From Nostoc linckia FACHB-104 (lineage in GTDB: Bacteria; Cyanobacteriota; Cyanobacteriia; Cyanobacteriales; Nostocaceae): a DNA stretch of 64,000 nt. The translations under genes were made by a program, and so were the position numbers. The notes under the pieces were generated by a model that saw only the letters and a list, made by a program, of their open reading frames with translations, did no database searches and was not told the DNA's origin. The first letter of the stretch is position 1, and every line of letters starts with the position of its first letter. Of the stretch, positions 1-64,000 are shown piece after piece. The DNA lies in NCBI RefSeq assembly GCF_014696615.1, contig NZ_JACJQJ010000029.1, positions 41,276-105,275 on the forward strand, written 5' to 3'.

Positions 1-162
1 TCCCAAACACCTTTACCCGAATTACTCCAAAAACTAGGTTTCAACCCCCGCTTAGTCGCAGTAGAATACAACGGCGAAATTTTACACCGCCAATTTTGGG
101 AGCAAACAAAAGTACAACCAGGCGATCGCCTAGAAGTTGTCACTATTGTTGGTGGTGGATAA
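1..162 (+). CDS. thiS: Sulfur carrier protein ThiS, C-terminal part
   Basis: The reading frame is open from the first base of the window and ends at 160-162. The visible 53 residues end in IVGGG, the C-terminal glycine tail that is adenylated and thiocarboxylated in ThiS. The segment PGDRLEVVTIVGGG is typical of the family. ThiS donates sulfur to the thiazole ring of thiamine. ThiS proteins have about 65-70 residues, so only the first 12-17 are missing and lie upstream of the window. A MoaD-type protein is the alternative, but the lysine/arginine content and the VTIVGGG ending favour ThiS. Confidence 0.75.
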   Translation, partial: SQTPLPELLQKLGFNPRLVAVEYNGEILHRQFWEQTKVQPGDRLEVVTIVGGG

Positions 163-235
163 AGAATATTTGGTGGGAGAGACGTGATGAATCGCGTCTG
201 TACAAGAGTCAAAAAATTTTGGATTTTGGATTTTT

Positions 236-286
236 TCTCCCCCTCATCTCCCCAGTCCCCAATCCCCAGTCCCCAACCCTTACTCC
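236..286. repeat. Low-complexity heptamer repeat (CCCCAGT/CCCCAAT)
   Basis: Imperfect tandem copies of CCCCAGT and CCCCAAT lie between thiS and the glycosyltransferase stop. The same family recurs, on either strand, near 4996, 22052, 25087, 27975, 28965 and 35405. Short tandem repeats of this kind are common in heterocyst-forming cyanobacteria. Confidence 0.7.
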
Positions 287-1473
287 AACTTATACAGCGA
301 ACGGTGAAGGGTTTTGCGCTTGGCTAACTCTTTGCCTTTGCGACCTAGTTGTTCGCGTAGCTGTTGGTCTTTACACAACCGATTGAAGGCTTGAAAAACT
401 TCATAGCCAGAATAAGGATTAACTAAGATGCCATTTTCTTCGTGGTGAATAGCATCAATCACTCCGCCTAAACGAGAAGCAATTACAGGTTTACCAAAGT
501 AACTCGCTTCTAAGTAAACGATACCAAAACCCTCCATGCTGCTAGCTTTGTTATCGACTAAATTCAGCATGGCAAAGATATCGCAGGCTGCATAATACCC
601 AGCTAATTCGCGATCGCTGATTTCTCCTGCAAAGTGTACTCTTTGGTCAACTCGTAAGCGATTAGCTAGGGATTTCAGTTCCGCTTCACAAGGGCCTTGA
701 CCACAAATTATATAGTGAACATCCACGCCAACAGTTAGTAGTAGTGGTAAGTTGTCAATGACGCGATTAAAGCTTTTGTGCTTGACAAGCTGTCCGACAG
801 AAAGAATCACTACTGCTGTTTCGGGAATATTGTACATCTGGCGGACATTTGCACGTAACTCACTCAAATTCCCTGGATTGATCACATGGCTAAATTTCTC
901 CGCCCTCACCATTGGGTTGATCACATGGGTAGGAGTCTCTAATCTTAACCTTGTTCTGAGATAATCCTGAGTGAAAGAACTGTTGCAAACAATACCCTCA
1001 GCGCGCTTCAATGTCAATTTAAATAGCGATCGCCACAAAGGATTACGTAAGCTACAAACAATATCATTCCCGTGGAGGTAGATAAAAAAGCGAATCGGTA
1101 GAAAATAACTTAGTAGTAATAGTGAGGGAAATTCGTACCCATGACCCCATTCAATATAGCGATAACGATAGCGAAAATAAAGTTTGATTGCTAGTGAAAA
1201 TGAATATATAAGGTTGATAAAAGGATTTAAAAAACTCCAATCCCTCAAAATTGGCCAGCGATATATAGGAAACTTTTGAGCTTGATCAAATGCTTTATCA
1301 CCTGAACAACTAGCTGCTAAAACAATTACCCGCTCTGGGTCTTGGAGACAGCGATTATATATATATTCACCAATAATTGCTTCTTTTGGTAAGAAACTGC
1401 GGGATATTACTAGAATGTCTGGTAATGCAGTTTGTTCTCTAACATTTCCCGCCAGTTGTGAAATATGTTCCAT
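280..1473 (-). CDS. Family 4 glycosyltransferase (GT-B fold)
   Basis: This 397-residue protein has the two-lobed layout of GT4 enzymes. The N-terminal acceptor lobe contains a hydrophobic stretch near residues 85-105. The C-terminal lobe carries VILSVGQLVKHKSFNRVI (start of the donor lobe) and EGFGIVYLEASYFGKPVIAS, the EX7E motif that binds the nucleotide sugar. Such enzymes build exopolysaccharide, lipopolysaccharide or glycolipid; the acceptor cannot be read from sequence. The start is the ATG at 1471-1473. No glycan operon surrounds it, since the neighbour is thiS on the opposite strand. Confidence 0.85.
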   Translation of the reverse strand: MEHISQLAGNVREQTALPDILVISRSFLPKEAIIGEYIYNRCLQDPERVIVLAASCSGDKAFDQAQKFPIYRWPILRDWSFLNPFINLIYSFSLAIKLYFRYRYRYIEWGHGYEFPSLLLLSYFLPIRFFIYLHGNDIVCSLRNPLWRSLFKLTLKRAEGIVCNSSFTQDYLRTRLRLETPTHVINPMVRAEKFSHVINPGNLSELRANVRQMYNIPETAVVILSVGQLVKHKSFNRVIDNLPLLLTVGVDVHYIICGQGPCEAELKSLANRLRVDQRVHFAGEISDRELAGYYAACDIFAMLNLVDNKASSMEGFGIVYLEASYFGKPVIASRLGGVIDAIHHEENGILVNPYSGYEVFQAFNRLCKDQQLREQLGRKGKELAKRKTLHRSLYKLE

Positions 1474-3147
1474 AAGAAATTGTGATAAGTATAGTTTAAA
1501 AAATTTTAATTTTTCATACTATCAACTAGAGCGCAGAAATGAGTGATAATCAACTGCTATCCTTGAGCCTAAATTATCTTTATTGAAAAATTTTTTGCTT
1601 CGGTGTGAACTCAAAGATAAAGCAGAAAGCATAATTATTTATTTGACACTGTTCACATCTTAACTCGCCTCAATTCTGCAATAACAAAGCAGTGACTTTT
1701 ACATTTTGGTGCATCACCTGTACGGTTACCCTCCTCCGTGGTAAGAAGTAGCGTGGGAAACTTGCCTAAGGTGCAGCCTCCACTGGACATCGAGCAAAAA
1801 TTCCTTTGGGTAATACCAATAGGAAATTTTCCTCCTCTGTATCTAATTTTCCACTGTTTTATCATTCTCGCCAACAGCTATCCTGTAACAACCTTTAATC
1901 TCTATATTTTTTTTAACATTAGATTTTTAGCATTAGTAACTAATTCCATCATGGCAAGAGTATTTACACTAATACTGATTAACTTTTAATACATTGTTGA
2001 GAAAAGCATATTTTTTCATCCTTATTTGAGAGCTTGCAGTATACTAATGCCAGCATTTTTTTGAAAGAGTATTTGGAAATATTAGATATTTAAAATTGTT
2101 AATTTTCTTTTCAATTGTTCACCACTTAAATCGTGTCTACTTAATTAACAAGCATTGAAATTTGGGACTACCAGCGAAATCAATTGCTCATAGACTTCTG
2201 TGGGAATTACTAAAGCTAGTTTCTATTAATAGAATATCTTGGAACTAATTTAGATTGTGCCAAAATGCCAAAAGATTAAAGTCATTTCCATTAGTTAATC
2301 AAGCAGCTCATTAGCATCAAAAATCCTGCACCTCTAGGTTAAGAGATCCCCCAAAGGCTAGATGCAGTAAGCAAAATAATTCCTAAGTAATTAGGGTAGT
2401 TAAGGAAATTTGAAAAGTAAATACCATAATTACTTGCCAGATAAATCAATTTTGATAATTATTAAAGCAAATTACTGTAATTTAGATAACTAATTTCAAA
2501 AAACCATCATAAATCTCAGAGAAGTTACCAATAATGCGTATAATTGCGTCTTTTCCTTACCTTAATTATGTTCTCTAATCTAATCGTCATTTAAATTGCA
2601 TCATTTTCATGCTGCTAAAAGCTGTAAACCCTCTCCCTTACCCTTCTACCCTTCTCCTGACGGAGACGCTGCACGCTAAGCGTTGGCGCAGCCTCTCGTA
2701 GAGAAGCTATGCGGTAGGCTTTACGCTGCGCTCGCAATGACTGTAATTAATTTTGCGTGGTTACTTATGCTGAACAGCTGATCAAGGTGTAGTGGGTGTT
2801 TGTCAGAGGGAACAGGGTATTCTTTTGAATTGATTTGTCCCCTGATCTTCCTCATCCCCAGCCCCCAATCCCATCTCCCGAATGATTAATTGATCCCAAA
2901 ATTCTGACGATCGCAAAAGAATCTGAGGTACGGTTATCTACTCAAGAAATCCCCCCTAAGCTTGCTGTCTAGGCAAGATATGACGCGGTACATTGAATAT
3001 GTAGCCCAGAAAGATGAATACTACAGAGAGCTACTGCCAATCAAAAACTCGCTTGCTTGCTACGGGCTGGCGTTACTGACCAAGCAAATCTCTCCTAGCA
3101 GCGTTGGGAGAAATCATCACCAATACCGTTTTTCAAGCAACTGTATT
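1474..3147. other. Long AT-rich intergenic region
   Basis: About 1.7 kb without a convincing gene. Open frames here are short and lack family resemblance. The stretch contains a GC-rich structured repeat at 2659-2737 and otherwise AT-rich sequence. It separates the divergent glycosyltransferase and DUF1517 genes. Confidence 0.6.
2659..2737. repeat. Dispersed GC-rich structured repeat
   Basis: A GC-rich island in AT-rich surroundings with several overlapping self-complementary segments, for example GCCTCTCGTAGAGAAGC and the pair GACGCTGC / GCGTTGGCGC. It resembles dispersed repeat elements that are frequent in Nostocales genomes. No reading frame is present. Confidence 0.5.
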
Positions 3148-4122
3148 ATGCGTAAAAAATTACAACTAGCCATCAAACCGCTATTAAAAACTGTCTTTGT
3201 CCTCAGCCTGGTGTTAACTTTAGCACTTGGTCACGCCGATGGAGCGTTAGCCGCCCGTAGTGGTGGACGAATCGGTGGCGGTTCCTTTAGAGTACCTTCC
3301 AGCCGTACTTATACACCTCGCACCTATGCGCCTCCTGGCGGAGGATATTACCCTGGTGGTGGTGGGTTTGGATTTCCTTTTCTAATTCCTTTTTGGGGTA
3401 TTGGGGGAGGATTTGGCGGACTGTTTAGCATCTTAATCTTTATTGCGATCGCTAATTTTATACTTCAAGCCTTCCGCCGGGCTAGCAGTGGAGACACTAT
3501 CACTGACGATGTAGGTTATAACAGCAATCCCGCCGTATCTGTAACTCGCTTGCAAGTTGGTTTATTAGCTCAAGCACGTGGTTTACAAGGCGAACTTGAC
3601 CGCATTGCTGAAACCGCTGATACTAACTCCCCACAAGGAAGAGCAGAAGTTCTGCAAGAAACTAGCCTAGCTTTACTCCGCCATCCAGAATACTGGGTAT
3701 ATGTTGGTGGTGGTACACAACAAGCTAAGTTAAATTCAGCTGAAGCTCAATTTAACCGTCTCTCACTAGCAGAACGCAGCAAATTTAGCGAAGAAACATT
3801 ATCTAACGTTAACAACCAACTCCGAGCAGCACTGGCTAAAGAAGCTCTACCTGGTGCTGAAACTCCTGAAAATCCCACTGATTTAATTACCTCTGGCCCT
3901 GGGGAATATATTATCGTCACCTTGTTAGTGGCAACTCTGGGTAAGTCTGCAATTCCTCAAGTGAACAGTGCTGATGATTTGCGTCAAGCTTTGCGACAAA
4001 TTGGTGGCATTCCTAGCGATCAACTCTTAGCTATAGAGGTACTTTGGACTCCTCAAGCTGAAGGCGATACTTTGACTTCTGATGATTTGTTGGCTGAGTA
4101 TCCCGATTTGAAACTTGTTTAA
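3148..4122 (+). CDS. DUF1517 family membrane protein
   Basis: I take the ATG at 3148 as the start because a signal-like hydrophobic segment (residues 13-32, ending ADGALAA) follows it directly; an upstream TTG at 2962 would add 62 residues without family character. The 324-residue product then has a Gly/Pro/Tyr-rich stretch (residues 35-75), a hydrophobic segment near 80-110 and a soluble C-terminal half. This order (signal, glycine-rich linker, membrane helix, DUF1517 domain) is typical of cyanobacterial and plastid DUF1517 proteins. Its function is not established. A strong hairpin follows the stop. Confidence 0.75.
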   Translation: MRKKLQLAIKPLLKTVFVLSLVLTLALGHADGALAARSGGRIGGGSFRVPSSRTYTPRTYAPPGGGYYPGGGGFGFPFLIPFWGIGGGFGGLFSILIFIAIANFILQAFRRASSGDTITDDVGYNSNPAVSVTRLQVGLLAQARGLQGELDRIAETADTNSPQGRAEVLQETSLALLRHPEYWVYVGGGTQQAKLNSAEAQFNRLSLAERSKFSEETLSNVNNQLRAALAKEALPGAETPENPTDLITSGPGEYIIVTLLVATLGKSAIPQVNSADDLRQALRQIGGIPSDQLLAIEVLWTPQAEGDTLTSDDLLAEYPDLKLV

Positions 4123-4148
4123 TTCCATCAATTTGGTAAAACGCCATA

Positions 4149-4175
4149 AAACCGCTTGCTGACGGCAAGCGGTTT
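4149..4175 (+). terminator. Rho-independent-type terminator after the DUF1517 gene
   Basis: Perfect 10-bp inverted repeat AAACCGCTTG / CAAGCGGTTT with a 7-base loop, followed by TATTGTTT. It lies 26 bp after the DUF1517 stop. Confidence 0.7.
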
Positions 4176-4393
4176 ATTGTTTCGGTATAAACATATTCAG
4201 TATATTTCTTCCTTATCGATTTTATAATAGCAAATTTATCAACAACAGTCAATCTCTCCAGAGAACAGCTTTTATCAAGTCAATATATGGTTGCAAATGG
4301 CGATCGCAACATGGCGTAAATAAACTACCCATTCTCAACGAACAAAATGCGAACGCTGTATTCATTTTGAATTTTCAATTCCGCCTAGGGGTA

Positions 4394-4909
4394 CTAGTCC
4401 CTAACTTCTAACCTCTCTCTCCTCACCCGTCTCGGCTTACGGATAGGACGCATCGCTTCTCGTCCTAATACAAACAATCCCGCTACACCTAAGCAAACAA
4501 ACCAAACATATTGATACCAATATTGTCTTATCTGCTCAACTGTGCGTAATTCTAAATGTAGAGTACTGAAATGCAGCAACAGTATAACCGTCATTAACGC
4601 CGCAAAACCCACAAAGCTTAAACCAACACGAATCCTTGCAGGTCGTAAATCAAAGTCGCCAATTTCGTCTAAATCAATTTCTGCTAGTTCCTTTAAAGAT
4701 TTATCTGCTAGAGACGAGGCTGTTTGTAATTTGCTACTCAACTTGGTAGGTAAAATCGGCGTGAGAGATTCTACAGCTGGGCGACGTAGCAAAGCCTCAG
4801 TGTCTCGCAGCAATTCCAAGGGATTAGGAGTAGTCTCTGACTGTGGCAATTCTCTGTTATCTGTAGCAGATGTAGTAGTAGCTTCGCCTTCAAAATCCAT
4901 ACACAGCAA
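4394..4909 (-). CDS. Hypothetical protein with two transmembrane helices
   Basis: The 171-residue product has a polar, Ser/Thr/Glu-rich N-terminal half and two hydrophobic helices at about residues 98-113 and 133-147. It ends in a basic tail rich in arginine (PIRKPRRVRRERLE). The positive tail after the second helix suggests both ends face the cytoplasm. The length and membrane pair recall cyanobacterial CAAD-like proteins, but I do not see their conserved motif and do not assign a family. The start is the ATG at 4907-4909. It forms a single gene with no clear partner. Confidence 0.55.
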   Translation of the reverse strand: MLCMDFEGEATTTSATDNRELPQSETTPNPLELLRDTEALLRRPAVESLTPILPTKLSSKLQTASSLADKSLKELAEIDLDEIGDFDLRPARIRVGLSFVGFAALMTVILLLHFSTLHLELRTVEQIRQYWYQYVWFVCLGVAGLFVLGREAMRPIRKPRRVRRERLEVRD

Positions 4910-4995
4910 GTTTCTGAGTAACTAGAATTATCAATAGCCTAGCGAATCAGTTAGGGACTAGGCAAATAGTTGCAGCAAAAGCCTGTCTAGTTGAA

Positions 4996-5067
4996 GGGGG
5001 ACTGGGGACTGGGGATTGGGGATTGGGGACTGGGGATTGGGGATTGGGGACTGGGGATTGAGGATTA
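4996..5067. repeat. Tandem heptamer repeat GGGGACT/GGGGATT
   Basis: About ten tandem copies of the seven-base units GGGGACT and GGGGATT lie between the two-helix protein and the peroxiredoxin. Any open frame across it encodes only PNPQSPV-type low-complexity sequence and is not a gene. Confidence 0.85.
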
Positions 5068-5309
5068 GGTACAAGGGGGAACTCTTGACTGTTGACTCTG
5101 GATTCGTCAAAAATTAAATCGAATTGGTATATCTCCACATTAAAGCAGCACCCTCTATTATTTAGTTGCCGTAAAGTAAGAGTAAAACTCTAGAATTCCA
5201 TATTTTGGCCTAAGGCTGTCAAAGGTCAAAAGATAAAAAAGGCAACAGTTATTTCCCTCATCTCCCTTATCCCCCTCATCTCCCTCATCCCCCTCATCCC
5301 TTGTCTATC

Positions 5310-5867
5310 CTAAGAAGCCTGTGACTGTAACTCTTCCAACCGCGCTAGTACTTCTGCGCTGTGAATATTGGGATTGACTTTAACGAAAGTCTGACGCACT
5401 ATCCCATTTGGATCGATGATAAAACTGTGGCGCATAGAAACATAACCAATCCAAGAACCATAGGCTTTACTAACTGCGCCAGTTGTATCTGCTAAAAGGG
5501 GAAATTTTAGCCCTTCTGAATCACAAAATTCCGCATGAGAATCTACATCATCAGCGCTGACTCCAATAATTTGAGTATTCTGGGCTAAATATTTGGGTAA
5601 GTCTTGCTGAAAACGCCGCGCCTCTATGGTGCAACCAGAGGTAAAGTCTTTGGGATAAAAATAAAGAACTACCCACTTACCACGCAAGTCCGAAAGAGAA
5701 ATGTTACCGTTGCCTGTGTTAGTAGGCAAGGTAAAATCTGGTGCAGGTTGATTAATAGCAGGTAGTTTTCCGCCTAGCGCATCAGCTGTTGGTGTAAAGT
5801 TCAGCCAACTAATGACAGCAACACAGCTGGCAAATAATATGCTTAAAAAATTGCGACGAGAAATCAT
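5310..5867 (-). CDS. Peroxiredoxin of BCP/PrxQ type, exported
   Basis: This 185-residue thiol peroxidase reduces hydrogen peroxide and organic peroxides. Residues 1-31 form a signal sequence with a twin-arginine start (MISRRNFL), so it probably acts outside the cytoplasm. The core shows FYPKDFTSGCTIE, with the peroxidatic cysteine in the PxxxTxxC context. PrxQ members usually carry a resolving cysteine five residues later; here that position is Ala/Arg (CTIEAR). Another cysteine, in AEFCDSEG, may take its place. A run of CCCCTCATC-type repeats follows the gene. Confidence 0.85.
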   Translation of the reverse strand: MISRRNFLSILFASCVAVISWLNFTPTADALGGKLPAINQPAPDFTLPTNTGNGNISLSDLRGKWVVLYFYPKDFTSGCTIEARRFQQDLPKYLAQNTQIIGVSADDVDSHAEFCDSEGLKFPLLADTTGAVSKAYGSWIGYVSMRHSFIIDPNGIVRQTFVKVNPNIHSAEVLARLEELQSQAS

Positions 5868-5912
5868 GGTACAGATAAGAATGATAACTTAACATAAGTT
5901 TACAATTCTTGT

Positions 5913-6167
5913 TCACTGTTCTTCTGATTCCGGCGGAGATTCGGCTGGGATATCTGTACTTTCTATGTATTGGCTGTCAAGCAGAAAAGCGCCTTTAGCA
6001 AAGCGAATACCCCAATATCCCCCAGGACGATGATCCATCACTATACCTTCTTCTCCCAGTTGAATCACATCTGGCGGGCGAAGCATGGGCATGGGTTCCG
6101 CAGTTTTGACATAAGGCGGTAGTGCTACAACACGTACTTTACTACCAATAATGAATTCTTTAGACAT
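5913..6167 (-). CDS. sipA: Regulatory protein SipA (DUF3148)
   Basis: The 84-residue protein matches SipA, a small SH3-like cyanobacterial protein that binds and stimulates the histidine kinase NblS and so affects high-light and stress responses. Characteristic stretches are VRVVALPPYVKTAEPMPMLR, the glycine-containing GEEGIVMDHRPGG and the FAKGAFLLDSQYIE end. A short acidic tail follows. A hairpin at 6207-6230 lies just upstream, so it is probably transcribed alone. Confidence 0.85.
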   Translation of the reverse strand: MSKEFIIGSKVRVVALPPYVKTAEPMPMLRPPDVIQLGEEGIVMDHRPGGYWGIRFAKGAFLLDSQYIESTDIPAESPPESEEQ

Positions 6168-6206
6168 TTTGATTCAACAAAGAGTTTTGAATTACTCATA
6201 ACTCAA

Positions 6207-6230
6207 AACCCCCAGCAAAAGCTAGGGGTT
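6207..6230 (-). terminator. Hairpin between the Coq4-like gene and sipA
   Basis: Inverted repeat AACCCCCAGC / GCTAGGGGTT with a four-base AAAA loop and one mismatch. It sits after the Coq4-like stop, reading on the minus strand, and is probably its terminator. Confidence 0.5.
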
Positions 6231-6279
6231 AAGGTAACAAGGTTAAAATCAACAGAGGCGATTAATCGCCTCTCTACGG

Positions 6280-6813
6280 CTATTTTGATGATTGATTCTG
6301 GGTTATACCAAATAAAACTTGCACCTCAGTTAAAGGTAGGTGCCAAAATAATTCTGGTTGCCAAGTATCTGGATCTAAATGGGAGTGATAACCGCATTGG
6401 TATGCTTGCCAAAGTCTATCCCAACTAAACTGCTGTCGATGATTTTGGTGTCTGTGGATGGCGCGTAATAGTCCCAAACCCAACATAAAATTAATGGGGC
6501 TAAATTTAGTTCCTAAGAGAAAAGCCTGTACTTCTGCTTCCCCAATCAAGTCTGTACCATAGCCTGTAATCGCATGAATACCATCGTGGAGTTGTTTGCG
6601 ACGAGGGCCTGTAGTGAAGGGTTTTAAGTTATTTTGCTCTAATAAATCTGCCCAAGCTCTGCCAAAAGTGCCTTGAGGAAGCAACTGCAATGTCTCGATG
6701 TATACTATTTGCGGCACCGCTAGCCCTTTGGCTTCAGCTTTACGGTCAACTAAATCTAAGAGTTGTTGCAGGCGAGGAATGGCATTTGCGGAAGCAGTAA
6801 CAGGTTGCATCAT
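6280..6813 (-). CDS. Coq4-like protein
   Basis: The 177-residue protein carries HDGIH followed by eleven residues and a glutamate (about residues 76-92). This is the HDxxH-x11-E metal-binding signature of the Coq4 family. In eukaryotes Coq4 takes part in ubiquinone synthesis. Cyanobacteria make plastoquinone, so the role here is open. The rest is mostly helical with no signal peptide. The start is the ATG at 6811-6813; a second Met follows directly. The terminator at 6839-6872 separates it from the Spy-like gene. Confidence 0.7.
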   Translation of the reverse strand: MMQPVTASANAIPRLQQLLDLVDRKAEAKGLAVPQIVYIETLQLLPQGTFGRAWADLLEQNNLKPFTTGPRRKQLHDGIHAITGYGTDLIGEAEVQAFLLGTKFSPINFMLGLGLLRAIHRHQNHRQQFSWDRLWQAYQCGYHSHLDPDTWQPELFWHLPLTEVQVLFGITQNQSSK

Positions 6814-6838
6814 CTTCTATTTGTAGATTGTGATATGC

Positions 6839-6872
6839 AAATTCCCAACTTCTTTGCTAAAGTTGGGAATTT
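6839..6872 (-). terminator. Strong terminator hairpin after the Spy-like gene
   Basis: Perfect 13-bp inverted repeat AAATTCCCAACTT / AAGTTGGGAATTT with an 8-base loop. It lies about 110 bp downstream of the Spy-like stop on the minus strand. Confidence 0.65.
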
Positions 6873-6983
6873 AGTTTTTAACCATGGTTTAGAACAAACA
6901 AACAACCAAGATAATCTTAGGAATTAACACTTATTAACTAATGCGGTAGAAAGTGGTAGTAAGCCTTTATTTTAGGATTTTAC

Positions 6984-7538
6984 TTATGGTTGTGGTGTGC
7001 CTTGGTTAGAATTACGTTGTTGCCAGCGTGCACGTGCATTCTCACGCATTTGCTGTAATTTTGTGCGTTGTTCGGGAGTCAAAACTGCTTGAATTTGTTG
7101 TTGTGAATTCTGCATAATTTGCTTGATTTGGGTTTTTTGGGCTTCTGTTAAATTCAGAGACTCAAAACCTTTCTTGCCAAACTCACCAGGCTGTTGACCT
7201 TGGGGACGTTGTGCACCTTGGGCACGACGCTGACCTCTTTGCGCTTGACGTTGCTCAAATTGCGCTTTTAACTGGTCTTTTTGTTCTTGGGTAAGAATTC
7301 CTTCAATTTGGGTGCGGGTATCGCGGCGAATTTGCTGAATTTGGGTTTTTTGTGCATCGGTCAACCCTAACTGTTGCCAAGCACCTTTATTTGGGCGTTC
7401 TCCACGTTGTCCATTGGTGTTTTGTGCAACTACTTGCTTATGTCCAGAAAAACCTCGTTGCGCTTGAGCTGCAAAGGGAGTTGCTGTTAAAGTTAAAGCG
7501 ATCGCGCCAGCTACTAAGGATAATGTTTTAACTTTCAT
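6984..7538 (-). CDS. Spy/CpxP-like periplasmic protein with LTxxQ motifs
   Basis: The 184-residue product has a clear signal peptide (residues 1-26, ending FAAQA). Two copies of a helical unit follow: LTDAQKTQIQQIRRDTRTQI and LTEAQKTQIKQIMQNSQQQI. Each continues into LTxEQ(K/R). These LTxxQ repeats define the Spy/CpxP family of periplasmic chaperones that respond to envelope stress and metals. A Gln/Arg/Gly-rich linker separates the units. It lies divergent to a two-component system across a 360-bp gap, which suggests but does not prove that the system controls it. Confidence 0.8.
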   Translation of the reverse strand: MKVKTLSLVAGAIALTLTATPFAAQAQRGFSGHKQVVAQNTNGQRGERPNKGAWQQLGLTDAQKTQIQQIRRDTRTQIEGILTQEQKDQLKAQFEQRQAQRGQRRAQGAQRPQGQQPGEFGKKGFESLNLTEAQKTQIKQIMQNSQQQIQAVLTPEQRTKLQQMRENARARWQQRNSNQGTPQP

Positions 7539-7898
7539 GATTGACCTCGTGTGTTGTTTCCTTTTCTGATGTCATCATCATACGAACTGATCTTCAGTCA
7601 ATACATGAGGAAAAAGTCACGGATATACCCATGACTTTAGTCATTATTCCTTCATGAGCAATCATACTAGTCATTTCAGGTAAATTAAACTAAGGTGAGA
7701 AAACTGCTGATTTAGCCGTTTATTTTCGTATTTCTATTTAAAAGGCTTGCAGTTCAATCGGTGTATGCACGTAAATAAAAATCATGTTTTGAGAAATTGC
7801 CAATAAATCAAATATTAGAAAAAACTTGCAAGATTTAAATATATTCGCTCATATCTTGAGTAAATAATTTGATAAACAAAATATAATTAACCGTTACT
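7539..7898. promoter_or_regulatory. Divergent promoter region, Spy-like gene and histidine kinase
   Basis: A 360-bp AT-rich space between two divergently read genes. It contains the short palindrome ATGACTTTAGTCAT near 7631 and no open frame of note. It must hold the promoters of both genes; I cannot place the -35/-10 boxes with confidence. Confidence 0.45.
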
Positions 7899-9134
7899 TT
7901 GATGAAACCACCAATACAAATTAACAATCATCCATTTCGATTTCTACTTTATCTAGAGTGGATACTTTTAGCACTGGCTATGCTAACTGCGATTATGCCA
8001 TCACCACCACCGCCACGCTTTGCTGGTAAGTTTCACGAACCCAGCCCTGAAAATTTAATCATTGCAACTGGCTGTTTAATTATTTTTGGTTTAATGGGTT
8101 TGAGATTACCCACTGGAAACCAAATAAGTAAAATAATTTTTACAGCTATTGAAGTTTTTTTGATTTTTACTACGGGTTTCGTAGGTGGTAGAATTTCTCG
8201 GCTTTTTCCTTTTATCTATATGATTTTAGTAACTCGTAGTTGCTTAATTTTTCAGTTACCTGGGCGTTTAATAGTTACATTTATCTCGTTTATTTTATTT
8301 TGGCTGACACTACAGCGCAGATTACATAATTTTCCTCCAACCCCCCAAATACAAGAGCGCGTACAATTTTTTACTCTGAGTTTATCTCTATTATTTGGCT
8401 TAAGTTTAATTTTTGTATTAATGCTCATGAATACAGTATTATCCGAACGCCAAAGTCGGGAAGAATTAGCTGTTGCTAACGAAAAACTGCGTCAATATGC
8501 TCTCCGAATTGAAAACCAAGCAACTTTAGAAGAACGTAATCGCATTGCGCGGGAAATTCATGATTCTTTAGGACATTCCTTAACAGCATTAAATCTGCAA
8601 TTAGAAACAGCTTTAAAGCTTTCGCAATCTAACCCTAATAAAGCTCATGATTTTTTAAAAAGAGCGAAAGAATTAGGTTCTAAAGCCTTGCAAGATGTCA
8701 GACAATCTATTTCCACCATGCGTTCTCATCCCTTGCAAGAGCAATCCTTAGAACAAGCAATTAATCAACTATTAGAAGATTTTCATCATGCAAATGGCTT
8801 TTCACCAATTTGCATAATTAACTTAGATAATCCTTTACCCAGCGAAATTAAGATTGCCATCTATCGCATTATTCAAGAATCATTGACAAATATTTCTAAA
8901 TATGCAAAAGCTACAGAAGTTAGAATAGAAATAGATAGAAATCCTAAAGGTTTACGTTTAACGGTTCATGACAATGGTCAAGGTTTTGACTTTAAGCAAA
9001 ATACTACTGGTTTTGGTTTGCAAAGTATGCGCGATCGCACTTTAGCAATTGGTGGTGTATTTAATATTATCAGTACACCTGGAGAGGGTTGTAAAATTGT
9101 AGTTGATATTCCCCTAATGAGGCTGAATAGATGA
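7899..9134 (+). CDS. Membrane sensor histidine kinase (NarL-type, HisKA_3)
   Basis: The 411-residue kinase has about six hydrophobic segments in its first 190 residues, then a short coiled linker. The dimerisation/phosphoacceptor motif [19 protein letters not shown] (His near 223) is of HisKA_3 type. A C-terminal ATPase domain carries [13 protein letters not shown] (N box) and DNGQGFD (G1). It belongs to the DesK/LiaS class that pairs with LuxR-type regulators. It overlaps the next gene by four bases (ATGA), so the two proteins are translationally coupled and act together. The ligand is unknown. Confidence 0.9.
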
Positions 9135-9793
9135 TTAAAGTATTACTAGTAGATGACCAAAATTTAATTCGTCAAGGATTAAGAGCCTTATTAGAGTTAG
9201 AGACAGATTTAGAAATTGTTGGCGAAGCAGAAAACGGAGCAATAGCACTGAATTTAATTGCCGAATTACAACCAAATGTAGTATTGATGGATATTAGAAT
9301 GCCCATCATGGATGGAGTTGCAGCTACAAGAGAAATTCAAAAGAGTTTTAGCGGTATTAAAGTTTTAGTATTAACAACTTTTGATGATGATGAATATGTC
9401 AAAGCTGCACTCCAGAATGGTGCAATGGGTTATTTACTCAAGGATACACCTTCAGAAGAGTTAGCTTTTGCAATTCGTGCTGTTCATAAAGGTTACACTC
9501 AATTAGGGCCAGGAATAGTCAAAAAATTATTGACGCAGTTTCCGACTTTAGAACCAACCCCACCACCAGAAATCCCGCCTAGTTTAGCAGAACTTACTCC
9601 CAGAGAAAAAGAAGTTTTACGCCTAATTGCTCAAGGTGCTAGTAATCGAGAAATAGCCCAACAACTCTACATTTCTGAGGGAACAGTCAAAAACCATGTA
9701 ACCAATATGTTGAATCGCCTAAATTTACGCGATCGCACTCAAGCGGCCATTTTTGCTAATACATTTTTAGCATATTTGAATGATGGCGATTAA
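9131..9793 (+). CDS. Response regulator, NarL/FixJ family
   Basis: The 220-residue regulator has an N-terminal receiver domain (acidic pocket DD at 8-9, phosphorylated Asp in VLMDIRMP near 54, conserved Lys in YLLKDTPS). A C-terminal LuxR-type helix-turn-helix follows ([20 protein letters not shown], then [12 protein letters not shown]). It is the partner of the kinase that overlaps it. Targets are not visible; the divergent Spy-like gene is a plausible one. Confidence 0.92.
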
Positions 9794-9858
9794 TCATCTA
9801 TTAAAATATTTACTAATAAACTAGAGTTGATTTACTTAATTTTATTCAATAGCTAAAT

Positions 9859-9921
9859 ATGGATAAGACAGTAACTTTATATCGTCCTACTGGGACTAAA
9901 GAATTAGAACTTGGCGTTTAA
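9859..9921 (+). pseudogene. Possible 20-codon gene remnant
   Basis: An ATG-started frame of 20 codons reads MDKTVTLYRPTGTKELELGV and then stops. From memory this resembles the N-terminus of a cyanobacterial family of about 150 residues beginning VTLYRPxGxKELEL. Only this start survives; the downstream sequence belongs to the deaminase on the other strand. It may be a decayed copy. Confidence 0.3.
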
Positions 9922-10343
9922 TTGAATAATGCCAAGCATTCTGGTTTTAAAACTCCTTTAATCACTTTGATATTTCTAAATGATTTAGCAATCACCTCTT
10001 CACAAGAAATATCAATTTGCGATTGATTGATAGAAATTAAATCTTGAATTGAAGCGCCATAGATAATCTCTGAGATACCTGTCCAAACACAAGCCGTTGC
10101 ACACATAGGACAAGGTTCACCAGTGGTATATATGGTATACCCTGCCAAAGAAGGATTTTGAATTTTAGCTGTTAAACTACGAATAACATTGATTTCTGCA
10201 TGAGCAGATGGATCGTTATCTTGTCTTACAGTATTATGACCTACGGCAACAACTTCGTTATCTTTCACAATCACTGCGCCATAAGGTGTATCACCTTTTT
10301 TGGCTTCTGCGATCGCTAGACGCATAAAATATTCACGATCCAT
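9918..10343 (-). CDS. Nucleoside deaminase (CMP/dCMP deaminase fold)
   Basis: I choose the ATG at 10341-10343, giving 141 residues; an upstream TTG would add 12. The zinc site is HAEINVI plus PCPMCATACVW, the HAE...PCxxC signature of cytidine/guanine/tRNA-adenosine deaminases. YGAVIV near the start and the overall length fit guanine deaminase (GuaD-like) better than TadA, but substrate choice cannot be fixed from sequence. It is a soluble enzyme in base salvage. Confidence 0.85.
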   Translation of the reverse strand: MDREYFMRLAIAEAKKGDTPYGAVIVKDNEVVAVGHNTVRQDNDPSAHAEINVIRSLTAKIQNPSLAGYTIYTTGEPCPMCATACVWTGISEIIYGASIQDLISINQSQIDISCEEVIAKSFRNIKVIKGVLKPECLALFN

Positions 10344-10434
10344 ATTACCTAAGGAGTTCAAAAAGATACTTGTTAACAATATCGCATTTTAAATGTTGTT
10401 TCTACAAAATACTGAAAAATAGCTAGGGTTAAAT

Positions 10435-11253
10435 ATGTTACTTAGCAGAGAAAAAGCCGAATTCTATTTAACAGACATAGAAACACCACTGGGACAAGTA
10501 ATTAACTTAACTATCGCCGGATTGGTTCTTTTGTCTTCAGGAATTTTTGTAGCAGAAACTTATACTATTCCTGATTATGTCCGTTGCCAATTACAAATTA
10601 TTGATACTGTTATATTTATAGTTTTTGTAGTTGAATACGCCATCCGTCTATGGAGTGCAGAAAATAAGGTTAAGTACTTTTTCAGCTTATATTCCATTAT
10701 CGACTTAATTGCTATCTTGCCATTTTTTCTAGGAGCCGTAGATTTAAGCTTTATTCGTTTATTACGATGGTTTAGAATTTTAAGACTAATCAGGTTTATC
10801 GATAAAAGATTTTTCTTTGGTAGTGTTAGTACTGAAGACGGTGTAATATTTGCACGAATATTATTTACCTTATTTGCGATTATATTTGTTTACTCAGGCT
10901 TAATTTATCAAGTTGAACATCCTGTTAATCCCCAAGGTTTTGCCACTTTTTTAGATGCATTGTATTTTTCGATTGTCACTATGACAACTGTGGGTTTTGG
11001 AGATGTGACACCCGCTTCAGAATTAGGCCGCTGGTTAACAGTATTGATGATTTTGACAGGTATTGCCCTAATTCCTTGGCAAGTTGGTGATTTAATTAAG
11101 CGATTGGTAAAAACTGCAAACCAAATAGAAACAAATTGTTCTGGATGCGGATTAGCCTACCACGATGCGGATGCTGGGTTTTGTAAAAGATGCGGAACAA
11201 AGTTATCTGTGATGAGGGCTGATATGATCTCCGGTAAATCACCCATAATATAA
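10435..11253 (+). CDS. Voltage-gated-like potassium channel with C-terminal zinc ribbon
   Basis: This 272-residue protein has six membrane segments. The S4-like helix reads RLLRWFRILRLIRF with regularly spaced arginines, and the pore loop carries TMTTVGFGDVTP, the selectivity filter of K+ channels. After the last helix a short tail holds CSGCGLAY...CKRCG, a four-cysteine zinc ribbon near residues 236-256. The ribbon is an uncommon addition and could be a regulatory or assembly element. The start is the ATG at 10435. The neighbours suggest no operon. Confidence 0.88.
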   Translation: MLLSREKAEFYLTDIETPLGQVINLTIAGLVLLSSGIFVAETYTIPDYVRCQLQIIDTVIFIVFVVEYAIRLWSAENKVKYFFSLYSIIDLIAILPFFLGAVDLSFIRLLRWFRILRLIRFIDKRFFFGSVSTEDGVIFARILFTLFAIIFVYSGLIYQVEHPVNPQGFATFLDALYFSIVTMTTVGFGDVTPASELGRWLTVLMILTGIALIPWQVGDLIKRLVKTANQIETNCSGCGLAYHDADAGFCKRCGTKLSVMRADMISGKSPII

Positions 11254-11594
11254 AGAGAGGTGCATAAATCAGTGCGATCGCAAAACACAAAACCCAGAAT
11301 CCGACGTAGCAGCTTAATTATGGGTAATTTGCCGGACATGATATTATGCACAATCAAGATACCTGGCTGATTGTCCTAAAACACAATAAACAGGGACTTA
11401 ATGAAAAACTCCACCCACAAGGGGATGGCGTTTCCCGCAGACTTCCGATGAATCGTCAGATTCTTTAATCTGATACCAATTTGAAAAAATAATGCAACAC
11501 ATGACTTGACTTTAGGGGCGTACATCTGTACACCCCTGATAATAATGATCTGGTCAAATTGCGTATTTTATGGCGAGAAAAAGCTTTCTAGAGA

Positions 11595-12131
11595 TTAAGC
11601 ATGATGTTTCCAATCATAAGTTAATTGCAATAACCCAGATTCATAGGTTTCAACATTTTTCAATACCAGTAATGTTTCTAAACTGGCATCTTTACAGATT
11701 AGGGGAATTCCATCACCCAAAATAATCGGGTGGATGGAGAGAATCAATTGATCAAGCAGACTGTGGCTCATAAAATAATGGATGATCTCGCCCCCGCCAA
11801 CCAACCAGAGATCCCGCCCAGGTGATTGACGCAACCTGTTAATGAAATCCTTCAAATCACCGCCGATAAATTCTACGTTGTTGTCTACTTGACCTTGGAG
11901 AGTATTGGAAAAAACAAAACCTTGCTTACCTTTGTATGGATATTCGCCAAATCCAAGCAGTTGGTGATAGGTTTTGCTACCCATAAGTACTGTGTCAATT
12001 TGGTCAAAAAACTTAGCGTAACCATAATCTTGATCTGTAAATAGCCAATCTACTTCGCCTGATGTTCTCGCAATATATCCATCAAGGCTAGAGGCGATAA
12101 ATAACCGTATTTTTCGCATATTCACCTTCAT
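11595..12131 (-). CDS. Dihydrofolate reductase-like protein (RibD C-terminal family)
   Basis: The 178-residue protein has the pattern of the RibD-C/DHFR-like family: RLFIASSLDGYIAR near the start, GSKTYHQLL in the middle and LWLVGGGEIIHYF near residues 115-127, the glycine-rich NADPH-binding segment. Such small reductases use NAD(P)H; the true substrate is usually unknown. A second in-frame Met (MRKIRLF, residue 5) is an equally good start. Confidence 0.8.
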   Translation of the reverse strand: MKVNMRKIRLFIASSLDGYIARTSGEVDWLFTDQDYGYAKFFDQIDTVLMGSKTYHQLLGFGEYPYKGKQGFVFSNTLQGQVDNNVEFIGGDLKDFINRLRQSPGRDLWLVGGGEIIHYFMSHSLLDQLILSIHPIILGDGIPLICKDASLETLLVLKNVETYESGLLQLTYDWKHHA

Positions 12132-13019
12132 TCAGTTTTACAGATGAGGTTTCCGTTTCTCAACCGCGTAACAACTTAGCTCAGAATAATTAATTAAACT
12201 CTCAGCTTGCTTACACAACTGAAAATTTAACCATAGCTCCCTACATATATCAAAACCGCCCTAAACTAACTCTGGGGCGGCTTTGAGAGAAGAATTGTAC
12301 ATGGGGCTTTATAGCTTTATTGCCCCGGTTTCTGTATAAGAGGTTCTGTATGTATGTGTATACAAGATGCTTTTGACCCATTCCGGAAAAAATTTAGAAC
12401 TTGTATGTTCCCATACTAGAGTCTGGGTAATGGGGGATGAGGAATATAAACCAATACGGTTCCGTGAAGAAGATTTTCTGTTGAGGTAGGCAGAGGAAGC
12501 AGAGGGAGAGAAAAAAGGCTGAGCCGAACTGTATTGGAATATAAACACCAAATACCAAATGACAATTGAAAGTTATAATTTGCGATGTTAATATTTAGAG
12601 CATTAATAATATTAATTAATCATTATTTGAAATTACATAATTCATCGAAGAATTACATTAAATAAACTGAATAAATGAGCTTGCTCTGCCTAGAGAGTGA
12701 TTTTATCGCCGGAATTCTCTAATTCATTTTCATTCTCCAGATTGATGCGTGCTTTAATAAATCCAGATAAAAATAAATTATCGAACCTCAGATGAAGAGT
12801 TAACAACTTCAAATATCATATAACTCTTGAATAAGAATTATTATAAATTAATTTGTTATTCAAGTTATACAGAAGTTCATTTCTTCGCTAGGTTTATGAG
12901 CAAAATCAAGATGGAAGCACACCTAAAAAAAGGGAGTTTTCAATTAACCGAATTTAGGTAGATGCTTCTGTGTTGAAGTCCAAGTTATGCGTTTTTAGCG
13001 CTGTTATTGAGGAATAAAA
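12132..13019. other. Intergenic region with a MITE-like element
   Basis: About 890 bp without a supported gene. It contains a hairpin near 12252-12284 and the element at 12451-12537. Before the next gene there is AT-rich sequence that should hold its promoter. Confidence 0.55.
12451..12537. mobile_element. MITE-like element, 87 bp
   Basis: Terminal inverted repeats CCAATACGGTTC and GAACTGTATTGG match in 11 of 12 bases. The element is flanked by the 8-bp direct repeat AATATAAA (12443-12450 and 12538-12545), a clear target-site duplication. It encodes nothing. Confidence 0.7.
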
Positions 13020-13379
13020 ATGAAAATTATTGCTTTGGTCTCATCCATCTTACGTCCAGTACGTTTTTTAGTTCTCGCTTTTACCTGCACACTGCTCTTT
13101 GTATCTAATGCATTCCCTGCTTTTGCAATTGATAGCTATCAAAGCAATCCAGAAGAAGCCACTACACAACTTTTGGAAACTCAACGCAAGACTGACGAAG
13201 TAGGCAGATCTAACCCCCTAGGATTGAAAGAAGTTCAAAAGAAATCAAATGAGGGACTGAACGAAGTTCAAGGTGATGCAGATATCGACAAAATGAAACG
13301 TCCTGAAAATTCCACTAGTTCAACCTCAGTAGAAGATAATATCGAAAACTTTTTGGAAAAAGTAACAGGCAAGAAGTAA
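13020..13379 (+). CDS. Exported low-temperature-induced-type protein
   Basis: The 119-residue product begins with a long signal peptide (residues 1-37, ending NAFPAFA). A polar, Lys/Glu/Asn-rich mature part follows, with LKEVQKKSNEGLNEVQGDAD and a TSVEDNIENFLEKVTGK end. From memory it fits the small cyanobacterial proteins annotated as low-temperature-induced. Their biochemical role is unknown. It precedes Dps and other stress genes, and a terminator hairpin follows directly. Confidence 0.6.
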   Translation: MKIIALVSSILRPVRFLVLAFTCTLLFVSNAFPAFAIDSYQSNPEEATTQLLETQRKTDEVGRSNPLGLKEVQKKSNEGLNEVQGDADIDKMKRPENSTSSTSVEDNIENFLEKVTGKK

Positions 13380-13386
13380 GCCACGA

Positions 13387-13416
13387 ATAGTCCTCAGAGT
13401 AATAGTCTGAGGCTAT
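13387..13416 (+). terminator. Terminator after the low-temperature-type gene
   Basis: Inverted repeat ATAGTCCTCAGA / TCTGAGGCTAT with one mismatch, followed by GTTTTGATTTT. It lies 8 bp after the stop codon. Confidence 0.65.
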
Positions 13417-13710
13417 GTTTTGATTTTCGCCTGATTCTAGGTCTAAGCTAGCATCAGGTTATCTTCCAAAATAGTTTATAATCTCTTAATGTAAAAGCAT
13501 CTTGATAACTATAAATATTCAAGATGCTTATTACAATTGATAAAAAATAATAGATAGTTCAAATTTTAATATTTACGCATCTGTCAATTAGCATAAAAAA
13601 TAATTATTGAGTTTATGTTTAAGACAATTAACATTATTTCTGTGGGCTGATGTAGTTTAAGGATGAAATTTGGACACTTAATAAATAAGTTCGCCAAAAG
13701 AGAGAAAGTC

Positions 13711-14250
13711 ATGCCTAAGCCAAACATTGGATTAACAGAACAACAGCGTCAAGGTGTAATTGATTTACTAAATAAAGATTTAGCAGATTCTTATGTGCTG
13801 TTAGTCAGAACGAAAAAGTATCACTGGGATGTTGTCGGGCCTCAGTTTCGCACCCTGCACCAACTATGGGAAGAACACTACGAGAAACTGACTGAAAATA
13901 TCGATGCGATCGCAGAGCGGATTCGGACTTTGGGTGGTTACCCTGTAGGTACATTAGAGGGATTTTTACAGATTGCTACCCTGAAAGAAAAAGCTGGAAA
14001 AATTCCGACAGCTACAGGAATGGTAGCTCAACTAGTAGAAGATCATGAGCAGGTAATTCGTAACCTCAGGGAACACGTGAATAGCTCTAGCGAAGATTTC
14101 AACGATGAAGGAACTGCTGACTTTTTAACTGGATTGATGGAAGAGCATGAACAGATCGCTTGGATGCTGCGCTCCTTTATTGAAGGACAAGCATTGGAAG
14201 CAACCAGCCAACCTTCAGCGGCTGATACTCAAACTCCTGTAGGTGTATAG
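13711..14250 (+). CDS. dps: Dps-family ferritin-like protein
   Basis: Dps proteins form 12-subunit shells that oxidise and store iron and protect DNA. The 179-residue product shows the inter-subunit ferroxidase pattern: KYHWDVVGPQF with the first His, then LHQLWEEHYEKLTENIDAIAERI with the Asp and Glu ligands. The start at 13711 (MPKPNIG) fits the family; an in-frame ATG at 13663 would add 16 basic residues. The tail after residue 160 (ATSQPSAADTQ) is disordered. It stands within a stress-gene cluster. Confidence 0.9.
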   Translation: MPKPNIGLTEQQRQGVIDLLNKDLADSYVLLVRTKKYHWDVVGPQFRTLHQLWEEHYEKLTENIDAIAERIRTLGGYPVGTLEGFLQIATLKEKAGKIPTATGMVAQLVEDHEQVIRNLREHVNSSSEDFNDEGTADFLTGLMEEHEQIAWMLRSFIEGQALEATSQPSAADTQTPVGV

Positions 14251-14418
14251 GCTAATAAAGTTGGTTCAGGGTTAGGGATAAGCGCGACAAGTTTTCTTTT
14301 AATTGAAAAGGATTGAAAGGGTAAAGGTTGCAATTAATCCTTTACCCTTTTTACCCTTCCCCTTTCCCCAACCACAAACATATAAAAAATTGCAATAAAA
14401 AGATTTAAGGAGATTCCA

Positions 14419-15186
14419 GTGGCAGAAACCTATATAGCAGAACGTACTATTTCATCTGTATTTAAAGAACAGAAGCAAGTTGATGATGTAATTCGGCGTT
14501 TGTTAGATCGGGGTGTACCGAGAGATCATATTTCTGTGTTGGGCAGAAACTTTGAATCAGAAACTCGAATTGCTGGGTTTATTACCAAGAGAGATGTAAT
14601 TTTGGGAGGTTTAAGAACAGGAGCAATTTTTGGTTCCTTGTTTGGTTCCTTTCTCAGCCTGCTTACGGGTGTAGGCGTGCTGTTCATTCCTTTTGTTGGG
14701 CCAATTGTTGCCGCTGGCCCCATTAGTGCGGTGTTACTGGGGGCTGCAACAGGCGCGATCGCAGGTAGCGCTGGTGCGGGATTAGTATCAGTTCTCACGG
14801 CTTTAGGAATGCCAGAAGATAAAGCCACAATTTACCAAACCCGCTTACAAGCTGGCGAGTTTTTATTAATGGCAGAAGTCCCAAGCGATCGCACTGGCGA
14901 ATTTCAATTATTATTAGAAAGTGCTGGCGGTGAAGAAATTCACAGTAATGAGAAAATCTTAGCTCGTCCTTGTCCTGGCCTTTGCAACCGCCCAGAAGAC
15001 TTATCGCCAGAAGTTCGCTCTCATTTATCGAATGAAGCACAACGCACATTTATTGAACGCTATAACGTCACCCTAACGGAAACTAGCGACGAGTTCACAG
15101 CCGAACAAGCAGCTTGGGATGCAGTGCGTCAGCAATTTGATGAAGATGAAAATGGTGTTTGGTCAAAGTCTAAGATAAAAGCTTGA
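14419..15186 (+). CDS. General stress (YflT-like) protein fused to a ChaB domain
   Basis: This 255-residue protein starts at a GTG with an AAGGAG ribosome site (14406-14411). Residues 1-50 resemble the general stress protein 17M/YflT domain ([18 protein letters not shown]). A Gly/Ala-rich hydrophobic middle (residues 58-130) looks like two glycine-zipper membrane helices. Residues 190-250 match ChaB, a small domain first seen beside a cation transporter ([16 protein letters not shown], then AWDAVRQQF). The exact function is unknown. The fusion links a membrane stress protein to a ChaB-like module. Confidence 0.75.
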
Positions 15187-15364
15187 TTTTTGACAACTAA
15201 TTATAAATCCAGATAAAAACAGATGAATGCAGATTTATCTGTTTTTATCTGCAATTTGATCAACAATAATTAAGCGTTAATACCTACTCAATAACGCTAA
15301 AAAACATATAAATGTATTTTATTTTTGCTCAGACGCGATTAATCGCGCTTCTTCAATTACAGTA

Positions 15365-15766
15365 TTAGGGCAATTTATAGCTAGCAACGCGGATAGTTAA
15401 CTTACCTTTATTGGGGTCTTGGCTAAATACAAATGCCCCTTCTTCCGTTTCACCGCCAGATAAAAAGTCTATCTGTTGTTCCCCAGTTTCTGTAACTTTG
15501 CCGTTAATTTCTAACTCAGCCATGATTTGCACTGATTCGGCTGTATCTCCACCTTTATTGATCACTTCAAAAGGGACATAAAACTGTCCATTAATTTGGC
15601 GCGTTCTTTGTTTGTTAATGATGGATACTATGGGTGGTTGATTTTTGTCATTTAGCCAAGTGAATCCCACCATCCCGATAATTACTGTGAGGATAAATGA
15701 GGCAGCAGTAAATGTGATCCATTCAGCAAGCGATCGCTCTTCATGCTGGTTATCTTGATTATTCAT
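15365..15766 (-). CDS. TIGR02588 family small membrane protein
   Basis: I use the ATG at 15764-15766, which gives 133 residues. One membrane helix (about residues 15-37) is followed by an extracytoplasmic beta-rich domain with PPIVSI and INKGGDTAESVQI. It follows a TIGR02587-type gene and overlaps it by four bases (ATGA), the known pairing of the two families. The pair probably forms one membrane complex of unknown role. Confidence 0.75.
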   Translation of the reverse strand: MNNQDNQHEERSLAEWITFTAASFILTVIIGMVGFTWLNDKNQPPIVSIINKQRTRQINGQFYVPFEVINKGGDTAESVQIMAELEINGKVTETGEQQIDFLSGGETEEGAFVFSQDPNKGKLTIRVASYKLP

Positions 15767-16632
15767 ATCGCTAACCTGCCAGCTGCACCACCAATGGTTG
15801 CAGGTAATCCTAACATTAAAGTGTGATCTAACCACATTGTCCAGGGGTCACTCAAACTCAACTTTTGAAAGAACCACAGCATCAGCGCAGCGGCTAACAG
15901 TGAAACTAAATAAGACATAATGGTTTCGCTTGATGGGCGTTGAAAAATTCCTTTTTGTTGTCTGCGCTTTTGCTGGTCGGAAAAACCTGCCTGAAACACT
16001 ATGCCATAGGAAATCACCAACGATGTAGCGATAATCACTAGCAACCACGGAGGTGAAACTGTGGCTGCTAGCATGGGAATTTCATCTGTGGGGGCAATGT
16101 TAAATGCAATTACGGTCGCACCAATAAGAGTGGCACCTAAATCAGAGAGGGTGGCGTGTAAGTTACTCCGTGGTTTCTTAGTTGTTTGCCCTTCAGTATT
16201 GGTACTATCAGTATCCCCTAAAAATTGATTAGCTAATGCTACACCAAGAGTAAATGGTACACTTTCAAAGATGATTTTGCCTAGTGCTTCTCTCAGAGAA
16301 GTTTGCGGTGTCAGTTCTTGTAACAAAAAGAGCATCAAGCTAGAGCAAGCTAGCCCGATCGCCATTGCTTCTATAGTATCTATTATATCTTCGTAAGCTC
16401 GTCTACTATGTCTGCGTTTGCGGAAGCCTTCTGCTTGGTTAACTAAGAATACGCCAATAAACATCAAGGCGATCGCTAACATCATCATGGGTGGTTTTGC
16501 TAGCGATCCAATCCACCATACTTCCATTGTGTACAACAAGGGAATTCCAAACAAAAAGCCGCCACAGGTTCCCCTAATGATGTCATTAATCTCACTTTTC
16601 CATATATTTTTTTTACGATATTTTTTGGACAC
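15763..16632 (-). CDS. TIGR02587 family integral membrane protein
   Basis: The 289-residue protein has seven or eight hydrophobic helices and a basic N-terminus (MSKKYRKKNIWKSE). GTCGGFLFGIPLLYTMEVWW is characteristic of the TIGR02587 family. It is translationally coupled to the TIGR02588 gene through an ATGA overlap. The family has no proven function. Confidence 0.8.
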   Translation of the reverse strand: MSKKYRKKNIWKSEINDIIRGTCGGFLFGIPLLYTMEVWWIGSLAKPPMMMLAIALMFIGVFLVNQAEGFRKRRHSRRAYEDIIDTIEAMAIGLACSSLMLFLLQELTPQTSLREALGKIIFESVPFTLGVALANQFLGDTDSTNTEGQTTKKPRSNLHATLSDLGATLIGATVIAFNIAPTDEIPMLAATVSPPWLLVIIATSLVISYGIVFQAGFSDQQKRRQQKGIFQRPSSETIMSYLVSLLAAALMLWFFQKLSLSDPWTMWLDHTLMLGLPATIGGAAGRLAI

Positions 16633-16942
16633 TACTAAATTTTCCTTTCAGTTAAAACTTACTGAGTTATTGTTAGTCTAAAATAAGTAATTAATTGGGC
16701 AGTAATCAAGAGCGATCGCTTACTCAAGCATGGGTGTAAGCTAATCCCAAATACTTACTTGATTTATGATTTAGGAAGATTTTTATTATTTATTATAGAA
16801 GCTTCTAATTTTGCATCTATCTTGGGTAGAGAAAATCAGAAAGTCATTTACTTTCTCGTGATAGATGCGAATGTTGTATTTTCTAGTCTAAATTATTTTT
16901 GTTACTAATAATTCAACTTACTAAGAGTGCAGGTAAAAACTT
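16633..16942. promoter_or_regulatory. Divergent upstream region, TIGR02587 pair and csbD
   Basis: A 310-bp AT-rich gap between divergent genes. It must contain both promoters. No repeat or open frame was recognised. Confidence 0.4.
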
Positions 16943-17125
16943 ATGAGTATTGAAAAAAGAGTAGAAGCTACCGCCAAGAATATCGAAGGTAAAGCTCAGG
17001 AAATAATGGGAGAAGTAACTGGTAACCCAGCAGATAAAGCTGAAGGTAAAGCAAAGCAAGCTGAAGCCCAAGTTACACACACCACCGAAAACATTAAAGA
17101 TGAACTCAAAAAGGCTATAGATTAG
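16943..17125 (+). CDS. CsbD family stress protein
   Basis: The 60-residue, Lys/Glu/Ala-rich protein shows the CsbD pattern VEATAKNIEGKAQEIMGEVT and ADKAEGKAKQAEAQ. These small proteins are highly induced by stress in many bacteria and have no known activity. It is complete and likely monocistronic. Confidence 0.85.
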   Translation: MSIEKRVEATAKNIEGKAQEIMGEVTGNPADKAEGKAKQAEAQVTHTTENIKDELKKAID

Positions 17126-17207
17126 TTATCTAGGTCAGAATTTTGAGTGCAACCTTTGATAATAATTCGTAATTCGTAATTACGAAATTTTGACGGAATC
17201 TCAGCCT

Positions 17208-17321
17208 CTATAGGATTCATATTTGATTTTTGAAATTACATGTGTATGGTGCTTTAGCAATAGCGTAATGCACATCGCGAGTCACTGAAATTCTTTCAAA
17301 AATCAAATTGTATTCCTATAG
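17208..17321. mobile_element. MITE-like element, 114 bp
   Basis: Ends are 27-bp inverted repeats (17208-17234 and 17295-17321). They begin CTATAGGATTCATATTTG on the left and CTATAGGAATACAATTTG on the complement of the right, and both continue ATTTTTGAA. There is no coding capacity. No clear target duplication was seen apart from a possible TA. Confidence 0.6.
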
Positions 17322-17365
17322 CTTTATCAATGTATTAATGAATTGTAGAGAATTGGTATAAATTG

Positions 17366-17400
17366 TAGAACTCCATTTTTGTAAAGAAAGTGGAGTTCTA
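17366..17400. terminator. Bidirectional terminator hairpin
   Basis: Perfect 10-bp inverted repeat TAGAACTCCA / TGGAGTTCTA followed by TTCTTTTT on the + strand. It lies between convergent csbD and glsB-like genes. Confidence 0.6.
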
Positions 17401-17450
17401 TTCTTTTTAAGAAAGGTAATAAATTAACTCTAGCCATGAGCCTGATATTA

Positions 17451-17489
17451 TGGGGCTTAATAACTGCTACGACCAGTTATTAAGCCCCA
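17451..17489 (-). terminator. Hairpin formed by the last codons of the GlsB-like gene
   Basis: Perfect 16-bp inverted repeat TGGGGCTTAATAACTG / CAGTTATTAAGCCCCA with a 7-base loop. The stop codon and the final ten codons are inside it. No strong U-run follows, so it may protect the mRNA end as much as terminate. Confidence 0.5.
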
Positions 17490-17729
17490 TAAGAAAATAG
17501 CAATTATTGCGCCGATGACAGCAATAATTAGGCTAGGAATACTGAGAGAAGCAGCAGCAAATGTTGCTCCTGGTGGACTTAAGAAAGAAACTAAAGTTCC
17601 TCCAATCAAAGCACCAATTATACCTAAAACCATTGTCGAAACAATTCCGCCACCCTGACGACCTGGGTAAATAGCTTTAGCTATAGCGCCAGCAATAATA
17701 CCAAGAACAACCCAAGCAAGAAGGTTCAT
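17457..17729 (-). CDS. GlsB/YeaQ/YmgE family stress membrane protein
   Basis: The 90-residue protein has three glycine-rich membrane helices: LAWVVLGIIAGAIAKAIYPG at the start, MVLGIIGALIGGTLVSFL in the middle and LIIAVIGAIIAIFLWGLI at the end. This is the transglycosylase-associated/GlsB family of stress membrane proteins. Its last codons lie inside a perfect hairpin (17451-17489). It belongs to the local stress cluster. Confidence 0.9.
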   Translation of the reverse strand: MNLLAWVVLGIIAGAIAKAIYPGRQGGGIVSTMVLGIIGALIGGTLVSFLSPPGATFAAASLSIPSLIIAVIGAIIAIFLWGLITGRSSY

Positions 17730-18232
17730 AATATTCTATACCAAATGTAGTTACTAGGTTATTGATTACAGTCTAAAGTGACTTCTGCCATAAGAGATAA
17801 GTATAAATTGTAAAAAAAAATTGCCTGATACTGCTTAAAAAATAAATTGCGATATATACCTAGATTAAATTCTGCAAGTAACCATCCCAAAAAAAATTCT
17901 AGGCTTGGTATTTATACTATTCAAGCAACTTAGATATCCAGTTTGTTGTCGCAACTTAAAATTACTAAAAACTCGCAAAATATCACATACAATTACGGAA
18001 CAAGGTGCAGGGAGCAGGTGAAAAATTACAGCAGTTTGCAATTAAATAAAGAGAATTAAAGATAAAAATTCTTGTTCCCCCTCCTGGCTCCTGCCTTGCC
18101 ATAGCGATAATTTTTAACACCGAGCTACTTACATTGCCGAAAAATATTTGGTAAAAAGAAGATGTACAAACCCTTATATTTCGCTACATGATCCTCAAGT
18201 GACCCGTACATTTATCTCTACAGTAAGTATTA
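17730..18232. other. AT-rich intergenic region
   Basis: About 500 bp between divergent genes. It contains a stretch near 18001-18105 typical of degenerate dispersed repeats (GGTGCAGGGAGCAGG and CTCCTGGCTCCTGCC) and otherwise nothing recognisable. Confidence 0.4.
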
Positions 18233-19096
18233 ATGTTTCGTGTAAATCCAGACAATCTCGATCTCATTCTGCTTGAAGAAGCAGTTTGGGTTTTGCTTGG
18301 AGAAGTCAATCTACCGAGTTACGACTTTTCTCTTTCTCAATTCTTTGCTTGTCGTCGGCCGTGGAATCGCCCTGAGCAAATTACAGCGATTGGGAGATTT
18401 GGGGCAGTAACTAATTACGATGAGCTATATCAACAATTGGCAGCAGATGGTATATTCTTGGTTCACTCACCGGAACAACATCTTCTTGCCAGCGAGTTAC
18501 CGCGTTGGTATCCTCTGCTGGAAGGACTAACACCCAAAAGTTTTTGGTTTTCGGAACCACCTGATATTGCAATTCTAGAACAGACAATTGGACTACCGCT
18601 TTTTCTCAAAGGTAGTCGTCAAACCAGCCGTCACAAAGCCGCACTTTCAATCATTCGTTCGTCTGAGGATTACTACCGAGCAATCAAGGCTTACAAAGAA
18701 GATCCGATTTTGCATTACCAAGACCTTGTTTGCAGAGAATTTGTCCAACTACGACCTGTACCATCAGAGTTGACTGAGAAAATCCCTGCATCTTTCGAGT
18801 TCCGCTCATTTTGGTGGCGAGGGCAATGTGTGGGAGCAGCGCAATACTGGTCAACCTCTTATGATTGGAATCAACAAGAACATAAAGCAGCTCTCTTGGT
18901 TGCTAGTGAGGCTGCAATGCGCCTCAATCTACCATTTGTGGTAATTGATGTTGCACAAAAAATCAATGGTGAGTGGGTTGTGATTGAGTGTAATGATGGA
19001 CAAGAGAGTGGATATGCAGCTATTTCTCCGTTTACATTGTGGCAAAATTTGATTGCTAAGGAGAAAGAATTATTTGGTAACAAAAAATTGGGGTAA
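18233..19096 (+). CDS. ATP-grasp domain protein
   Basis: The 287-residue protein resembles ATP-grasp proteins annotated DUF4343. Features are PLFLKGSRQTSRHKA (near residues 120-135, ATP-binding lysine region), FEFRSFWWRGQCVGAAQYW and FVVIDVAQKINGEWVVIECNDGQESG (residues 225-265, metal- and ATP-binding acidic end). Such enzymes ligate a carboxylate to an amine or thiol using ATP; the substrate is unknown. Its stop lies in the stem of a terminator shared with ftsH. Confidence 0.7.
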   Translation: MFRVNPDNLDLILLEEAVWVLLGEVNLPSYDFSLSQFFACRRPWNRPEQITAIGRFGAVTNYDELYQQLAADGIFLVHSPEQHLLASELPRWYPLLEGLTPKSFWFSEPPDIAILEQTIGLPLFLKGSRQTSRHKAALSIIRSSEDYYRAIKAYKEDPILHYQDLVCREFVQLRPVPSELTEKIPASFEFRSFWWRGQCVGAAQYWSTSYDWNQQEHKAALLVASEAAMRLNLPFVVIDVAQKINGEWVVIECNDGQESGYAAISPFTLWQNLIAKEKELFGNKKLG

Positions 19097-19121
19097 CTCT
19101 GAGACTCCAGAATTACCCCAA
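19088..19121. terminator. Bidirectional terminator between the ATP-grasp gene and ftsH
   Basis: Perfect 9-bp inverted repeat TTGGGGTAA / TTACCCCAA followed by TTTTAAATTTT. The ATP-grasp stop codon is in its left arm. It serves convergent genes. Confidence 0.6.
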
Positions 19122-19152
19122 TTTTAAATTTTCAATTTATAGAAGCGATCGC

Positions 19153-20991
19153 TTATGCAAAAGCGGCAGTTTTGACATCGTTATTTGCCAAAATTTCTTG
19201 CAATTCATCGGCATCTACTGTTTCTTTGTCAACCAGCATATCCGCGATTTGATCAAGGATATGACGGTTATTCATCAATACTTCTTTAGCGCGAGTATAG
19301 GCTACATCTACCAGTTTGCGGACTTCTTCATCAATTGCCGCAGCTGTTTCTTCTGAGAAGTCACGCTCTGACATGATATCGCGACCGAGGAACATATTAC
19401 CTTGCTGGCGACCAAGGGCTACGGGGCCAAGTTTATCACTCATCCCAAAGCGGGTGATCATTTGACGAGCAACACGGGCTACTTGTTGTAGGTCATTAGA
19501 AGCACCAGTGGTAACTTCTTCTTCTCCAAAGATTAATTCTTCGGCAATCCGGCCGCCTAAAGCTACTGCCATTTGGTTTTCCAAATAAGCGCGGCTGTAT
19601 AAGCCAGTATCCATCCGGTCTTCGCTAGGAGTAAACCAAGTTAAACCACCAGCACGACCGCGAGGAATGATGCTAATCTTTTGTACTGGGTCATAGTCTG
19701 GCATTAACGCACCGACTAAAGCGTGACCGGCTTCGTGATATGCAACCAAAGTCTTGCGCTTTTCGCTCATGACGCGGTCTTTCTTCTCTGGGCCAGCTAA
19801 CACGCGGTCAATTGCGTCATTAATTTCATCCATCGAAATTTCCGTTAAATTCCGCCGTGCTGCTAAAATTGCGGCTTCATTTAACAAGTTGGATAAATCT
19901 GCACCAGTAAAACCAGGGGTACGGCGAGCAATTCTATCTAAGTCCACATCCTTAGCTAAGGTCTTACCACGGGCGTGAACTTTGAGGATTTCGCTACGTC
20001 CAGCATAGTCGGGACGGTCTACTACTACCTGACGGTCAAAACGACCAGGACGCAACAGCGCTGCATCTAGTACATCAGGACGGTTGGTAGCAGCAATAAT
20101 GATGATACCAGTGTTACCTTCAAAGCCATCCATTTCGGTGAGTAGCTGGTTGAGGGTTTGTTCCCGTTCATCGTTACCACCGCCTAAACCAGCACCCCGT
20201 TGACGACCTACAGCGTCAATTTCATCGATGAAGACGATACAGGGAGCATTGGATTTGGCTTGCTCGAACAAGTCACGGACGCGGGAAGCACCCACACCCA
20301 CAAACATTTCTACGAACTCAGAACCAGAGATAGAGAAGAATGGTACACCAGCTTCCCCAGCAACCGCACGAGCTAGGAGGGTTTTACCTGTCCCTGGAGG
20401 GCCAACTAGCAATACACCTTTAGGAATTTTCGCGCCAACAGCAGTAAAGCGATCGGCGTTTTTCAAAAAGTCTACGACTTCATTTAATTCCAGCTTGGCT
20501 TGGTCAATACCAGCGACATCACCGAAAGTAACCTGGGTTTGAGGTTCCATTTGCACTCTGGCTTTAGACTTACCAAAGTTCATGGCTTGGCTACCAGGGC
20601 CACTTTGAGCGCGGCGGAGTAAGAAAAATAAGCCTACTAGAAGCAATACTGGGAAAAATAAGCTACTTAATGCCTTAAACCAAAATCCTTCGTCGGTTTG
20701 AGGCAAAACAGAAATATCAACGCCTTTGGCAGTAAGAGTATTAATTAAGTCAGGGTCATTGACTAATGTGACTACTTTTTTATTACCGTCTCTAGATGTG
20801 ACCAAGGCTGTAGAACGGTCTGCACTTAAACTGACTTTATCTATTCTGCCTTTTTCAACTTCTTGAATAAATTGGCTGTAACGTAATGGTTCTCGGCTTT
20901 GGGGTTGCTTATCAAAAAATGCTGTCCCTAAAGCAATTACAACTATAAAAAGCAGTGCGTACAGCCCCGCGTTTCTCCATCTTTTATTCAC
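19153..20991 (-). CDS. ftsH: ATP-dependent zinc metalloprotease FtsH
   Basis: The 612-residue protein has a membrane helix at residues 9-27, a lumenal/periplasmic domain, a second helix near 105-125, then an AAA+ module. Walker A is GPPGTGKT (about 198-205), Walker B is IVFIDEID and the second region of homology is [19 protein letters not shown]. The zinc protease site is HEAGH (about 419-423). FtsH hexamers degrade damaged membrane proteins; in cyanobacteria FtsH2-type subunits remove photodamaged D1. The length and sequence suggest the FtsH2 (slr0228) group. Confidence 0.95.
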
Positions 20992-21257
20992 TGAGGTAAA
21001 TCCTCCTAATATTTTTCGTGCGATCGCTTCTATTTGTCATTTGTTATTTGTCCTTTGTCATTTTTTTATGAATGACTCTGACGCAATAATTTATGACTGT
21101 GGCGAAGCAGGGGTTTCCCTGTGAGGTAACTTTACGTCCCATTCTGAGCAGAAATAGGCTGTTTCGCCACCTTTTGGTAACGTCTCTAAAAGAGAGGGTG
21201 TTTTTAAGAATTATGTTAACTTATCTTAACGTATACCAAAATGGTGACGTTGTCATG

Positions 21258-22106
21258 CTAAAAAAAACTCCTGAGCAATTGAAAACTAGAATGGTGAGGA
21301 TTATATTGTAGCGACCCAGCAAGCTGGTGGACGGTATGGATAGGGAGGATTTCCACTACACAGTTAGTGTAGGCGATCGCTTCAAATCCCTTGACTAACT
21401 CCACTGTCCAGGGTTCCTCTTTTACCTGTTGCGGCTGGGATTGCAGCCATTTTACAAGCTGCGATCGCACAATTCCTGGCAAAATTCCCCCAGCTAAAGG
21501 CGGTGTCCACCAACAGCCATCGCGCCAACCCCAAAGGTTCCCCGTGCTGGTTTCTAGCCAATTTTCCGCTTTATCGACTAAAATCGCTTCTTGAGCAGCT
21601 GACTTTAGACTAGTATTTCTAGCTAACCAAGGACTGAGGTAGTTACCAGTTTTATGAGAAGCCAGAGTGCGATCGTATTCTGCATTCACAATGGCGCAAA
21701 CTATGCCATTTGCTTGTTTTTCGCTTAAATCCTCTGGTAATAACCTACCCGTTATCCACTCCCGTCCATCAGGAAACAGGGTAATTCTGAGAATTGGGAA
21801 ATATTGCAACAGAATTTCCGCACCTTGACGTACCCGATTCCAATCTGGTTGCTGCCAACCAAAAGTTTTGAGCGAGAATAGTAAGCGATCGCAGTGTGAA
21901 GTCCAGTGAGTCAACCTGCTATCCAGTGAATTCTCATAAACCCGCATCGTAGTAAAAATTGTTGCACCATAAAGCAACCCTGGATCGTTAATGCTTAATT
22001 CTAGGGTTTGGGATTCAATTAATTGACCGTTGTACCAGTAAATAATGCACCTCGGGGATAGGGGATAGGGGGACAAGGAGACAAGGTGAGAAATTCCCAT
22101 TACCAA
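21258..22106 (-). CDS. Aminotransferase class IV (PabC/IlvE-like)
   Basis: The 282-residue frame contains the fold-type IV PLP enzyme core: IYWYNGQLIE and NDPGLLYGATIFTTMRVY near the start, then LARNTSLKSAAQEAILVDKAENWLETSTGN. The family includes 4-amino-4-deoxychorismate lyase, branched-chain and D-amino acid aminotransferases; I cannot separate them here, though PabC is favoured by length. The first 19 residues are encoded by a GGGGATA-type repeat, so the true start may lie closer to the YWYNG motif at a non-ATG codon. Confidence 0.75.
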   Translation of the reverse strand: MVMGISHLVSLSPYPLSPRCIIYWYNGQLIESQTLELSINDPGLLYGATIFTTMRVYENSLDSRLTHWTSHCDRLLFSLKTFGWQQPDWNRVRQGAEILLQYFPILRITLFPDGREWITGRLLPEDLSEKQANGIVCAIVNAEYDRTLASHKTGNYLSPWLARNTSLKSAAQEAILVDKAENWLETSTGNLWGWRDGCWWTPPLAGGILPGIVRSQLVKWLQSQPQQVKEEPWTVELVKGFEAIAYTNCVVEILPIHTVHQLAGSLQYNPHHSSFQLLRSFF

Positions 22107-22129
22107 TTACCCATTACCAAACCCCAAAT

Positions 22130-22918
22130 TTAATCTTTTGGTGGAAATAGAATTTGATTATTACCTTCTGGAGTCTTAACTACCTTGCCACCTAAAGCCT
22201 CGATTTCTCTAATTGCTCTTTTTTGAGTGTTTTTATCAACTCCGTTATTTAACACCATTACCCATGTAGAAATCCTAGCATGTTTGCTATTAGGATTATT
22301 GCTGAGGAAGTTAGCAGTTCTTTGAGATATTTTAGCTACATTTTTGCTTTCTTCATCATCATAAGTGCTAGCCCAATCGACAGCTTTAGTCAAAGATTTT
22401 TTAGATGCTTGAGCATCACCTAAAAATAATAATTCGTCAATAGCTTTATAACGCCATACATAATAAGATCTCTCCGGCAGTTTAGGCGATAAAAATTGTA
22501 AACTTTGTGCCATTAATTCTATAGAACGTTCAGGTAAACCTGCATACAGAGAAGTACTAACTGATAAGCCTAGATAAGCATCCAAGAATCTGGGATTGTG
22601 CCCAAGAATCACTTCAAAATATTGAGGGCTGGCTGTGTAACCTGTTTTATCACGCGCTTCTTCATCACCAAAGTATTGGAGAAAGCTTAAATATACCCAA
22701 TCGGCTATCAAGTTTTCATAGCCAAAACTGGGAGTTTGTTTTAAAAAATTGAGTCGTGCCTGTTCTGCTTTAATTTCTCTTTCTATAGCTTCTAAAGAAG
22801 CAGATTGTCTATTATTTAGAAAGTTTTGCATTCGAGGAAATTGCATTAAGCCTACTCCGAGAATACAAACACTAATTGTCAAAAATGTACTTATAGTTTC
22901 ACGATATAAAGCAAACAT
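22130..22918 (-). CDS. Hypothetical protein, single N-terminal membrane helix
   Basis: The 262-residue product has one hydrophobic helix at residues 8-26 (TISTFLTISVCILGVGLMQF), then a coiled-coil stretch (SLEAIEREIKAEQARLNFLK). A helical, TPR-like region follows (FLDAYLGLSVSTSLYAGLPERSIELM). No catalytic motif is visible. It resembles conserved cyanobacterial proteins of unknown function. It may be cotranscribed with the downstream class IV aminotransferase. Confidence 0.55.
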   Translation of the reverse strand: MFALYRETISTFLTISVCILGVGLMQFPRMQNFLNNRQSASLEAIEREIKAEQARLNFLKQTPSFGYENLIADWVYLSFLQYFGDEEARDKTGYTASPQYFEVILGHNPRFLDAYLGLSVSTSLYAGLPERSIELMAQSLQFLSPKLPERSYYVWRYKAIDELLFLGDAQASKKSLTKAVDWASTYDDEESKNVAKISQRTANFLSNNPNSKHARISTWVMVLNNGVDKNTQKRAIREIEALGGKVVKTPEGNNQILFPPKD

Positions 22919-23016
22919 TCTGCTTGACTTACCTTATTAGCTTGGGACTTTGAGTAAGCTGTGACGCATTGAAATTGCATATTGATTGGTGGAGGTTGTC
23001 AAGAGTCAAGAATTGC

Positions 23017-23042
23017 AGAGACGCGATTAATCGCGTTTGTAC
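23017..23042. repeat. Dispersed palindromic repeat GCGATTAATCGC type
   Basis: Short element GAGACGCGATTAATCGCGTT. Related copies occur near 178-201, 6254-6277 and 15332-15352, always between genes. It is one of the small repeats scattered in such genomes. Confidence 0.45.
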
Positions 23043-23211
23043 AAAATATTTTTGAATTTCCTATCCCCGATTCCAATTGACAACCTCCACCAAAAAACTG
23101 CAATCCCCAGCGCCTTGGCTGGTATATATAATTACAGCACAACAATAATCAACAGCCAAGGCTCATGGTAATACAGAGAAATAATTACGTGAAGATTATA
23201 AGTGCTATCTT

Positions 23212-24429
23212 TTACTTATTTAAAAGCAACCAACATTGTTGTGCGATCGCCCAATCTTCTTGAGTATGGATCACCAAAACCCGTATCGTTGATTCTGGGG
23301 TGGCAATGTCGATATCAACGGGGTTTTGTTGATTTTTCTGTGGGTCGATTTTCAGCCCTAAAAACCCAAAGCCTTCGGACACAGCTTGGCGAATTCCGGG
23401 GGATTTTTCACCGACACCTGCGGTAAATACTAGGACATCTAAGCCCCCTAAACTGGCCAGCATAGAACCAATGCTAGAACGCAAGCGATGCACGTACATA
23501 TCCCAAGCCAACTGGGCGCGATAATTACCTTGAGCGATCGCCGCAATGACTTCTGGTAAATCGCTGGATATGCCAGAAATTCCACGTAATCCTGAAGATT
23601 TATTTAGTACATAATCAAGGCTTTCGGCAGAATAATTAGATTGTCGTAGCAGGTAAATTAAAATCCCTGGATCGATGGAACCTGAACGACTACCCATCAT
23701 TAAGCCATCTAAGGGTGTAAAGCCCATAGTCGTATCAATGCTACGTCCATTTTGGATTGCTGCTAAAGAACAGCCGTTACCTAAATGACAATTAATTAAT
23801 TTCAGCGATGCTAAATCTCGCCCCAGGATATCAGCCGCACGTTGAGCGCAGTATTGGTGACTGATACCATGAAACCCATAGCGGCGGATACCTTGTTCTA
23901 CCCACTCATAAGGGCCGGGATAAATTGCGGCGGCATCAGGGATAGTGGCATGGAATCCGGTATCAAATACTGCCACCTGTTTAACATCACCTAAATTTTG
24001 CTCTATTGCTTCTATACCTTCCACAGCCGCCGGATTATGGACTGGTGCTAAAGTAGCGAGTTGGGCGATCGCTTTTTTCACATCTTCGTTAATCACCGTA
24101 CTTTTACGGTAATCTTCTCCACCATGTACTACACGATGACCTACCACATCGATTTCTGACAGACTACTAATTACCTTGGTAGCACCGCGAGTCAGAGTGT
24201 ACAGCATATAGGTGACATGTGCCTGTCGCGAGTCCGCATAGATTGATTCTTCCAGCACTTCACCTGTAGCGGTTTTTACCTGAATTTCTGCGACACCTTG
24301 CTCTTGAGTCCAATTGACTTTGCCTTCCCAAAGCGGTTGCGGTGCTTGTTTGGGGAGAAAATCATCTTTGATTTCATAAAGACAACTTTTTTGACTACTA
24401 GATCCGGCATTCAGTACAAGTATTTTCAT
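23212..24429 (-). CDS. ackA: Acetate kinase
   Basis: The 405-residue enzyme converts acetate and ATP to acetyl phosphate and back. It begins MKILVLNAGSSSQK (the acetokinase signature 1 region). It also carries DTGFHATIP, YRRYGFHGISH-type sequence (RRYGFHGISHQY, signature 2) and NCHLGNGCS. The length is normal for AckA. It overlaps nanE by four bases (ATGA), an unusual partner; no phosphotransacetylase gene is nearby. Confidence 0.95.
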   Translation of the reverse strand: MKILVLNAGSSSQKSCLYEIKDDFLPKQAPQPLWEGKVNWTQEQGVAEIQVKTATGEVLEESIYADSRQAHVTYMLYTLTRGATKVISSLSEIDVVGHRVVHGGEDYRKSTVINEDVKKAIAQLATLAPVHNPAAVEGIEAIEQNLGDVKQVAVFDTGFHATIPDAAAIYPGPYEWVEQGIRRYGFHGISHQYCAQRAADILGRDLASLKLINCHLGNGCSLAAIQNGRSIDTTMGFTPLDGLMMGSRSGSIDPGILIYLLRQSNYSAESLDYVLNKSSGLRGISGISSDLPEVIAAIAQGNYRAQLAWDMYVHRLRSSIGSMLASLGGLDVLVFTAGVGEKSPGIRQAVSEGFGFLGLKIDPQKNQQNPVDIDIATPESTIRVLVIHTQEDWAIAQQCWLLLNK

Positions 24430-25109
24430 AATTCTTCAGAACTCATCATTGATTTATAGGCTCTGACTTGAATGTCAATCCCAGTAATAGCAGTACCAAC
24501 GACAACAGCATCAGCCCCTAAAGCTAAGGCTTGGCGAGCCATTTGGGGTGAAGCTATCCCACCTTCACAAATCACGGGAATATTTAGCTGTTCTACCATC
24601 TGGCTCAGGAGTTCCCAACCAGGAGGTGTAAAATCTTTGGTTGAAGCTGTGTAACCAAAAAGAGTTGTTCCCACAATATCTGCTCCAGCATTGACTGCTG
24701 CTTTTGCCGCCTCAATTGTATCGACATCTGCCATAACTGGTTTATTTAATTCTTGATGAATTCTGGCAATCATCGTTGCTAATTGCTCATCACCAGGGCG
24801 GCTTCTCATGGTGGCATCAATGGCTATAATATCAGCCCCAGCTTGCGCCACAGCTACAGCATGGTGAAACTGAGGTGTAATGTAAACATCGTAGCCAGTT
24901 ATAACTTGCTTCCATAGTCCAATAATCGGCACATCCACACAAGCACGCACAGCTTGAATATGCCTGGGTGTATCTATCCGTACCCCAACAGCACCATTAT
25001 TTACAGCAGCCTGTGCCATCGCCGCAATTACTAGTGGTTGATGCAACGGTGAATCAACAGGGGCTTGGCAAGAGACAATTAAACCTTTTGGGCATTGGGC
25101 ATTGGGCAT
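24426..25109 (-). CDS. nanE: N-acetylmannosamine-6-phosphate 2-epimerase (NanE family)
   Basis: The 227-residue TIM-barrel protein shows GLIVSCQAPVDSPLH near the start, GAVGVRIDTP, KPVMADVDTIEAAKAAVNAG and VICEGGIASPQMARQALALGADAV; all fit NanE. It isomerises ManNAc-6-P to GlcNAc-6-P. The first eight residues (MPNAQCPK) come from a GGGCATT-type repeat that has run into the gene, so the original start may have been lost or replaced. It is coupled to ackA by ATGA overlap. Confidence 0.85.
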   Translation of the reverse strand: MPNAQCPKGLIVSCQAPVDSPLHQPLVIAAMAQAAVNNGAVGVRIDTPRHIQAVRACVDVPIIGLWKQVITGYDVYITPQFHHAVAVAQAGADIIAIDATMRSRPGDEQLATMIARIHQELNKPVMADVDTIEAAKAAVNAGADIVGTTLFGYTASTKDFTPPGWELLSQMVEQLNIPVICEGGIASPQMARQALALGADAVVVGTAITGIDIQVRAYKSMMSSEEL

Positions 25110-25185
25110 TGGGCATTGGGTATTGGGTATTTGGCTATATTCTCCCCTGCTCCCTGCTCCCTGCTCCCCTGCCTCATCTCCCCAA
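25087..25185. repeat. Low-complexity repeats GGGCATT / GCTCCCT
   Basis: Several copies of TTGGGCA and then of CTGCTCC fill the gap between the CikA-like kinase and nanE and reach into the nanE start. Confidence 0.7.
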
Positions 25186-27342
25186 TCACGACTTACACGC
25201 CGTCATCGGCTGCGCTGGTATCCAGACGGTGAAAATTGAACCGATGCCTACAGTAGACTCTACTTCAATGCGCCCGCGGTGGAGTTCTACTAATTGTTTC
25301 GTTAAGGCTAAACCTAATCCTGTACCTTCGTAGCGGCGACGATAGGGTGTATCGAGTTGCTGAAATTTTTCAAATAGTAGGGGTAACTGTTCTTCAGGAA
25401 TGCCAATACCTGTATCTTCTACTTGAAAGATGGCAGTCTCTTCTTCTACCCACAACCGTAAGGTAACATTGCCGCCTTTCGGGGTAAATTTAATGGCATT
25501 TGTTAATAAATTTGAGATAATTTGCTCGATTCTGGTGGCATCGGCGGTAAAACGATCGCGTCTAGGGTCGATTTGCAAATCCAATGTCAGCTGCAACTGT
25601 ACCTGATTGGCTCTGTCTTCTAAGGTTTTTAGCGTACTTTCTGCTATATCTCTTAAGGAAAATTCTGTAATATTTAAAACTGCTTTGCCTGCCTCAATTT
25701 GGGATAAATCGAGGATGTCATTAATCATTTCTAATAAATGTTCACCGCTGTCATGGATGGTTTGGAGATAATCTCGTTGACGTTGGCTCAATTCACCCAA
25801 AGGCCAGCGTAACAGAGTTGAAGACATGCCGATGACATAAGTTAAAGGCGTAAGCAATTCATGGCTAATAGTCGCTAAAAATTCGTTTCTCAGGCGGCTA
25901 GCGGCTTCTGCGGCTAGTAAAGCATCGCGTAGCTCTAGTGTGCGTTCAGCTACTCGTTGTTCGAGAGTGTGTTTTTCTTGAGTGAGAGTTCTTGCAGCAT
26001 CTCGCAGCGATCGCATTAATTCTGTTTGGTGAATGGCGATCGCTAATTGTTCTGCGATCGCAGTCAGTAAACTTTTCTCATTTTCCGTCCATTCCCGTGG
26101 ATGGTGGCACTGATGAGCAATTAGCAGCCCCCAAAGTTTTTCCTCAAACATAATTGGGGCAGCTACCTTAGCGCGTACCTGAACTTCCCTTAAAAAATTT
26201 AACAAACACTGTTCCAGATGATAAGTCTTTTCCACATCAACCACCGCTAAGGTAAAACCTTGGCGATACTTCTCCCAACATTGGGAGTGATGTACAAAGC
26301 AAGTTTCTTCCCGATAATTCAAAACGGAAGGAATTGCCTCATTAGCGCGGACTTCATAGACGATACAACCCCCATGCAGTTGATAGTCTTGTAGTGGGGG
26401 TTGGGGGTTCATTGATGTTGACGGTGAATATTGTCCATTGAGTTGATGAGGCGGTTCTCCTGGTTGATTACCAAACCAAGTACGGCAATTATCACTATTT
26501 AAGGACGCAGCGTCAAAGTTATATGAGGTATTTGTGGCTCTTGCATCCTCAAATCTATAAATTATTAATCTGTCTAATTCTAAAAACTCACGCACTTGTG
26601 TGAGCGCCGTTGTCATGATGACAGATAAATCTAGGCTTCTGCGAATTTGGTTTGTGACTCGATTTAACAGTCGTTCTTGAGCAACCTGTTTTTTCAGCGC
26701 ATCTTCCACAGGTTGACAAACATAAGCATGAGGCTCGGTTAAAGTTTGTGCTAAATCTACCTGCTGATTGTGCTGCGGCAGGAGATATTCTAATAACAAC
26801 AGCGTAAATTGACTTTGGAGCCTAGCATCATTAGTACGGAGAATTTGACTATAACGTTGCAGATTTTGGTGAGTATAGGAATCAGCGTCAAACAAATCTC
26901 GCAATTTCGCCAAGAAAGATGCGATCGCTTCGCAATTAAATGTCAACCTAGTATTAAGCTCTGCTGAATCCTGAGAATAGGAAATACTGTTAAGCTGCGA
27001 TGTAGAGGAGGGTTGCTTGGGTTGGTTACCAGAGTTGGAGAAACTATTAGTGGAATTTGTCCCCGTTGTAAAGTTGACTCCTCTTACCTCCGTACCTGGT
27101 GATTGCTGTTCCCTCTTAGTGAGATTTCCCATTAACAGCGCACTAAACCCCTCAGATACCAGCAATGTAAAACGTTGCTCTTGCCACTCAGCAGGGACGC
27201 GAATCCTTGCCAGCACCGCTTCTGTCAACACCAAAGCTGCACTTCCAACTGCTTGAGCCATCTGTTGTAACAATTCCCCAAGCTGATTAAATGTATCTAA
27301 GGGTAAGGTTCGGGAGAAGCTCAAATCAGGAGAACTAAGCAT
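25186..27342 (-). CDS. CikA-like sensor histidine kinase with GAF domain
   Basis: The 718-residue kinase has an N-terminal region of unknown fold (1-200) and a phytochrome-like GAF domain (about 230-450) without the usual chromophore Cys-His pair in plain view. After a coiled linker comes a HisKA domain (EFLATISHELLTPLTYVIGM, His near 494), then a HATPase domain (ISNLLTNAIKFTPKGG, DTGIGIPEEQ, GTGLGLAL). The HisKA sequence and order resemble CikA, the circadian input kinase. The C-terminal pseudo-receiver of Synechococcus CikA is absent. The gene next to it, cobN, is divergent. Confidence 0.8.
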   Translation of the reverse strand: MLSSPDLSFSRTLPLDTFNQLGELLQQMAQAVGSAALVLTEAVLARIRVPAEWQEQRFTLLVSEGFSALLMGNLTKREQQSPGTEVRGVNFTTGTNSTNSFSNSGNQPKQPSSTSQLNSISYSQDSAELNTRLTFNCEAIASFLAKLRDLFDADSYTHQNLQRYSQILRTNDARLQSQFTLLLLEYLLPQHNQQVDLAQTLTEPHAYVCQPVEDALKKQVAQERLLNRVTNQIRRSLDLSVIMTTALTQVREFLELDRLIIYRFEDARATNTSYNFDAASLNSDNCRTWFGNQPGEPPHQLNGQYSPSTSMNPQPPLQDYQLHGGCIVYEVRANEAIPSVLNYREETCFVHHSQCWEKYRQGFTLAVVDVEKTYHLEQCLLNFLREVQVRAKVAAPIMFEEKLWGLLIAHQCHHPREWTENEKSLLTAIAEQLAIAIHQTELMRSLRDAARTLTQEKHTLEQRVAERTLELRDALLAAEAASRLRNEFLATISHELLTPLTYVIGMSSTLLRWPLGELSQRQRDYLQTIHDSGEHLLEMINDILDLSQIEAGKAVLNITEFSLRDIAESTLKTLEDRANQVQLQLTLDLQIDPRRDRFTADATRIEQIISNLLTNAIKFTPKGGNVTLRLWVEEETAIFQVEDTGIGIPEEQLPLLFEKFQQLDTPYRRRYEGTGLGLALTKQLVELHRGRIEVESTVGIGSIFTVWIPAQPMTACKS

Positions 27343-27432
27343 TGTTAAAAGTCTGGTGTGAGAGGCTAGCTGCTAACGCTCAAAGGTTTTTTTTGTGTTC
27401 TAATCAACAGTTTAAGACGGTAATACAGAATT

Positions 27433-30400
27433 ATGCATCGTGTAAGTGCCACATCCGGAGGATGGAATCAGTCAGAAGACTTGATTTTTATAGAACAAAC
27501 TCCAGCTCCCTTTGTGTTTATTACGGCTGCTGATACAGACATTCAAACCCTGGCAGCTGCGGTTCCTCAATTACCTGCGACGTTTCCTGCATTAAGAGTT
27601 GCCAACCTGTTGCAGTTACAACAACAAATAAGTATAGACAGTTATGGGGAGGAAGTTTTAGAACTTGCTCAAGTAATTATTGTGCGCCTATTAGGAGGAC
27701 GTTCCTATTGGGCTTATGGTTTAGAAGTAGTACAAGAAATTGTTCAACGTAATGGTATAAACCTCATTGTAATGCCAGGGGATGATGCTTTTGATCCCCA
27801 TTTAGTTTCTCAGTCTAGCGTGCCTTTGGATATTGTGAACCAAGTATGGCAATACTTTAGCCAAGGTGGTGTAAAGAATTTTGTTAACGCACTCCAGTTT
27901 ATTTCTGACAGTTGTCTTTCAACTTCTTTTAATCCCCCAGCACCGGAATTAGTGCCGCGAATTGGGTTGTATGAGTGGGGGTTGGGGACTGGGGACTGGG
28001 GACTGGGGACTGGGGATGAGGGAGATGAGGAAGATGAGGGGGATGAGGGAGAAAGAACTTATGCTCCATGCCCAATGCCCAATGCCCCACGCCCCATGCC
28101 CAACGTCGGCATTCTGTTCTACCGCGCTCACTATCTTTCTGGCAATACAAGAGTAATTGATAGTTTATGTCAAGCTTTGATACAGAAAAATTTACAGCCT
28201 GTGCCTGTGTTTGTTTCTTCATTGCGCGAACCGGATATTCAAGAGGAGTTAAGCGAGTTTTTCCAACCCAAGGACTCAGAACAAATTGCAGTACTGCTCA
28301 ATACCACTAGCTTTTCCCTGGCGCGGTTAGAAACTGAAACACCCCAGGTTGAACTGTGGGAAAAATTGGATGTGCCAGTGTTACAAGTTATTCTCAGTGG
28401 GGGAGGAGTTGAACAGTGGGAATCACAAATGGCAGGGCTTTCTCCCCGCGATATTGCGATGAATGTGGCACTACCAGAGGTAGATGGGCGAATTATTAGC
28501 CGCGCCGTGTCCTTTAAAACAGTGCAAACGCGCAACCAAGATTTAGAAACCGATGTGGTAGTTTATGAACCAATAAGCGATCGCATTGAGTTTGTGACTC
28601 AACTAGCGGCTAATTGGGTACGCTTACGTTGCAAGCCACCTCAAGAAAGGCGTATTGCGGTAATTGTCGCCAATTACCCCAACCGCGATGGACGACTCGC
28701 TAATGGTGTGGGATTAGATACCCCGGCTAGTTGTGTAGAAATTCTTCAAGCTTTGCAATTAGCCAGCTATCACCTAGAAAATTTACCTGTTAATAGCGAT
28801 GAATTAATTCAACGTCTCACCGCTGGCGTAACCAACGATCCAGAGGGTAGGGATTGGCGCGCAGTTCAGCAAACTCTTTCTGTAGCAGAATACCAAAACT
28901 ATTTTGCTAATTTGCCATCAGCCGTAAAGCAGGGTATCACTCAGCGATGGGGAATTGAGGAGATGAGGCAAGGGGGCAGGGAGCAGGGGGCAGGGGAGAA
29001 TATATTAATTGATGCCCAATGCCCCATGCCCAATGCCCCATGCCCAATTCCCGGCATTCAACTCGGTAATATTTTCGTAGGCATTCAGCCATCGCGGGGT
29101 TATGATCTTGACCCTAGTTTGAATTATCATGCACCAGATTTAGAACCAACCCATAATTATTTAGCTTTTTATTACTGGGTAAGAGAATGTTTTGGTGCGG
29201 ATGCTGTGGTTCATGTAGGAAAACACGGGAATCTCGAATGGCTTCCCGGTAAAAGTTTAGCTTTATCTAGTAATTGTTATCCGGAAGTGGCTTTGGGGCC
29301 AATGCCTCACTTGTATCCGTTTATCGTCAACGATCCAGGTGAGGGTTCACAAGCTAAACGCCGCAGTCAAGCTGTCATTATCGACCATTTAACACCACCG
29401 ATGACTCGGGCAGAACTCTATGGTTCACTGCAACAGTTGGAGAATTTAATTGATGAATATTACGAAGCGGAAAGTTTAGATCCGGTGCGATTACCAATGA
29501 TTCGCGATCGCATCCGTGAACTAATTCTGCAAGAGAATTTACATCAAGACTTAGGGATTACCAATGAACCAGACATATTAAACTTTGAAAATTTAATTTT
29601 GAATTCCATCAATGGCTATCTTTGTGAATTAAAAGAAGCCCAAATTCGAGATGGATTGCACATTTTTGGACAATGTCCCCAAGGAAAACAATTACGCGAT
29701 TTAATAGTAGCGATCGCCCGCATCCCCAATCGCTATTCCATTGGTATTACTCGCGCCTTAGCTGCAGAATGGAGTTTAGATTTCGACCCCCTCACCGCCA
29801 ATTTCGGCGACAAATTTACCCTACCAGAATCTAGCCTCGCACCTTTACACCTCGTTACCAAGCTGAAATCTTGCCACACCATCGGCGATGCTGTAGAAAT
29901 CCTCGAAGAACACGCCGCTTACCTAGTCGAACAACTGATAACTCAACAATTACAACTCAGCACTCAGCACTCAGCACTCAGCACTATCCTCAACTGGATC
30001 GCCCTCAAACTTCTCCCCGCATTACAACAAACTCAGCAAGAAATTACCAACTTGTTACGCGGACTAGATGGCAGATATGTCCAGAGTGCTGCATCTGGCG
30101 CACCTACACGCGGTCGCCCGGAAGTATTACCAACAGGTAGAAACTTTTACTCAGTCGATATTCGTGCCTTACCCACAGAAACAGCCTGGGATATCGGCAG
30201 AAAAGCAGCTGAAACACTTATTGAGCGTTACACCCAAGATAATGGCGAGTATCCCAAAACACTAGCATTATCAGTGTGGGGCACAGCCACAATGCGAACA
30301 GGTGGTGATGATATTGCCGAAGCCTTAGCGCTGTTAGGCGTGCGGCCTGTATGGGATGGTGCAGCGAGGCGAGTAGTAGATTTTGAAATTTTACCGTTGT

Positions 30401-31356
30401 CGGTTTTAGGAAGACCTCGCGTTGATGTCACATTAAGAATTTCGGGATTTTTCCGCGATGCTTTCCCCAACATGATTGATTTATTTGACTCAGCCGTGCA
30501 AGCCGTAGCCGCCCTAGATGAACCGCCAGAACAAAACCCCCTCGCAGCGCAAGTGAAGCAAGATACTGATTTTTGGCAAGCAGAAGGATTAACTTCAGAG
30601 GAAGCACAAATGCGATCGCGCTACCGCATCTTTGGTTCTAAACCAGGTGCTTACGGTGCTGGACTCCAAGGCCTCATGGAATCGCACAATTGGACAGACG
30701 ATCAAGATTTAGCCCGCGCCTACATCAACTGGAGTTGCTACGCCTACTCTCCCTCATCTCCCTCATCTCCCTCATCTCCAACCGCCGCCCCCGAAGCCTT
30801 GCAGCAACGCTTGATGCAAACACAAGTTGTGTTGCATAACCAAGATAACCGCGAACATGACTTACTCGATTCTGATGATTATTACCAATTTCAAGGTGGT
30901 TTAACTGCAGCAGTCCGTTCTCTTCAAGGACAGAATCCGCAAATTTATTTTGGTGATAATTCCAATACCGCCCAACCAAAAGTCCGCCAACTTAAAGAAG
31001 AAATTGCCCGAGTATATCGTTCTCGCGTCGTTAATCCTAAGTGGATTGCTGGGGTAATGCGCCACGGCTACAAAGGAGCATTTGAAATGGCGGCGACGGT
31101 AGATTTTCTCTTTGCCTACGATGCCACAACTCAATGTGTCGAAGACTATATGTATCAAGGTATAGTAAATACTTATTTGCTCGATCCTGCTGTGGAAGAA
31201 TTTATTCACCAAAAAAATCCGTGGGCTTTGCGTGATATTGCTGAGAAATTATTGGAAGCACATAAGCGCAGTTTATGGCAGGATGTAAATACACAAACAT
31301 TGGAAATGTTACGAGCCTTAGTACATCAAGCTGAAGCAGCAATTGAAGAAAAATAA
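27433..31356 (+). CDS. cobN: Cobaltochelatase subunit CobN
   Basis: CobN is the large subunit of the aerobic cobalt chelatase that inserts Co2+ into hydrogenobyrinate diamide (a ChlH/BchH relative). The 1307-residue product keeps the family blocks: AIVVANYPNRDGRLANGVGLDTP-like (IAVIVANYPNRDGRLANG), VHVGKHGNLEWLPGK, GPMPHLYPFIVNDPGEGSQ and RHGYKGAFEMAATVDFLF. Three low-complexity stretches interrupt it in frame (codons near 180-215, 513-540 and 1104-1116). They are encoded by the GGGGACT/GGGCATT and CTCCCTCAT repeats found elsewhere between genes. They fall between conserved blocks, so the enzyme may still work. Confidence 0.93.
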   Translation: MHRVSATSGGWNQSEDLIFIEQTPAPFVFITAADTDIQTLAAAVPQLPATFPALRVANLLQLQQQISIDSYGEEVLELAQVIIVRLLGGRSYWAYGLEVVQEIVQRNGINLIVMPGDDAFDPHLVSQSSVPLDIVNQVWQYFSQGGVKNFVNALQFISDSCLSTSFNPPAPELVPRIGLYEWGLGTGDWGLGTGDEGDEEDEGDEGERTYAPCPMPNAPRPMPNVGILFYRAHYLSGNTRVIDSLCQALIQKNLQPVPVFVSSLREPDIQEELSEFFQPKDSEQIAVLLNTTSFSLARLETETPQVELWEKLDVPVLQVILSGGGVEQWESQMAGLSPRDIAMNVALPEVDGRIISRAVSFKTVQTRNQDLETDVVVYEPISDRIEFVTQLAANWVRLRCKPPQERRIAVIVANYPNRDGRLANGVGLDTPASCVEILQALQLASYHLENLPVNSDELIQRLTAGVTNDPEGRDWRAVQQTLSVAEYQNYFANLPSAVKQGITQRWGIEEMRQGGREQGAGENILIDAQCPMPNAPCPIPGIQLGNIFVGIQPSRGYDLDPSLNYHAPDLEPTHNYLAFYYWVRECFGADAVVHVGKHGNLEWLPGKSLALSSNCYPEVALGPMPHLYPFIVNDPGEGSQAKRRSQAVIIDHLTPPMTRAELYGSLQQLENLIDEYYEAESLDPVRLPMIRDRIRELILQENLHQDLGITNEPDILNFENLILNSINGYLCELKEAQIRDGLHIFGQCPQGKQLRDLIVAIARIPNRYSIGITRALAAEWSLDFDPLTANFGDKFTLPESSLAPLHLVTKLKSCHTIGDAVEILEEHAAYLVEQLITQQLQLSTQHSALSTILNWIALKLLPALQQTQQEITNLLRGLDGRYVQSAASGAPTRGRPEVLPTGRNFYSVDIRALPTETAWDIGRKAAETLIERYTQDNGEYPKTLALSVWGTATMRTGGDDIAEALALLGVRPVWDGAARRVVDFEILPLSVLGRPRVDVTLRISGFFRDAFPNMIDLFDSAVQAVAALDEPPEQNPLAAQVKQDTDFWQAEGLTSEEAQMRSRYRIFGSKPGAYGAGLQGLMESHNWTDDQDLARAYINWSCYAYSPSSPSSPSSPTAAPEALQQRLMQTQVVLHNQDNREHDLLDSDDYYQFQGGLTAAVRSLQGQNPQIYFGDNSNTAQPKVRQLKEEIARVYRSRVVNPKWIAGVMRHGYKGAFEMAATVDFLFAYDATTQCVEDYMYQGIVNTYLLDPAVEEFIHQKNPWALRDIAEKLLEAHKRSLWQDVNTQTLEMLRALVHQAEAAIEEK
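27975..28105. repeat. Intergenic-type repeat inserted in frame in cobN (copy 1)
   Basis: Tandem GGGGACT units, GATGAGG units and CCCAATGCC units lie inside cobN and keep its frame, encoding GLGTGDW and DEGDEE-type sequence. A second block lies at 28965-29052. Confidence 0.8.
28965..29052. repeat. Intergenic-type repeat inserted in frame in cobN (copy 2)
   Basis: GGGGGCAGGGAGCAGG-type and CCCAATGCCC-type units encode a Gly/Gln and Met/Pro/Asn/Cys-rich loop in CobN. The same units occur outside genes at 25087-25185. Confidence 0.75.
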
Positions 31357-31374
31357 GTGGTGTAGGAACCCCAT

Positions 31375-32559
31375 ATGGACAACCTCGCGTATTTCCACCT
31401 AGCTTTTGCCTATGAAGATAGCCAATCCAATGAATTGGTTTCTCTGAAAGATTTTTTTAACACAGCAGCAACACCAGACTGGAAGAAACTTTCTAGCAGG
31501 GCTTGGCGATATATGTTACCTCTTGCCCTCACTTTGTCGATTCTCAGTGCTGTTAGTAGTGCCTTGGCACTTGAACGCGGCGATCAAGGCCCTTCTGTCA
31601 GGAATCTACAACAAAAGTTGAAACAAGTAGGCTTTTATCAAGCTCCCATTACACAAATTTATGACTTCCCCACTGAAGATGCTGTGCGCCGCTTCCAAAA
31701 AGCTGCCGGCTTACCAGTAGACGGAATCGTTGGTACAACCACTTTACAAAAATTAGACAACTGGCGGCCAAAAGTTGCAAGTACAACAACACCAGCAAAA
31801 AAGACTAGTACAACTGCTACTAGAACAACTGCTGTCAGTACACAGCCGAAAAAAACAGCTACCAACAGTACAACCGCTAAAAAAGCTACTGTTGTTCCGA
31901 CAACGGCGACAACCAGCAAACGCAGCAATCCCAATTACCTTGTGAAGGGTGATGAAGGTGAATCCGTCCGAGTTTTACAAGAACGCTTACGGGTTGCTGG
32001 CTTTTACTACGGTAACGCCACCGGGATTTTTGGCCCAATTACAGAAGAGGCTGTCAAACGATTCCAAGCAGCTTATAACCTAGATGCTGATGGTGTTGTC
32101 GGCCCAGCAACAATGAGGAAATTACCACCCCTTGGTGTTGGTGATGGTGAGGATGCTCCCAAAGCCGTAGCCGATCGCGATAAATTGCGTATAGGCGATC
32201 GCGGTGAACCCGTTCGGATTCTGCAAGATCATTTGATCAAAGCTGGCTATTTACAGGGAGAACCGAATGGCTATTTTGGCCCAAATACCGCAGATGCTGT
32301 TCGCCGATTTCAAGCCGCTAATTATTTAGCACCTAGTGGTATAGCTGGCCCCACTACCAGAGCTAAGTTATATAGCTTAGTGACTAATACTCCTAAGAGT
32401 GAATTTAGTGTTTTGGAAATTCAAAGAAGATTACAAGAAAAAGGTTTCTACAAAGGTCAACTCAATGGTGTAATGGCAGATGACACCAAAAAAGCCATTA
32501 AACAAGCCCAAGAGTTTTACGGTATCAGTCTCAAGGATATTAGAAGCGGACGCTTTTAG
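31375..32559 (+). CDS. Peptidoglycan-binding protein with repeated PG-binding domains
   Basis: The 394-residue protein has a hydrophobic signal/anchor at residues 45-64 (ending SALALE). It then has PG_binding_1 repeats: GDQGPSVRNLQQKLKQVGFY (about 68-120), GDEGESVRVLQERLRVAGFY (about 190-245), GDRGEPVRILQDHLIKAGYL (about 275-330), and a partial fourth near 350-390. A Thr/Ala/Lys-rich linker separates the first two. It probably binds the cell wall. It is convergent with furA, the arrangement of alr1690 in Anabaena PCC 7120, whose read-through RNA is antisense to furA. Confidence 0.85.
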   Translation: MDNLAYFHLAFAYEDSQSNELVSLKDFFNTAATPDWKKLSSRAWRYMLPLALTLSILSAVSSALALERGDQGPSVRNLQQKLKQVGFYQAPITQIYDFPTEDAVRRFQKAAGLPVDGIVGTTTLQKLDNWRPKVASTTTPAKKTSTTATRTTAVSTQPKKTATNSTTAKKATVVPTTATTSKRSNPNYLVKGDEGESVRVLQERLRVAGFYYGNATGIFGPITEEAVKRFQAAYNLDADGVVGPATMRKLPPLGVGDGEDAPKAVADRDKLRIGDRGEPVRILQDHLIKAGYLQGEPNGYFGPNTADAVRRFQAANYLAPSGIAGPTTRAKLYSLVTNTPKSEFSVLEIQRRLQEKGFYKGQLNGVMADDTKKAIKQAQEFYGISLKDIRSGRF

Positions 32560-32689
32560 CATCCGCTTAGGTATTAACACTAAGAGTCCCCAACTGATTT
32601 CTTACCTCCGATAACAGCGAACGAGAAATAGCTCAAAATTCCATTGATTTGTTTTATTTCAGACTCCGCTTGGTTATCTCACCCAGGTG

Positions 32690-33145
32690 CTATAACGGCA
32701 TCAAAGCTCTTTGGCACTTGGGACAAACTGCATGAATAGTCATTTGACAGTCGAGCAGATGGAAACCTTCTTTCTGGGCAGTTTTTGCTCCAATTTTCAA
32801 AATTGAGTCGTTTTTAAACTCAATTGTACTGTTACATCTCACACAAATAAGGTGATGGTGGTGATGGGGGTAGGGCTGATTAAGTTCGTAATGTTTATGT
32901 CCTTCCCCCAGTTCCAATTCCCGCAAAATCCCCATTCTAGCCATCAACTTTAAAGTTCGATAAATAGTTGACAGACTAATTCCTTCACCATCAGTTTCTA
33001 AGCGATGATAAAGATCCTCAGCACTGAGGTGTTCGCCTTGCGGAAGCTCTTGGAAAATGTGTAGAATTGTTTCACGTTGGGGAGTTAAACGCCAACCCCG
33101 GTCATTTAATTCCGCTTTTAGTGAAGTAGAAGTGTAAACAGTCAT
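32690..33145 (-). CDS. furA: Ferric uptake regulator FurA
   Basis: I use the ATG at 33143-33145, giving 151 residues, the length of Anabaena FurA. The winged helix (GWRLTPQRETILHIFQ and ISLSTIYRTLKLMARMGILREL) is followed by the His-rich PYPHHHHHLICVRCNSTIEF metal region and a second cysteine pair CPKC. FurA is the iron- and haem-responsive master repressor in cyanobacteria. The convergent peptidoglycan-binding gene and the group 2 sigma gene upstream match the alr1690-furA-sigC order of Anabaena. Confidence 0.88.
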   Translation of the reverse strand: MTVYTSTSLKAELNDRGWRLTPQRETILHIFQELPQGEHLSAEDLYHRLETDGEGISLSTIYRTLKLMARMGILRELELGEGHKHYELNQPYPHHHHHLICVRCNSTIEFKNDSILKIGAKTAQKEGFHLLDCQMTIHAVCPKCQRALMPL

Positions 33146-33634
33146 ACTAATTTTTCTCAATAAAGCCTCATAGTTGAGAATATAGCAAATATTTTGCGGT
33201 ATTTGCAACAATCGTTGCTTATTGAGAATCTTTATTAAAGACTGAAGAAGAATTCATGAGAACTTAACGCACCAAAAATAATAGGCGATCCCCGCCCATA
33301 CAGTCTTATGTATATAGAGTTTACAAAACTCAAAGCTATTTAGATGAAAATTATTTGCCATAACCTAAAAAAGAGATTTTGGCACGGGGATCGAGCAAAT
33401 TTGTGACCAATAAAGAGTTCAGAGTCAACAATCTATAGATTGAATTTTGTGATAGTCACTATTGATTATTGACTATGCCAATTTTAGATTTTAGATTGCC
33501 AATTTTAGATTTTTTTAGTTTATATGCCGCCCTTAGTAGGCGGAGTAAATCCAAAATTTAAAATCCTTGTGCTAAATACCCAGAGTTGCTGGGGTCAATC
33601 TAAAATCTAAAATTAATTGACCGCTGAACATGAA
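33146..33634. promoter_or_regulatory. Upstream region of furA
   Basis: About 490 bp between the sigC stop and the furA start. The part next to furA is AT-rich, with TTGAGAATATAGC and TTGAGAATCTT stretches that could be Fur boxes for autoregulation. The part near sigC has repeats of AATTTTAGATTT. I cannot fix the operators. Confidence 0.4.
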
Positions 33635-34885
33635 TTAACTCAGAGACTCTAGATAGTCGCGGATCAAATTACGACGCTTTGGTTGGCGTAGCTTTTGTAA
33701 AGCTTTAGATTCGATTTGGCGTACACGTTCCCGTGATAAATCCAGCGCACGTCCGATTTCTGCTAAAGAGTAGGGATGACCATCTGCTAAACCAAACCGC
33801 ATGAGAATCACATCACGCTCGCGGCTGGTTAAATCTGCTAATAAATGCTGTAAATCTCTTTGTAAAGATTCACGCATTAATAATTCTTCTGGGGTAACAC
33901 TATCAGTTTCGAGTAATTCGCCTAACTCAGTGTCTTTATCTTTTCCTACTTTGGTTTCTAGAGAAACAGAGCGAGGAACCCGTAACAAAACTTCTCTAAC
34001 TTGAGTTGGTGTCATTTCTAGCTCAACAGCCAAATCTTCTAAAGTCGGAGTCCGGCCTTTTTCTTGAGCAATTTTGCGTTGAGCTTTTTTGATTTTGTTG
34101 AGCTTTTCAGTAATGTGGACAGGAAGGCGAATTGTCCGACTAGAAGTAGCGATCGCTCTGGTAATACCTTGACGAATCCACCAGTAAGCGTAAGTACTAA
34201 AGCGATAACCCTTAGTTGGGTCAAATTTTTCTACAGCGCGTTCTAAGCCAAGTGTGCCTTCTTGGACTAAATCCAACAATTCTAATCCCCGATTTTGATA
34301 TTTCTTAGCAACAGACACAACCAAGCGCAAATTCGCCTTGATCATGTGTTCTTTAGACTGGAGTCCTTGGGACTGAATTTGTTCCAATTCTTCCACTGTA
34401 ATCTTGGCAATTTCTGCCCAGCGACGTTTACCTTCAGATAAAGTTGGCTTGAGATCGCACAAGTTTATACCAGCTGTGGCTGCCCATCTTTCTAAAGACG
34501 GACGATGTCCCAGTTCAGATGCTAAACGTTCTTGGACTTCAATCAATCGCAGATAAGGCTCAATGACTGCATCCCCTTGCTTGGCAGCATTAGCAAGCAC
34601 TATCCGCATCCGCAAATAACGTTGGACTTTCTGAGCTTCTGAAACCTCTTCGTCTCGCCCTAATAAGCGTACCCGACCAATTTCTTGAAGATAAAGGCGT
34701 ACTAAATCTGTACTCCGACGGTTGGTGCTAGCAGCGAAACTTGCGGGATCAACAGAAGCCAACTCTAAATCTTGCAAATCATCTAAAGGCAACTCATGAT
34801 CGTCAACCGTGAGATCTGGGTCTAAGATTTGCTGAGATTTTTGTGCGTTGTAGGGGGCATCTGCGTAAAAAGATGTTGCTGGCAT
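33635..34885 (-). CDS. sigC: Group 2 RNA polymerase sigma factor, SigC type
   Basis: The 416-residue protein (ATG at 34883-34885; an upstream TTG would add 10) has region 1.2 (DLVRLYLQEIGRVRLL), region 2 (NLRLVVSVAKKYQNRGLELLDLVQEGTLGLERAVEKFDP, YRFSTYAYWWIRQGI), region 3 and region 4 (RERDVILMRFGL, LDLSRERVRQIESKALQKLR). It is a non-essential sigma-70 relative. The N-terminal SFYADAPYNAQKSQQILDPD and its place beside furA fit SigC (all1692 neighbourhood of Anabaena). Confidence 0.85.
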   Translation of the reverse strand: MPATSFYADAPYNAQKSQQILDPDLTVDDHELPLDDLQDLELASVDPASFAASTNRRSTDLVRLYLQEIGRVRLLGRDEEVSEAQKVQRYLRMRIVLANAAKQGDAVIEPYLRLIEVQERLASELGHRPSLERWAATAGINLCDLKPTLSEGKRRWAEIAKITVEELEQIQSQGLQSKEHMIKANLRLVVSVAKKYQNRGLELLDLVQEGTLGLERAVEKFDPTKGYRFSTYAYWWIRQGITRAIATSSRTIRLPVHITEKLNKIKKAQRKIAQEKGRTPTLEDLAVELEMTPTQVREVLLRVPRSVSLETKVGKDKDTELGELLETDSVTPEELLMRESLQRDLQHLLADLTSRERDVILMRFGLADGHPYSLAEIGRALDLSRERVRQIESKALQKLRQPKRRNLIRDYLESLS

Positions 34886-35571
34886 AAATATCGTCTCAAT
34901 GGCTCCAGGTAACAATAGATTACGGTCAGCTAAAATTAATGGTCAGCTATTCAACTGTTGCTATTGTTCCCGTGATTTACGAAGAACTAACACGGTTGAG
35001 GATTCTATTACGGTTTTTTTTGATTTTTTTTTCAAAAAAACTGTGATAGTTGTTTTTGTTACATAACTACCGAAATAGTAAGCTGCTGTAGTTCTTTCAT
35101 TGAACCAATAGCTATTCATTTCTACAGCTAGCTTTTAAGTTTTGAATTAGCTTTTCAACATTTCAAATTTGATGAGATTTTACTGTTACAAAAGTAACAA
35201 TGTATAAACATATTTCAGTAAAAATGATGTTCATAATCGGCATAGTCATATCTACACCACTAAAAACGTTGTATCCTGACAAATTACGAATTTTCTCTAG
35301 GGAATATTTGGTAAGTATTTGAGGTAATTGTCATTGGCAATGCGTTAGTAAGAACGCTGAAGTGCTAATACCTAGCAATTACCAGTTCAGTATTTATAAG
35401 GAGTAGGGGGAATGGGGAATGGGGAATGGGGAATGGGGAATGGGTAATGGGGAATGGGGAATGGGTAATGGGGAATGGGGAATGGGTAATGGGGAATGGG
35501 GAATGGGTAATAAGCATTTGTTCTTTCCTGCTCTCTTTGTAACTCAATCCCCAGTCACCAGTCACCAGTCC
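34886..35571. other. Intergenic region with tandem repeats
   Basis: About 690 bp. The sigC-proximal part is AT-rich and must hold the sigC promoter. Positions 35405-35512 are tandem GGGGAAT/GGGTAAT repeats. No gene is supported. Confidence 0.5.
35405..35512. repeat. Tandem repeat GGGGAAT/GGGTAAT
   Basis: About fifteen seven-base units with a higher-order period of about 21 (two GGGGAAT plus one GGGTAAT in the second half). Any open frame across it is low-complexity and not a gene. Confidence 0.85.
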
Positions 35572-36519
35572 CTAATTACCATCCTCAAAATGATACTCAG
35601 GTTTAATATCTCGTAGCATTAGTTCATCGAGAGCTTGTTGGGGTGTGATTTTACCTTGAAGTAATCTATCAACTTGCTCGGTAATTGGTACCGGAATATT
35701 CTGCTGTCTGGCTCGTTGCATCAACACTCGACAAGTGTTGACACCTTCAGCAGTTCCTTGGAGATGGGAGATAACTTCTTCAAGTGTTTTGCCAGCAGCT
35801 AGCTGGTAACCTACTTGATAATTACGGCTCAAGGGACTGTTGCAAGTTGCTAGCAAATCCCCTAAACCTGATAAACCATAAAATGTTTCTGTTTTCGCAC
35901 CCCAGAAATTACCGATGCGAACCATTTCTGTGAGTCCACGGGTGACTAAACCAGCTTTGGCATTGGTTCCCAATTTTAAACCGTCACATACACCAGCTGC
36001 GATCGCAATTACATTCTTGAGAGTTCCACCTAATTCCACTCCCACAGGATCAGGATTGGTATATACCCGAAAGCGATTAGAAGAAAACACCAGCTGCACT
36101 GTTTGCGCCGCTGCAAAAATATTGCTAGCTACTACCGTTGCAGCTGGTAATTCCATTTCAATTTCTTTAGATAAATTAGGCCCAGATAAAACAACAACTG
36201 CATGATCAGGGAAAGCAGATTGCCAAATTTGCGACGGCGTACAGGTTGTTTCTGGTTCTAAACCCTTGGTAGCCGTCACAAAAATTGTTTCCGGAGAGAC
36301 AGGTAAAGACTTAACTTGAGCCGCTACATCCCTGACACCTTTCATCGAAATGGCGGAAAGGATAATTTGAGCATCTTCTAAAACTGCTTCCAACTTTTCC
36401 TCTCCCCAACGTGACCAAACGCGCACCCGATGACCATTAGCCGCAGCCAATTTCGCCAGTGCTGTTCCCCAAGCACCGGCTCCCAAAATTGCTACAGATT
36501 GTGGATTGTCATTGGTCAT
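35572..36519 (-). CDS. gpsA: Glycerol-3-phosphate dehydrogenase [NAD(P)+]
   Basis: The 315-residue enzyme reduces dihydroxyacetone phosphate to sn-glycerol 3-phosphate for membrane lipids. The Rossmann motif VAILGAGAWGTALAKLAAANGH lies at residues 9-30. LSGPNLSKEIEMELPAATVVA and the catalytic lysine region LGGTLKNVIAIAAGVCDGL follow. The length is slightly below the usual 330-340. It is followed by lipA on the same strand after a repeat-filled gap. Confidence 0.93.
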   Translation of the reverse strand: MTNDNPQSVAILGAGAWGTALAKLAAANGHRVRVWSRWGEEKLEAVLEDAQIILSAISMKGVRDVAAQVKSLPVSPETIFVTATKGLEPETTCTPSQIWQSAFPDHAVVVLSGPNLSKEIEMELPAATVVASNIFAAAQTVQLVFSSNRFRVYTNPDPVGVELGGTLKNVIAIAAGVCDGLKLGTNAKAGLVTRGLTEMVRIGNFWGAKTETFYGLSGLGDLLATCNSPLSRNYQVGYQLAAGKTLEEVISHLQGTAEGVNTCRVLMQRARQQNIPVPITEQVDRLLQGKITPQQALDELMLRDIKPEYHFEDGN

Positions 36520-36526
36520 TTGTTAA

Positions 36527-36600
36527 GAGTCAAGGGTCAAAGGTCAAAGGTCAAGGGTCAAGGGTCAAGGGTTAAAAATTATTCTCCTTGTCCCCTTGTC
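36527..36600. repeat. Repeats of GTCAAGG/GTCAAAG
   Basis: Six or seven tandem copies of GTCAAGG or GTCAAAG followed by CCTTGTCCC units fill the gap between lipA and gpsA. Confidence 0.7.
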
Positions 36601-36603
36601 CCC

Positions 36604-37482
36604 TCATCCCCTACTCCGGGGGTAACGCTGCATTAATTCACGTACTTGCTCTGCATGATAAGAGCTTCTTGTCAAGGGAGAAGATACAACTTGTAAAAAT
36701 CCCAGTTCTTGGCCGAAGGCTTGCCAAGCAGCAAATTGTTCTGGGGTGACAAAATCATTGACTTGTAAATGTTTTTGGCTGGGTTGGAGATATTGCCCAA
36801 TTGTTAAGATATCGCAATCTACGGCACGTAGGTCTTGCATAACCTGACGAATTTCGGCATCAGTTTCGCCAAGTCCCACCATGATGCCAGATTTCGTGTA
36901 GACCCAAGGAGCAAGTTGACGCGATCGCGCTAGTAATTCCAGAGTGCGATCGTAGTTACCTTGGGGACGGACACGACGATACAGACGAGGGATGGTTTCT
37001 GTATTGTGGTTTAATACTTCGGGTGCAGCTTGGAGAATTATTTCCAGAGCATCCCAATTACCGCACAAATCTGGAATTAACACCTCAATTGTAGTTTTGG
37101 GTGAAACATCCCGAACTGCGGCAATACATTGTACAAACTGCGATGCACCACCATCAGGTAAATCATCTCGGTTTACAGAGGTGATGACTACGTGATTGAG
37201 TTGCATCCGGCGCACGGCTTCTGCCAAACGTGCTGGTTCTGTAGGATCTAAAGGTTTGGGCTTTTTTTCAAAATCGATATCACAGTAGGGACAAGCACGA
37301 GTGCAAGCAGGGCCCATAATCAAAAATGTGGCAGTACCAGCTTGAAAACACTCGCCAATATTCGGACAGGACGCTTCCTCACAAACCGTATTGAGCGCTA
37401 AATCCCGCAAAATTTCTTTAACGTTCCCAACGCGCTCCCACTGAGGCGCTTTTACCCGCAACCAGTCTGGTTTTACAGTCAC
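36604..37482 (-). CDS. lipA: Lipoyl synthase
   Basis: LipA inserts two sulfur atoms into octanoyl chains on lipoyl-dependent enzymes. The 292-residue protein has the auxiliary cluster motif [13 protein letters not shown] (three cysteines near 34-45) and the radical-SAM motif [10 protein letters not shown] (near 60-68). GLGETDAEI and the C-terminal RSSYHAE serine region complete the pattern. The start [13 protein letters not shown] is typical. Confidence 0.95.
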
Positions 37483-37648
37483 AATCCGTTTTCACTATAT
37501 ATATACAGAGTTATGTTAGCAATCTTCCGAGATTTTAGATGAATTCAGTTTAAAAGAATATTTTGATATGGGTTCGGCGTTGCACATTCTCTAGGGAGAC
37601 TGTCATTTATCCTTTGTCAATGCAAATGACCAATGACAAAAGACGACC

Positions 37649-37772
37649 CAATACTGCTCGGTTAAGGATTTTCAACTCGGAATTTGGTTTGGGGAAAAGG
37701 TGAAAGGGTAAGGTTAAAGGTTTTTCTTGCCCCTTTTCCCCTTCCCCTTTTACCCTTAACCGACAAGTATTG
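37649..37772. mobile_element. MITE-like element, about 124 bp
   Basis: Ends are imperfect inverted repeats: CAATACTGCTCGGTTAAGG (37649-37667) and CCTTAACCGACAAGTATTG (37754-37772), matching except for the three central bases. The 7-bp direct repeat GACGACC flanks it (37642-37648 and 37776-37782). The interior holds purine- and pyrimidine-rich AAAGGG/CCTTTTCC runs. Confidence 0.65.
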
Positions 37773-37819
37773 AAGGACGACCTTTATGGGTAGTTGCGTT
37801 TTAGCTTAATGATTAATCA

Positions 37820-38176
<357 letters not shown>

Positions 38177-38408
38177 TTACTTACTCATCTGCTAGAGATT
38201 TTAAAGGGTTATTGTTAGATAAAAAATGCTTGCTAGAGTCTGGAGTGCATCAATTGTCGGCATCGATGCCATAAAAGTAGGTGTGGAAGTCGATGTATCC
38301 GGGGGATTACCAGGAATTGTGGTATTAGGATTACCAGATTCGGCAGTTCAAGAATCCAAAGAACGGGTGAAAGCAACACTGAAAAACGCGGGTTTTGCTT
38401 TTCCGATG

Positions 38409-38444
38409 CGGAAGATTGTAATTAACTTGACTCCGGCTGATTTG
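38409..38444 (+). other. Protospacer of the element's own last spacer (homing target)
   Basis: This comM segment matches spacer 48762-48797 in 33 of 36 bases; mismatches are at spacer positions 12, 25 and 36. The three bases just 5' are ATG (38406-38408). From memory, ATG is the PAM reported for type I-B CASTs. The match begins exactly on a codon boundary (CGG AAG ATT). Confidence 0.9.
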
Positions 38445-38489
38445 CGTAAGGAAGGGCCAAGTTTTGATTTACCTATCAGCGTCGGAATT

Positions 38490-38494
38490 TTAGC
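38490..38494. other. Predicted 5-bp target-site duplication TTAGC (one copy)
   Basis: Tn7-like elements duplicate five bases on insertion. The five bases before the transposon end are TTAGC. The matching copy should follow the far end, which is outside the window. Confidence 0.5.
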
Positions 38495-38505
38495 TGTGGA
38501 AACAT

Positions 38506-38561
38506 AATAAAGTTATACAATAAATAATAAAGTTGTACAATGCATAATAAAGTTATACAAT
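38506..38561 (+). repeat. Three TnsB-type binding sites at the transposon right end
   Basis: Three direct 16-mers, AATAAAGTTATACAAT, AATAAAGTTGTACAAT and AATAAAGTTATACAAT, start at 38506, 38526 and 38546, exactly 20 bp apart. Dense, regularly spaced sites are the mark of a Tn7-type right end, next to tnsA. Confidence 0.85.
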
Positions 38562-38563
38562 TT

Positions 38564-38597
38564 CTCCTATGGGTGAGTATTATTCCACCTGTAGGAG
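38564..38597 (+). promoter_or_regulatory. Hairpin covering the tnsA ribosome binding site
   Basis: CTCCTATGGGTG (38564-38575) pairs with CACCTGTAGGAG (38586-38597) in 10 of 12 positions, with a 10-base loop. The right arm contains AGGAG, the likely ribosome site of tnsA nine bases before its ATG. The mRNA could hide this site. Confidence 0.55.
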
Positions 38598-38606
38598 ATT
38601 GTCTTT

Positions 38607-39425
38607 ATGGCTAGAACCAAGCAAGAGTGGACGCAAGCTAAGTTTGAGCGCTACATGAAGGAAGGTCGAGGTCAGGGTAGTGGAAAAAATTATCAACCCT
38701 GGATAAAAATTCAAGATTTTCCGTCAAAGGGTAGGGTATCCAGACCACCCGGTTGGAAAACAAACCGAGAGCATCATCTGTTCTCTGATAATGAGAAACG
38801 GTTATTTTATTTGTTTGAGTGGTCGGACAGCATTATCGATATAAGGGAGCAATTTCCTTTACTTGACTTAGACTTAGCGATTAATATTGCTACGGAAATG
38901 GGGATTGACTATCCCAAAGATCCTAATAATGAGACTCCCTATGTTTTAACTACAGACTTTATGTTATCTGTGAAGCAAGGGAAGCAGATAGTTGAAAAAG
39001 CTCGCACTTTCAAACTGGTTAAGGATTTAGGAACTAAATCTGTTGCTGAAAAATTTGAGCTAGAAAAGCGTTATTACGCAGCAAAAGGGATTGATTGGGG
39101 AATTATTACAGAGAAAGAAATTCCCATGTTTTTAGTCAAGAATGTTGAGTGGATTCATTCTAGTTATAAGTTAGAAGCAGCCGCAGAAATCAAGGTTGAT
39201 GAGTTACATAACATCGCAAATATTTTAAAGTCAAAATTGCAAAAAAGTGATTTTACCATTAATAAAATTACAAATTGCTTAGATAAAGAAATGAATTTAG
39301 AAGTAGGTACATCACTCTACATTTTTAAGCATCTCCTCGCCAATAAGAAAATAATTATGGATATGCAAACAAGCACAATATCTAGTTCTATCTCGGCTAG
39401 AGAAATTCAAAATATTATTTTCTAG
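38607..39425 (+). CDS. tnsA: TnsA-like transposase endonuclease
   Basis: TnsA cuts the 5' ends of the transposon, which makes cut-and-paste movement possible. The 272-residue protein has the PD-(D/E)XK-type active site: Glu63 in SDNEKRLFYLFEW, Asp117 in YVLTTDFML and Lys136 in ARTFKLVKDL. Their spacing is close to E63/D114/K132 of Tn7 TnsA. The C-terminal part (residues 170-272) is a winged-helix-like region expected to bind TnsB/TnsC. It is a separate gene, not fused to tnsB. Its start is the ATG at 38607 with AGGAG upstream. tnsB follows after 26 bp. Confidence 0.92.
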   Translation: MARTKQEWTQAKFERYMKEGRGQGSGKNYQPWIKIQDFPSKGRVSRPPGWKTNREHHLFSDNEKRLFYLFEWSDSIIDIREQFPLLDLDLAINIATEMGIDYPKDPNNETPYVLTTDFMLSVKQGKQIVEKARTFKLVKDLGTKSVAEKFELEKRYYAAKGIDWGIITEKEIPMFLVKNVEWIHSSYKLEAAAEIKVDELHNIANILKSKLQKSDFTINKITNCLDKEMNLEVGTSLYIFKHLLANKKIIMDMQTSTISSSISAREIQNIIF

Positions 39426-39451
39426 AAATTCGTATAATATTAGTTGTTCCT

Positions 39452-41680
39452 ATGAATAAGAATTTGTTTGTTAATGACTTAATTGAGTGGGTTGACGAAT
39501 CAGGAAACACTTCTGTGGAGAGAATTCTCTGGATTGATGAAGGTTATGTCATTGCCTTTACGATTAATATAAATGTCAAAACTGGATTTCCAGTGTCTAA
39601 AAGTATCTCAGATATTCAGGCAGCAATTAGTGAAGGTCATGCATTGAAGCTAAAAACAGACCCTTGGGCAAGAATAGTTAGAGATGAAGACTTATCTGCT
39701 AAAGAAAAAGAAATTAGAGATAAGTATTGGGATATTATTTCACCTATAGTAATTCAAGAACCATCTATATACTATCGAGATAAACGAGGCTCACTCATTA
39801 AACAAGTTGTAGAAAAATATAATCATAATAGACGTGAAGGAAAAATAATTGAAAGAAGCGTTTATCAGATTATTAGGAGATACTGGCAACGAGGGAAAGA
39901 TAAAAATTCTCTTTTACCTGATTATGCAAATTCTGGTGGTAAAGGCAAAGTAAGAGCATCTGGAGAGAAAAAAAGAGGAAGACCTAGAAAATATGCTCAT
40001 GAGCCAGAAATCGGTATAGGTATAAATATAACCGATGAAGATAAGAAAATATTTAGATTAGCAGTTACTAAGTTTTATCACAATCAAAAGGAAAATTTTT
40101 TGACAACTGCCTATGATTTAATGATTAAAAACTACTATTCAGAGGAAACTATTTATGATGATAATGGTGTCAAAAAACATATATTAATTCCCCCAGATAA
40201 ACGACCGACATTAACCCAGTTTAAATATTGGTATGACGTTGAACAAGGGGACATTAGAAAGAAAATAATTTCTCGTAGGGGAGCTAAAAAATATGCTCTG
40301 GAACATAGAGCAATTACAGGCAACTCCACAATGGAAACTATTGGCCCTGGTTCTAGATACCAAATAGATGCGACAATCGCAGACGTGTACCTAGTTTCTG
40401 CGTACAATCGCAACTGGATTGTTGGTAGACCTGTTATCTATGTGGTCATCGATGTTTTTAGCCGGATGATAACAGGAGTTTATGTTGGGTTTGAAGGCCC
40501 TTCTTGGATAGGAGCAATGATGGCTCTAGCAAATGCAGCCAGTAATAAAGTAGCATTTTGCAAAGAATACGGTATCGAGATTACAGAAGATGAATGGGCT
40601 TGTCATCATATTCCTGATGCAATTTTAGGAGATCGCGGCGAGTTAGCAGGAATGAAAGTAGAAACACTAATTCCCAATCTCGGTATTCGTATCGAAAATG
40701 CTGCACCCTACCGAGCAGATTGGAAGGGTTTAGTAGAAAGACATTTTGGCATCTTCCACGGTCATATAAAACCATTTGTGCCAGGTTACATAGACAAAGA
40801 TTTTAGGGAAAGAGGAGCAAGAGACTATCGACTTGATAGCAAGCTTGATATAGAGCAATTTACTGAAATCATTATTAAAATAATTCTCTACCACAACAAT
40901 GAAAATTACTTAGATAACTATGAAAGAGATGAGGCAATGATAGCTGATGATGTTCTCCCCATACCTAGAGAATTATGGCAGTGGGGAATTGCAAATCGTT
41001 CAGGTAGACTTAGGACTATTCCTGAAGATATTGTTAAGCTGAATTTAATGCCAACAGAAAACGCAACGATTACAGAACGTGGCATTAAATTTAAAGGAAT
41101 GTACTACACATGTGAAAAAGCAAAAAACGAATTTTGGTTTGAGAAAGCTAGGAGCAATTCACTTTCTAAATTAGAGAAGAAATTAGAAATTTCATATGAT
41201 ATCAGAAAACCTGACTATATATATCTTCGTTCGCCTGATGGTAGAGACTTTGAGAAATGTTTTCTTTTAGAATCAGAATCAAAATATCTTAATAAGAATT
41301 TACATGAAATTGAATATTTATTTGCTTTTGAAGAGTTGCAGAAACAAAAAAATAAGGGTTTGAAACAGCAACAGAAAGTTGATTTAATCACAGAAATTGA
41401 AAGTGTTGTTAATAAAGCAAAAAAAATGACCGAGGAAACGAAAGATGATAAACTGAGCAATAGAAAAAGAACCGCTGGTATTCGAGATAATAGAAGTGTT
41501 GAAAAATCTAAACGTCGAGAAATTGAAGGTTTTGAATTAGAAAAGAGTGATAATAAAAATACTAGCAATACTGTGGATACTGAAAGTCAAAAAGTAGAGC
41601 AGCCACAATCATTGCAACCTAATTATCTTGATATTCTTCGACAGAAGCGAGAGGAACGAAAGCGTGAACAAGATAGATGA
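39452..41680 (+). CDS. tnsB: TnsB-like DDE transposase
   Basis: TnsB binds the transposon ends and joins the 3' strands to the target. The 742-residue protein has N-terminal DNA-binding domains, then an integrase core. The triad is Asp306 (YQIDATIADV), Asp394 (ILGDRGELAG) and Glu429 (GLVERHFG). The spacing D-88-D-35-E equals that of Tn7 TnsB (D273, D361, E396). The C-terminal 100 residues are Lys/Glu-rich and probably contact TnsC. Its end overlaps the likely tnsC start by 17 bp. Confidence 0.95.
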   Translation: MNKNLFVNDLIEWVDESGNTSVERILWIDEGYVIAFTININVKTGFPVSKSISDIQAAISEGHALKLKTDPWARIVRDEDLSAKEKEIRDKYWDIISPIVIQEPSIYYRDKRGSLIKQVVEKYNHNRREGKIIERSVYQIIRRYWQRGKDKNSLLPDYANSGGKGKVRASGEKKRGRPRKYAHEPEIGIGINITDEDKKIFRLAVTKFYHNQKENFLTTAYDLMIKNYYSEETIYDDNGVKKHILIPPDKRPTLTQFKYWYDVEQGDIRKKIISRRGAKKYALEHRAITGNSTMETIGPGSRYQIDATIADVYLVSAYNRNWIVGRPVIYVVIDVFSRMITGVYVGFEGPSWIGAMMALANAASNKVAFCKEYGIEITEDEWACHHIPDAILGDRGELAGMKVETLIPNLGIRIENAAPYRADWKGLVERHFGIFHGHIKPFVPGYIDKDFRERGARDYRLDSKLDIEQFTEIIIKIILYHNNENYLDNYERDEAMIADDVLPIPRELWQWGIANRSGRLRTIPEDIVKLNLMPTENATITERGIKFKGMYYTCEKAKNEFWFEKARSNSLSKLEKKLEISYDIRKPDYIYLRSPDGRDFEKCFLLESESKYLNKNLHEIEYLFAFEELQKQKNKGLKQQQKVDLITEIESVVNKAKKMTEETKDDKLSNRKRTAGIRDNRSVEKSKRREIEGFELEKSDNKNTSNTVDTESQKVEQPQSLQPNYLDILRQKREERKREQDR

Positions 41681-43352
41681 TTGGAGATGGGTTGATATTC
41701 CAAATGGTGAATCTGCTGCTGTAGCTAAATATAATGACCATAAATTACCAGAGTACAATAATCACCCTTTGATTCAAGCATTGCCTCCAATCCTTTCTGG
41801 AGAAGAATTTATTGAAAAAGCAATAATACTTCCCAGTTACGCGCCTGAAGAGAGGGAATTGGCTGCACACCGTCGATTTCACTGCGTTGAACGATTATCT
41901 AGATACTTTCAACCTTTGAATAAAACAGTCAATTTACAGCAGGTTATGTGTGCATTATTAATGCAGGGCTACATAGCACGTAATATTTTAAAACCTGAAT
42001 ATGCACGCCGATCCCGACAAATTTATGAAGCAATAAAAGCGGGAGATGGTAAAAATTTAGATGTTTATGTAAATGTTCCTACATCCACATCCGCATCTGG
42101 TTTAACATTAATTGGCCCATCAGGGATGGGTAAATCTACTAATTTTAGTAATATTCTTAATTTATATCCTCAAGTAATTCTGCATCCAGAATACAGTACT
42201 TACCAAATTGTTTGGTTAAAAGTCGATTGTCCTCATGCTGGTTCTCTCAAAGGCTTATGTACAGATATATTTGTTGGTATAGATAGGCTACTGGGAACCA
42301 ACTATTTCAAGAAATTTGGTGCATCACGAAATTCTGAAGATTATATGCTGGCTCAAGTCGCTCAAATCGCTCATACCCACCATTTGGGAGTTTTAGTGAT
42401 TGATGAGATGCAAAATTTAGTGACAGCAAGAAGAAGTTGCTCTGATATGCTGAATTTCTTAGTAAAAATGGATAACATCATTGGAGTTCCTGTTATTCGT
42501 ATTGGTACCAATGAAGCTTTTCCAATTCTTCAAGGTAATTTTAGAAATGCTAGAAGGGGAACTGGTGAAGGAAGCGTTATTTGGGACAGGATGAGAAATG
42601 ATGATGAATGGTATTTTTTCATGGAGACCATGTGGGAGTATCAATGGACAAAAATATCTACTGATTTTTCTGATGAGCTTAATGATGTTTTTTATGATGA
42701 AAGTCAAGGAATTATTGATATTGCCATTAAGCTTTATAAAATGGTTCAATGGAGAGCTATTTCATTGAGTGGGAAAGAGGAAATAAATGTCAATTTAATT
42801 AAACAATCTGCCAAAGACGGATTATTTTTAGTAAAACCAATGCTAAATGCTATCCGCTCTGGAGATAAGGAGTGGATGATTAAGTATAAAGATATAGCTC
42901 CTATTGATACTACAGAATATTACAATCAGTCTTTGTCTAATCTTCAAACTAATAACCTAAAAGAAATTAGCAGATTAGCGAAAAAACAGCAGACTGAAAA
43001 TGGACATTTATCAGCAACTCAACGTCATATAATTCTTGAACTTTTAGGATTAGATGTAGAACCACAATTAGCCAAGAAATGTGCAGCACAGGTAATTACT
43101 TCTGGCGAAGAAGATGCTGATATTCCTATTTTGGTAAAACAAGCTTATGCTCTAGCTTTGGGGGGGCAAGTTCAAGAGAATACTATAACGAAAGTGAGAA
43201 CTCGCATATTAAAATCAAAGCCAAAATATCAAGTAAATGATATTAGACTAATTGTGGAAAAAGCAAAGAAAAATCAAACTAGTGCATATGAAGGCTTGAA
43301 ATCGATAGGAATTATCAAAGATCCAGTTCAGGATTTTATCACTATCACCTAA
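41664..43352 (+). CDS. tnsC: TnsC-like AAA+ regulator
   Basis: TnsC is the ATPase that links the target selector to the TnsA-TnsB transposase. I place the start at the GTG 41664 (VNKIDDW) with GAGAGGAAC upstream, giving 562 residues; a TTG at 41628 would add 12. Walker A is GPSGMGKST at residues 151-159 and Walker B is VLVIDEMQN near 243-250. RIGTNEA follows as sensor 1. It is larger than the short TnsC of type V-K systems and fits the Tn7-type protein, which also contacts TnsA. Confidence 0.92.
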   Translation: MNKIDDWRWVDIPNGESAAVAKYNDHKLPEYNNHPLIQALPPILSGEEFIEKAIILPSYAPEERELAAHRRFHCVERLSRYFQPLNKTVNLQQVMCALLMQGYIARNILKPEYARRSRQIYEAIKAGDGKNLDVYVNVPTSTSASGLTLIGPSGMGKSTNFSNILNLYPQVILHPEYSTYQIVWLKVDCPHAGSLKGLCTDIFVGIDRLLGTNYFKKFGASRNSEDYMLAQVAQIAHTHHLGVLVIDEMQNLVTARRSCSDMLNFLVKMDNIIGVPVIRIGTNEAFPILQGNFRNARRGTGEGSVIWDRMRNDDEWYFFMETMWEYQWTKISTDFSDELNDVFYDESQGIIDIAIKLYKMVQWRAISLSGKEEINVNLIKQSAKDGLFLVKPMLNAIRSGDKEWMIKYKDIAPIDTTEYYNQSLSNLQTNNLKEISRLAKKQQTENGHLSATQRHIILELLGLDVEPQLAKKCAAQVITSGEEDADIPILVKQAYALALGGQVQENTITKVRTRILKSKPKYQVNDIRLIVEKAKKNQTSAYEGLKSIGIIKDPVQDFITIT

Positions 43353-43356
43353 TTCT

Positions 43357-44304
43357 ATGCTTAGTTTCTTCCCAACCCTATATCCTGATGAGCTTTTATA
43401 TAGCGCCTTGGCTAGATACCATATCAGAAGCGGCAACAAAAGTTTTCGGCAAACTGACATAGAATTATTTGGCTTCCATTCGCAACAACTTAGTAAAGTT
43501 ACTTTAACTAATAACTTAAATTATTTAGTCAATAATCTACCTTTCTATTCCAGAAAAAGAGTAGATCATCTTCTTTGCAATCACACATTATACCCTTTTT
43601 ATGCTAGTTTCTTAACTCAACAAGAAATCTTTTTATTAGGAGATTCAATCAAGAAAAAATTTCATGGCTCTGTATTTGAGATTGCTAAACTATCTTTGAA
43701 GTCTACAGGCAACGAAAAAAAGTTTTTAAAATTTTGCCCTGTGTGCCTGGAAGAAGAGATTCAACAATATGGAGAGCCTTACTGGCATAGAAGTCACCAA
43801 ATTCCAGGCATATACGTGTGTCTCAATCACAACTCATTTTTGCATGATAGTACAGTAATGATAGAAACTAAAGGTATACATTATCATGCTGCAAGTTCAG
43901 AGAATTGCTTGAGGAGTGATAGTCAATTTAGCGATTCATATCAAACATTAACTCAGCTATTAATACTTGCTAAAGATATAGAGTGGCTCATTAGTAGTAA
44001 TTTCTGTTTTCAAGGGTTATCTTGGCTGCGTAATCAATATCAATCATATTTAATTAAACGCGAATTTTTAACAGTACTACCTGGGAATAAGCTTAAGTTG
44101 CATGAAACAGAGCTTTGTCAATCCATTTTTGAGATGTACAGCCAAGATTTTTTATCAATTGTGAATATAAATTTCATAAGAAATCCTGCTAAATATTTAT
44201 CCCATTGTCTACTTGCTTGTGATGTAAACCCAGTAATTGATCGGATAACTCATATTTTAATGATAAAGTTTTTGGCAAACTCTTTAGAGTGGTTTTTTAT
44301 ATAA
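43357..44304 (+). CDS. tniQ: TniQ target-selection protein
   Basis: The 315-residue protein begins MLSFFPTLYPDELLYSALARYH, the usual TniQ opening. It has a zinc-finger region with CPVC (about 127-130) and CLNH (about 154-157), plus YWHRSHQIPGIYVC between them. TniQ joins the Cascade complex and recruits TnsC to the guide-selected site. It is four bases downstream of tnsC. It is much shorter than Tn7 TnsD (508 residues), and no second TniQ/TnsD gene is seen in the window. Confidence 0.93.
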   Translation: MLSFFPTLYPDELLYSALARYHIRSGNKSFRQTDIELFGFHSQQLSKVTLTNNLNYLVNNLPFYSRKRVDHLLCNHTLYPFYASFLTQQEIFLLGDSIKKKFHGSVFEIAKLSLKSTGNEKKFLKFCPVCLEEEIQQYGEPYWHRSHQIPGIYVCLNHNSFLHDSTVMIETKGIHYHAASSENCLRSDSQFSDSYQTLTQLLILAKDIEWLISSNFCFQGLSWLRNQYQSYLIKREFLTVLPGNKLKLHETELCQSIFEMYSQDFLSIVNINFIRNPAKYLSHCLLACDVNPVIDRITHILMIKFLANSLEWFFI

Positions 44305-44387
44305 GTTTTTATTTTTAATTATTTATTTAATGTCTAATTAATTAACATTTTTTATTATCAAATTTAGTTAATTCAGGTATTATAAAT

Positions 44388-44461
44388 AAATAGCACTAAC
44401 TGAGTGAATAAATTAGTGCTATTTACCAAAGTTTTAGTTTTGCTGAAATTAGTAACTTTGG
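44388..44461 (+). terminator. Two consecutive hairpins between tniQ and cas6
   Basis: The first is the perfect 12-bp repeat AAATAGCACTAA / TTAGTGCTATTT (44388-44424). The second is CCAAAGTT / AACTTTGG (44426-44461). They split the operon into transposition and CRISPR halves and could act as terminator or attenuator. Confidence 0.6.
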
Positions 44462-44480
44462 CAAATTACTAGTAATGGCT

Positions 44481-44495
44481 TCTCCAAAAGGGAGA
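44481..44495 (+). promoter_or_regulatory. Small hairpin covering the cas6 ribosome site
   Basis: TCTCC (44481-44485), a five-base loop, and GGAGA (44491-44495). The right arm is the ribosome site six bases before the cas6 ATG. The stem is short, so the effect is uncertain. Confidence 0.35.
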
Positions 44496-44500
44496 GTTTA

Positions 44501-45118
44501 ATGACTCAGTTTCCTTACGTAGACTTGAGCTTTAGCATCATTGGTCATACTTTGCCCATAGACCACGGCTATGAGTTATATGCTGCACTTACCCATTTAC
44601 AGTCTAAACTCCATTCTTTAGATGACCTTAGTATTCAAACTATTCCTGGTATTCCTGATGGAAACGGTTCATTGCGTCTCAATGACCACTCTAGACTGAG
44701 GATTCGCCTACCAGTAGATAAAATACCGTTAGTTTATCCCTTTGCTGGTAAATCGCTAACAATTGGCAAGCACAAAATTCGTTTAGACATTCCCCAAATA
44801 TATGTCCTTCGTGCTGTGGAGGAATTGCGATCGCGCATCGTTGTGATCAAAGGCTATGAAGAACCAGAGACCTTTTTAAAAGCAGCACAGCGCCAAATAA
44901 AGAAACTAGGTATCCAGGGAACACCTAGCATCCCCATAAACGCTAATGGCAAACCAAAACTTAGAACTATCAAAATCAAACAGTTTAAAGTTGTAGGTTT
45001 TAGCTTGGAAGTCACGAATCTCTGCAATGAAGATTCGTTGAGTTTGCAAATACACGGTATTGGTGGAAAGCAGAAGATGGGTTGTGGAGTCTTTGTCCCA
45101 AGCAAGGAAAAACAATAA
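44501..45118 (+). CDS. cas6: Cas6 crRNA-processing endoribonuclease (MYXAN/Cmx6-like)
   Basis: Cas6 cuts the repeat RNA and stays on the crRNA 3' hairpin. The 205-residue protein matches Cas6/Cmx6 of the type I-B MYXAN branch: YVDLSFSIIGHTLPIDHGYE at the start, RLRIRLPVDKIP, and the C-terminal glycine-rich loop GIGGKQKMGCGVF that ends RAMP-fold Cas6 proteins. His16 and His22 (IGHTLPIDH) are candidate catalytic residues. It starts at the ATG at 44501 with GGAG upstream. Confidence 0.88.
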   Translation: MTQFPYVDLSFSIIGHTLPIDHGYELYAALTHLQSKLHSLDDLSIQTIPGIPDGNGSLRLNDHSRLRIRLPVDKIPLVYPFAGKSLTIGKHKIRLDIPQIYVLRAVEELRSRIVVIKGYEEPETFLKAAQRQIKKLGIQGTPSIPINANGKPKLRTIKIKQFKVVGFSLEVTNLCNEDSLSLQIHGIGGKQKMGCGVFVPSKEKQ

Positions 45119-45135
45119 AAGTTGCTCGAATATCT

Positions 45136-46668
45136 ATGATTGAGAATGCAATTAATTCCAAAATTCAACTAGATCTGAGCGATCCAACTATGACATGGTT
45201 GCACCGTGCAGGGATGGCAGGACTTTGGATGACACTCAAGCAGTTAGAACAACTATATCCAATACCCCAAAAAAGACCAGGTAGTTTAACTTGGTTACTG
45301 ACTCCGCGCACTATCAGTCTTTACTGGGAAAGTGAAGATTTCAGTGTTTTAGACTGGTTACTTAAGCAATCATTCCAAATTAGTAATGAAGGATTAATCA
45401 AGCTCACTGCTTTGAATTTTGTAGAATTGGATCTTCAAACACAGATAATAATCCACTTAGGAATTACAGGAACATTTCTCCAACATAATCAGTTTTTTAA
45501 GTCAGCAGGCAAAGAATCCATATCGCTGGCTGTTAATGGTGTAAAACTTGTAGATGAGTATCAAAAAGCTGCATCCTATGCTCATCAGCATTTTGCCAAA
45601 AAGCTCTGCACTAAAGATGGGCAATTATTGCAAGAGCCAATTGGTATAGCAGGTTGGCTTTATCCAGGAGCAGTGGTTCGTCATTATGCTTTTAAAGCAC
45701 AAACTAAATTTCAGGAAAAACCAGAACATGCTCTAGCTTTATTATTTGCACCTGTAGCATGTCAATATTTTATTTTGCGCTCGCACACCCAAGCAACAAC
45801 GAAGCAGTATGCCTTAGTTATACCTGAAGTAAATGATCTAGAAGTTTATAGTGCACGTTTCTCAAATTTAGGCGACTTGAGTTGCAAACATTTCTATGTA
45901 TCTAGTTTAGGAGATGCAGGGTTAAGATTTCTTAGTTATGAAATAGCTAGAGAGCTAGTTCAACAGCATAAACTCCAAAGATGTCAGGTAATTTCATTTA
46001 GAAATGTAACTTGGTCAAAACAGCAAAAAACGCGCACAGAAGTTGCTTTAGTAGAAGCAAATGAAGAAGTTCAGCTTCACTACAAGCTGGTTATTAGTTG
46101 TTTTCCTGAATACGAAGTTTTTAAACATAGTTCAGGCAATTTCATCATTACCAGTATGTGTCAATGCATAATTGCTGATAACCTAGCAAATAGTTTACCT
46201 TGGTGGTCTAATTTCTATGCCTTAACTAAAACTAAAAATTCATTTAAACAAATTTTTCACGAAAAAGAGGGAATCTGCAAAATGATTCAAAATTTTGAAT
46301 GGAACATCAATGAATATAAATTGTTTATTGAAACTTGTCATGAAGCATTAAAAGTAATATATGCAAAAATTTATAGCAAGACAAAAGAAGATGAATATGC
46401 ACAAATAGAGCGAGAAAATACACGTATTATATCTCAATTAGGACGTTGTACAAATGCTGCTACTTTTCGGGAATTTATTTCCAGACTCTGGGGAAGAGCA
46501 GGACATCTTTCAACTCTTGAAGAGCATTGGGAAGAATTACTACCAGTAACTACAGGAATGATAGATTGGAAGATAGCAAGAGATTTAACTATTATTGCTA
46601 TTGCTAGTTATCCAATAAAACGAAATAAAAATGCTCAAAATTTAAAGCAAGAGCCAACGAAGGCTTAG
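45136..46668 (+). CDS. cas8: Cas8 large subunit (Cas8a1/Cmx1-like, type I-B)
   Basis: Cas8 recognises the PAM and helps Cascade open the target DNA. I use the ATG at 45136 (MIENAINSKIQLDLSD), giving 510 residues. TMTWLHRAGMAGLWMTLKQL is characteristic of the MYXAN-type Cas8a1/Cmx1 proteins. Otherwise the sequence is diverse, as usual for Cas8. No nuclease motif is visible. The gene follows cas6 with an 18-bp gap and leads into cas7. Confidence 0.85.
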   Translation: MIENAINSKIQLDLSDPTMTWLHRAGMAGLWMTLKQLEQLYPIPQKRPGSLTWLLTPRTISLYWESEDFSVLDWLLKQSFQISNEGLIKLTALNFVELDLQTQIIIHLGITGTFLQHNQFFKSAGKESISLAVNGVKLVDEYQKAASYAHQHFAKKLCTKDGQLLQEPIGIAGWLYPGAVVRHYAFKAQTKFQEKPEHALALLFAPVACQYFILRSHTQATTKQYALVIPEVNDLEVYSARFSNLGDLSCKHFYVSSLGDAGLRFLSYEIARELVQQHKLQRCQVISFRNVTWSKQQKTRTEVALVEANEEVQLHYKLVISCFPEYEVFKHSSGNFIITSMCQCIIADNLANSLPWWSNFYALTKTKNSFKQIFHEKEGICKMIQNFEWNINEYKLFIETCHEALKVIYAKIYSKTKEDEYAQIERENTRIISQLGRCTNAATFREFISRLWGRAGHLSTLEEHWEELLPVTTGMIDWKIARDLTIIAIASYPIKRNKNAQNLKQEPTKA

Positions 46669-46730
46669 TAAAGCTTACAAAAATTTAATATTAATGTATC
46701 AAAAGGTGTTAAGTTATAAGGATTTTGCAC

Positions 46731-47678
46731 ATGTTCCATCTTTACGGCAATATTTTGACTTGTTACGGAACTGCAGCTAATAATCGTGGAGAAAATGAAG
46801 GTAACATCACTACTTTACAAAAAATATTTTGGAAAGGAGAAGTTCACACTACTGTTTCTGCTGAAGCTATTCGTTGGGCATTGCGGTATTACTGGCAAAA
46901 TATGGGTTATCCAGTCAATCTAGTTTGGGATGAGAATGCTCAACCAGAGGCAGATTACATATTGCAAGATGCCAATCATGACAATGCACGTTTTATTGAT
47001 GATGATGTATTGGGATTTATGAATTTAGAAGCAGCAAAAGTTGAAGCTGCTATCAAAATCGAAACTGATGTTCAGGACGAAGCATCTTCTAATAAGAATA
47101 AAAAACCTGCCAAGGGCAAAACAAAGCCAAAAGGTACTAAATTGACTAAAAGGGGTGTACTAGAGGTAACTCGTGCTGTATCAATGATTCCTTATAGTGG
47201 AAATATTACCTTTAATGCTGTAAGTGGAAAAAAAAGTAATACTTCTCTTTATGGCACAGAAGTTCATGCTACTCGTTATCAGTATGGGTTTGCAGTAACT
47301 CCTAATAGTCTCAAAGATAAATCTCGGATTAATGCTATTCTGGATGGCTTAATTTCGATTGGTGAAGTCGGAGGAAATCATGCTCGTTTTCTATATGATT
47401 TCTCTCCTGAGAGTATTATTCTTAGATGGACACATGATTTTTCTCCTCGCTTTCTCTATTGCTTTGCAGAGGATGAACGAGGACAATTATCAGTTCTTAA
47501 CTTAAGAGGACGGATAGAGGCTGGAGATATTAATCCTAAAGAATTATGGATAGGAGGAGCTATTTCTAACAGTCTAGGAGATTTAGGAGCAAATGTATTT
47601 TCTGGAGTGAAGGCAGCATCAGAAGCATTAAAACAGGTGATTGCTAAAGATTTGCAGTTGTCTTCTAGGAGTTTGTAG
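46731..47678 (+). CDS. cas7: Cas7 backbone subunit (Cst2/DevR family)
   Basis: Cas7 forms the helical backbone of Cascade along the crRNA. The 315-residue product (ATG at 46731, ribosome site AAGG near 46718) has the DevR/Cst2 opening HLYGNILTCYGTAANNRGEN. VHTTVSAEAIRWALRYYWQ follows, and later TKRGVLEVTRAVSMIPYSGN and SLYGTEVHATRYQYGFAV. A Lys-rich insert (residues 117-142) lies in a loop. The cas5 start is one base after its stop. Confidence 0.9.
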   Translation: MFHLYGNILTCYGTAANNRGENEGNITTLQKIFWKGEVHTTVSAEAIRWALRYYWQNMGYPVNLVWDENAQPEADYILQDANHDNARFIDDDVLGFMNLEAAKVEAAIKIETDVQDEASSNKNKKPAKGKTKPKGTKLTKRGVLEVTRAVSMIPYSGNITFNAVSGKKSNTSLYGTEVHATRYQYGFAVTPNSLKDKSRINAILDGLISIGEVGGNHARFLYDFSPESIILRWTHDFSPRFLYCFAEDERGQLSVLNLRGRIEAGDINPKELWIGGAISNSLGDLGANVFSGVKAASEALKQVIAKDLQLSSRSL

Positions 47679-47679
47679 C

Positions 47680-48312
47680 ATGACAACTATCACATTAAAA
47701 GTTGAAGTTCCCATCGCTTGTTTTCGTGAATCTCGTGCTAGGGAATATGTCAAAACTTATCCAGTACCACCACCATCGACGGTTTATGGAATGCTGTTAT
47801 CTCTAGTAGGAGAGGAAAATAGGTACAAACATTGTGGCGTAAACCTAGCGATCGCATTGTTATCTAACCCAGAAAAATCAGTTGTGATGCGGAAATTTCG
47901 GAGATTTAAACATAAGGATATCCAGCATCCTAGTAATGCTAAACCTGACTACCAGGAGTTATTGACAAATATTGAATTTTTTGTTTGGGTGACTAAAGGA
48001 ACAGATAAGGCTAAGCCAACTTTAGCAGAACGATTGCAGCAAGCATTTGCTAATCCTACCTCGATCAATCGTTTTGGTGGACTGTGCTTAGGTGAAAGTC
48101 GGGATTTAGTTAATGCTGTGACTCTTTCACCGCAAAAAAAGGATGAGGAGCTACTGCGGTGGTTAGTTCAAGATGAAGATGGTTTAATAACTTTGCCGTA
48201 TTGGGTGGATCATGTTGGATCACGGGGAACACGGTGGTTGCATTATATACTTCAAGATTCCCAACTATGGCAACCACCTGAGTTGTCGTGGACTGTAATT
48301 CAAAGTACTTGA
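47680..48312 (+). CDS. cas5: Cas5 (DevS/Cmx5 family)
   Basis: Cas5 caps the crRNA 5' handle in Cascade. The 210-residue protein starts at the ATG at 47680 with TAGGAG upstream. It shows the Cas5/DevS pattern: LKVEVPIACFRESRAREYVKTY and PVPPPSTVYGMLLSLVGEE near the start, then RFGGLCLGESRDLV. It is the last cas gene; the CRISPR array follows 270 bp downstream. Confidence 0.9.
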   Translation: MTTITLKVEVPIACFRESRAREYVKTYPVPPPSTVYGMLLSLVGEENRYKHCGVNLAIALLSNPEKSVVMRKFRRFKHKDIQHPSNAKPDYQELLTNIEFFVWVTKGTDKAKPTLAERLQQAFANPTSINRFGGLCLGESRDLVNAVTLSPQKKDEELLRWLVQDEDGLITLPYWVDHVGSRGTRWLHYILQDSQLWQPPELSWTVIQST

Positions 48313-48583
48313 GATATAAAAAATAAATTTTTAGCAAGTATCTCTCGTTGTTGAGTTTGTAAAATAGAATAAACAGCTTCAATCTTTTGTGGCATGGGGG
48401 ATTGAGCACTTTAACACCGCTCTAAGATGCTTGCAATACCTTAAAAGCCTTAAATCATAGATGTTTCGAGCTTGACCTGCTAGGCTGAGATCATTACTAT
48501 TTGCAAACTTACCATTTCCAATTAGTAGTTGCTTGTAAAATAGTGTGGAAGCCTATATCAATAAAATATGTTTAGCCATTGTG
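48313..48583 (+). promoter_or_regulatory. Leader region of the CRISPR array
   Basis: About 270 bp without a gene between cas5 and the first repeat. The guide direction inferred from the comM match is +, so transcription should start here or in the cas operon. No clear promoter could be fixed. Confidence 0.4.
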
Positions 48584-48831
48584 GTGCTTCAACATTTTAT
48601 GCCGTCAGGCGTTGAGCAGGCTTTATAAGTAGTGCCGTCCAAAAAAGATAAAACGTACTTCAACATTTTATGCCGTCAGGCGTTGAGCAGCCCAGATGCT
48701 GAGTCCTCATCTGCAAAAATGGTGTATGCTTCAACATTTTATGCCGTCAGGCGTTGGGCAGCGGAAGATTGTGATTAACTTGACTTCGGCTGATTTAGTG
48801 CTTCAGCATTTTATGCCGTCAGGCGTTGAGC
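48584..48831 (+). CRISPR. CAST CRISPR array: four repeats, three spacers
   Basis: Repeats of 36 bp start at 48584, 48655, 48726 and 48798. They share the core CTTCAACATTTTATGCC followed by GTCAGGCGTTGAGCAG. GCC-GTCA-GGC can form the Cas6 hairpin. Repeats 1 and 2 differ by one base. Repeat 3 changes GAG to GGG in the handle and the first base. Repeat 4 changes CAAC to CAGC and loses its last bases. Spacers are 48620-48654, 48691-48725 (35 nt each) and 48762-48797 (36 nt). The third matches comM. Confidence 0.95.
48762..48797 (+). other. Homing spacer matching comM
   Basis: The spacer begins CGGAAGATTGTGATTAAC and matches 38409-38444 with three mismatches. It is the leader-distal spacer and lies between the two divergent repeats. 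It differs from the local comM copy, so it was not recently captured from it. Confidence 0.9.
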
Positions 48832-49226
48832 TTTTATTTCACACTATCGAAAACTAAATATTAACTTGTTAAGGAATGGTTTTAAGAATTAGACTTGTCA
48901 GTTAACAAATAAAGTACCTATCAGCAACTGTAATGAAACAGGGAGAAGCATGATATCAATCGGATACTTTCAGTAGACCACCTACTGAGGATATTTAGTG
49001 AGCTACTCCGCAAGGCATTTGATGAACTGTCTACAAACTTTTTGAAATAGCACTCACTCAGGAAGCGATCGCTTAATATGAAAACTGATATGTTGTGCTC
49101 ACATTAGTCTTTCAAATACCAAATTCCAACAGGTTGTAAAATTTCTGATATTGCTTCTAAAAGCCTCAGCAAAAGAAAGAGACGTGAATTGAACCACGTC
49201 TCTAATTTTCCGTAAATTGTTGATAA
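48832..49226. other. Intergenic region after the array
   Basis: About 395 bp without a supported gene or obvious repeat. It separates the CAST core from the cargo. Confidence 0.45.
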
Positions 49227-49529
49227 CTAAGCTACATCTGCTACTAGCAATCCGTTGGCAGCAATAATTAGAAGCTGGGCTTGTAAAGGAGTGCCACAAC
49301 AGAGTTGGTCATCGCTATTGGAGGGTTGTGCTACCCATTTACCTTCGAGATTCTGATAAAAAGTTCCCAGCAAATGGTAGCCGCTCCAGACTCGGTACAG
49401 TTCTCCAAGCTCATCTGGCACTGAGTCAATCTCGATTTCTGGTGCTATCTCAGTTAACTGGTCAATATAATTCTCAAACTCTGATTTAGCCAAAGTTTCG
49501 TCATCAGATACCTCTTGTGTAATCTTCAT
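49227..49529 (-). CDS. Small acidic protein of unknown function (paralogue 1)
   Basis: I use the ATG at 49527-49529 with GAGG upstream, giving 100 residues. The protein is acidic and soluble. Its core IDSVPDELGELYRVWSGYHLLGTFYQNLEGKW is shared with the next gene on this strand, which makes the two paralogues. The last 25 residues are Leu/Ala-rich (LLIIAANGLLVADVA). I do not recognise a characterised family. Confidence 0.6.
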   Translation of the reverse strand: MKITQEVSDDETLAKSEFENYIDQLTEIAPEIEIDSVPDELGELYRVWSGYHLLGTFYQNLEGKWVAQPSNSDDQLCCGTPLQAQLLIIAANGLLVADVA

Positions 49530-49712
49530 ATCAAATAACCTCACTTATGGGGTTTAACAAAAGGCGATCGCAATCTGTGGACGAAGGGCAATTACTAACT
49601 GTGCGATCGCAGTTCCGTTGCAGTCTTGTGTGATCAAATTCATATTTTTCGCCCTGTCAAAAGTAATAAGAAGAAAGAAGCGCAGTGCGCTTCTTGATGA
49701 TGGGTGTCGTTC

Positions 49713-49991
49713 TTACACAGCTAAAATTGCGTTTATGGCTTCTTGGTCACTGTGCCAAGCCAGGCGCTCATCGCTGTTGCAGGGTTGAGAAATCCAAAGT
49801 CCATCAACATTCTGGTAGAAGGTGCCGAGTAAGTTAATCCCTTTTTCGCCACCCCAGACGCGATACAACTCGCCAAATACATCGGGAACAGAATCGATTT
49901 CGTAGTGTGCTGCTTGCTCTGATTGTTGAACCAGGTAAATCGCAAGGTCAAGTTGGGCGATCGCTTGATTATCTAAAATCGCTTGAGTCAT
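49713..49991 (-). CDS. Small acidic protein of unknown function (paralogue 2)
   Basis: I use the ATG at 49989-49991 with GGAG upstream, giving 92 residues. The core IDSVPDVFGELYRVWGG plus LLGTFYQNVDGLW and QPCNSDERLAW matches the paralogue at 49227-49529. The N-terminal third is helical and differs. It lies upstream of its paralogue on the same strand and divergent from an XRE regulator. Confidence 0.6.
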   Translation of the reverse strand: MTQAILDNQAIAQLDLAIYLVQQSEQAAHYEIDSVPDVFGELYRVWGGEKGINLLGTFYQNVDGLWISQPCNSDERLAWHSDQEAINAILAV

Positions 49992-50155
49992 AATTATGAT
50001 CTCCATAGTTTTGGAATAGAGAGGCGGTTCGTTTTCCAGGCAAGCCGCCTTCTCTATTACCAATCTACCGTAAAGAACTTTATGGTGTCAATATATTTGC
50101 GTAAAGATTTTTGCGCTATACTCCTGATATAAGTTTTTTTATGGGAGAGATACTT

Positions 50156-50368
50156 GTGTCGCGAGTTGCGGAATTAAGAAAACGCTCAGATCTTACACAA
50201 CGGGAGTTAGCCAATTTGATAGGGGTTACAGAAACCACTGTTCGCAATTGGGAAAACAACCGCAGCGGAGTCGAATGGTTTGAGCGTATTGCAAAGCTAT
50301 GTACTGCACTGAACTGTACACCTAATGAATTGTTCGGCTACGAAAAGGTAGGGGAAAGCGATGATTAA
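50156..50368 (+). CDS. XRE-family transcriptional regulator (copy 1)
   Basis: I favour the GTG at 50156 (VSRVAELRKRSDL) with GGGAGAG upstream, giving 70 residues; an ATG at 50141 would add five. The helix-turn-helix is LTQRELANLIGVTETTVRNWENNRSG. The last 8 bp (ATGATTAA) are also the start of the GIY-YIG gene, so translation is coupled. It heads a duplicated XRE/GIY-YIG array. Confidence 0.8.
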   Translation: MSRVAELRKRSDLTQRELANLIGVTETTVRNWENNRSGVEWFERIAKLCTALNCTPNELFGYEKVGESDD

Positions 50369-50777
50369 TCCTTCTACCATCAACCCTCTCACCCTGCCTT
50401 CAGTGGCATTAGAGGAGCGATCGCAGTTACCCATAACACCCTGCATTTACTTCGCAATTGATTCTGAAGGCGTTGTTCAGTATATTGGCAGGGCTGAAAA
50501 TTTAAAACAGCGCTGGGTTTCGCATCATCGTTATGAATACCTGAAGCTTTGTAGTCAGGTGAAAATTTCTTATTTACAAATTGACGACATTGTATTTTTA
50601 CCCGAAATTGAAGCTGCATTAATTAGGCACTTTGACCCTCCAATTAACAGAATGGGGGGAGCCTGGATTAATTCTGTTGACAAGCCAAAAGGATTGAAAG
50701 TAAGGCGAATTGTAAAGCAAGAAGTTGATGCTCCAGGGTTGGGCGATCGCATCAAGCAAGCAAGCAAGGGAAGCTAG
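50361..50777 (+). CDS. GIY-YIG nuclease-fold protein (copy 1)
   Basis: The 138-residue protein has the GIY-YIG core: CIYFAIDSEGVVQYIGRAENLKQRWVSHH (residues 27-55) and a conserved Glu in LPEIEAALIRHFDPPINR. The first motif is IYF instead of GIY, as in many such proteins. The end (LGDRIKQASKGS) is not GIY-YIG sequence but the start of the next XRE protein read through a tetranucleotide repeat. It overlaps the XRE genes on both sides. Confidence 0.8.
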   Translation: MINPSTINPLTLPSVALEERSQLPITPCIYFAIDSEGVVQYIGRAENLKQRWVSHHRYEYLKLCSQVKISYLQIDDIVFLPEIEAALIRHFDPPINRMGGAWINSVDKPKGLKVRRIVKQEVDAPGLGDRIKQASKGS

Positions 50778-50937
50778 CAACCGCCCAGTTACACAGCTTG
50801 CTAAGGAAGTTGGGATATCTCGTAACTATTGGTATCAGTTGGAAGCCGAGGCTGTTTTAGGCGGAGTAGCAGAAGAAACTCTTCGGAAAATCGAAGAAGT
50901 TTTAAGTGTCGATCTGGGAGTACGCTTTAATGATTAA
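50728..50937 (+). CDS. XRE-like regulator (copy 2), frame altered at its start
   Basis: The helix-turn-helix VTQLAKEVGISRNYWYQLEAEAV is intact, followed by LRKIEEVLSVDLGVRF. The start MLQGWAIASSKQAREAS is odd. The natural N-terminus GDRIKQA is found in the GIY-YIG frame, four bases out of phase, at (CAAG)4 (50753-50768). Losing one CAAG unit would restore GDRIKQAREASNRPVTQL. It ends with the ATGATTAA overlap into GIY-YIG copy 2. Confidence 0.6.
   Translation: MLQGWAIASSKQAREASNRPVTQLAKEVGISRNYWYQLEAEAVLGGVAEETLRKIEEVLSVDLGVRFND
50753..50768 (+). repeat. Tetranucleotide repeat (CAAG)4
   Basis: Four perfect CAAG units at the junction between GIY-YIG copy 1 and XRE copy 2. A change of one unit shifts the reading frame. 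Confidence 0.8.
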
Positions 50938-51406
50938 TCCTTCTACTATCAATCCCCTTGCTTTACCCTCAATGCCTTTAGGATGGAAAAAGGCTTTACC
51001 TAAGTGTGCGTGCATATATTTCGCTATTGACGCAAGCAATCAAGTTCAATACATAGGACAAACGCATAATCTTAAGACAAGATGGATTAATCATCACAGG
51101 TTAAAACATTTGCAAGATATGGATGGTGTGCGTCTGGCTTGGATGGAAATAAGCGATACAAGCCTATTACCAGAAATTGAGCAAGCTTTAATCGCTTGGT
51201 TTGATCCACCCATTAATCGACTCAGAGATGGGACGTGCAACCCCTCAACTGACAAGACAAGAGTTTCAACTTACATAGATCAAAGATTAAAAGAGCTTGC
51301 CGAGAAGGTTGGTGCTAGTCAGGGCAGATCTTTGAGCAACTATGTCGAGCAGCTGATTAAGCAGGATGTAATTAGGGCACAGAAGGAGGGAGAAATAACT
51401 GATTGA
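50930..51406 (+). CDS. GIY-YIG nuclease-fold protein (copy 2) with C-terminal extension
   Basis: The 158-residue protein starts MINPSTINPLALPS, almost the same as copy 1 (MINPSTINPLTLPS). It has CIYFAIDASNQVQYIGQTHNLK and LLPEIEQALIAWFDPPINRL. The extra C-terminal 45 residues (STYIDQRLKELAEKVGAS, then LSNYVEQLIKQDV) resemble a ribbon-helix-helix DNA-binding domain. It overlaps XRE copy 2 by 8 bp. Confidence 0.8.
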   Translation: MINPSTINPLALPSMPLGWKKALPKCACIYFAIDASNQVQYIGQTHNLKTRWINHHRLKHLQDMDGVRLAWMEISDTSLLPEIEQALIAWFDPPINRLRDGTCNPSTDKTRVSTYIDQRLKELAEKVGASQGRSLSNYVEQLIKQDVIRAQKEGEITD

Positions 51407-51505
51407 TATTGCGACCAACCCCCTTTCTCTTCCTTCAGTCTCACTGGAAGAGCGATCGCATCTGCTCACAAGGAGCTTATTTACTTTGCTGCCAATTTTG
51501 AATGA
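51399..51505 (+). pseudogene. Decayed third GIY-YIG copy
   Basis: The frame reads IDIATNPLSLPSVSLEERSHL, matching NPLTLPSVALEERSQL of copy 1. It then loses frame at a stretch still similar in DNA to the CIYFAI codons. It begins at the end of copy 2, as copies 1 and 2 begin at the ends of their partners. It is a truncated unit of the array. Confidence 0.65.
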
Positions 51506-51619
51506 AACCAACTATGAACCAACAACTGAATTATTTAACGTGTGCCAAGGCTTAAAAAGCTGTCTCTAAAGAAATGAGAAGAGAGCAAAGTAAGGCGATC
51601 GCTAAAAATTCAATGATGT

Positions 51620-51657
51620 AATATCAAAATTTCTGGATATCCAGAAATTTTGATATT
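51620..51657. repeat. Perfect 38-bp palindrome
   Basis: The left half is AATATCAAAATTTCTGGAT and the right half is its exact complement. The core TTTCTGGATATCCAG recurs at 59642. It could be a terminator, operator or recombination site. Confidence 0.7.
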
Positions 51658-51760
51658 GGCAGCGTCCACAGGCTAGTTACCAGGATTATCGCTATGAAAC
51701 GAAGACAGTGGTCAATACTACATTTTGGTGGGATGCACCTGTTGATCGACGCTGACGGTA

Positions 51761-51908
51761 GGATACAGCTGGCGAATGGTAGGTGACACCCCTCACCCCC
51801 ACGATTTTATAGGGTTTAAGACGCAATCCTCATAATGCGATCGCCTTTTGAAAGCCTTGTTTTATCGTTTAGTTGAGGGGTATTACCCCCTATTCGCCAG
51901 CTGTATCC
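51761..51908. mobile_element. MITE-like element, 148 bp
   Basis: Perfect 17-bp terminal inverted repeats GGATACAGCTGGCGAAT / ATTCGCCAGCTGTATCC, with further partial pairing inside. The 4-bp direct repeat GGTA flanks it (51757-51760 and 51909-51912). Confidence 0.65.
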
Positions 51909-52262
51909 GGTAGGAGTTGGAATTGAGCCTGATTCAAAAGTGGCGATCGCCCTTCAATAAGGACAACTGGCACAAATGGGACTGCTTGGAGTTTGCTCGC
52001 TTTCCTCCAGAACTAATCCTCCCAAACTGCCATAAATTCTTCCCACTCCTGGTCTATGAAGCGGGGATCGCATTCAACTTTACCGCCGCTATCAAATTTG
52101 GGTGCAACTCAGTCTTATCGAGAGTTAAATAAATGACCTGACAAATTTCCTCAACCGCTGGAGGTAATAATTTTGTCTCTGGTTGTGGTGCTTGCGGGAG
52201 TTCATACTTGCCAGTCTAGCAATCGCTTTGGGGTAGGGATAGTTTGGAAAATTTTTTAACCT

Positions 52263-54671
52263 TCAATCCTGTGATGGGTTAGGGGTATGCTGAACTGGTA
52301 GCAGCAGTGTATCTTCAATCTGCTGTCGTACTTCTCGGCTTACATAACACTCGCTTTTTAGGCAATCTACTAGTAGCTGATTTGCATCGTAATACTGCTG
52401 CAACAGTTTTATTTGTTTGCCACTTAACTGCCAATCATGACCAATATTGCGATACTCAATCATTGCGGCTCTGAGTTTTCGAGTCCATGCTTGACCATTT
52501 GTCTGCCACCAATGCTTAAACACTTCTTCATCATTCACCGCAGGTACTTGTCCTTTGAGTTGTTGGAGAGATCGCCTTAATTCGAGGGAGAGGTCACAGT
52601 CAAGGTTGCAGATTCTTTCGAGGTAGCGTCTGAAGTGAAAATCATTGTCGAGGTCAAGGTCGATGCTAATTCGGAGGGTGCTTTCAAGGTAAAAGTCGAG
52701 GTTAAGGTCAAGGCTACTTGTACCGATAGTTTTGAGGTTGCAGTTATAAGCGATGGGGAAGACGAGGAAACGCTGGGTGAAGTTAGTGGCTAAGCCAAAG
52801 GCAGTTCTGAGGGTAAGGGCATCGCCAAAGTCGAGAGCAAGAGTGCTGTCAAGGGCAAGAGCAAGGGGGTTTTCAAGGAAGTAGATGTAGATGTCGTCAC
52901 TGGAGGAATGTATAGTGCCAAAGCCGGCGGGGTTAAGTTTGAAGTAGACAGATCGAACAGCAGCAGATTTATATGGAGAGTCTACAGAACTAGATTTTTC
53001 TTCAACCCATCTGAGAAACTGCTGTAATGTATCATCATTTGCTACGAGGTCATCAATGCGATGTTTCATCAACTGAAAAAAATCATCAGCATCGCCCAAC
53101 ATCCCCACACTCAACAAGAAAACTTCTCGCCAACGCTTGTCGGTGATATGACTATCTAGCTTTTGAAACACCTGCTGAGAATTACAATTTAAGGTTATTT
53201 GTTTAGCGGTGAAAAACTCATGAAATGTTAGATGAGAAAATGAATAAATTCTCCATGCCCGTTCTACCAGTAATCCATGCTGTGCCTCAATGGATTTTAA
53301 TACTGCTTTGCTTTCTAACAGTAATGCTTCTGGGTCGGTTTGGGTATCAGGTAAATTCTTAATGTAATTACTTATGTATTCTTCTGCATCGGTTTCCTTG
53401 AAAAAGTAATTTCCTTTCTCAAAGGTTTCTAAGGCAATCTTGCTCAGTAGGTGTTGTTTATGTTTGAGCGCAAGTTTATGGTATACCTGATCGCGTTCAA
53501 TTCTGCGTGTACCATCCCATTTTTTCAGTAATATATATACTCCTTCTTCGTAAAGATCAGAACGACTAGAAGGAAAATCTGTCGAATCTCCAAACAGCAA
53601 ACATAAAAGTGTCAAGAGTAAGGGATTAGTTGCTAGTTCTTTGATCGGCGGATTTTGTTCGAGCTTTTCAACAAACTGTTGGGCTTTTACGGGGTCTTTA
53701 TCCTGAAACCATTTGGTAGCAAACTTGGTAATCTGTTTTTGATTAAAGTCGGCAACCTCAACCTCAGTAAAGTGTTCAAACTTGTATTCATTGGCAGCAA
53801 TCCGGCAGGTAATCACAAAATAGCTGGCATCGTACTGAGTAGAAACTTTCTCTATTTCTCTTAAAACCCTGTCATTGTCTGCTTGCCTAACTTCATCTAA
53901 CCCATCTAGCAACACAATTGCTCGACCCTGACGCAACAGCGTTTTAGTTATTTCCTGGTCTGAAATATCGTTGAGAGCAAATTGGTCATTGATATATTGC
54001 AATAAACTTGGTTGCTGAGGTTCTTCAGCAAAGGCTTTGAGTGTAATAAAAATTGGAACACGATCGCTTAAAAAGCACCCTAAGTTACATTGAATTGCAA
54101 TTCTCCTTAAAAAGGTTGTCTTGCCTGCCCCTGGCTTTCCTAAAATCATCAGTTTGGAGTATCGTTCAACAGATTTCAAACCTTGAACTCGCTTCTCTAC
54201 CACCCGACTCAGCCCAATGCGCTCAAAGTCTTCAGGTTTGCAATTTTTCAAAAGCTCAGCTATCTCTAAGCGTCTGCGTCCTGTAATTTTTTCCAGAATA
54301 TTGACATCGGTGTAAATGTCATTTAGCCCGATGGGGTGAGTCATGTCCAGAACACGCATCCATCCACATTGTTTTTGGATATATGCGCTCAGTTTTTCTC
54401 TTACCTGTTGCACCAAATCATCAATACTAGGGGTTTTGCCTACTTGCTCTCCCCCTGTTCCTTCCGCAATCTCAACCCAATCTAAATCTAATGCAGTGCA
54501 GATTTCCTGAAATATACGTTTATCAACAGGTTTTCTGGCAAAGCAATTAATGATTGTTTGACGGCTACATCCAACTACTCCTGCTAAATAGTCCTGTGTC
54601 CATCCTTTGAGTTTAAATGCTGCCTTAGCCTGCTCAAGTCCTGCTTTCGATACCTTAAGAGATCGCGTCAT
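52263..54671 (-). CDS. NACHT NTPase with N-terminal helix-turn-helix (NLR-like)
   Basis: The 802-residue protein has an HTH module (residues 8-70, AAFKLKGWTQDYLAGVVGCS), then a NACHT ATPase. Walker A is LGKPGAGKTTFLRR (about 178-190) and Walker B is [11 protein letters not shown] (about 250-260); HLTFHEFFTAK is the usual NACHT end motif. A Leu/Asp-rich region (about 610-700, LDLNLDFYL and DLDLDNDF) follows. The C-terminal helical domain, ending YYDANQLLVDCLKSECYVSR, recalls the short C-terminal domain of bacterial NACHT defence proteins. It is probably an antiphage or signalling ATPase; no separate effector domain is evident. Confidence 0.82.
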   Translation of the reverse strand: MTRSLKVSKAGLEQAKAAFKLKGWTQDYLAGVVGCSRQTIINCFARKPVDKRIFQEICTALDLDWVEIAEGTGGEQVGKTPSIDDLVQQVREKLSAYIQKQCGWMRVLDMTHPIGLNDIYTDVNILEKITGRRRLEIAELLKNCKPEDFERIGLSRVVEKRVQGLKSVERYSKLMILGKPGAGKTTFLRRIAIQCNLGCFLSDRVPIFITLKAFAEEPQQPSLLQYINDQFALNDISDQEITKTLLRQGRAIVLLDGLDEVRQADNDRVLREIEKVSTQYDASYFVITCRIAANEYKFEHFTEVEVADFNQKQITKFATKWFQDKDPVKAQQFVEKLEQNPPIKELATNPLLLTLLCLLFGDSTDFPSSRSDLYEEGVYILLKKWDGTRRIERDQVYHKLALKHKQHLLSKIALETFEKGNYFFKETDAEEYISNYIKNLPDTQTDPEALLLESKAVLKSIEAQHGLLVERAWRIYSFSHLTFHEFFTAKQITLNCNSQQVFQKLDSHITDKRWREVFLLSVGMLGDADDFFQLMKHRIDDLVANDDTLQQFLRWVEEKSSSVDSPYKSAAVRSVYFKLNPAGFGTIHSSSDDIYIYFLENPLALALDSTLALDFGDALTLRTAFGLATNFTQRFLVFPIAYNCNLKTIGTSSLDLNLDFYLESTLRISIDLDLDNDFHFRRYLERICNLDCDLSLELRRSLQQLKGQVPAVNDEEVFKHWWQTNGQAWTRKLRAAMIEYRNIGHDWQLSGKQIKLLQQYYDANQLLVDCLKSECYVSREVRQQIEDTLLLPVQHTPNPSQD

Positions 54672-54744
54672 AGCTGTGAGTGCAACTTTGACATAAGTAT
54701 TACATAACTCTAATAGCCTTCTCTGACCAAGAGTAAGTTGAAAA

Positions 54745-54809
54745 CTCGTACTTTAAAAGAAGAAGAAAAAACCTGGATTTTACCCAGGTATGAACATCGA
54801 AAGTACGAG
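54745..54809 (+). promoter_or_regulatory. Nested hairpin before the small membrane protein gene
   Basis: Outer arms CTCGTACTTT / AAAGTACGAG (perfect 10 bp, 54745-54754 and 54800-54809) enclose an inner ACCTGG / CCAGGT hairpin. The outer right arm ends ten bases before the ATG at 54819. Confidence 0.55.
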
Positions 54810-54818
54810 GCAACAACC

Positions 54819-55157
54819 ATGAAATCTGATAGTCAACCCCGCAATTCCAATCTTAATTCAACTTCGACTGGAGTGCTGTTAAAGCAAGCAGCAGAGAATT
54901 TACCCACCTCCAACGAACAGCCGTTTTATACAATGCTCAAACAGTTGGTAAGCGCTGTCAGCAAAGACAGTAGTAACAATGTTGCAATTGTGGCGATCAC
55001 TGCAATGTTTTTTGCTTTTGCTGTAATGCTGTTGAAACCAGCAACACCTGTAGTTAATCCAAGAGCGATTAACGTGCATAGCAATTCCACTACCACAGTG
55101 ACAAATCACCAAGAGCAAAACCAACGCATTGATGATGGCACTGATCGCGGGTCATAG
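54819..55157 (+). CDS. Small membrane protein (paralogue 1)
   Basis: I use the ATG at 54819, giving 112 residues. A polar N-terminal half contains NLPTSNEQPFYTMLKQLVSAV. A membrane helix follows (VAIVAITAMFFAFAVMLL, about residues 56-75), then a Thr/Asn/Gln-rich tail (TTTVTNHQEQNQRID). A paralogue lies at 58601-58942. It is divergent from the HTH-NACHT gene and precedes the HTH-pentapeptide gene. The function is unknown; a membrane partner of these proteins is possible. Confidence 0.65.
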   Translation: MKSDSQPRNSNLNSTSTGVLLKQAAENLPTSNEQPFYTMLKQLVSAVSKDSSNNVAIVAITAMFFAFAVMLLKPATPVVNPRAINVHSNSTTTVTNHQEQNQRIDDGTDRGS

Positions 55158-55267
55158 TTGAAGAAGCGATCGCCATGCTTGTAAAATTTTTCAACCGAAG
55201 AGTGATCGCTTCACTTAAGTGTGATGGACTTGTGTAAAACTAATGTCATAGTTGTGGCAGGTTGACG

Positions 55268-58012
55268 ATGGGTAGATCTTGCCGAGCATCGAAAGTTGGA
55301 CTGGAAAAAGCTGAGGCAGCATTCAAACTCAAAGGATGGACACAAGAATACTTGGCGGGCGTTATCCAACGTCGCCGCCCAACAATCATTAATTTTTTTG
55401 CCAGAAGACCTGTTGACAAGAGTGTCTTCCAAGCGATCTGCACTGAATTAGGCTTGGAGTGGGGAGAGATTGTAGAACTGGAGTCAGAATTAGAGCAGCC
55501 CAGCAAATCTGATATGGATACAGCACAACAGAACGCTAGTGAAATTATTCAAGAACTAAGCGGCACTACACAGCTTTTGACTGATGAAAAAAGCTATGCA
55601 TTTGCTATTGCTGGTACTGTCTCTACAGAGGACATAGCAAAGCTCAAAGCGATCGCTGCTCTTTTAAAAGATTTAGCTCAAGATACTTCTATAAAAATTA
55701 TTGATATTGAGTCTGGAAGCATCAAACTGATTTTGGAAGGTTCTCAACAAGGACTTGAGCGACTTGAAGCTTTATTTAAATCAGGACAACTAGAAGATGT
55801 ATTGGGCATTTCTGTAGAAGATGTTGAGTTTGTAGCGCTCCAGAATTCTAATTCCGATCAACAACGATTGGCATTTACTATTGCTGGTGATGTTACTGAA
55901 AGTGACATAGCAATATTAAAAGCTGCACTTGCTGAAAATTCAAATGCTAAGGTATCCAAAAAGAATATACAGCAGCCAGCTAGAGGATTGGACTTCTCCT
56001 GTCAAAATTTTCGTGGGTGCTCCTTCAAAGGTCAAAACCTTGAGGGTGCAAATTTTAGTTATGCAGATATCCGCTCTTGCGATTTTACAGGGGCAAATCT
56101 TAGGGGAGCTAACTTCACTTATGCTCAAGCTGGACTGCAAAAGCGTTGGGCTATTTTTTTAGTTTGTGTTTCTTGGGTGCTATCTGGAATTTCAGGATTT
56201 TTATCAGCCTACACTGGACTATTGATAACTTCTATATTTGACACTTTAAGTCGAGTAAATCAGGTTAGCATCTGGACTGCCTTAATAGGAATAATTGTTA
56301 TTATTATAGTTATCATTCGCCAAGGATTAAACTTAGCCTACGCCGGATCTGTCGCCTTCGCCGTCACCGGAGCCTACACCGTCGCCTTCGCCGTCGCCGG
56401 AGCCTACGCCGGGTCTGTGGCCTACGCCGGAGCCGTTGCCTTCGCCTTCGCCTTCGCCTTAACCTTCGCCTTCGCCTTCGCCTTCGCCGGAGCCTACGCC
56501 TACGCTGGAGCCAGAGCCGTCGCCTTCGCCGTCGCCTTAATCTTAGCCATCGTCTTAGCCTTAGCTGGAGCCAAAGCCGTTGCCTTCGCCGTCGCCGGAA
56601 TTTTATTTAGTGCTTACATAACTGGGAGAGCAATGAAAGGGGATGAAAAATACGCCATTATTCGGAACATTGCTGTTGCTTTTGCAGCCTTTAATGGTAC
56701 AAGCTTTCGCAACGCCAACTTGACTGATGCCAATTTCACATCTGCCACACTTAAAGGCACAGATTTTAGAGAAGCTATTTTGACTCGCACTTGTTTTTAC
56801 AAAACTAAAAAACTGGATCGTGTTCGTCCTGGAAAAACTTACTTGCAAAAAGCACAAGTGGTAAGGGTGTTAGTGACAGGGTGGGGACAAGAAAAAAACT
56901 TTGATCGTGAAGATTTGCGAGGGATCAATTTTCAAAGTGCGAATTTAGTAGATGCAAGTTTTATTGGTGCAGATTTGAGCGGAGCAAACTTACAAAATGC
57001 AAATTTATCCGGAGCAAGACTAGTACGGGCACAACTGGACGGAACTGATTTAACAGGCGCTACTCTCACTGGAGCATACATTGAAGACTGGAGCATTACC
57101 ACTGATACAAAATTTGATGGGGTCAGGTGTGAATACGTTTATATGCGGCTGCCCACGAAAGAAAACTTTGACCCGTTTCGCAAACCAGACAACAGACAGG
57201 AGGTATTTGCGGATGGTGAGTTTGGGGATTTTATTAAACCAATCTTTGACACCCTCGACCTTTACCATGCTCAAAGTGTAGAACCCCGTGCTATTGCAAC
57301 TGCATTCAAAGAACTAGCAGAAAACAACCCAAATGCAGAACTGGAAATAGTTGCAATAGAAAGGCGGGGTGAAGATAAATTTTTGCTTCGTGCCAAAACT
57401 GCTCCTGAAGCTGACAAGTTGCAATTGGGTGCAGAATATTTTGAAATATATAACGAGCTAAGGGGATTAGCCGAACAAGAATTAAAAGCATTGATAGCAG
57501 CAAAAGATAACAGAATTCGTAGTTTAGAAAATTTTGTTACTCAGGCGCTACAACGCCCTAGTTATTATTCAGATGTAGGACAGGTAGCTACTATGACTAA
57601 CAATCAAGGTAGCTTTAAAGTTGGTGGCGAGATCAGAAATGTGCAAGGCGATAACAACAAAGTAGTGACGGGCCGCAACATCAACACAAGTGGCGGTAAC
57701 TATAACGAGCGCATTCAAATCCAAGGTAATTATTATACTGCTGCACAACAGCAGAACCTTGCCCAAGCTGCTGCCGAGATTCAGGTATTACTAAAACAGT
57801 TAGAGCAAACTTACCCAACTACTACTACATCAGAGCAAATGATAGTAGCCGCAGAAGCCATCAAGCACATTGAGAGTAATCCATCATTGAAAAAACGTGC
57901 AATCAATGCAGCAAAAGAAGGTGGGTTGCCTGCACTTGAGAAAGCGATTGATAACCCAGCAGGTGCTTTTATTGTTGGCGCTATCAAAGGCTGGCAGGAA
58001 GCAGAAGATTAA
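55268..58012 (+). CDS. HTH and pentapeptide-repeat membrane protein
   Basis: The 914-residue protein starts with the same HTH module as the NACHT protein at 52263 (AAFKLKGWTQEYLAGVIQRR). A two-copy alpha/beta domain follows (about 108-215; IIDIESGSIKLILEGS), perhaps TRADD-N-like. Next come pentapeptide repeats (about 250-290), membrane helices, and an Ala/Phe/Val/Tyr stretch (about 357-447) encoded by GCCTTC/GCCGTC-type repeats. More pentapeptides lie at about 475-500 and 550-610. The C-terminal domain (ending NPAGAFIVGAIKGWQEAED) follows a Gly/Asn-rich beta stretch and is shared by many cyanobacterial signalling proteins. It is probably a membrane adaptor or effector. Confidence 0.75.
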   Translation: MGRSCRASKVGLEKAEAAFKLKGWTQEYLAGVIQRRRPTIINFFARRPVDKSVFQAICTELGLEWGEIVELESELEQPSKSDMDTAQQNASEIIQELSGTTQLLTDEKSYAFAIAGTVSTEDIAKLKAIAALLKDLAQDTSIKIIDIESGSIKLILEGSQQGLERLEALFKSGQLEDVLGISVEDVEFVALQNSNSDQQRLAFTIAGDVTESDIAILKAALAENSNAKVSKKNIQQPARGLDFSCQNFRGCSFKGQNLEGANFSYADIRSCDFTGANLRGANFTYAQAGLQKRWAIFLVCVSWVLSGISGFLSAYTGLLITSIFDTLSRVNQVSIWTALIGIIVIIIVIIRQGLNLAYAGSVAFAVTGAYTVAFAVAGAYAGSVAYAGAVAFAFAFALTFAFAFAFAGAYAYAGARAVAFAVALILAIVLALAGAKAVAFAVAGILFSAYITGRAMKGDEKYAIIRNIAVAFAAFNGTSFRNANLTDANFTSATLKGTDFREAILTRTCFYKTKKLDRVRPGKTYLQKAQVVRVLVTGWGQEKNFDREDLRGINFQSANLVDASFIGADLSGANLQNANLSGARLVRAQLDGTDLTGATLTGAYIEDWSITTDTKFDGVRCEYVYMRLPTKENFDPFRKPDNRQEVFADGEFGDFIKPIFDTLDLYHAQSVEPRAIATAFKELAENNPNAELEIVAIERRGEDKFLLRAKTAPEADKLQLGAEYFEIYNELRGLAEQELKALIAAKDNRIRSLENFVTQALQRPSYYSDVGQVATMTNNQGSFKVGGEIRNVQGDNNKVVTGRNINTSGGNYNERIQIQGNYYTAAQQQNLAQAAAEIQVLLKQLEQTYPTTTTSEQMIVAAEAIKHIESNPSLKKRAINAAKEGGLPALEKAIDNPAGAFIVGAIKGWQEAED

Positions 58013-58110
58013 GGAAACGAAAAGCGATCGCCCATCAAAAGTAAAATTTTCCAACTATGCCCAACAAAAAACCCGCCTTTTGAGAAACCTGGGGGAGAAA
58101 CGGGGGCTGG

Positions 58111-58308
58111 TGTAGAGCGACGAATTATTTGACCGTAGCGACAAATTAAAAGTCAAGTTTTTCACAGATGCAAGCTTTACTGGAAGCGCATCTAATTTTT
58201 GGGTTTTCTGATATGGAGTTGTAGAAATTGCTTGAATAGATAATGAAAAAGCATTTAGATTAATGACAAACAATCTGGCGTTATAGTCGAATAATTTGTC
58301 GCTCTACA
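58111..58308. mobile_element. 198-bp mini-transposon with V-K CAST/Tn7-like ends
   Basis: Both ends read TGTAGAGCGAC(A/G)AATTATT inward and carry two related motifs each. On the left GCGACGAATTATTTGAC and GCGACAAATTAAAAGTC start 21 bp apart. On the right (complement) are GCGACAAATTATTCGAC and GCCAGATTGTTTGTC. From memory, the ShCAST end has GTGACAAATTATCTGTC and GTGACAGATTAATGTC, also 21 bp apart. It has no genes. It interrupts an HTH gene remnant. Flanks GCTGG and GCTCC are not a clean duplication. Confidence 0.65.
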
Positions 58309-58424
58309 GCTCCTTCTAACTTCTTGGCAAGCTGTTGTTGTGTTCCATACAATCTCTGTAAAGCTTTCTCGGCTCGTTCTAAACCTTGAGGAGTGGCGCT
58401 GATAGTTTGCTTTCTCTTGGTCAT
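58309..58424 (-). pseudogene. HTH gene remnant broken by the mini-transposon
   Basis: From the ATG at 58422-58424 the frame reads MTKRKQTISATPQGLERAEK, then QRLYGTQQQLAKKLEGA. This is similar to the HTH opening of the neighbouring genes (GLEKAEAAFKLKGWTQEYLA). It then runs into the mini-transposon and stops inside it at 58281. No continuation is found on the other side. Confidence 0.55.
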
Positions 58425-58558
58425 GCCTGGCAGATGAGAGTTTATAGCTTACATTATTTGCACAATCACAAACCAAGCATAGGGCAATCACAAAATAATT
58501 TTAGATAAACCATTAGCCAGTCAAAACTGAAGGAATTCCATTCAATGCTAAAAGAAGC

Positions 58559-58594
58559 AACCTTGTTTCTCCAGTTCACCGAAGAAACAAGGTT
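58559..58594 (+). promoter_or_regulatory. Hairpin before the second small membrane protein gene
   Basis: Perfect 12-bp inverted repeat AACCTTGTTTCT / AGAAACAAGGTT, ending six bases before the ATG at 58601. The paralogue at 54819 also has a hairpin in this position, but of different sequence. Confidence 0.55.
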
Positions 58595-58600
58595 ATAAAT

Positions 58601-58942
58601 ATGGAATCTAATCGTCGTAGATCTCGCATTTCCAATAAGACAGATGCCGCTCAAGCATTTTTAAGGGGAGTAGCAAAGAATTTACCTGCTACCTCCAACG
58701 AACAGCAATTTCATGCACTACTGAAGCATCTAATGAAGGTTGTGGGCAAAGACAGCAGCAATAACGTTGCTATTGTGGCAATAAGTGCAATGTTTTTTGC
58801 GTTTGCCTTGCTAGTGTTAAAACCAGCAACATCTCCGGCTAATCAACCACCGATAAACTTGCAAATTCACCACACTACCACGGTGACAACTAATCAGGAG
58901 CAAAATCAACGAGTAGATCCTGTATTAGAGCCAGGATCTTAG
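58601..58942 (+). CDS. Small membrane protein (paralogue 2)
   Basis: The 113-residue protein is homologous to 54819-55157: NLPATSNEQQFHALLKHLMKVV, the shared GKDSSNNVAIVAISAMFFAF membrane helix and a TTTVTTNQEQNQRVD tail. The N-terminus is basic (ESNRRRSRIS). It stands alone, next to broken HTH and pentapeptide genes. Confidence 0.65.
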   Translation: MESNRRRSRISNKTDAAQAFLRGVAKNLPATSNEQQFHALLKHLMKVVGKDSSNNVAIVAISAMFFAFALLVLKPATSPANQPPINLQIHHTTTVTTNQEQNQRVDPVLEPGS

Positions 58943-58964
58943 TCAAAGGATGAGGCGATCTGGC

Positions 58965-59171
58965 TTATCTTTGCGATAAATCTGAACCTTGTAAATTTAT
59001 TCTTGTTAAAGATGCTTGCTGTAAATTTGCACGAGATAAATTTACTTCTCTTAATTCTGCACCGTAAAGCTGAATGAGACATAAATTTTCTCCAGTAAAA
59101 TCTCTTTTACCAATGCAATAGTTACCTAATATGTTATGCCCCCTAGCACCTGCGTCATTTATATCATTCAT
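58965..59171 (-). CDS. Short pentapeptide-repeat protein, probably truncated
   Basis: The 68-residue frame has five or six pentapeptide repeats (FTGEN LCLIQ LYGAE LREVN LSRAN LQQAS and on). It ends abruptly after GSDLSQR. Pentapeptide proteins form a square beta helix; this one is too short for a stable one. It may be the rest of a longer gene. Confidence 0.45.
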   Translation of the reverse strand: MNDINDAGARGHNILGNYCIGKRDFTGENLCLIQLYGAELREVNLSRANLQQASLTRINLQGSDLSQR

Positions 59172-59287
59172 TAGTGAGCCTCCTTTTATGTTTCCAATAT
59201 TTAAGGAAATGTCTTCTTATCTAGAGAACTTAGTTATGTAACACAAATATGCTTTGCATATTTTGTGACTCGCTGTACCCTCCCAGA

Positions 59288-59548
59288 ATGGGAGGTTCCA
59301 TATACTCAGCAAAATACAAGACATTTCTCAGACGACTGCGGGAGGCAAGAGAAGAAGCTAATTTGACGCAAGTTGAAGTCGCCAAAAAGCTCAACCAGCC
59401 TCAGTCGTATGTTTCGCGGTGCGAGTCAGGTGAAAGGCGCGTAGATGTAGTAGAACTGAGTGATTTTGCGATAATTTACAAGAAACCTTTGGATTACTTT
59501 GTAGATTTCAAATCTGCTAACGATAGTGATTTAAATACTGCCCAATAA
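59288..59548 (+). CDS. XRE-family transcriptional regulator
   Basis: I use the ATG at 59288, giving 86 residues. The helix-turn-helix is LTQVEVAKKLNQPQSYVSRCESGERRVD, followed by LSDFAIIYKKPLDYFVDF. It is a typical single-domain regulator. A palindrome core lies 94 bp after its stop. Confidence 0.85.
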   Translation: MGGSIYSAKYKTFLRRLREAREEANLTQVEVAKKLNQPQSYVSRCESGERRVDVVELSDFAIIYKKPLDYFVDFKSANDSDLNTAQ

Positions 59549-59641
59549 GAGTGTCCATCAAGTAATAGCCCCTGAGGAATTGTTGCTACTCCAAAAACAT
59601 TGGGGCGATCGCTGTCATTTTACTTTTGAGAGCCATTTATA

Positions 59642-59659
59642 TTTCTGGATATCCAGGAA
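59642..59659. repeat. Palindrome sharing the core of 51620-51657
   Basis: TTTCTGGATATCCAGGAA shares the 15-base core TTTCTGGATATCCAG with the 38-bp palindrome at 51620. It lies between the XRE gene and the convergent NACHT gene. Confidence 0.5.
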
Positions 59660-59836
59660 CTTTGAATACGTCACTATCTGCGAAACACAACAATAACTTC
59701 TCAAAAGTCAAAGAAATAAATAACACCATTCTGATGGCTTAAGGGTAGGTCTTGACCTTAGCCTTGAATTTTTGCTATGAGATGATAAGGCGATCGGTCT
59801 ATTGCTCAACTCACTAGCTTTTAGCATTCATTTCCA

Positions 59837-61975
59837 TCAACAACTTGGAACTAACAACATTCGCGCCTCAATTTCCTCCCATGTTGTGGGGGACACCCGC
59901 ACAGATGCTTGTTTACACTGAATAAGTAGGTGATTAGCGTAGAGATAATTGGACAGTGCTTGAACCTCTGACTCAGATAAATTAATTATGTCTGCGCTAA
60001 GATTAAAAGCATTAAGTAGAGTTTGTTGAAAGCACTGAAGAAATGTCTGATGCGCTTCTTGCGGTTGTGTTTTATCAAGAACTTTAGTTTCTAGTTCGTT
60101 GAGTTCGTTAATTAGCATAGTGAAATTAACGCTATTGAAGATTTTTGATTCTTCAAGTTGACGAGTGTAATTAATAGCGTTGGCAATGGGGATGGCGTAG
60201 GCGTTGACGATGGCAATGGCTTTGGCGATGGCATCGGCTTCGGAGTAGGCGATGGCGTTGGCGTAGGCGATGGCGTTGGCGTAGGCGATGGCTTTGGAGA
60301 TGGCTTTGGAGATGGCTTTGGAGATGGCTTTGGTGTAGGCGATGGCGTTGGCGATGGCATTGGCGATCGCAACTGCACGTTTACCCACAGGTTTAAAATC
60401 CGCAGCAGATCCAGTTGTTGCCTGTTCTGCCCAGTTTAATAAAGCTTGTAGTTTCGGTGTGTCAATGTACTTTTGCGCTTCCTTTTCCATCCGCAACAGT
60501 AAATCATCTGCACCACCCCGCATTAAACCAGCTACTAATAAAAACACTTCTTTCCAGCGTTGATCGCTTAGGTGTTCAGTAACTAATTGCTCAACTAGGC
60601 GATGGTCATCAATATATTGTGCTGTTAAATATTCCTGTAGTGTCAGATGAGAGAAAGAAAATATATCCTCTGCTCGTTCTACCAAAATCCCTTGTTGAAT
60701 AGCGATTGCATTCAAAACTGCTTGACCGTCTAAATGTTGAGGTGCATTCAAATTGCTCGCCAAAAATGTTTTGATTTGCCCAACAATATCACGCTCAGAA
60801 AAGAACAGCCTGTCTGACTCAAAACCTGTATAGGCAATCTCCGATAATAATATTTCTTCTAGTTCTGTGTGCAGACCTTGATAAATTTCATCTTGAAGAA
60901 TTCGCTTTTCTGATGCCCATTCTTCTAGCAATATCCGCAGTGCTTTGCGGTAAAGAACACTACGATTATTCGGAAAGTTCTGGGAACGGTCATATACTAA
61001 ACACAAGAATGTCAGCAATAAAGGTGTATGGGCTAACTCTTTAGCGGCTGTATGTTCTGCTTTTTGCAATAATTCCCAACATTTCTTGCCTGTCTGAGCT
61101 TGTTTATCCGCTTCTGAATGAAACCAATTATAAATAAATTGCTGAATTTGGGTATCATCAAAATCAGCCATTGCTACATCAGTAAAACGGCGAAAACCAC
61201 TGCGGTAAGCCGCTGTGCGACAAGAGGCAATAAAGCGATTTTTATCGTAAGTATCAACAAAATTTTGAATTTTACTAATCACCTCATTCAAGTTTTGTGT
61301 TGGCACTTCATCTAAACCATCTAGCAGAATAAGTAATTTTCCTTCTTCTAAAGCTTTGCTAGTAAATTTATCAGATGATGGAAATCCGCAAATGTTAAAC
61401 TCTTCAGCAATAATTTTCTCTATATCAATATCACTATCAGTAAAAGTTTTTAATTCAATAAAAACTGGTATACAGGTGTATTTAAACCCTCCTTTTTTAC
61501 CTTTGAGTGCTTCTAGCCCCATCTTTCGCAGAAATGTTGACTTCCCAGCACCAGGCCCACCAAGCACCATCAAATATTGCTTATCGTTAGCAACAATAAT
61601 TCCTTCTTGTTTACCTTTATCTTGAGGTTGAAACCTGCGGCTATTACCTTGGCGATAGAATTGTTCTAAATTTTCGATAGATTCAAAACTACGGATGGCA
61701 TCATTATTTAAAAATTGAACTGCTGTATAGACCGATTCTAGTTTTACAGGTTCACGCATTCCTAGTACTTTGAGAATACCGTGACGTTCTTCGTAGTTCT
61801 GAACATAGTGCTTTGAGGCATTAAAAATTAGCTCCCTAGTTTCTTCATTTAGGGTTTTGCCAAACAATCCTAAAAGCTTACCTCCACCTCCCCAAAGTGA
61901 CTGAAAAATAGGAACGGCTACGCCACTAACGGCTGATGCCGCTGCCGCTGCTATTAAAGGTTCCATTCCTGTCAT
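59837..61975 (-). CDS. NACHT NTPase (NLR-like), second copy
   Basis: The 712-residue protein starts with a short hydrophobic Ala-rich segment ([20 protein letters not shown]) instead of an HTH. Walker A is [14 protein letters not shown] (about 137-150), Walker B is [11 protein letters not shown] (about 212-222) and [13 protein letters not shown] is the NACHT end motif. Near residues 545-605 is a repeat of about four residues ([12 protein letters not shown]) encoded by GGCGATGGCGTT-type DNA. The C-terminal domain ([20 protein letters not shown]) matches that of the first NACHT protein. It is probably a defence or signalling ATPase that senses and oligomerises. Confidence 0.82.
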
Positions 61976-62323
61976 AAAATTACCAGTAAATCTTTTTAAA
62001 ATTTAAAGCATTCTTGCGCTATTTGGCTTGAGGTTCAGTTATGACAATTTACCTAAAGCCTTTTCTGGTATATTTTCATAATTCCTGCGTCCGTTAATGA
62101 TTTCCAACTGGGAATTCATCGCTATCCATGAAAAGCGCCGGAAGTTGCGATCGCCCCGCAGAGATTAATGGCGCTTTTAGAGTTATTTGTTTTCCCTTGA
62201 TGTCCAGAAAATTATGGATGACAAATTTTTGAGAAAAAAGTGCGATCTGCCTCAGCCATCCTAATGACAAGTAGGAGTTCTCGGATTTGCTGGGGGATAT
62301 GATTTAGGGTAAGAGCGAGTGCC
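61976..62323. other. Intergenic region
   Basis: About 350 bp between the NACHT gene and the pentapeptide gene. It holds a HIP1-like site (GCGATCGCCC) and ATGTCCAGAAAATTATGGAT. No gene is supported. Confidence 0.4.
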
Positions 62324-63913
62324 TTAGCGAGGAGTAAAAACACCAGAGCGGTCTCCTGGGGAATCTTCAAAAATTGCCCCGCGCTGTTTCAGGTCACGTT
62401 TCATATCCTCAGTAAGTCCTGAATTTTCTATGAATAGAGCATTTTTAACTATGGCACCGCGGAGGTCGGCATCGCTGAAGTTGGCACCGCGGAGATTGGC
62501 ATAAATTAGATCGGCACCGCTGAGGTCGGCACCGCGGAGATTGGCACCGCGGAGATTGGCACAAATTAGATCGGCACTGCTGAGGTCGGCACCGCGGAGA
62601 TTGGCACCGTGGAGATTGGCATAAATTAGATCGGCACCGTGGAGATTGGCATAAATTAGATCGGCACCGCGGAGATTGGCATAAATTAGATCGGCACCGC
62701 TGAGGTCGGCACCGCTGAGGTCGGTACCTTCGAGGTTGGCACCGCTGAGGTTAGCACCTTCGAGGTTGACACTGCTGAGGTTGGCACGGCTGAGGTTGGC
62801 ACCTTCGAGGTTGGCACCGCTGAGGTCGACACCACTTAGATTTCGACCCTTAGATGGTTGATTGACAATTTTCCACACCAACCGCCATTTGTTGCTAATT
62901 ATTGTTGCCTCATCAATGACGGTACCGCGGAGGTCGGCACCGCTGAGGTTGGCACCGCTGAGGTTGGCACTGCTGAGGTCGGCACTGCTGAGGTCGGCAC
63001 TGCTGAGGTTGGCACCGCTGAGGTTGGCACCACTCAGATTTCCACACTTAGATGGTTGATTAACAATTTCCCACACCAACCGCCATTTGTTGCTAATTAT
63101 TGTTGCCTTATCAATGACAGCACGGCTGAGGTTGGCACCGTTGAGGTTGGCACCGTTGAGGTTGGCACCGCTGAGGTCGGCATCGCTGAGGTTGGCACCG
63201 CTGAGGTTGGCACGGTTGAGGTTGGCACGGTTGAGGTTGGCACTAATTAGGTCGGCACCACTGAGGTCAGCACCAGTGAGGTCGGCACCACTGAGGACGG
63301 CACCAGTGAGGTCGGCACCACTGAGGTCGGCACGCCTAAGGTCGGCACCAATTAGGTCGGCACGCCTAAGGTCGGCATCGCTTAAATCAGCACCACTCAA
63401 GTTTCGACCTCTAACTGCCTGAATGCCAATCTCTTGCACTAGATGCCATTTATCATTGAGTTCGTTGCTTTCGCCACCATCTGAACTTTCGCTCAAAATT
63501 TGAACATCTTCAATAGGAAAACCGCTTACTTCTTTTAATTCTCCTAATTTGATGCGAGATATAAGCCGTTCGATATCCTCTGGAGAACCCTCTACAAATA
63601 ATCTGATACTGCCTTCTTGAATATCAGTGATTTCTATAGTATCTCCTGAATATTCCTGTATAGCAGATTGAAGGATTTTCCAGTTTTTTACTGAATTTAT
63701 ATCGCCTTGTAAGGTGATAACTGCTTTAATTGTTTTACTTTCTTTATCTATTACAGTCACTTGACGGCGAAGTATTTGCAATTGCTTCACCTCCTCATTA
63801 ATATCAGAGCTAATGCAATTATTTATTTCTAGTCGTTGAGATTGTTTTTCTTGTGAGAATTCCGCAGTTTCTTCCCAATCCAATTTTAGTGCCTCACATC
63901 CCGGATTTCTCAC
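62324..63913 (-). CDS. Pentapeptide-repeat protein, N-terminus truncated
   Basis: The 529-residue protein (GTG at 63911-63913) begins MRNPGCEALKLDWEETAEF. CEALKLDWEE matches the end of the HTH module in the two larger genes (CTALDLDWVE, CTELGLEWGE), so an HTH seems lost. Residues 45-145 are the same alpha/beta domain as in 55268-58012 (ITDIQEGSIRLFVEGS). Three blocks of pentapeptide repeats (LSGADLSGANL) follow, each opened by a NKWRLVWEIVNQPSK-like linker (about 156, 275 and 340). It probably acts as a scaffold or adaptor. Confidence 0.75.
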   Translation of the reverse strand: MRNPGCEALKLDWEETAEFSQEKQSQRLEINNCISSDINEEVKQLQILRRQVTVIDKESKTIKAVITLQGDINSVKNWKILQSAIQEYSGDTIEITDIQEGSIRLFVEGSPEDIERLISRIKLGELKEVSGFPIEDVQILSESSDGGESNELNDKWHLVQEIGIQAVRGRNLSGADLSDADLRRADLIGADLRRADLSGADLTGAVLSGADLTGADLSGADLISANLNRANLNRANLSGANLSDADLSGANLNGANLNGANLSRAVIDKATIISNKWRLVWEIVNQPSKCGNLSGANLSGANLSSADLSSADLSSANLSGANLSGADLRGTVIDEATIISNKWRLVWKIVNQPSKGRNLSGVDLSGANLEGANLSRANLSSVNLEGANLSGANLEGTDLSGADLSGADLIYANLRGADLIYANLHGADLIYANLHGANLRGADLSSADLICANLRGANLRGADLSGADLIYANLRGANFSDADLRGAIVKNALFIENSGLTEDMKRDLKQRGAIFEDSPGDRSGVFTPR

Positions 63914-64000
63914 GAGGGAGAAAAAAACACCTGGATTAGCCAGATTTAGGATAAATTAATTGACACATTGTTGAATTCACCGCCGATTAAAAATATTTAG

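Follow-up and report, generated by a model that had tools for sequence, protein, structure and literature searches.

A subgroup of type I-B1 CASTs uses comM as its att site through a crRNA and has lost TnsD, according to a 2024 review (PMC11406308, citing Hsieh & Peters, NAR 51:765), and a review from December 2024 still gives TnsD homing for type I-B (PMC11656645); sources cited here by PMC number are represented by excerpts. An earlier, sequence-only reading of the locus described here had stated that all homing reported up to now for type I-B CASTs relies on TnsD, which is out of date in view of the comM subgroup. Its main claim, that this element homes into comM by a guide stored in its own array, is known in kind because PMC11406308 describes such elements. 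The element analysed here shares with the subgroup type I-B1 machinery, a single TniQ, the loss of TnsD and a crRNA that targets comM within its coding sequence, and it lies in comM. The review, as excerpted, speaks of one crRNA and mentions neither two guides nor ends at two sites around a deletion. The second comM guide and the transposon ends at two comM sites appear to be new; a literature search, whose coverage stopped short of the primary paper on the comM subgroup, returned no recognised report of two comM guides in one CAST.

The type I-B1 element AvCAST (Tn7743) has the same gene order and gene types, and its TniQ (P0020, Trichormus variabilis ATCC 29413, which we take to be the source of AvCAST) is 60% identical. 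It homes to glmS with TnsD, whereas the element described here sits in comM and no TnsD was found with it. AvCAST reportedly needs a 5'-AT PAM and inserts 43–49 bp downstream (PMC12719977), resembling the PAM and the insertion distance at the host's comM sites, which is 45–50 bp according to how the target duplication is counted. CASTs of types I-F3 and V-K likewise home to the chromosome by a guide kept in the element, but with another effector, and special repeats or a special position distinguish their att guides, whereas both comM guides here lie in an ordinary array (PMC11406308, PMC11656645). The TnsF-guided elements Tn6022 and Tsy share the target gene comM, but are guided by protein to its Walker B region (PMC10293859); the junctions here fall at codons 90 and 466, and none of the 18 window ORFs scanned is an integrase-type gene. 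In engineered VchCAST deletions, two guides place two loxP insertions and Cre removes the DNA between them (PMC11702153), whereas the present locus is natural and its recombination is inferred rather than engineered with Cre.

The window, that is, the whole stretch of DNA analysed, is the final 64 kb of contig C104 in a genome of 9.39 Mb assembled in 181 contigs. From 38495 onwards it carries a type I-B1 CAST with tnsA, tnsB, tnsC, tniQ, cas6, cas8, cas7, cas5 and a short array (Table 1). Traits of type I-B1 that the element displays are separate TnsA and TnsB, TnsC, a TniQ with a partial TnsD domain, and TGT/ACA ends with TnsB-type sites (by the strict motif, three on the tnsA side and two at the distal end on contig C173). 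It lacks two others, TnsD and insertion behind glmS, which we do not regard as required for type I-B1 because some elements are said to lack TnsD (PMC11406308). As expected for type I-B1, it has cas5, cas6, cas7 and cas8 of type I-B, and cas3, cas1 and cas2 were absent among the 18 window ORFs that were profile-scanned; the nine of these that lie beyond the operon genes were without Cas domains. With its distal-end junction at C173 position 17151 (locus L004, 5152), the element comprises at least 39.6 kb (window 38495–64000 on C104 plus C173 17152–31305). The 36-bp repeats of the array begin at 48584, 48655, 48726 and 48798, and those flanking spacer 3 are the most divergent from the reference copy. 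The cargo up to 64000 encodes NACHT/NCH2, TRADD-like N/pentapeptide and GIY-YIG proteins. Two NACHT/NCH2 proteins and two proteins with TRADD-like N plus pentapeptide repeats (52263–54671, 55262–58012, 59837–61975 and 62324–63913) are possibly the products of paired defence or signalling genes.

Table 1 Features of the element and its insertion site in the window
Feature	Position	Strand	Basis
comM 5' remnant, nt 1–269	38226..38494	+	TIGR00368, PF13541 matches; final 5 bases TTAGC adjoin element
ATG, PAM position of protospacer 3	38406..38408	+	sequence
Protospacer of spacer 3, comM nt 184–219	38409..38444	+	33/36 identity to spacer 3
tnsA-side transposon end, TGTGG...	38495..38560	+	TnsB-type motif sites at 38507, 38527, 38547, spaced 20 bp
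tnsA	38607..39425	+	PF08721, PF08722
tnsB	39452..41680	+	PF09299
tnsC	41628..43352	+	PF13401, PF05621
tniQ, 315 aa	43357..44304	+	PF06527, PF15978; partial TnsD domain at C-terminus
cas6	44501..45118	+	PF09559, TIGR02807
cas8, Cas8a1/Csx13 type	45082..46668	+	TIGR03485, TIGR03486
cas7	46725..47678	+	TIGR02585
cas5	47641..48312	+	TIGR02586
CRISPR array, 4 repeats, 3 spacers	48584..48833	+	repeat identities 100, 97, 94, 92%
Spacer 1	48620..48654	+	no target match
Spacer 2, comM guide, comM nt 1316–1350	48691..48725	+	33/35 in G007, G002, G005
Spacer 3, comM guide, comM nt 184–219	48762..48797	+	33/36 in host comM, 35/36 in G035
Element cargo side	48834..64000		reaches contig end; distal end outside window, on contig C173

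What the sequence-only reading had reported for spacer 3 was borne out: the spacer matches the comM 5' remnant in 33 of 36 bases, ATG lies directly 5' of the match, and the tnsA-side end begins 50 bp past it. The mismatches fall at spacer positions 12, 25 and 36, and the next-best place in the whole window, on both strands, reaches 22/36. A chance match was rejected, as 20 shuffles scored no higher than 24 against 17 comM-bearing loci. Aligned to uninterrupted comM of relatives, the spacer had ATG at the same place in all nine genes read (15 loci). The start of the tnsA-side end is fixed because it is homologous to the end of an element at glmS in genome G003; the same end, with its three TnsB-type sites 20 bp apart, adjoins glmS in both G003 and G042, and the G003 element is bounded at both ends by the 5-bp duplication GTAAT. 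With up to three mismatches, spacer 3 occurs in 13 of the 217 family genomes and is present twice in the host genome only. It fits the comM of G035, which belongs to another genus, in 35/36 bases and that of G046 and G515 in 34/36, so that it is unlikely to have been copied from the host's own comM.

Aligning the intact comM genes of G003 and G007 to the window showed that comM also matches spacer 2, in 31/35 bases in G003. ATG precedes this match in eight of the nine comM genes read (15 loci), with ACG in G005. Protospacer 2 is missing from the host genome, where this part of comM is lost, and was read on the comM of relatives. The best matches of spacer 2, at 33/35, lie within the host's own genus, to which G007 belongs, and the spacer was found in 4 of the 217 family genomes. 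Spacers 2 and 3 each exceed their own shuffle maximum against comM; spacer 1 only equals its maximum and had no match in plasmids, phages or viral contigs.

The second guide corresponds to the distal end of the element. On C173 the 3' remnant of the host's comM begins at nt 1396, directly after that end, which carries two strict-motif TnsB-type sites and shares 88.6% identity with its counterpart in the G003 element across 210 bp; a single A at the junction may belong to either side. With the usual 5-bp duplication (nt 1396–1400), the tnsA-side junction at this second site would have followed nt 1400, which lies 50 bp beyond protospacer 2. Since the two protospacers lie on the comM sense strand, the two insertions would share one orientation. 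Judged from the sequence, each end of the element records a different guide. The account of the locus by one guide, as in the sequence-only reading, fails at this point, as the ends mark two comM sites approximately 1.1 kb apart (codons 90 and 466). The guides do not share a codon register (phase 0 for spacer 3, phase 1 for spacer 2, as read in 9 of 15 loci), and a preference for the best-conserved parts of comM was not supported (percentiles 70 and 50; 10 of 15 comM loci).

Different 5-mers adjoin the two ends, TTAGC on the tnsA side and AAATT on the distal side. The element thus lacks the 5-bp target duplication common to both ends that is a type I-B1 trait, and the unlike 5-mers indicate that the junctions did not come from one simple insertion; we read the missing common duplication as a sign that two insertions took place. 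The stretch of comM between the two sites, nt 270–1395, was not found in the assembly. A comM profile search of the genome returned only the two remnants and a weak match in a 377-residue frame that is present in other genomes too, and a DNA search with nt 286–1416 of G007 comM returned only spacer 2 itself (40 of 51 first-pass candidates scored). On their outer sides the two junctions align with a single intact comM locus in G003, with 98.7% identity on the 5' side (1757 bp) and 98.2% on the other (789 bp). The genome holds one full copy of each element end, the remaining matches being short and weak, together with one cas8, one tniQ at E <= 1e-40 and one tnsB of the element's kind; two further tnsB matches are 28–32% identical. 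Both contigs continue unbroken through their junctions. The ends of C104 and C173 do not overlap, so the joint between them is not assembled.

The locus probably arose from two guide-directed insertions and a later crossover within the element, by which the middle of comM was lost. Each crRNA would lead TniQ-Cascade to its own comM site, with the element inserted in one orientation at both, probably into separate copies of a polyploid chromosome or in succession. The crossover would then fuse one insertion's left half with the other's right half, with loss of the intervening comM sequence. Two independent comM matches in a three-spacer array, with equal 50-bp spacing, the same strand and ATG, speak for the involvement of both guides. 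With ends just past both matches and the middle missing, the element was likely steered into comM by both. The claim that a guide carried in the element's array directed the insertion is well supported, and more strongly than the sequence-only reading could know, because the additional comM guide explains the other end. The proposed crossover left no direct trace in the sequence, and no relative with the same spacers in an intermediate state was found when 217 family genomes were searched by spacer.

Target immunity has been reported for I-F and V-K CASTs and in I-F fades over several kb (PMC11406308, PMC11702153). If type I-B1 has it as well, insertion into one chromosome at two sites separated by 1.1 kb would be disfavoured. 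Filamentous cyanobacteria are polyploid, and insertions on two chromosome copies followed by a crossover would give the observed product without breaking immunity. Deletion by one end would give it too, so crossover and adjacent deletion are not told apart by the product: one insertion at site 2 by guide 2 would have been followed by joining of the tnsA-side end alone to site 1, by guide 3 and on the same chromosome, with removal of comM nt 270–1395. This route would yield the same two junctions from one element, no shared duplication and no need for a crossover between insertions. However, it needs a one-ended attack in cis over a distance of 1.1 kb, at which target immunity (demonstrated in I-F and V-K but not in I-B1) should act, and cut-and-paste with TnsA normally joins both ends; we regard it as the main alternative, though a rather unlikely one.

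Less probable still is that no deletion took place and that two elements persist, one at each site, with the middle of comM between them and absent from the assembly. The unassembled joint between C104 and C173 in a genome of 181 contigs would allow for this, but two identical elements should break contigs at the element ends, through which both contigs continue, two different elements should leave extra ends, cas8, tnsB or tniQ, of which one each was found, and searches of the assembly did not recover the middle of comM. It is highly improbable that a protein chose comM and the spacers are bystanders or were acquired from comM after insertion, since, although comM is the protein-guided target of Tn6022 and Tsy (PMC10293859), the two different sites each lie 50 bp past their own guide match, spacer 3 fits G035 comM better (35/36) than host comM (33/36), no second TniQ/TnsD was found in the window, on C173 or genome-wide at E <= 1e-40, and no integrase domain was found in the 18 window ORFs of the scan, which did not extend to C173.

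The relatives neither bear out nor refute the point that the sequence-only reading put up for checking, whether related CASTs sit at the same comM site. The tnsA flank was fetched and could be read for 14 related elements from 14 genomes, and every one of them lies behind glmS, which ends 128–156 bp before tnsA; in the fetched stretch three have no cas gene (L151, L152 and L156) and one has only cas6 (L153), and two gave no array in the array search (L147 and L149). No second comM-type element was found, so the case rests on one genome. Compared with comM, no spacer of the 41 from 11 related arrays scores above the maximum of its own shuffles; these arrays include L007, L154 and L160, which are without a readable tnsA flank, and L042, which repeats L006, and L009, which repeats L148, were each counted once with their counterpart. 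A cas8 search gave matches in 39 of 196 relatives, many without tns genes at the fetched locus, and a tniQ search, at E <= 1e-40, gave them in 22 of the order's 388 genomes. Closer relatives were found only in metagenome sets when protein searches were made with tniQ and cas8 (P0002, TniQ 78%; P0122, Cas8 74%), and the best match to TniQ among 233 plasmid records was 37.5%. A long second gene of TniQ/TnsD type is present in G003 (636 aa) and in G439, G078, G036 and G186 (456–645 aa). Searched against the window and C173, the G003 TnsD matched tniQ only, with no separate TnsD.

Several neighbouring observations emerged from these comparisons. Loci L150, L151 and L152 carry related tnsC-tniQ or tnsABC-tniQ genes without cas genes in the fetched stretch, two of them behind glmS. 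The type I-B1 array of L006 (13558–13665) ends in a degenerate repeat, and its single spacer includes a palindrome (AGGCCCAAGTTGGGCCT-like). In G186, comM is split at codon 285 by approximately 27 kb (contig C14, ~35353–62127; L099, L100) encoding two phage-integrase-domain proteins, a DUF6262 protein and a DnaB-like helicase; this insert looks Tsy-type. Extra comM 3' fragments occur besides a longer or intact comM in G004, G006 and G007 (L086, L087 and L089), in G007 approximately 2.2 kb downstream of the intact gene; inspection of these short stretches by eye recognised no CAST end.

Comparison with the G003 element showed that similarity changes sharply at the border of tnsC and tniQ (window 43340–43440; L041, L042 and L043). 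From the tnsA-side end through tnsC the two elements are 94–100% identical, with TnsB 98.9% identical at the protein level, and from tniQ through cas5 they are 70–80% identical. Between G003 and G007 the pattern is reversed, with 67–75% for tnsABC and 95–98% for tniQ-cas. These opposite patterns make the border look like an exchange point that was used at least twice, and the sequence comparisons indicate that tnsABC and the tniQ-cas-array module have different histories. Guide-based homing would then have replaced TnsD/glmS homing when a tniQ-cas-array module was swapped into a glmS-type transposon.

One natural locus here appears to record two guide-directed events, one per end, with the same strand, ATG and 50-bp spacing, which is near the limit of how directly sequence evidence can show guide-based homing. 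By analogy with TnsF elements, for which this has been proposed (PMC10293859), disruption of comM may limit transformation. A tentative and, in our view, doubtful extension is that the double guide is itself a homing trait that makes comM inactivation irreversible, each guide placing one end, perhaps in a one-step product. The locus also points to a route by which a glmS transposon could change its address, as its core is close to glmS elements (TnsB 99%) and its tniQ, cas genes and array come from another lineage. If the deletion reading is true, two guides against one gene would give a permanent natural gene deletion, for which engineered CASTs have used Cre.
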